Below are positions 1 to 23,245 of a stretch of 23,245 bases of DNA, in pieces. The stretch is taken from positions 1-23,245 of IMG/VR virus record IMGVR_UViG_3300028608_000083. One strand, given 5' to 3'. The notes below the pieces were generated by a model. The model ran no database searches. It worked only from the letters and a program-made list of their open reading frames with translations, and had not been told where the DNA came from. The DNA comes from a virus. Position 1 is the first letter of the stretch. Each line of letters starts with the position of its first letter. The position numbers and the translations under genes were made by a program.

Positions 1-134
1 CTATCAAAGGTAATAGAATAGATATCTATTTCAATGACATACCTCCTCAATTTGACCCTTATGAGGCTAATAAGAGGATTAAGAAATTTGGTAGAAGGAC
101 TGTGGAAGTTAAGATAATACGTAGAGGGAAGTGA
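1..134 (+). CDS. 3' end of an upstream structural gene (partial)
   Basis: An open frame enters from the left edge (first full codon at position 3) and ends at TGA 132-134, giving about 43 visible residues that finish in FGRRTVEVKIIRRGK. The tail is basic and beta-strand-like. Only four bases separate it from the next gene, so it is probably the preceding gene of the same baseplate operon. In PBSX-like tails the gene before the spike is usually the tail hub (gpD/XkdQ) or a LysM tail protein. That is an inference from position only; the visible residues are too few to assign a family. Confidence 0.6.
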   Translation, partial: IKGNRIDIYFNDIPPQFDPYEANKRIKKFGRRTVEVKIIRRGK

Positions 135-138
135 GGAT

Positions 139-1233
139 ATGGAGTTAGATGCAAGGCTACAACCAGGGCTAGGCAAGGTATCAGACGCATCCAGTGAGAT
201 GAATCAACTAGCTATAGCTAAGGTAACCAAAGTCCACCACAAGCACAATACGGTGGACTTACAAATCATTAAAACCAACAGTACTATAAGCTCAGATGCG
301 GCTAGTGAGGGTAAGTTCGGAGCTAGGGTACTTACTACTTCAGCTCACTTTGATGGTAAGCTAATGTCCTCCTCTGGTGTAGTTGAGCCTATGCAGGAAG
401 GTCAACTCGTTCTTCTAGCCTTTGTTGATGGACAGAAGGCACAACCAGTCATTCTGGGTAGTTTTCATCAGACTTGGGAAAGCGAACAAAATGTCCTACA
501 AAGCTCCTATCCTCTCAACGCAGATGAAGAGCTTTGGGATAAGCGGGAAGCCCTGAAATATCTTAGGGTTCTCCCTTCCCAATTTTACCAACGAATAGAT
601 GGTATTGGTGCCCTAGAGATGTCCCATCCTTCCAAGACATTTCTACAGGTTGACCCTGACCTATACGATGAGATAAACGATAGTCATAAGGGTCATGACC
701 ATATCAATTTGCATGAGAGAAGTCCTATGACAGGTGAAGGTATATCAGCCAACTCTGAAGAAGGTATGTATGCAGTCAATATCCTACTGGTACACAGAAG
801 TAGCTTCGATGATGATGCTACCACTTGGACTAAGCTATTTGTGAATAATCATGGGATGCTTAGACTCACAAGGGACAATAACGATGGCACTCTATCCTAC
901 TATCAGATGTCAGAGGATGGTACCCTAACCCTTAGAAGACAGGTAGACTCACCTAACCATGGAGAAGGTGAAAACTACTCTGAAATAACAATGGGCACAG
1001 AAGGTGCAATATCTCTTAACAGGGTAATAGGAAACACTAGCTCATCCATCTCAATAGATGAAGCAGGAGACATTGTCCTATCCCATAAAGATGGAGCCTA
1101 CGCTACCTTAACTGCTGATGGGTTTAGCGGTGGAGGTGGTAATGGTGGGGGCAGTATAGTGGTTGGTAAGACTGAAGACCCTAATTGGGCTGATGGTACG
1201 CTTTGGATAGACACAAGTGATATAGAGGGGTGA
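139..1233 (+). CDS. Baseplate spike / assembly protein V-like (gpV, T4 gp5 OB-fold)
   Basis: A 364-aa protein likely to form the trimeric central spike under the tail tube. Residues about 21-115 look like the gpV/gp5 OB-fold: a strand run beginning MNQLAIAKVTKV, then GARV, a loop, and EPMQEGQLVLLAFVDGQ followed by PVILGSF, which is typical of Phage_base_V. The C-terminal part (about 240-330) has short strands spaced by turns (EDGTLTLRR, GAISLNRV, GDIVLSH, YATLTADG), as expected for an intertwined beta-spike. It then runs into a Gly-rich linker (GGGGNGGG) and a short tail containing DGTLWIDTSD. The start is chosen at the first ATG after the upstream stop; AGAGGG at 123-128 can serve as ribosome-binding site. 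I see no HxH-type metal motif at the tip. Family assignment is good; the C-terminal tail is unusual. Confidence 0.75.
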   Translation: MELDARLQPGLGKVSDASSEMNQLAIAKVTKVHHKHNTVDLQIIKTNSTISSDAASEGKFGARVLTTSAHFDGKLMSSSGVVEPMQEGQLVLLAFVDGQKAQPVILGSFHQTWESEQNVLQSSYPLNADEELWDKREALKYLRVLPSQFYQRIDGIGALEMSHPSKTFLQVDPDLYDEINDSHKGHDHINLHERSPMTGEGISANSEEGMYAVNILLVHRSSFDDDATTWTKLFVNNHGMLRLTRDNNDGTLSYYQMSEDGTLTLRRQVDSPNHGEGENYSEITMGTEGAISLNRVIGNTSSSISIDEAGDIVLSHKDGAYATLTADGFSGGGGNGGGSIVVGKTEDPNWADGTLWIDTSDIEG

Positions 1234-1237
1234 GGAC

Positions 1238-1762
1238 ATGGGAAATAACCAATCAGATGGTAAAAATAAGCTAAAACGTATGGAATTCTATTACAACGGA
1301 AAGTCCTACAAATTCAACCTAAATCCAGAGGAATACCAAATGACTGAGCCTAATAGGGTTAACCTTACTCAGACAATAGGTGGAGCTTGGATAGACGAAT
1401 TTGGTGCAGGTGTGCCAATGATTACTTTCAAGGGTATCACTGGATTCAAGCAACCGTCTACAGGTTCTCCTACTTATGGGTGGGCTAAATTTGAGGAATT
1501 AAGAAGCTTAGTAAAGAAGGTATACAATCGAGTGGGTCAGGGGCAGATAGTACCTTCCTCTAAGGAGATGTACTTCTACAACTACACGGATGGACACTAC
1601 TTTGTAGTAACCCCAGTAACCTTTGAACTAATGAGGTCTATATCCAGACCCCATATGTATTCCTACAATATACAGCTGATTTGTCAGCGTAGTGCTGTAA
1701 ATGCTAACCCTGTAGATAGATCTTCATCTTCAAACCCAGGCAAGCTTAGGAGGTTGACATAA
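1238..1762 (+). CDS. Baseplate / tail adaptor-like protein (XkdP-type N-terminal domain)
   Basis: A 174-aa soluble protein. Residues about 16-150 carry FYYNGKSYKFNLNPEEY, then EPNRVNLTQTIGGAWIDEFG, then ITFKGITGFK. This pattern is typical of the domain in front of the LysM module in XkdP-like tail proteins of Firmicutes phages: beta-rich, and thought to bind the tail tube or hub. Here the protein ends in a Ser/Asn-rich tail without LysM. A LysM module instead appears two genes downstream fused to gp25, so the two functions may be split differently in this phage. It starts four bases after the spike gene, with GAGGGGTGAGG as ribosome-binding region, and its stop overlaps the next start (TAATG). 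The assignment rests on motif recall, not on a search. Confidence 0.55.
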   Translation: MGNNQSDGKNKLKRMEFYYNGKSYKFNLNPEEYQMTEPNRVNLTQTIGGAWIDEFGAGVPMITFKGITGFKQPSTGSPTYGWAKFEELRSLVKKVYNRVGQGQIVPSSKEMYFYNYTDGHYFVVTPVTFELMRSISRPHMYSYNIQLICQRSAVNANPVDRSSSSNPGKLRRLT

Positions 1763-2388
1763 TGGTAAGTGAAACTTATATAAATACCTCTGAACAGGTG
1801 ATACAGGACAGTCTCTATGATGTCCTGTATAATATGTCTTTCTTGCTTAAAGATGTAGAGGGCAAGGTGCCAGATAGGGAAGCTAAGTTCATAGCACGTC
1901 ACCTTAACATTGACCCTTTGGGCAATATATCAAACATAGATGAAACGGTAGTAACCTCACCCTTTGATATCCTTCTAGGTAAGGAAGAGCTAGACCCCTT
2001 ACTGTCTGACAGGGCTATCAGTCTGTTTCCTCGTATAACCTCTCTAGATTTGAGCCTGATTATAAAGAACGCATACTCAGTAGACACTGACATAAGCTCT
2101 GTTCTTCACTATTCTAAATTCCTTAGTCCTGATATAAGGGCTTGTATGGCTTATCTATATTTAGAGACGTACGCAATGTACACCTCAGTAATAGAATATA
2201 GGGCAGGAGAAATACTGGGCACTAGTATTGTGGAAATAGAGAGGGTTATGAAGAACACCAGATTCATACAGGACAAGATAGGTCAATTTAGCAATCAAGA
2301 GGAAGTGTATGAATTGCTAAATGTGCTAAGACACGTACAAAGAGCTATTTTATTTGTTAAGAAGGTAATGCCATTAATCTTGAGGTGA
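1762..2388 (+). CDS. Uncharacterised helical baseplate-operon protein
   Basis: A 208-aa protein whose ATG shares a base with the previous stop codon. The ribosome-binding site AGGAGG at 1748-1753 lies eight bases upstream, so translation is probably coupled. The sequence looks mostly alpha-helical, with alternating hydrophobic and charged runs such as ARHLNIDPLG, a central SLDLSLIIKNAYSV and a C-terminal helix rich in Leu, Val and Arg/Lys (VLRHVQRAILFVKKVMPLIL). The last segment is hydrophobic but interrupted by Lys/Arg, so I read it as an amphipathic helix, not a membrane span. I do not recognise the family. Lying between a tube-adaptor-like protein and the gp25 wedge, it is most likely a baseplate component or assembly factor; this is inference from context. 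Confidence 0.6.
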   Translation: MVSETYINTSEQVIQDSLYDVLYNMSFLLKDVEGKVPDREAKFIARHLNIDPLGNISNIDETVVTSPFDILLGKEELDPLLSDRAISLFPRITSLDLSLIIKNAYSVDTDISSVLHYSKFLSPDIRACMAYLYLETYAMYTSVIEYRAGEILGTSIVEIERVMKNTRFIQDKIGQFSNQEEVYELLNVLRHVQRAILFVKKVMPLILR

Positions 2389-2392
2389 TGAG

Positions 2393-2998
2393 ATGAAATA
2401 CACTATAGTACAGGGCGATTCCCTTAGGATGATAGCCCAAAAGGAGCTAGGTGATGCAGAGCGGTGGGAAGAGATAGCAGAACTTAATAACTTGCAATAT
2501 CCCTTCATTGACTCAACTTCCTACTCAGGTGTAGTGTCTTACGGGGATATAATATCTCTACCTATTGAGGAAACAATAGAGATAGAGCAAACCACTTCTT
2601 TTGGTACTGACCTTAAGCTAACCACTGACAGGACAGTACTTTCTTTCGGTAAAGGTGGGGATTTGTCTGTAGGAGTCAATGGAGACTACGAATTGGTATC
2701 CGAAATGGACTGCCTCAGCCAAGACCTATTGCACAGGACTTTGGTAGAAGAGGACACAGTCCCTTACCACAGATCCTATGGAAGCAAGGTAAACACCATG
2801 ATAGGTGCCAAGAAGGATGAGAATTGGAGAATCAAGACAGAGATAGAATTCAGTAGGATGGCTAAGTGTGACCCTAGGATAGTAGACGTGACAGACATAA
2901 TTCTCAGGGACTTACCTACTGGAATCTCAATAGAGTACACAGCAGTCACTAAGGAACAAGTAGCTAGTCTAGGAGGTGGTCAGGGTGAAGAAATTTAA
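2393..2998 (+). CDS. Baseplate wedge: LysM domain fused to gp25/GpW-like domain
   Basis: A 201-aa protein with two recognisable parts. Residues 2-58 are a LysM module (YTIVQGDSLRMIAQKELGD, then W..IAELNNL, then a GDIISLP ending typical of LysM). Residues about 70-187 resemble the gp25/GpW wedge family (PBSX XkdS): an N-terminal strand, DLLHRTLVEEDTVPYHRSYG, a helix, and the core CDPRIVDV. T4 gp25 and relatives conserve an E-P-R triad here; this protein has D-P-R at about 160-162, a conservative change. In T4 a LysM-like domain sits in the separate wedge protein gp53, so this gene may combine both roles. The ribosome-binding region GAGGTGA overlaps the previous stop, and the 3' end overlaps the next gene by 14 bases. 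Confidence 0.75.
   Translation: MKYTIVQGDSLRMIAQKELGDAERWEEIAELNNLQYPFIDSTSYSGVVSYGDIISLPIEETIEIEQTTSFGTDLKLTTDRTVLSFGKGGDLSVGVNGDYELVSEMDCLSQDLLHRTLVEEDTVPYHRSYGSKVNTMIGAKKDENWRIKTEIEFSRMAKCDPRIVDVTDIILRDLPTGISIEYTAVTKEQVASLGGGQGEEI
2971..2978 (+). promoter_or_regulatory. Ribosome-binding site that fixes a GTG start
   Basis: AGGAGGTG lies inside the 3' end of the LysM-gp25 gene. Two in-frame GTG codons follow. The one at 2976 overlaps the Shine-Dalgarno sequence itself and cannot be used with it. The one at 2985 is eight bases after GGAGG and gives an N-terminus starting MKKFKEILGD. The start is therefore placed at 2985. Confidence 0.75.
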
Positions 2999-4022
2999 GG
3001 AAATACTAGGTGACATGGTCATATGGATGAGGATGAACAGCAAGGTTTCCAACTTTAACGTTGGTAGTGTAGTGCGGAGCATACTAGAGGCAGTAGCTAT
3101 GGAGATTGAAGAAATCTATGCTTTCATACGTAAGAAATTTGCGGAGATGCAGGAAAACTCTATCTACCTTAGCTTCGGTTTCCCTAAGGCTTCAGCTATA
3201 GCGGCTACTGGTAATGTTACTGTCAAGTTCACTCAAACCCTAGCTCAAAGCGTATTGTTTGAAAAGGGATATAAATTCTATACAGCTCCCATTGATGGTA
3301 AGACTATCTATTTTGAGAGTACCAAGGATGTTACTGCCCTGATAGGTACTTCTGAGATTCTGATACCTGTCAAGTGTACAGAGGCTGGCACTGTAGGTAA
3401 TGTTCCTTCGTTCTCAATCACTAAGACAGTTACACCTAAGGCTTTCATAGCAGGAGTCTACAATTCCGATAAGTTCTTCTCTGGGATGCCTGAAGAGACT
3501 AAGGAAGAGAGACAAAAGAGATTCAATGCTTTCATACAAAGCCTAGGAAAAGGGACACAAGATGCAGTCACTTATGGGTGCTTACAAGTTGAGGGTGTAA
3601 CTGGAGTCTACATTTCAGAGGACATTGGTATGATTTACATCTATGCACATGATGCCTATGGTGAAATGTCCCCTGAACTTAAGCTAGCCATAGAGAGACA
3701 ATTATACTATTATAAGGCTGGTGGAGTCAAAGCTATAGTATCTGGAGTTGTTAAGAAGCCAGTAGACATAGAGCTGGAAGTGCTTATTAATAGCAACTAC
3801 AGTAAGGACTCTGTACTGTTCCTAGTGAACGAGGCGGTTCAAGTATACCTAAACAGAATGACTGTATCTAAGCCACTCATTCTAGCAGACTTCATTCACT
3901 ACCTAATGGACATAGACAGAGAAGCAATTGTCAACATTACTCTGAATATAGACTCTGACATAATCCTACAACCGCAGGAGCTTATAAGACCTGGTACTGT
4001 AGTAGTCACTGGAATGGGGTGA
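2985..4022 (+). CDS. Baseplate J-like protein (gp47 / T4 gp6 family, XkdT-like)
   Basis: A 345-aa wedge protein expected to form the inner baseplate ring with gp25. Features of the Baseplate_J family are visible: an N-terminal helical region with NVGSVVRSILEAVAMEIE, a central beta region (about 70-160) ending in the classic VKCTEAGTVGNV element, a following loop and an acidic-basic PEETKEERQKRF segment at about 169-180. Next comes a domain with GVTGVYISED and a C-terminal part with KAGGVKAIVSG and ELEVLINSNYS. Its length is normal for the PBSX XkdT/P2 gpJ group. It starts at GTG 2985, inside the end of the gp25 gene, so the two are probably translationally coupled, in keeping with their gene products being direct partners. 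Its Lys codons are mostly AAG, the usual pattern for this phage. Confidence 0.88.
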   Translation: MKKFKEILGDMVIWMRMNSKVSNFNVGSVVRSILEAVAMEIEEIYAFIRKKFAEMQENSIYLSFGFPKASAIAATGNVTVKFTQTLAQSVLFEKGYKFYTAPIDGKTIYFESTKDVTALIGTSEILIPVKCTEAGTVGNVPSFSITKTVTPKAFIAGVYNSDKFFSGMPEETKEERQKRFNAFIQSLGKGTQDAVTYGCLQVEGVTGVYISEDIGMIYIYAHDAYGEMSPELKLAIERQLYYYKAGGVKAIVSGVVKKPVDIELEVLINSNYSKDSVLFLVNEAVQVYLNRMTVSKPLILADFIHYLMDIDREAIVNITLNIDSDIILQPQELIRPGTVVVTGMG

Positions 4023-4027
4023 CATAG

Positions 4028-4660
4028 ATGGGTTTACTAAACAAACTGATATCCTTCTTCACTAAAAAGGAAGACTCTGAGATAGGGTATCTTGTAGGGT
4101 CAATGAATCACTCTTTAGAGAAGATAGTAGAAGAGATGACCGAGATGGAGCTACACTCAGTAGTCACTTCCTGTACTGGGGAGTGGCTAGACTCTTGGGG
4201 TAAATGGTTTGGTGTCCCTAGGGAATCTGGAGAAGAGGACGCTACCTACAGACCTAGGATACTGGAATCTGTTACTATGAAGAAGGTCACTATACCTGCC
4301 CTTATAGATGCCGTAAAGAGAGCATTGGGAGCAGACACCGCAATACAAATAGAGGAGACTTATCAAGACCTGAGAATCTGGAATGTCTCTACCTATAGCG
4401 GTACAGGTAAGTACCAGGATTCAGATACAATACGATTAGGAATTGTTAGGATTATTATTAATAAAGAGCCTAATGATAGGTTACGGGAAGAAATATGGAA
4501 GACTAAAGCTTCTGGTGTACGTGTAATATTTGAGGTACGATTGACTATAAACGGTGGGAATTTCAATTCTCCATATATCGGTGATGGTTTAGATGGAGGT
4601 ATCTTCACAGATACTACAGTAGATAAAATTGTGGATGGAGGTACTTTAAATGGCAGATAA
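4028..4660 (+). CDS. Baseplate protein gpI / XkdU-like (DUF2313-type), spike adaptor
   Basis: A 210-aa protein directly after gpJ, the place of P2 gpI and PBSX XkdU, which link the wedge to fibres. The middle carries GEWLDSWGKWFGVPRESGEED, then YRPRILESV and IPALIDAVKRALG, a pattern typical of this group in Firmicutes phages. From about residue 175 the chain becomes Gly/Asp-rich with two related elements (DGGIF and DGGTLNG), probably a short beta tail that contacts the first spike. GGGGTGA at 4017-4023 precedes the ATG. The 3' end overlaps the following spike gene by 11 bases, and its last Gly-Gly codons (GGAGGT, 4637-4642) double as that gene's Shine-Dalgarno sequence. Confidence 0.75.
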   Translation: MGLLNKLISFFTKKEDSEIGYLVGSMNHSLEKIVEEMTEMELHSVVTSCTGEWLDSWGKWFGVPRESGEEDATYRPRILESVTMKKVTIPALIDAVKRALGADTAIQIEETYQDLRIWNVSTYSGTGKYQDSDTIRLGIVRIIINKEPNDRLREEIWKTKASGVRVIFEVRLTINGGNFNSPYIGDGLDGGIFTDTTVDKIVDGGTLNGR

Positions 4661-6611
4661 AATACAGATACGAAGAGGGCTAAAAGCTGACTTAAATGAG
4701 CTGTCCCTTGGGGAATTTGGATACTGTACTGATGCGGATGAGCTGTTTATAGGCTCTGTGGCTGGTAATAAGCTCATAACAGATAAGGTTTTGATTCAGG
4801 CAATGAAGGACGCTATTGATGCCTTAGAATTGGAAATAGGCACCACTGTAAAGAAGGTAAACGGAGTCCTACCTGATGCTAATGGATTCATCACAATTGA
4901 TACCTCGGATGCTGGGCTGGGGGATATCACTCAACTACCTACTGCGGATAAATCTAATGTTGTTAACGCAATCAAGGAGCAGTCTACTCTCATAGGTGAC
5001 AAAGCTACTAAGGTGGATATGAAAGCAGACCTAGAGCAATATGGAGTGGACGTACGGAAGTTTGGTGCGGTAGGTGATGGTGTGGCAGATGATAGCACTG
5101 CCTTAGAAGCAGCCTGCACCTATGCCAAGACCAACAACATGATTTTCTTTATACCAGACAAGATGAATTGTAAGATAACTAAGGATATTAACTTACATCC
5201 ATTGAAGAAAGTTAACATTCGAGGTACCATAACTGGAGCTACTAACCTTACTGTAACAATAGGGTGGCACTCTACACAGGCACTCCCAACAGACTACTGG
5301 ATTGATAGGATATCTGGCCCTACCCTGAAGGTAATGGGTGTAAAGAATGCTGATGTTCGCATAGGTAGTGCAACTAAACTTTTGCTATACGCTAATGGAG
5401 ATAGTACCCTAACCGACTCCCTTGCATACAGCAGGTTCACACTAGGTCAGACCACTGATGTAGAGATATTTTCAGAGGGTACTACTCCTGCTTGGATAAA
5501 CGAGAACTCCTTCATAGGTGGACGTATAACCAAGCTCAAGATTAGCGGTAACTACACCCACAACCATAACAAGTTCATCAACCCTGCAATAGAAGGAGCC
5601 ACTATAGAGATTGTACGTGGTGCGGATAACATCTTTGAAAATGTACGTTTTGAGGGTACAAACGACATCATATTCAGGGATTTGGCTAGTAATAACAAAT
5701 TCTTCCATACTTGGAGGTCTGGTGTGGCTGGTCAGGCTTATGACAATATATACACTGTACAACCGTCTATTGACGAAGGTGTAGGTAATCAGATAATCAA
5801 CTCTGTACAGAGGGATATGGAAGTTACTAAGATTGTAGATCTGAACAGTGAGAGTAGAAACATAGACTTATCTAAGATGGAAAGGTCAGATGACGGTTCC
5901 CTTGTATACGGAGGATTTGTTGGAGCTATCTATGAAAGCCCTATACTTCCAATAGAAGCCTTTGGATTCAACTTAGACAGCGATGCCCAAATCTTCAGAA
6001 CTAGGATTTCCCTATTTGATGAGAATAAGAACCCTATTCAAGACGATTCCATCATAACAGGTTCAGGATTCTACTATACAGGCTCTTATTATACTCAGGG
6101 AGCAAACATCAAAAAGGCAAGATTAGCTATATCTAAAAAAGGGTCTATTGCTAAGTACTTCCAAGTGTCCCTACGTGGTGGAAATAGTACTACAGGGGTT
6201 AAGATTGGGTATTGCACAGTTCATCTAGTCTACAAGTCAACTGCCAATCTGGGTGCTCTAATCACTTCTTTTGATAACCAAATGAGGTTGGTAGGTAATA
6301 ACCCGCCTTCTAGTGGTTACTGGGAGACTGATAAGTTCATAGGCAGGAAAGTCCTAACTGCTGGTAGTACTATGGGTTGGGCTTGCACTACCGCAGGTTT
6401 GGCTAACAATACTCCTTGGGTGCCTAGCACTGCTTACCTACTTGGGCAAAGAATTAATGCCAATGGTAAGGTATATGAATGTGCAATCGCTGGTACTTCC
6501 GGGGCTACCGCTCCTTCCCACGCCTCAGGTTCAGTAGCGAATGGGACAGCCACGTTTAAATATGTAGATGTCTTAGCAGTTTTTAGTGAGTATGGATTAA
6601 TCAGTGAATAA
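4650..6611 (+). CDS. Tail spike 1: Mtd-type N-terminal domain, beta-helix, C-terminal sugar-binding-like module
   Basis: A 653-aa receptor-binding or depolymerase-type tail spike. Residues 1-45 (KIQIRRGLKADL, then LGEFGYCTDADELFIG) match the short N-terminal domain first described in the Bordetella phage Mtd protein and common in Gram-positive phage fibres, probably the baseplate anchor. A linker with LPTADKSNVVNAIKE follows. From residue 133 the pectate-lyase-fold signature DVRKFGAVGDGVADDSTALE starts a right-handed beta-helix to about residue 400. The C-terminal 110 residues contain a GYWETDKF...MGWACTTAG element, then W.PSTAYLLGQRINANGKVYEC and AGTSGATAPSH, similar to carbohydrate-binding modules of the CBM5/12 type. 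A related C-terminus recurs in spike 4. Whether it cleaves glycan cannot be decided; no catalytic residues were identified. Confidence 0.8.
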   Translation: MADKIQIRRGLKADLNELSLGEFGYCTDADELFIGSVAGNKLITDKVLIQAMKDAIDALELEIGTTVKKVNGVLPDANGFITIDTSDAGLGDITQLPTADKSNVVNAIKEQSTLIGDKATKVDMKADLEQYGVDVRKFGAVGDGVADDSTALEAACTYAKTNNMIFFIPDKMNCKITKDINLHPLKKVNIRGTITGATNLTVTIGWHSTQALPTDYWIDRISGPTLKVMGVKNADVRIGSATKLLLYANGDSTLTDSLAYSRFTLGQTTDVEIFSEGTTPAWINENSFIGGRITKLKISGNYTHNHNKFINPAIEGATIEIVRGADNIFENVRFEGTNDIIFRDLASNNKFFHTWRSGVAGQAYDNIYTVQPSIDEGVGNQIINSVQRDMEVTKIVDLNSESRNIDLSKMERSDDGSLVYGGFVGAIYESPILPIEAFGFNLDSDAQIFRTRISLFDENKNPIQDDSIITGSGFYYTGSYYTQGANIKKARLAISKKGSIAKYFQVSLRGGNSTTGVKIGYCTVHLVYKSTANLGALITSFDNQMRLVGNNPPSSGYWETDKFIGRKVLTAGSTMGWACTTAGLANNTPWVPSTAYLLGQRINANGKVYECAIAGTSGATAPSHASGSVANGTATFKYVDVLAVFSEYGLISE

Positions 6612-6629
6612 CCTATGGAGGTGTAAGAC

Positions 6630-8237
6630 ATGGCATTTAAAATAGGCAAAAACATAGCCCCCCTTAATGAAATTATAGCGAATATACAGGACAGAGGAGT
6701 TAACGTAAAATACCCTCCTGTGCCGATGGTAGGCGCAAAAGGCGATAACGCAATAGATGACACGCAGGTATTTAAAAACTTACTAGCAGACAGCACTATG
6801 GATCTTTTGATCATCCCAATTGGTACCTATGTCATTTCAGACACGCTGGTAATAAACCGACCTGTCACCATTATTGGAGCAGATAAGATGAGCACGACTC
6901 TAAAGTTGGTAGGCGGTGGTAAGTCGTTGATTCATGTAGCAAAAACAGTCAATACACAGGCTGTTCATCTTTCTAACCTTAACCTAACAGGGACAAAGAC
7001 TTCCGATACAGGGATAACAATTGGAAGCTTCAATAACAATATAAGCCCAATTAATGCCGTAGACTGCTCATTCAAGGATATCAGAATTAGTATGTTCACC
7101 ACCCCCATTAATTGTGAGTGGTCATGGTGTTTAGAATTTGAAAATATTAGGGTTATCAGTTGTACCGATTCTCTTGTTCTATCAAACCAAGCTAATAATC
7201 TCTTATTCAAAAAGTGTAATTTTTCTAGCTGTACAAACGGCATGAAATTAATAAATATCCAAGGGGTTAGCTATGTTGAGTGCTCATTTGAAGGATTGAA
7301 TGAAGTCATCCACTCATCATACTACGCTTTCATTACTATGGTTGCCCCCTATATTGAGAACATAGCTACTCAATCACTAGGAAATTTAAGCTCTGGGTCA
7401 TCATTAGTTATAGAAGGAGGGTATGGGGGACCAACTCCTTTTGGTATAAACATCACTGGCTCTGACTCTAAGCTGTTTGCTGATAATACCACCATTAAGC
7501 TTCTCCCCGCCCACAGTTGGAAAGATGGGACGGACGTTAAGCATCTTAAATTTCTAACAGGGATAAGGGATAGAGGTCATCTATGGGCTTTCGGTGTCCC
7601 TTTTCCAAGAGTCATCAGCAATGCTAATATAGTGTTAAAGAAAAGCAGTAGAGACATCTATTATAGCATTAATCCGTCATCCGTTATCTATAATAGTAAT
7701 ATCCTCACACTCAGTGCTAACACAAGCTACATGATTAGATACAAAGGGAGAGCGGTAACTTCAGGAACACAGGATTGTATTCAGTTGTATTTAAATGCCA
7801 CTACAGACGGAAGTGGGGGTAATGTGGCTTTAGCTGAAAAACGCCTGCATTTTGAAACAGAGTTTGTAGAGAAAGCTTATATTTTTAGCAACACCTATTC
7901 CAGAACACTGTCACTTAACTTCCTAGGCAATAACCCAATTGATTTGAAATATCTATCTATTGTAGAGCTATCTGATGACTATGTAGTAAATGAATCACGC
8001 ATTTACGCAAATGCCATCCCAACACAAGGAGTATGGGAAGTGGGAGATACTCTCTATAACTCTGTACCAGGCACTAGTGGTGTAATCGGCTGGGTTTGCA
8101 TAACAGCGGGTACTCCAGGAACATGGGAGCCATTTGGAATCATAGGAGAAGCCCAAACCGTATTAAAATCGCCTGATGGCTCACGCTTCAAACTAACAAT
8201 AGGCGATGATGGGGCAATAACCTCAACCAAACTATAA
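6630..8237 (+). CDS. Tail spike 2: pectate-lyase-fold beta-helix protein
   Basis: A 535-aa spike-like protein with strong ribosome-binding site GGAGGTG (6615-6621). It has a short N-terminus, then GAKGDNAIDDTQVFKNLL at about 35-52, the usual opening of phage pectate-lyase-fold spikes, followed by beta-helix coils (VTIIGADK, LNLTGTK, LEFENIRVIS, LLFKKCNF, VSYVECSFEG). A beta-sandwich-like stretch (about 360-450) follows. The C-terminus has TQGVWEVGDTLYN with IGWVCITAG, the same element as in spikes 1 and 4 but without the inserted sugar-binding segment, and ends with a short SPDGSRFKLTIGDDG module. Lys codons are mostly AAA here (about 18 AAA to 10 AAG, counted by eye), the reverse of the baseplate genes, suggesting separate acquisition. 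It lacks the Mtd-type N-terminal domain, so its anchoring may differ. Confidence 0.75.
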   Translation: MAFKIGKNIAPLNEIIANIQDRGVNVKYPPVPMVGAKGDNAIDDTQVFKNLLADSTMDLLIIPIGTYVISDTLVINRPVTIIGADKMSTTLKLVGGGKSLIHVAKTVNTQAVHLSNLNLTGTKTSDTGITIGSFNNNISPINAVDCSFKDIRISMFTTPINCEWSWCLEFENIRVISCTDSLVLSNQANNLLFKKCNFSSCTNGMKLINIQGVSYVECSFEGLNEVIHSSYYAFITMVAPYIENIATQSLGNLSSGSSLVIEGGYGGPTPFGINITGSDSKLFADNTTIKLLPAHSWKDGTDVKHLKFLTGIRDRGHLWAFGVPFPRVISNANIVLKKSSRDIYYSINPSSVIYNSNILTLSANTSYMIRYKGRAVTSGTQDCIQLYLNATTDGSGGNVALAEKRLHFETEFVEKAYIFSNTYSRTLSLNFLGNNPIDLKYLSIVELSDDYVVNESRIYANAIPTQGVWEVGDTLYNSVPGTSGVIGWVCITAGTPGTWEPFGIIGEAQTVLKSPDGSRFKLTIGDDGAITSTKL

Positions 8238-8244
8238 GGGGTGA
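8236..8244 (+). promoter_or_regulatory. Ribosome-binding site that fixes the spike 3 start
   Basis: AAGGGGTGA overlaps the stop codon of spike 2. An in-frame GTG at 8241 lies inside this sequence, while ATG at 8250 follows the GGGGTG core by six bases and gives the N-terminus MARHYTKDDLG. The ATG is chosen. Confidence 0.7.
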
Positions 8245-8249
8245 TATTT

Positions 8250-10229
8250 ATGGCTAGACATTATACCAAAGATGACTTGGGTATTGCAATAGTAAAAGAA
8301 TATGGGGCAAAAGGGGATGGGGTATCTCGCCCCTTATCTACTGTGTTTACAACTCTAGTATTAGCCCAAATGAAATACCCTTTTGCTACAGCCCTTACAC
8401 AAGAACTAGACTGGGCGGGTATTCAGTTGGCTTTAAACAGCTCTACTAACGTGTTCATACCAAAGGGTAAATACAACATATCTGACACCCTAGTATTTAG
8501 GGACTTTACAACCCTAACACTGGAAGGAGTAGATACAAGATACAGCACAGGGGAAGAGAACGTAGCCGTACTTACCGCTAAAGCCAATGTAAGGCTAATG
8601 GAGTTGGGTGATGCTTGCCAAGTACTTGGAGGTAAGCTGACTGCAATTGACTTTGCTGGGTACGACAAAAGCATGATTTATATAGATTTCTCTACCAAAA
8701 ACAGAAGTGATATCCACATAGAAACGTCACTACGAGGAAGGTCTGTAGGTAATGCCATAGAAATTTATGGTAACGGTAACGGGGGTACAGCCCACCCTAT
8801 CTTCATAAACAGCAATATCATGAATTTCGATGTTGCTGTAAAAGGAACATACGTAGGGGGTACTTGTTGGTGCACTGGAATAAACGTTGACAGTACAATA
8901 ACCAACTGTGTGCAGAGTGTCAATTTGGATGGTGTTGGTGCTGGTGGTGACCTTCTAGGCTCTTATCAGCCAACCTTTACTGGGACTAGGACAGATAGAG
9001 GAGTAGTGGAGCTTAAGAATGCAGGACACTTCAACATCCATGCTAAGATATGGGATATGAACCAAGCCATCAATAACTACTCAGTAGTATTGAGGAACTC
9101 CACAGAGAATGATATATCCAAACGCATAGATGTTAGGCAAATACTAAACTTGAGTCTAAAACCCCTTTATGCCCCTATTAATAATACATTTCCTTCAGGG
9201 GCTTATACGTTCTATGACAGGATATCAGGAAACAATGAGAACATGCTTTTTGGGGCTAACTCAAAATATACAGTCACCCCGACAGCTAGTGCTAACATCA
9301 GTCTGGTAACTAACTCTAACTATGACCAGTACGGCATGTTCAAAATGGAAGGAAAGCCTACGTACATGTCCCCACTTGCGGCTGGTGCTCTCACCCCTAC
9401 TGAGATGGTGGAATTTGAGGTACTTTTCCCTGAAGCGTCTAAAAGGATACTAGTAGCTGGGTTTAGTTTCTGGTCACATGTACCACCAGTTTCCTATAAG
9501 ATTCATGTCAAGGAGACAGACAATAGCTGGACTCTAGTTGATTCAGGAATCCCATCTGATAAGATTCACATATCTGGAGGGGTACATGACACAGCCATAT
9601 CTGTAAAAGTTGGAGACTATGCTAAAGTCGTGAATGGTATAAGATTTACATTCGAGGTATCTAAAGCAAATGCTGTTGTTATAGACAGTGCTTGGGCTAA
9701 GAGTGGTAACCAGAATGAAGCATATCTTCCTCTGCATGGTGGTAAGATTTACGGAGATGTAGACATGAATAATCGATACCTAACCATAGGTAAGGTTGTC
9801 TCATTACCGACTGCATCTGCAACGTATAGAGGTAAGCAGATCCGTACTGAAGGTGTCACTGGTGTAGCAGAAGTTTCTACCTTGAACATCACGTCAGGAT
9901 GCACGACTCAGGGTAACATAACAATTAATCTAGGCGGAACTCCTTATACGATTAATTTAACCACTGCTGATAACACAGCGGATCTAGTCGCCACAAAAAT
10001 CCGTGCTATAGTCGCAACTGGCTGGACGCTTTCAGGGTCAGGGCAAACTGTAATATTTACAAAAAATAGTACGGGTGTGGTATCGCCTGATGCAACGTAT
10101 ACAGTAGGCTCTACTGGAGCCATTGGGTCTATGACCACCACCACTCAAGGGGTAACAGCTACAGCTGATGCTGTGTACACTTGTGTTAAGAGGTCAGATG
10201 ATACCTACGAATGGATTCAAACAGTATAA
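8250..10229 (+). CDS. Tail spike 3: pectate-lyase-fold beta-helix protein with inserted C-terminal module
   Basis: A 659-aa spike. The N-terminus has VKEYGAKGDGVSRPLSTVF, then YPFATALTQELDWAGIQLAL, the variant in which an extra helical stretch separates the GAKGDG and D-W-A-I-Q parts of the pectate-lyase-like opening. NVFIPKGKYNISDTLVF and further beta-helix coils follow to about residue 330. A beta-sandwich-like domain with VEFEVLFPEASKRILVAGFSFW and YKIHVKETDNSW lies around 380-490. The C-terminal region begins with YRGKQIRTEGVTGVAEV and ends with DAVYTCVKRSDDTYEWIQTV, two halves that commonly form one continuous small module in phage fibres. Here about 95 residues are inserted between them. 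It probably binds host-surface glycan; enzymatic activity is undecided. Confidence 0.78.
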   Translation: MARHYTKDDLGIAIVKEYGAKGDGVSRPLSTVFTTLVLAQMKYPFATALTQELDWAGIQLALNSSTNVFIPKGKYNISDTLVFRDFTTLTLEGVDTRYSTGEENVAVLTAKANVRLMELGDACQVLGGKLTAIDFAGYDKSMIYIDFSTKNRSDIHIETSLRGRSVGNAIEIYGNGNGGTAHPIFINSNIMNFDVAVKGTYVGGTCWCTGINVDSTITNCVQSVNLDGVGAGGDLLGSYQPTFTGTRTDRGVVELKNAGHFNIHAKIWDMNQAINNYSVVLRNSTENDISKRIDVRQILNLSLKPLYAPINNTFPSGAYTFYDRISGNNENMLFGANSKYTVTPTASANISLVTNSNYDQYGMFKMEGKPTYMSPLAAGALTPTEMVEFEVLFPEASKRILVAGFSFWSHVPPVSYKIHVKETDNSWTLVDSGIPSDKIHISGGVHDTAISVKVGDYAKVVNGIRFTFEVSKANAVVIDSAWAKSGNQNEAYLPLHGGKIYGDVDMNNRYLTIGKVVSLPTASATYRGKQIRTEGVTGVAEVSTLNITSGCTTQGNITINLGGTPYTINLTTADNTADLVATKIRAIVATGWTLSGSGQTVIFTKNSTGVVSPDATYTVGSTGAIGSMTTTTQGVTATADAVYTCVKRSDDTYEWIQTV

Positions 10230-10234
10230 CATGC

Positions 10235-10254
10235 ACCCTCTCTACGGAGAGGGT
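10235..10254 (+). other. Intergenic hairpin with UACG tetraloop
   Basis: ACCCTCTC-TACG-GAGAGGGT is a perfect 8-bp stem. Its loop, closed by C-G, is C(UACG)G, a member of the very stable UNCG tetraloop class. It lies between the spike 3 stop and the AGGAGG ribosome-binding site (10261-10266) of spike 4. No T-run follows (AATTATA), so it is not a standard intrinsic terminator. A role in mRNA 3'-end protection or processing between the two cistrons is plausible but inferred. Confidence 0.7.
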
Positions 10255-10274
10255 AATTATAGGAGGGATATCAC

Positions 10275-12398
10275 ATGACTAAAGGCTTTAGTGACTTACG
10301 AACCACTGCTAAAGGATCACTTATTGAGGCTATAAATGAAGTTGCAGGTAGATTGCCACAGGTGTATATTGATGAGCTAGGGGCTAAGGGGGATGGAGTC
10401 ACAAATGATACACTAGCCTTCCAAAAAGCCAGTGACATAATAAATCAGGCTGGGGGAGGTACCCTTATCCTGTCTAACAAGGTGTATATCGTAGGGAAAC
10501 AAACACTTGCTGGGGCAGGTGGTAAAGGGTACTCATACAAACCAGATGACCTGCTATATATACGTAATTGCACAAAACCAGTTGTAATAGAGGGAAGAGG
10601 AGCTGTACTGAAAGCGGACAGTAACCTAAAGTTTGGCTCATTTAACCCTACTACAGGTGCAGTTCATACTCCTACAATGCCATTCACTGACTTAAACTAC
10701 AGGGCAGATGCCTATGTCATGTTGCAGATAGACAACAATAACTCAGTAAATATCAAAGACCTAGACCTTGACGGCAACATAACAGGCATAACCCTGGGTG
10801 GGGAATGGGGAGATTATGGCTATCAGTGTAGAGCCACAGGAGCTAGACTGTTCTCCAATAAGAACTTGGTTATGGAAAATGTTAACTCCCACCACCATGC
10901 ATTAGATGGCTTCTCTATATGGTACTCTCTAGTCGAATCTGATGAGAGAAAACCACACACCCTCCTAAACTGTACTGCTGAATATAATGCTCGCCAAGGG
11001 TTATCTTGGACAGGTGGGATTGGATTAACTGCCATAAACTGCAAGTTCAACCACACAGGTAAGGTGAGGTTCAGCTCTGAGCCTGGAGCAGGGGTAGATA
11101 TAGAGGCAGAGAATACAGTATGTAGAGAAGGGGTATTCCTGAACTGTGAGATGATAAATAACACAGGTTCTGGAGTTGTTAGCTACTCTGGAGATGGAGG
11201 GTACACAACCTTCAAGAAATGTACTATCTGGGGTAATACAGGAGCAGCAGTCAGCCCATATAGACCAGGTTTAGTATTTGAAGACTGTAAAATCTATGGC
11301 AGGATTACAAATCCTTATGGTAGTAATGACCCCCTAGAAGCTACAAAATTTATAAGATGTCGCATAGAGGACAAAAACCATCCAGTGTATGGAATACAAA
11401 TAGGAACTTACCTAATAGACATCAATGCTCATAATGTACTCTTTGAGGGCTGTACTCTGGTCAACAACTACCAGAAGCTGATTATAACAAGTGGAAGCGA
11501 TACTGTTGAGATATTTAGAGATTGTAAGTTCATCTTTAAATATAGTCAGTTAGCAGATAAGGGTTCACAAGCCATATTCTATGGTTCTAGGTTTGAGGAT
11601 GTAACATTCTCAGATGCATACACCACCCCACCAGCTACCGCATATTTTATAGATATCCCAGGATATTCAGTTCAGGTTGTAGGGAATGTCCTAGTGGATG
11701 CAACTTACACTAAGTGGTTCTCTTGGTCTACTGGTGGTGCAGGCATGAGTGGAAACATAGGCTCTCAAGTAAATAAGGCACAAAAATTCCTGTCTATCCA
11801 CAAGAGACTGTACAACTCCACTTACCATGGACAGATCCTAATTGGTGCCCATAATGCAGTGCCTACATCAGGAACATGGGGAAAAGGGGATTTTGTATTT
11901 AATGAGTCCTCCACCATAGGTGGGTCTATAGGTTGGTCATGTGTAACTGGAGGGGATGCCAATGCAACACCTTGGGTAGCCACCACAGCATACACAGTAG
12001 GCAATCTAGTCAATGCCAATGGGAAAGTTTATAAGTGCAGTGTGGCTGGAACTAGTGGTGCTACGCCACCTTCCCACTCAACAGGGACAGTGGTAGATGG
12101 CACGGTCTCATGGGATTACGTCAATACACTGGCAGTATTTAGTGAAGCAGGTAAAGTTCAGACTGTGAAGTCAGGCACCATTACCTATAATGGTGATGGA
12201 GTTGCTACAACAAAAACCATTGCTCATGGTCTAGGTACAACTCCATCATACTATGCTGTTAATGAGTCTAGTTTAGATGCTGGTAACGCTGAGGTCAAGT
12301 TTCTAACAGCGGATGCCACCAACATAACGGTCACGTTTAAAACAGCCCCTATCACAGGCACCAACAACGTTAAGCTAAATTGGAAAGCTGAAATTTAA
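10275..12398 (+). CDS. Tail spike 4: large pectate-lyase-fold protein with C-terminal binding modules
   Basis: A 707-aa spike, the largest of the four. The N-terminus has DLRTTAKGSLIEAINEVAGR, the helical linker motif common in phage fibres, then DELGAKGDGVTNDTLAFQKA at about 33-52 opening the beta-helix. The helix body has many N/D-C-x-hydrophobic turns (LLNCTAEYNARQG, TAINCKFNHTG, VFLNCEMINNTGSG, TFKKCTIWGNTG) typical of right-handed beta-helices. The C-terminus has PTSGTWGKGDFVFNE, IGWSCVTGG, then NANGKVYKCSVAGTSGAT, closely related to spike 1. A final domain (TKTIAHGLGTTPSYYAVN to the end) resembles the small beta domain often found at the tip of phage fibres. AGGAGG lies eight bases before the ATG. 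It is the last gene before a strong terminator. Confidence 0.82.
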   Translation: MTKGFSDLRTTAKGSLIEAINEVAGRLPQVYIDELGAKGDGVTNDTLAFQKASDIINQAGGGTLILSNKVYIVGKQTLAGAGGKGYSYKPDDLLYIRNCTKPVVIEGRGAVLKADSNLKFGSFNPTTGAVHTPTMPFTDLNYRADAYVMLQIDNNNSVNIKDLDLDGNITGITLGGEWGDYGYQCRATGARLFSNKNLVMENVNSHHHALDGFSIWYSLVESDERKPHTLLNCTAEYNARQGLSWTGGIGLTAINCKFNHTGKVRFSSEPGAGVDIEAENTVCREGVFLNCEMINNTGSGVVSYSGDGGYTTFKKCTIWGNTGAAVSPYRPGLVFEDCKIYGRITNPYGSNDPLEATKFIRCRIEDKNHPVYGIQIGTYLIDINAHNVLFEGCTLVNNYQKLIITSGSDTVEIFRDCKFIFKYSQLADKGSQAIFYGSRFEDVTFSDAYTTPPATAYFIDIPGYSVQVVGNVLVDATYTKWFSWSTGGAGMSGNIGSQVNKAQKFLSIHKRLYNSTYHGQILIGAHNAVPTSGTWGKGDFVFNESSTIGGSIGWSCVTGGDANATPWVATTAYTVGNLVNANGKVYKCSVAGTSGATPPSHSTGTVVDGTVSWDYVNTLAVFSEAGKVQTVKSGTITYNGDGVATTKTIAHGLGTTPSYYAVNESSLDAGNAEVKFLTADATNITVTFKTAPITGTNNVKLNWKAEI

Positions 12399-12406
12399 GT
12401 GTAAGG

Positions 12407-12440
12407 TAAGGAGACAATCTCATTGTCTCCTTATTCTTTT
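12407..12440 (+). terminator. Intrinsic terminator after the spike array
   Basis: TAAGGAGACAAT, loop CTC, ATTGTCTCCTTA: a perfect 12-bp stem followed by TTCTTTT. It sits nine bases after the spike 4 stop. The remaining 63 bases up to the next gene contain no convincing sigma-70-type promoter; TATAAG at 12444-12449 and TACGAT at 12467-12472 are weak possibilities without a matching -35. Confidence 0.88.
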
Positions 12441-12503
12441 AGGTATAAGTCAATGCTCTCCACCAATACGATTTTAGATTAAAAAGCAAAGGGAGGCACA
12501 ACA

Positions 12504-15500
12504 ATGGCTAGTATAGATAGAAATCAAGCACCCTATTATGATGACTATGATCCTAGTAAAAACTATACTCACATGCTTGCTGTACCAGGTAACGTGGAAC
12601 AAGCTAGGGATTTTACTCAATTGCAGTCTATGATATTCGATTATCTCCAAAGGCTATCAAGCACGCTACTTAAGGATGGAGCTATCATGGCAGGTATGAA
12701 CTTTGCTATTAAGGACTCCACTATCCTCATAGAGAGCGGTAGAGTGTACCTTAATGGGAAAATCCATATGTTCCAAGAGCAAGAGATACCATTTACTAAG
12801 ACGGGATTAGAAGTAATAGGTGTCAAGCTGAATGAGTATATTGTTACCGAAGCTGAGGACATTACTCTATTGGACCCTACCACAACTACTGGTAACTATG
12901 GACAGCCTGGTACTCATAGGATTAAGAGTGAGATTGTTCTAACAAACAATGACCCTGAATCCTCTATGTTGTATGAGTTTGAAGATGGTGGTCTAAAAGC
13001 TGAGATAGATAGACCTAACTTCGATGGGTTATCTGACCTACTAGCTAGACGTACCTACGATGAGTCAGGTAACTACAGAGTGAGTGGTTTATCTTTAGTA
13101 GCCGAACCTCATGATGCTAACAATATCCGTATCATAGTAGAGCCAGGAGTAGCTTACGTAAAAGGATACCAGCACATTAAGCCAACTCCGATTAAGACAA
13201 TTGTACCTATGGCTAAAGAATACCATTCTGTAGTTGGTGAGCCACACACTTATGTTTTCCCTACAGTTAAGTATTTGCTGAACAACTTCCCTGCAAGAGC
13301 TATAAATCGTATCACAGCCTACGTACAGGTTACACAAACTCTTACTAGGGGGTCACAGACAGGTGGAGTGGACGTACTTGCTAGCACTCCTGTAGCAGAC
13401 ATACTACTGGTTCAAGCAGGAGCAACAACATATACGAAGAACACTGACTATAAGCTGACTAATGATACCATAGACTGGAGTCCAGCAGGTGCAGAACCTG
13501 CACAGGGTACTTCATATACTATTACTTACCTAACCAATAAGACCTTGGTACAAGGAACTGATTACAAGCTGTTCCAAGAAGTAGGTAGCTTTGGTGAGAC
13601 TAAGGACTATGTAGAGTTCCTATCTGGGGACAGACCTGTTAACAATGGTACTTTCTATGTAGATTATGACTTCTATCTTGGACGTATTGACTTGGTGTCT
13701 CTAAGCAAGACTGGAGAGGTTGTCATTACTACTGGTGCTAGTGCTATTCCTAGCAACTTGAAACCACCAGTGCCTACAAACCCTGAGTTGTTACCTCTAG
13801 GTATAGTCAAGTTCAACCCTAATAGTGGTGAAGCTATTCCTACGTTCAACTCTATAACGAGGCTAGATATGTCACAGCTTCAGAATATGTTGAAGCGGGT
13901 AGAGGACTTAGAGTTCAACCAGGCTATAACATCCTTAGATAAAGAAGCAATTGAAGGGGAAGTGTCTACCGACCTTAGGGGAATATTCTCTGATAGTTTC
14001 CGTTCTATTGTGCGTGGTGACTTTGACCATCCATCCTTCAATATAACATATGACTTGGAAACAGGTACACTCTGGTTACCTACTGACACTGTCAACACTC
14101 ATACGCCAGTAGTACAAAACCCCGCATCCATTAAGACATGGAGACGTTTAGCTACAGTTCCTATGTTGGAGAAGGTAGCGGTCAACCAGAATACAGCCAC
14201 AACATCTATGCTAGTTAATCCTTATCTTGCCTTCAATGCTATGGGTGTGCTTAAGCTCAAACCAGAAAGAGACAACTGGATAGAGGATACTTACATCAAG
14301 CTAGACAAGGTGGTATTCAAAGCTAGAAACTTCCGTAGATGGTGGAGACATGCTGATGACCCTAGCTATAAGAAATCAGTGCAGGACTTGTTTGACTTAT
14401 CCCTTGATGGTAAAGGCACTGTAGATGACTGGAGACCAGCTATAGGTGATACTGGTGTTGCTACCAAGGTAACAAGCTCTAAGAAGGTTCTACAAGAGGC
14501 TATTACGTACATGAGACGTATAGATGTAGAAGTAACTGCTACTAACCTTAAACCAAGTGCTGACAATCTAGAGTGTACATTTGATGGGGTGAGAGTACCA
14601 TTAACACCAGTTTCTCCATCCACTGCGGGCAGTGTGTCAGGTACTATCAAAGCCAATACTTCTGGTTTGGCTAAAGGTAAGTTCACTATACCAGCTAACA
14701 TAAAAACAGGTACGAGGGAAGTAATTCTTAGCAACTCTGGTAACACAGCGTCTTCTGCATTTACTTCACTTGGAACTAAGAGAACTACAACAGAGACTAT
14801 TACCACTACTAGGATAACGCTTACTGCTGTTGACCCATTAGCACAATCCTTCCAGTTTGACAGGGAAACGACTTTGACATCCGTTGGAGTGTACTTTTCT
14901 GGTAAGGACAACACTAACAACATCCTATGCCAAATCAGAAATGTGGTCAATGGTTACCCAGGAAACGTTGTCTATGCAGAGACTGTAGTAGCTCCTAGTT
15001 CAATGAACGTGAGTGCAAATGCCTCTATTGAGACTAAGATTTCCTTTGATGAGCCTGTGACATGTGAAGCAAATACTCAGTACTGTATGGCTTTCCTAAC
15101 TGACTCAGACACTCACTCTATGTATGTGTCAGACTTGGGTGGTAAGGACGTAACTACAGGACAAAAGGTTTTAAGACAGCCTTACTTAGCTGGTATGCTG
15201 TTTAGCTCATCTAATGGCATCACTTGGACAGCTCACCAGTCTATGAATATGAAGTTCAAGATATACGTGGCTTCATTCAATGCATCATCCACTCTAGATT
15301 TTGTAGAGCAATCCGGTCTTAACATTGACTCCCTAGTGTTAATGGCAGATACTGTTGTTCCAGTAGGGTGTGAGTGCAAATGGCAGGTGAGTATAGATGG
15401 TGGAACCTATACTGATATTACTCCTGAAGAGGACATAGACCTCATTAAGTCTTCTAGTAGAGTCAAGCTAAGGGCTGTGCTTAAGTCAAGTGGAGATATG

Positions 15501-15863
15501 TCTCCTATTATAGCCCTAGACAGTCTGAATGTAGTGTCCTTCACCACAGGGCTGAATGGCACCTATGTAGGTCGTAACGTAGACTTAACAGACCCTATCA
15601 CCAGTGTAACTCAGGTGTTTGATGCGTTCATCCCTAGTGGGTGTACTGTAACTCCACAGTTCAGCTATAACAATGGTACATCTTGGATTACTCCTACTCA
15701 GGTTAGTGTAGAGCCTGTTTCAGCAGAATACTCTAGGTACACTTGTACAGCTTCTATAGCATTAGGACAGAATGCTTTAGACTTCAGAGCTAGGCTGAAC
15801 ATAGTCTCAGGCAGCAGAACCCTTAGACCTAGGGCAAGAAGATTCGTTAACATCATGAAATAG
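12504..15863 (+). CDS. Large DUF4815-type baseplate / tail fibre protein
   Basis: A 1119-aa structural protein. The N-terminus (PYYDDYDPSKNYTHMLAVPG, then ARDFTQLQSMIFDYLQRL) matches DUF4815-type proteins, which occur in baseplate or fibre clusters of many large myoviruses. It is followed by a beta-rich region with IESGRVYLNGKIH and VEPGVAYVKGYQ, repeated linker-like elements (TYTKNTDYKL, TLVQGTDYKL) and a coiled-coil-like LKRVEDLEFNQAI at about 465. From about residue 777, DPLAQSFQFDRETTLTSVGVYF introduces a domain family known from other large-phage structural proteins, ending in FVNIMK. It probably forms an outer baseplate or connector part. GGGAGG lies seven bases before the ATG. The gene is bracketed by terminators on both sides, so it may be an independent transcription unit or be reached by read-through. 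Confidence 0.78.
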   Translation: MASIDRNQAPYYDDYDPSKNYTHMLAVPGNVEQARDFTQLQSMIFDYLQRLSSTLLKDGAIMAGMNFAIKDSTILIESGRVYLNGKIHMFQEQEIPFTKTGLEVIGVKLNEYIVTEAEDITLLDPTTTTGNYGQPGTHRIKSEIVLTNNDPESSMLYEFEDGGLKAEIDRPNFDGLSDLLARRTYDESGNYRVSGLSLVAEPHDANNIRIIVEPGVAYVKGYQHIKPTPIKTIVPMAKEYHSVVGEPHTYVFPTVKYLLNNFPARAINRITAYVQVTQTLTRGSQTGGVDVLASTPVADILLVQAGATTYTKNTDYKLTNDTIDWSPAGAEPAQGTSYTITYLTNKTLVQGTDYKLFQEVGSFGETKDYVEFLSGDRPVNNGTFYVDYDFYLGRIDLVSLSKTGEVVITTGASAIPSNLKPPVPTNPELLPLGIVKFNPNSGEAIPTFNSITRLDMSQLQNMLKRVEDLEFNQAITSLDKEAIEGEVSTDLRGIFSDSFRSIVRGDFDHPSFNITYDLETGTLWLPTDTVNTHTPVVQNPASIKTWRRLATVPMLEKVAVNQNTATTSMLVNPYLAFNAMGVLKLKPERDNWIEDTYIKLDKVVFKARNFRRWWRHADDPSYKKSVQDLFDLSLDGKGTVDDWRPAIGDTGVATKVTSSKKVLQEAITYMRRIDVEVTATNLKPSADNLECTFDGVRVPLTPVSPSTAGSVSGTIKANTSGLAKGKFTIPANIKTGTREVILSNSGNTASSAFTSLGTKRTTTETITTTRITLTAVDPLAQSFQFDRETTLTSVGVYFSGKDNTNNILCQIRNVVNGYPGNVVYAETVVAPSSMNVSANASIETKISFDEPVTCEANTQYCMAFLTDSDTHSMYVSDLGGKDVTTGQKVLRQPYLAGMLFSSSNGITWTAHQSMNMKFKIYVASFNASSTLDFVEQSGLNIDSLVLMADTVVPVGCECKWQVSIDGGTYTDITPEEDIDLIKSSSRVKLRAVLKSSGDMSPIIALDSLNVVSFTTGLNGTYVGRNVDLTDPITSVTQVFDAFIPSGCTVTPQFSYNNGTSWITPTQVSVEPVSAEYSRYTCTASIALGQNALDFRARLNIVSGSRTLRPRARRFVNIMK

Positions 15864-15866
15864 TAT

Positions 15867-15920
15867 AAAAGAGGGGCTGTAGTAGTATTTCACTGCAAGC
15901 CCCTCTTTTCTATTTTATTT
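15867..15920 (+). terminator. Intrinsic terminator after the DUF4815-type gene
   Basis: AAAAGAGGGGCT (15867-15878) pairs perfectly with AGCCCCTCTTTT (15898-15909). The inner sequence can extend the stem by about five more pairs, with A15897 bulged and one G-U pair, around the AGTATTTC apex. A T-rich tract (TTTTCTATTTTATTTT) follows. The Shine-Dalgarno sequence of the next gene begins only a few bases after the T tract. Confidence 0.88.
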
Positions 15921-15937
15921 TAAAAGGAGGTAATACA

Positions 15938-16099
15938 ATGCCTAAAATGATTGTACGCCCAAGTGGGGGAATTGTATTTGAATCTACTAAAGAAGAAAGA
16001 GAAGTACGAGCAATGAAGGAAGACTTACGTAAGGAGTTAGATGCTGTCAAGGGACTTAAAGAAGAGTTACTTAATCTAAAGAAAACACTGGAGGGATAA
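15938..16099 (+). CDS. Small coiled-coil protein, 53 aa
   Basis: ATG 15938 to TAA 16097-16099, preceded by an almost ideal ribosome-binding site AAGGAGGT at 15924-15931. The protein begins MPKMIVRPSGGIVFE, a short beta-like segment, and then forms one charged amphipathic helix (residues 18-53) rich in Glu, Lys and Leu (LRKELDAVKGL, EELLNLKKTL) that fits a coiled coil. There is no signal peptide or membrane segment. It stops three bases before the 1302-aa fibre gene, so the two are very probably co-translated. I do not recognise a family. A fibre chaperone or a small baseplate/fibre adaptor would suit the position; this is inference only. Confidence 0.75.
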   Translation: MPKMIVRPSGGIVFESTKEEREVRAMKEDLRKELDAVKGLKEELLNLKKTLEG

Positions 16100-16102
16100 C
16101 AG

Positions 16103-19100
16103 ATGCCTGTAAGTAAAATAAAAATAAACGGTAAGATGTACCCTATCGGTGGCAGTGTTAGTGCGGAGACTATAGCCCAGCTAAAGGGTGACCTTAGTCG
16201 GTACGTTGACGAATTGAATGCACTAATGGCAGAGGAAATAGCAGGAATAAACACTGCACTGGGAGAGCTTAACACCTATGTAGATGGTGCCTTCAAGGAT
16301 GGAATAATATCAGAAGCAGAGGCAAAGGCTATCAAGTCCTACCTAATGACTCTAGAATCCAAGAAAATAGAGCTGGACAGAGAATATAGCGACCTCTATG
16401 GTAATGTGTATATAAACGCAGAGAGCATAGGCATCATGGAGTCTGCTAAGGACTTGTATGACCAGGCTTATATACAGCTCGTCAATGCAATAGTTGATAG
16501 CATTGCAGATGGAGTATCCGATATAACAGAAACCACTTTAGTTAAACAAGCCTTCACTAACTATAAGAATGCATTGTCCTTATTGGTTTCCGCTTTGCAA
16601 ACAGCTATACATCAGATAGCTCAGGCAAAGGTAGACGAGTCAGATAGTGAGTTACGTGAGCACGTTGCAGGTACTATAGCTCCTATTAGTGAGAAGGTTA
16701 CAGCTATGGAAACTACTGTGAATCAAACAGCAGAGGACATTACTTTCTTAGCTACAAAAGAAGAGGTAACAACTCAGTTTGGTTTGGCTAAGAGTGGGGC
16801 TGTAGCAGATGCTAAGACCTACGCTGATGGGCTTAAAGCAGATACCGATGCTGACTTAGAAACCTTGAATACAGCACTGACAGACATAGATAGCTACGTT
16901 GATGGTGCCTTTAAGGATGGTCTAGTAACAGCACTAGAAGCATCCACTATTGAGGCTTACATCAAGCAATTGGATACTATGAGAGCAACCTATGACGCCA
17001 GATACCAGCAGATATATGCCAATACCTACCTGAAAACAGCTCTAGTCAAAACTAATCTGTCCCAGTCCAAGACAGACTATGAATCAAAATACACTCTTCT
17101 AGTGGATTCCATACGCAATGCTGTTCTTGATGATGAAGTATCTATGGAGGAGAAGTCCGATGTAGATAACAAATTCCTAGACTATGACAATTCCATAAAA
17201 GTCCTAGCTCTTCGCTTAGAGGATGCTATTGATGACATAGCCAAGAACAAAGCACTGGAAGCCGAGGGTAATGCTAACGATTATACTGATGGGGAGCTAG
17301 TACCTGTTAAGGAAACTATATCCCAGCACTCCGCAGAGATAAAAGTCAATGCAGAGCAGTTGCTATTAAAGGTTAGTACTGAAACATATGACAAAGGAGT
17401 AGGGGACTTAGAAAAGTATACTAAAGGTATAAAGTCTCAAATCAAGTCAGAGGTAGCTGTACTGGAACAGGGAGTATTAGACACTCGCAACCTAATAAAC
17501 ACCTACTTTGCAGATGGCATTGTCTATGAGGCAGAGAAGAAGAAAGTAGAGGAGTTCCTTGCTAGCGTAGCTAGTTACAAACTCAAAGTGGATGCCAAAT
17601 ACAATGAAGTGTATGGTAATATCTGGTTGCTTGGCACTCAGAAGACTAACCTTAGTACTTCCAAGACCAATGCAGACAACAAGCACACAGCTCTAGCAAC
17701 TGTTATCACTGATGCCATAGCAGATGGGTTAGCTAGTGGATTAGAGGCTGATTCGGTAGGTACAGCTTTTACTGAATTTAGCTCCGCTATAGCCCTACTA
17801 TCTTCAGAGCTAATAAAGTCTGTAGACTCCATAACCAATGCCAAAGTCTCAGACGCTACAGATACAGCTAATGAGTACGGGGATGGTCTTAAAGCCCAGA
17901 TAGCACCTGTGAAAGCTGACTTGGATAGTGACTTATTAGCTGTACAGACATATGTGGATACATCATTCAGTGATGGTTATATAACAACCTTGGAGTCGGA
18001 TACTCTGGATTCTTACATTGTTACCCTACAAGCATCGAAGACGACATATGACGAGTTATATGCTCAGCTATATGCAGACCCAGATTTAGAAGGATTGCCT
18101 AAAGCTAAACTGGATTCTGCTAAGTCTTCCTACAACACCAAGTTCAATACAGTCATCTCTAGCATCAACAGCGCTAAGACAGATGGGGCTGTATCAACTT
18201 TAGAGGTAGTGGCTGTAGACAGTGCTTTCAGTGAGTATCAGTATGCAGACAGCACCCTTAACACCAGCTTAGACAAGGCTATAGATTCCCTAACTCTAAC
18301 TAAGTCATTGAAAGCCCAAGCAGATGCAGAGTTGTATGCTGATGGTGCAGTTGACCCTCTAGCTACCAGGCTCAGAATGGCTGAAGCTAGTATATCTCTC
18401 TTAGATGATGAGATTGCCCTTAGGGTTGGTGAGGAAGTAAACAGCAAGATAGATGAGTCTATGCAGAACCTCAATGTAGTTGGACGTAACCTGGTCTATA
18501 ACTCTACCTTCATGAAGGACTTTGAGGGGTGGACAGGGGTTACAACAGACTTCACTATCATATACCCTGAGCTAGAATCTGATAAGACCACTTCTAGGGC
18601 GGTGAGTAGGTCTGCAAGCGGTCTGGTAGCTAACGCAAACAAACAGATATGGTCTAAACCCTATGAGGTTAATGCTAATGGTACTCAGCAGTTCACTATA
18701 TCCTTTGACATAAAGGTTACTAGTCTAGCCGCAATGGATACAGACAATGTTGTTTTCGTTGTTAGGACATTTGATGACCCAGACAAGACCTCACAGGCAG
18801 ATAGCGTATGGTTTGTTAACATCTACAAGAGCAAGATAGTTAAGGCAGGACTAAAGGACAACACTTGGATGAGATACTCTACGGTAATTAAGCCTTTAGC
18901 TGGCAAATATATCAAAGTTGCTCCTTATCTAGCTAGGAATGGCGAAGTATTTTGGAAAGAGATTAAGCTAGGAGCAGGTAACAAAGACTATGCTTGGACA
19001 CCTGCACTTGAGGATACTGACCAAGTTATATATAACCTAGAGAAAACAGTTAGTGAGGCTATGCTGAAGATAAGACCTGAATCTATCATAGGTACTGTAA

Positions 19101-20011
19101 TCAGCTCAAAAGAGTATACAGACTCCCTAGATGGAAAAGCTGATGCAGATAAATTAGCAGGTCTAGCTACAACTGCTGATATAGAGACTGCAATGCTGGA
19201 TCTTAGTACCATCATAGGCAACAACGACATCAACTATAACAGTCAGCTAGCCATTTTAGCCTCTCAGGTCACTCAGACAGCAGAAGACTACAAAATTGCC
19301 TTTGCTAACGGTGGTGGTGTGAATCTGCTTATGAACTCTGTAGGATTCAAGGGCACAGATTTCTGGACGGTTACAGGTTCAGTCAATACCTATCAAGGCA
19401 TAGAGCTAGATGTCAGGGGGTCTAGGAGTGCATTCATACTTACTGGGGGCACACTGACACAGCAGATAGCTGTTATCCCTGGCTCGTATATACTTTCTAC
19501 AGTAGTTAAGAAAGAGGCTACAGGTGCTGGCTCCATAACTGTAATAGGTGCTGATTCAGGTACTGTAGTACGTGACTTCGTTGCGGGTACTGAGTATGTA
19601 TATGAGAAAGTCGAAATTCCTATAGTGACCCAAGGGAACATAATAGAAATACAGCTATATGGGGATGCGACCAGTAACATAATATTTACAAGTACTATGG
19701 TTAATGAGGGCTTGGTGGCTCTGAAATGGTCTAACCATGCTACGGAATTATATAATACCAACATACTACTGGACATCAATGGTATAAAGGTTATATCCAC
19801 TGAGTATGATGGATACACTAACATAACCCCTAAAGAGTTCTCTGGGTATGCTAGGGTAGATGGGGAAATGAAGAGGGTATTCACTCTCAACAAGGACGTT
19901 ACAGAAATGAATAGAGTGAAGGTAGAAGGAGAGATAAACATGCCTCCTGTAGTGGTGAGAGCTATAAACACCCAACAGTACAAGGGCTGGGCTTTCCTAC
20001 CTTCCGATTAA
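16103..20011 (+). CDS. Long tail fibre with four helical repeat units and two beta-sandwich modules
   Basis: A 1302-aa fibre, the largest gene here. After a short N-terminus (ININGKMYPIGG-like, residues 6-17), residues about 50-765 hold four related alpha-helical units. Each starts with a Y-V-D-x-x-F-x-D-G-hydrophobic motif (near residues 58, 264, 467 and 616), followed by E-A-x-x-I helices, a Y..LY segment and a second D-hydrophobic helix pair. Such units recur in minor structural and fibre proteins of Bacillus-group phages. Residues about 790-980 (VGRNLVYNSTFMKDFEGW) and 1072-1210 (GVNLLMNSVGFKGTDFW) look like two related jelly-roll carbohydrate-binding-type modules. The C-terminus (LLDINGIKVIS to GWAFLPSD) resembles tail ends of Gram-positive phage fibres. 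No peptidase motif was recognised. Probably a long, flexible receptor-binding fibre. Confidence 0.8.
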   Translation: MPVSKIKINGKMYPIGGSVSAETIAQLKGDLSRYVDELNALMAEEIAGINTALGELNTYVDGAFKDGIISEAEAKAIKSYLMTLESKKIELDREYSDLYGNVYINAESIGIMESAKDLYDQAYIQLVNAIVDSIADGVSDITETTLVKQAFTNYKNALSLLVSALQTAIHQIAQAKVDESDSELREHVAGTIAPISEKVTAMETTVNQTAEDITFLATKEEVTTQFGLAKSGAVADAKTYADGLKADTDADLETLNTALTDIDSYVDGAFKDGLVTALEASTIEAYIKQLDTMRATYDARYQQIYANTYLKTALVKTNLSQSKTDYESKYTLLVDSIRNAVLDDEVSMEEKSDVDNKFLDYDNSIKVLALRLEDAIDDIAKNKALEAEGNANDYTDGELVPVKETISQHSAEIKVNAEQLLLKVSTETYDKGVGDLEKYTKGIKSQIKSEVAVLEQGVLDTRNLINTYFADGIVYEAEKKKVEEFLASVASYKLKVDAKYNEVYGNIWLLGTQKTNLSTSKTNADNKHTALATVITDAIADGLASGLEADSVGTAFTEFSSAIALLSSELIKSVDSITNAKVSDATDTANEYGDGLKAQIAPVKADLDSDLLAVQTYVDTSFSDGYITTLESDTLDSYIVTLQASKTTYDELYAQLYADPDLEGLPKAKLDSAKSSYNTKFNTVISSINSAKTDGAVSTLEVVAVDSAFSEYQYADSTLNTSLDKAIDSLTLTKSLKAQADAELYADGAVDPLATRLRMAEASISLLDDEIALRVGEEVNSKIDESMQNLNVVGRNLVYNSTFMKDFEGWTGVTTDFTIIYPELESDKTTSRAVSRSASGLVANANKQIWSKPYEVNANGTQQFTISFDIKVTSLAAMDTDNVVFVVRTFDDPDKTSQADSVWFVNIYKSKIVKAGLKDNTWMRYSTVIKPLAGKYIKVAPYLARNGEVFWKEIKLGAGNKDYAWTPALEDTDQVIYNLEKTVSEAMLKIRPESIIGTVISSKEYTDSLDGKADADKLAGLATTADIETAMLDLSTIIGNNDINYNSQLAILASQVTQTAEDYKIAFANGGGVNLLMNSVGFKGTDFWTVTGSVNTYQGIELDVRGSRSAFILTGGTLTQQIAVIPGSYILSTVVKKEATGAGSITVIGADSGTVVRDFVAGTEYVYEKVEIPIVTQGNIIEIQLYGDATSNIIFTSTMVNEGLVALKWSNHATELYNTNILLDINGIKVISTEYDGYTNITPKEFSGYARVDGEMKRVFTLNKDVTEMNRVKVEGEINMPPVVVRAINTQQYKGWAFLPSD
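16255..18385 (+). repeat. Four degenerate protein-level repeats inside the long fibre gene
   Basis: Unit starts lie near 16274 (TYVDGAFKDG), 16892 (SYVDGAFKDG), 17501 (TYFADG) and 17987 minus about 40 bases (TYVDTSFSDG, from 17948). The spacing is about 206, 203 and 150 residues. The first two intervals contain an additional coiled-coil-like spacer of about 50 residues (ISEKVTAMETTVNQ and ETISQHSAEIKVN) that is absent between units 3 and 4. DNA identity between units is low, so the repeats are old or have diverged under selection. Confidence 0.7.
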
Positions 20012-20023
20012 GGAGTGAAATAA

Positions 20024-22426
20024 ATGGCTCTTAGCGGTAGCTTTTATAAGAATGTAGATGATGGAGGATACAGGCTGAAGGGTGAATGGTCTGCAACTCA
20101 GAATATATCAGACAATACCAGTACAATCACTTTAAAGATGTACTGGATGAGTCTGTCCTCCTACCATTCGGTATATTCATCTGACCCCAAGAATGGTAGG
20201 ACAGTAATTGACGGTACCACAGATAACCACTCAGGATTGAGTGCTAAGCTTAGTACTAACCAAGAGAAGCAAATAGGTAGCACCCAGACCAAGACTGTTA
20301 CACATGATTCAGATGGTACTAAGTCTATATCCTTGGGTGTCTACTTTGATGCAGAGGTACGACTAGGTGGAACTTTCTATAGCACCATTAGCGCCACGGA
20401 TACAGTAACCTTGAACACTATACCTAGGGCTTCTACACTTAGCTCTAGTGCTAGTTTCACTGCTGGTAGTAGCCTTAAGGTGAGCATAGCTAGGAAGTCT
20501 TCATCCTTCACCCACACTGTAAGGGTGCTGGTTAATGGTACTCTCATCACCACTGAGTATGATGTTGAGGGTAGTAGGACTATAAGCTTTACTGATGCTG
20601 AGAAGAAAAAGATATTCACTGAGCTAGCTCAGTCTTCTAGTAAGGGATGTGAGATAGAAGTCCTCACCTATAAGGGTGGTACAAAGATTGGGTCAACTTA
20701 TTCAAAAACAGGCACATGTACAGCACCTACAGCTAGTTTAGCTACTGCTAATACTTTCAATATAGGTTCTTCTGTTGGTATTGGGATAGATAGAGAAAAT
20801 AGTGGATTCACACATAGGATTGTGGCTAGCTCTGGTGGTTTCTCTGCCACTGTGGACAGCTCAGCCACTACCAGCGCTACCTGGGATACTGCTGTTAATG
20901 CTACTGCTTTACTAGCTACTATTCCAGATAAGACGTATGCAACCGTCACATTAACCTGTACCACCTACTTTGATGGCGTTCAAGTTAGAAGTCCTAGGAG
21001 TTCTACAGTAAAGGCTAATGTGTCAGGTTATAAGCCTGTTTTCTCTACTTTCAATCATATAGATAACAACCCTACTACTGCAACTATGACTGGTAATCTT
21101 ACTCCACCCGTACTCATACGAAACAAGTCCAAACTAAGGGTAATAATTCCTGTAAATGACAGAGCTAAAACCCCTACTGGTTCGGGTACCACCATGAAAG
21201 AGTACATTGCCAGTGTGAATGATAAGGAAGTAAAGAAGACATGGTCTAATACTGCCGATGTAATATTTGACCTAGACCTTGTGAATTCAGCTACAGACGT
21301 TAAAGTATACGTGAAAGCCATAGATAATCGTGGTAATTACTACACTGTAACCAAAACAGTGAAAATGGTAGACTATGTTAATCCACTCATCACTATATCG
21401 GCTAAACGTAATAACAGCTTTGACACAACAACGGTGCTGGCTATATCTGGTTCCTATTCTCCTGTAGCGGTGAATGGTGTCAATAAAAATATTATATCTT
21501 CCCTAGAGTATAGATCCAAGCCTACTACAGCTCCTTCATTTGGTAGTACATGGACTCCTATACCTTTTACTACTTCAGGTAATAAGTATACGGGTACTAA
21601 GTCTGCGGAGCTTGACCAGACCCAAGCCCATAACCTAGAGGTAAGGCTAGTGGACAAGTTCACAGGTACCTCAGGAGTAGTAGAGATAGGTACCGTAGCC
21701 GCTGGTAGACCTATAATGTTTATAGACTCTGTCAGGAAATCGGTAGGTATAAACACTCTCCCTACAGCAAATGAAGCATTAGAGGTAAACCGCATAGTAA
21801 TGAGTGCCAACTCTTGGGCAACCTCTAATGGTGGCGGTATAGATATGCAGAACTCCGACATGATAGGGCTTAACGGGGCGTTCTTCAAAGATATAGCAGA
21901 TAATGATGGAGAAGGTCTACAGTTCTTAAAAACAGGTAAAGCTAGTGGCTCTGGTAACATCGCAGACTATGACTCCTTTAGGATACTGGACGGGACAGCC
22001 TTCTTGAATAGTAAGCCTGTCTTCATGGGTGAACAAACTGAATTATGGGCGGGTAGCTCCTACCTAGAGGCGGGCACATCTATAAAGCCTACTAAAAAGT
22101 TATCAGACTGTCCTAATGGTTGGCTCCTAATATGGTCAGATTATGACTATGGAGCAGGAACGAATGATTATGACTTTGTATTTTCAGTAGTGCCTAAAAG
22201 TGTAACAAGCATAAGCAACGGCAGGTCTATGTTTATAATACCTAACTTTGCAGGTGATGCAGGTCAGGGTGACCAGTATATTAATAAGATAGTTTATATA
22301 TACAACGATAGGCTGGAAGGTCATCTTGTCAACAACCAAAGGAAAACAGCCAGTACCACAGCAGGTGGTTGGGATGGTACCGTTGATAGGACAGATGTAG
22401 TGCTCAGACGAGTCCTACCATTTTAA
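20024..22426 (+). CDS. DUF859-like tail / receptor-binding protein
   Basis: An 800-aa protein. Residues 1-135 (MALSGSFYKN, KGEWSATQNISDNTSTITLKMYW, then KTVTHDSDGTKSISLGVYF) match the start of the DUF859 group of Gram-positive siphophage structural proteins. Between about 136 and 520 there are repeated beta-sandwich-like blocks (PRASTLSSSASFTAGSSLKVSI, APTASLATANTFNIGSSVGIGI), each with S-F-T-H-x-hydrophobic strands, suggesting duplicated Ig-like domains. From about 565, MFIDSVRKSVGINTLPTANEALEVN leads into a short repeat-like region and a C-terminal domain (about 690-800, WLLIWSDYDYGAG to VLRRVLPF) that probably carries the receptor-binding head. It starts 12 bases after the long fibre gene with AAGGAGTGA as ribosome-binding site. 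Its cell-wall ligand is not predictable from sequence. Confidence 0.75.
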   Translation: MALSGSFYKNVDDGGYRLKGEWSATQNISDNTSTITLKMYWMSLSSYHSVYSSDPKNGRTVIDGTTDNHSGLSAKLSTNQEKQIGSTQTKTVTHDSDGTKSISLGVYFDAEVRLGGTFYSTISATDTVTLNTIPRASTLSSSASFTAGSSLKVSIARKSSSFTHTVRVLVNGTLITTEYDVEGSRTISFTDAEKKKIFTELAQSSSKGCEIEVLTYKGGTKIGSTYSKTGTCTAPTASLATANTFNIGSSVGIGIDRENSGFTHRIVASSGGFSATVDSSATTSATWDTAVNATALLATIPDKTYATVTLTCTTYFDGVQVRSPRSSTVKANVSGYKPVFSTFNHIDNNPTTATMTGNLTPPVLIRNKSKLRVIIPVNDRAKTPTGSGTTMKEYIASVNDKEVKKTWSNTADVIFDLDLVNSATDVKVYVKAIDNRGNYYTVTKTVKMVDYVNPLITISAKRNNSFDTTTVLAISGSYSPVAVNGVNKNIISSLEYRSKPTTAPSFGSTWTPIPFTTSGNKYTGTKSAELDQTQAHNLEVRLVDKFTGTSGVVEIGTVAAGRPIMFIDSVRKSVGINTLPTANEALEVNRIVMSANSWATSNGGGIDMQNSDMIGLNGAFFKDIADNDGEGLQFLKTGKASGSGNIADYDSFRILDGTAFLNSKPVFMGEQTELWAGSSYLEAGTSIKPTKKLSDCPNGWLLIWSDYDYGAGTNDYDFVFSVVPKSVTSISNGRSMFIIPNFAGDAGQGDQYINKIVYIYNDRLEGHLVNNQRKTASTTAGGWDGTVDRTDVVLRRVLPF

Positions 22427-22442
22427 TAGGAGGGATGAGAAG

Positions 22443-22820
22443 ATGAAGAAGCAGTATATACAAATAGATGCAGAAAACAGAGTAACAGGCATAGGCAGTA
22501 CTCCATTTGCAGTAGAGATATTAGTCGAACTAGAGGATTCCCATGAAGCTCTAAAAAACCCCTTCATATTCAAATATGAAGGAGGTCAGCTTATCAAGGA
22601 TGTTGAATTTCAGCAAGAGCGTATAAAGGATAAAGAAGAGAAAGCAAAGCTACCCTCTACTGCACACAGGCTTTCTATGCTAGAGGAGCAGAATGCAGGG
22701 CTAATGATGGAACTCATCATGAAAGATATAGCTCTGGAGGAGAAGTCCGCCATGATATCATCTATGGATGAGATTAGTTCCTCTTTGTTGTTAGACCTTG
22801 CTGTAAAGGGGGTGATATAA
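22443..22820 (+). CDS. XkdW-position tail protein with coiled coil
   Basis: A 125-aa protein between the last fibre and the XkdX gene. Residues 1-55 (KKQYIQIDAENRVTGIGSTP, then YEGGQLIKD) form a small beta domain of the kind seen in short proteins following fibres in Firmicutes phages, where an acidic substrate value is parsed as D-A-E-N-R. Residues about 57-115 are an amphipathic helix (FQQERIKDKEEKAKL, HRLSMLEEQNAGLMMELIMKDIALEE). In PBSX the corresponding place is XkdW, but I do not see clear sequence similarity, so no symbol is given. It may be a fibre-associated protein or chaperone. AGGAGG at 22428-22433 precedes the ATG, and its stop codon directly abuts the XkdX start. Confidence 0.65.
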   Translation: MKKQYIQIDAENRVTGIGSTPFAVEILVELEDSHEALKNPFIFKYEGGQLIKDVEFQQERIKDKEEKAKLPSTAHRLSMLEEQNAGLMMELIMKDIALEEKSAMISSMDEISSSLLLDLAVKGVI

Positions 22821-22985
22821 ATGGATTGGTACTCAACTATATCACGATACTATAAATTAGGGTACTATGATAACGACCCTGAGTCTCCAAAGTATGTAGG
22901 ACTATTTGTTAAAGCAGGTAAAATAACACCAGCCCAATACACTCAGATAACAGGGACTAGCTACATAGCCCCATTCGGAGCCTAG
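22821..22985 (+). CDS. xkdX: XkdX family protein
   Basis: A 54-aa protein, ATG immediately after the preceding TAA, with GGGGGTGAT as ribosome-binding site. It shows the whole XkdX pattern: MDWYSTISRYYKLGYYDN, then VGLFVKAGKITPAQYTQITG and a Y-containing end. XkdX proteins are very small and are almost always the last gene of the tail-fibre cluster in Firmicutes phages, just before holin and endolysin. Their function is unknown. That position is kept here. The final codons and stop lie within the left arm of a terminator hairpin, so the 3' end of the gene is also an RNA structure. Confidence 0.88.
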   Translation: MDWYSTISRYYKLGYYDNDPESPKYVGLFVKAGKITPAQYTQITGTSYIAPFGA

Positions 22986-23009
22986 GAATTTCCTAGGCTT
23001 TTTCTTTTT
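22979..23009 (+). terminator. Intrinsic terminator overlapping the xkdX stop codon
   Basis: AGCCTAGG (22979-22986), loop AATTT, CCTAGGCT (22992-22999), then TTTTCTTTTT. The TAG stop (22983-22985) is part of the stem. This closes the structural operon before the lysis genes. Confidence 0.9.
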
Positions 23010-23046
23010 GTTTAGGTTTATGATATTAATTTTTAGAAATGAAATT

Positions 23047-23075
23047 TTGACAAGGGGTGCGGATACCTATGCAAT
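23047..23075 (+). promoter_or_regulatory. Candidate sigma-70-type promoter for the lysis unit
   Basis: A perfect -35 TTGACA (23047-23052) is followed after 17 bases by TGCAAT (23070-23075), which matches four of six -10 positions. An AT-rich stretch (23019-23046) upstream could act as an UP element. It lies directly after the tail-operon terminator and 35 bases before the holin-like start, the expected place. The -10 is imperfect, so this remains a candidate. Confidence 0.45.
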
Positions 23076-23110
23076 ATACAGACAGATTTGATGAGAGGGG
23101 AGGTCACACC

Positions 23111-23245
23111 ATGAAACACTACGTGTATCAACTGGCTACAGGTTTTGAAATGAAGGCTCTGTGCAGTATTGTAGCAGCAATAGTAACTAAAATGGAGGGG
23201 TTTTATGGTGAATTACTATGGGGATTCTTAGCCCTATTTGGCCTA
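23111..23245 (+). CDS. Holin-like small membrane protein (5' part)
   Basis: ATG 23111 with ribosome-binding site GAGGGGAGGT (23094-23103); the frame stays open for 45 codons to the window edge. Visible are a short N-terminus, a hydrophobic first segment (residues about 15-25, ALCSIVAAIV) and the start of a second (about 31-45, FYGELLWGFLALFGL). This order resembles the Cp-1/TcdE-like phage holin family, where the second span leads into a D-hydrophobic-hydrophobic-T-G motif. That motif would fall beyond the window. The position after xkdX and behind its own promoter-like sequence fits a holin that releases endolysin through the membrane. The call rests on partial sequence and context. Confidence 0.65.
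   Translation, partial: MKHYVYQLATGFEMKALCSIVAAIVTKMEGFYGELLWGFLALFGL

Follow-up and report, generated by a model that had tools for sequence, protein, structure and literature searches.

A four-spike array behind the baseplate protein gpI of a Herelleviridae phage fragment, and a candidate DGG-motif dock for Mtd_N receptor-binding proteins

A key finding from our sequence analysis is that the baseplate protein gpI encoded on a 23.2-kb virus fragment from IMG/VR (IMGVR_UViG_3300028608_000083; "the window" hereafter means the whole 23,245 nucleotides analysed) ends in three evenly spaced DGG-type motifs, and that the next gene, the first of four consecutive tail spike genes (S1 to S4), encodes the only one of the four spikes with an N-terminal Mtd_N domain. 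The main value of the array lies in this gpI triplet, the cleanest instance we found and one that reveals a candidate code for the attachment of Mtd_N proteins. We consider it reasonably probable, with room for doubt, that the locus represents an inserted four-spike cassette in which the gpI triplet docks S1 through Mtd_N and S2-S4 attach elsewhere. Attachment of several different spikes to a single baseplate has been understood chiefly in phages of Gram-negative hosts, via T4-gp10-like branching domains. If our reading is true, the pairing of DGG tail and Mtd_N would be a second, much smaller attachment code, legible from sequence alone; it would account for the symmetry match of wedge protein and trimeric spike, and annotators could use it to pair receptor-binding proteins with their carriers in many uncultured phages.

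On its left, the fragment holds the module for the distal tail and baseplate of a Herelleviridae phage, whose nearest named relatives have Exiguobacterium and Bacillus as hosts. Its gpJ is 49% identical to that of Exiguobacterium phage vB_EalM-132 and ~40% identical to those of SPO1 relatives, and the Herelleviridae baseplate order LysM/gp14.1 - gpJ - gpI (baseplate wedge 3, BW3) - DUF4815 - fibre is present with homologous proteins. A preliminary description of this DNA was correct in seeing a multi-spike array in a Gram-positive-type baseplate (here of the SPO1/TmpF/TmpG type), and in placing four consecutive, intact spike genes right after gpI. On the + strand, as are all features given here, gpI (4028..4660), with a TmpF-like N-terminal domain and a C-terminal extension of ~40 residues, overlaps by 11 nt the start of S1 (4650..6611; 653 aa), which comprises an Mtd_N anchor, a stalk, a beta-helix body and a C-terminal CBM5/12-like module (Pfam; PHROG tail fiber). 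S2 (6630..8237; 535 aa) has a short N-terminal peptide, a beta-helix body and a C-terminal module; S3 (8241/8250..10229) combines a tailspike-type N-terminus with an orphan body, and starts either at GTG 8241 (662 aa) or, likelier given its better ribosome site, at ATG 8250 (659 aa); and S4 (10275..12398; 707 aa) has a beta-helix body, a CBM5/12-like module and a terminal 76-aa module. The four genes run in the same direction with gaps of 12-45 nt, each has a GGAGG-type ribosome site, and a terminator-like hairpin with a U-rich tail (12405..12435; -17 kcal/mol, z -4.2) closes the gpI-S4 unit. No RNA families or tRNAs were found in a scan of the window.

The first conserved gene past the array encodes a DUF4815 baseplate protein of the TmpG / A511 gp106 family (12504..15863; 1119 aa; Pfam 4e-161), which matches its counterpart in PDB 9EUF across its whole length (E 1e-214). 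Two further fibre systems had been said to follow the array; two fibre-like proteins do lie downstream (starts 16103 and 20024), but the DUF4815 protein comes first. Between the DUF4815 gene and the fibre gene after it, a 53-aa ORF (15938-16099) has the position of SPO1 gp17.1 and of the small "chaperone" of Deep-Blue/Vp4. The 1302-aa fibre at 16103-20011 contains repeated, alpha-helical-looking segments of ~190 residues each, and over its N-terminal 800 aa it shares 36% identity with a fibre of an Exiguobacterium phage. The region 20024-22985 holds an 800-aa DUF859-type fibre, then a 125-aa protein, then a 54-aa protein matching phrog_134.

All four spikes had been described as beta-helix proteins opening with a GAxGDG-type motif. 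The motif, at the helix cap and in the form GAxGD, is indeed present in each (residue 139 of S1, preceded by an anchor region of ~130 residues; 35 of S2, as GAKGDN; 19 of S3; and 36 of S4), and the fold has good or fair support for S1, S2 and S4. S2 (Pfam Pect-lyase, residues 34-224, 36.1 bits vs a cut-off of 27) and S4 (Beta_helix, 52.3 vs 25.9 bits) exceed the Pfam thresholds, and S1 is narrowly below its beta-helix cut-off (25.9 vs 27 bits), with residues 133-528 resembling phage depolymerase-type tail proteins and with similarity to phi92 gp150 as well. Structure prediction, which had been put forward as the check on the fold, went part of the way: an S4 model built with one relative (mean pLDDT 43) has the beta-helix tailspikes Sf6 and CBA120 TSP3 among its best PDB matches, and this low-confidence model may add a little backing. 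S3 is sub-threshold in Pfam. Its first ~150 residues match two tailspikes of known structure, LKA1 gp49 (4RU4, E 8e-13) and phi297 gp27, which suggests a beta-helix for that stretch; its status is partial because the remaining body is an orphan and the single-sequence model reaches a pLDDT of 31.

As the preliminary description had it, the spike bodies share no obvious mutual similarity. Relatives of the S1 body are found in Pasteurella and Vectrevirus spikes, of S2 in Paenibacillus phage PG1, of S3 among Pseudomonas D3/LKA1-type spikes, and of S4 in TM7, Acinetobacter and Vibrio phages; no close relatives of S1, S2 or S3 were found among viral contigs, and none of S3 among bacterial genomes. 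The bodies are of independent origin and related to spikes of very different phages, a pattern to be expected if their polysaccharide targets differ. Their resemblance to solved depolymerases is distant, and they probably degrade or bind polysaccharide. The lack of similarity does not hold for the C-termini, however: residues 550-651 of S1 (6297..6602) are 53% identical over 102 aa to residues 527-628 of S4 (11853..12158; E 4e-32), and a segment of S2 (residues 461-494; 8010..8111) is common to S4, with 47% identity, and to S1. Pfam recognises CBM5/12-like modules on both S1 and S4, and the terminal 76 aa of S4 are 68% identical to the C-terminus of Eldridge gp089. The ends of the spikes are modules that have been shuffled. 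In S3, whose C-terminal module is comparable to the end of Goe8 gp212, a domain (NITSGCTTQGNITINLGGTPYTINLTT...) at 9870-10226 seems to split a common fibre C-terminal module (LPTASATYRGKQIRTEG...ADAVYTCVKRSDDTYEWIQTV).

In the nearest relatives, namely Exiguobacterium phage vB_EalM-132 and the IMG/VR loci L002-L005 and L007, gpI adjoins DUF4815 with no spikes between, and the window therefore holds an insertion of ~7.8 kb. The BW3TFN protein (~170 aa) is absent between gpI and DUF4815 in the window; since the same relatives also lack it, this protein is neither universal nor defining. Arrays at the same site occur in several Bacillus phages. For example, Eldridge (gp081-gp087; Bastillevirinae) has gpI with DGG-type repeats of period 14 in its tail, four consecutive beta-helix proteins (gp082-085) led by Mtd_N spikes, and then DUF4815. 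Where the window has one Mtd_N spike and one repeat cluster, Eldridge has two of each; its array is also separated from DUF4815 by a BW3TFN gene (gp086), and its spike bodies are unrelated to those of the window. Mater, f2b1 and Moonbeam likewise have gpI repeats and multi-gene spike arrays from gpI to DUF4815, but with mixed enzymes (SGNH esterase, endosialidase-type, carboxypeptidase, glycosidase) in place of four beta-helix proteins. Mater has one hypothetical gene and five of spike type (one for an esterase, one for a protein of endosialidase type and three with a pectin-lyase-fold spike annotation), f2b1 has five genes and Moonbeam two; in SPO1, beta-helix spikes lie further downstream. 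Multi-spike arrays in Herelleviridae are, therefore, real and recurrent. We found no paper in the literature describing them as such, and the window's array is a further member of a recurrent but little-described kind, not a unique case.

The likeness to CBA120 drawn in the preliminary description stands as an analogy, in that the CBA120 / Ackermannviridae complex also has four beta-helix spikes in one cluster with one distinctly anchored (PMC11414711), but Eldridge, Mater and f2b1 are closer precedents. The window differs from that complex in virion family and anchor and in having no recognised gp10-like XD or TD domains. How all four spikes could attach had been raised as a puzzle, with only the first carrying an Mtd-type anchor. 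The anchor is indeed confined to S1 (Mtd_N, PF18454, residues 4-43; 4659..4778; E 1e-6; 29.0 bits vs a gathering score of 26.3), for which gpI now offers a candidate docking triplet, and for S2-S4 no site was found. No N-terminal anchor was recognised in S2-S4 by Pfam; only 18-35 residues precede their helix caps, with no TD-type N-terminal domains, and these N-termini have weak relatives only, those of S2 and S4 being in known phages. The non-Mtd_N spikes of Bacillus phage arrays fall into several classes with conserved short N-termini, including an ML[DE]RPDxFM-like class (Eldridge gp084, Mater 149, f2b1 18611, Moonbeam 85) and an MxRxDITKYPG class (Mater 150, f2b1 16641), which suggests that each class has its own short peptide for its own site of attachment. 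Spike attachment via short peptides has been modelled for Klebsiella phages (PMC6872550), and S2-S4 likely attach in the same manner, at sites other than that of S1. Two tandem beta-helix spikes at another locus (L012, 30-3155) share the N-terminal peptide MS[KN]ALxNxxKLxDxVSVKDFGA, a further sign of short-peptide anchoring.

Alternatively, perhaps S1 is the sole anchored spike of a CBA120-like branched complex, with S2-S4 hung on its N-terminal 130 residues. The combination of a single anchored spike and others whose N-termini are short matches the anchor-branched model for Klebsiella, G7C and Ackermannviridae phages (PMC6872550, PMC11414711), and S1 has a stretch of ~90 residues from Mtd_N to the helix cap that could serve as a platform. 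However, Pfam detects the T4-gp10/XD branching domain in none of the four spikes, and spikes without Mtd_N, which in arrays of Bacillus phages bear conserved N-terminal peptides of their own, are also found past DUF4815 and where the array has no Mtd_N protein (SPO1 gp19.1, Goe8), so S2-S4 need not hang on an Mtd_N spike. We regard a branched complex as unlikely, though still a serious contender. A daisy chain, in which the C-terminus of each spike docks the next, was also considered and is ruled out, the ends of S1-S4 having no DGG motif.

That no anchor is recognised in S2-S4, and that known phages offer only weak matches to the N-termini of S2 and S4, would also suit a different reading, in which some of S2-S4 are not virion proteins at all but spare or decaying spike genes, or depolymerases freed at lysis. 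Four intact frames with ribosome sites, in one unit closed by a terminator, speak against it, and the spikes of SPO1 and Klebsiella phages have N-termini that are equally short; we think this reading rather unlikely, and favour the view that all four spikes would be part of the virion, with S2-S4 held by their short N-terminal peptides.

Homology of the window's gpI to baseplate wedge 3 proteins is clear from its match to TmpF of Staphylococcus phage 812 (PDB 9EUF, E 6e-15), and BW3 is known to attach receptor-binding proteins (PMC11406892). The N-terminal domain is homologous in TmpF and in Listeria A511 gp105, but those proteins carry long C-terminal fibre domains in the same chain. The gpI of the Exiguobacterium phage, to which that of the window is 54% identical, ends at residue 171, and those of spike-less relatives end at 171-181 aa, so that the window's gpI is ~40 residues longer. 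This tail contains three copies of h-[DN]-G-G-x-[FL] (core [IVL]-[DN]-G-G-x-[FL]) with a period of exactly 14 residues, directly 5' of the S1 gene: INGGNF (residues 174-179; 4547..4564), LDGGIF (188-193; 4589..4606) and VDGGTL (202-207; 4631..4648), each a candidate docking motif. No shuffle of the tail scored as high (0/20000), and no paper that we found in the literature describes this motif in a phage context.

Within the gpI family, for which we used annotated phage genomes together with IMG/VR contigs retrieved by gpI alone, every relative with an Mtd_N protein downstream has a period-14 triplet (scores 16-23, the window's being the cleanest at 23), whereas relatives whose gpI-DUF4815 interval is without Mtd_N all score <=14, none with a triplet. 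The latter include phiAGATE, of the same subfamily as Eldridge, and phages 676Z and LP-048, which stand here for the TmpF / A511 gp105 type, have neither DGG triplet nor Mtd_N spike. The triplet was gained in only about three independent lineages. Two motif clusters, the first copy often degenerate, are present in gpI of Eldridge, f2b1, Mater, SIOphi and L240 (motif spacing 14-17 in L240). Triplets and Mtd_N genes stand at 1:1 in the window, BSP15, Goe24, 278BB001 and Moonbeam and at 2:2 in Eldridge and f2b1; a rule that the number of triplets equals that of Mtd_N spikes holds in these seven cases but is broken by Mater (2:3) and by SIOphi and L240 (both 2:1), so the number of copies per gene is not fixed.

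The association extends beyond gpI. When loci were picked by Mtd_N, the motif occurred within the last 80 residues of the protein in 12 of 19 upstream-protein families, compared with 8 of 146 other proteins from these loci (p 8e-9). These unrelated upstream proteins share with gpI this motif alone, mostly as a single C-terminal copy, and the window's gpI-S1 pair has the same arrangement, in which a protein with a C-terminal DGGxF-type motif is encoded directly upstream of an Mtd_N protein. In the reverse direction, at least 123 DNA matches to IDGGTF followed by a stop were found in viral contigs, and all 123 are in-frame protein ends. Among the matches listed, the next protein is Mtd_N-like at 67/98 sites, compared with 29/924 controls. 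One family supplies 69 of these 98 listed sites; the per-sequence value (p 4e-59), inflated by related sequences, was discarded in favour of the family-level comparison, again among the matches listed (8/26 vs 20/642, p 3e-6). Among the matches listed, 15 of 112 downstream proteins reach E 0.01 with Pfam's Mtd_N profile, and the others were scored with our own consensus (MAxxIxxKRS...GExAxNxxDxxLY); part of the Mtd_N-like count rests on that pattern because the Pfam profile misses these proteins.

We infer from this pattern that Mtd_N domains dock on the DGG peptides. A receptor-binding cassette would have been inserted between gpI (BW3) and DUF4815 of a Spounavirinae-like phage, encoding four structural tail spikes with exchangeable C-terminal sugar-binding modules and bringing its own dock, the ~40-residue gpI tail with its three 14-residue repeats. 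S1 would be held by its N-terminal Mtd_N domains, bound to these repeats, and S2-S4 would probably use their short N-terminal peptides to attach to S1 or to another part of the baseplate. One motif per fibre chain in other phages and three in tandem in gpI suggest a symmetry match, such that a single gpI chain would seat one S1 trimer. It is tempting to speculate that C-terminal DGGxF peptides and Mtd_N domains work as a plug and socket by which receptor-binding proteins are held in tailed phages generally, with fibres, presumably trimeric, offering one peptide per chain and gpI three in tandem, 14 residues apart, to seat a three-fold spike; this generalisation is tentative, and we would put it somewhat below an even chance. 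That the repeats are instead a structural spacer or beta-roll of gpI travelling with spike cassettes, S1 binding another part of gpI, is improbable: the fixed 14-residue period does resemble a structural repeat, and co-occurrence by itself is no proof of contact, but a spacer would not explain why unrelated upstream proteins in other phages have just this motif, mostly in one C-terminal copy. We searched for motif and Mtd_N fused in one chain, and for a solved structure with an Mtd_N of the S1 type, perhaps with its partner, and found neither. Mtd of Bordetella phage BPP-1 has an N-terminal domain of the Mtd_N family; unlike S1, its receptor-binding end is diversified by a retroelement, and the protein upstream ends in DLGGIA, not DGGxF.

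Several further observations concern the distribution of the motif. Environmental phages commonly encode proteins with an exact IDGGTF ending (viral contigs L095-L213, e.g. L149, L211 and L120), and the next protein often has an N-terminus resembling Mtd_N (KRS/RRG...GELAINT.DGKLY); in a second, non-Mtd_N class, coiled-coil or other proteins come next. One 71-kb IMG/VR contig (loci L021, L018, L017 and L016) has genes for four Mtd_N proteins (768-1055 aa) in a stretch of ~27 kb; an IDGGTF-ended protein precedes the first of them and not the other three. In SIOphi (L217), the motif cluster at gpI residues 423-502 is doubled together with the flanking NVKIDSMKNY, apparently through a recent tandem duplication or an assembly effect.
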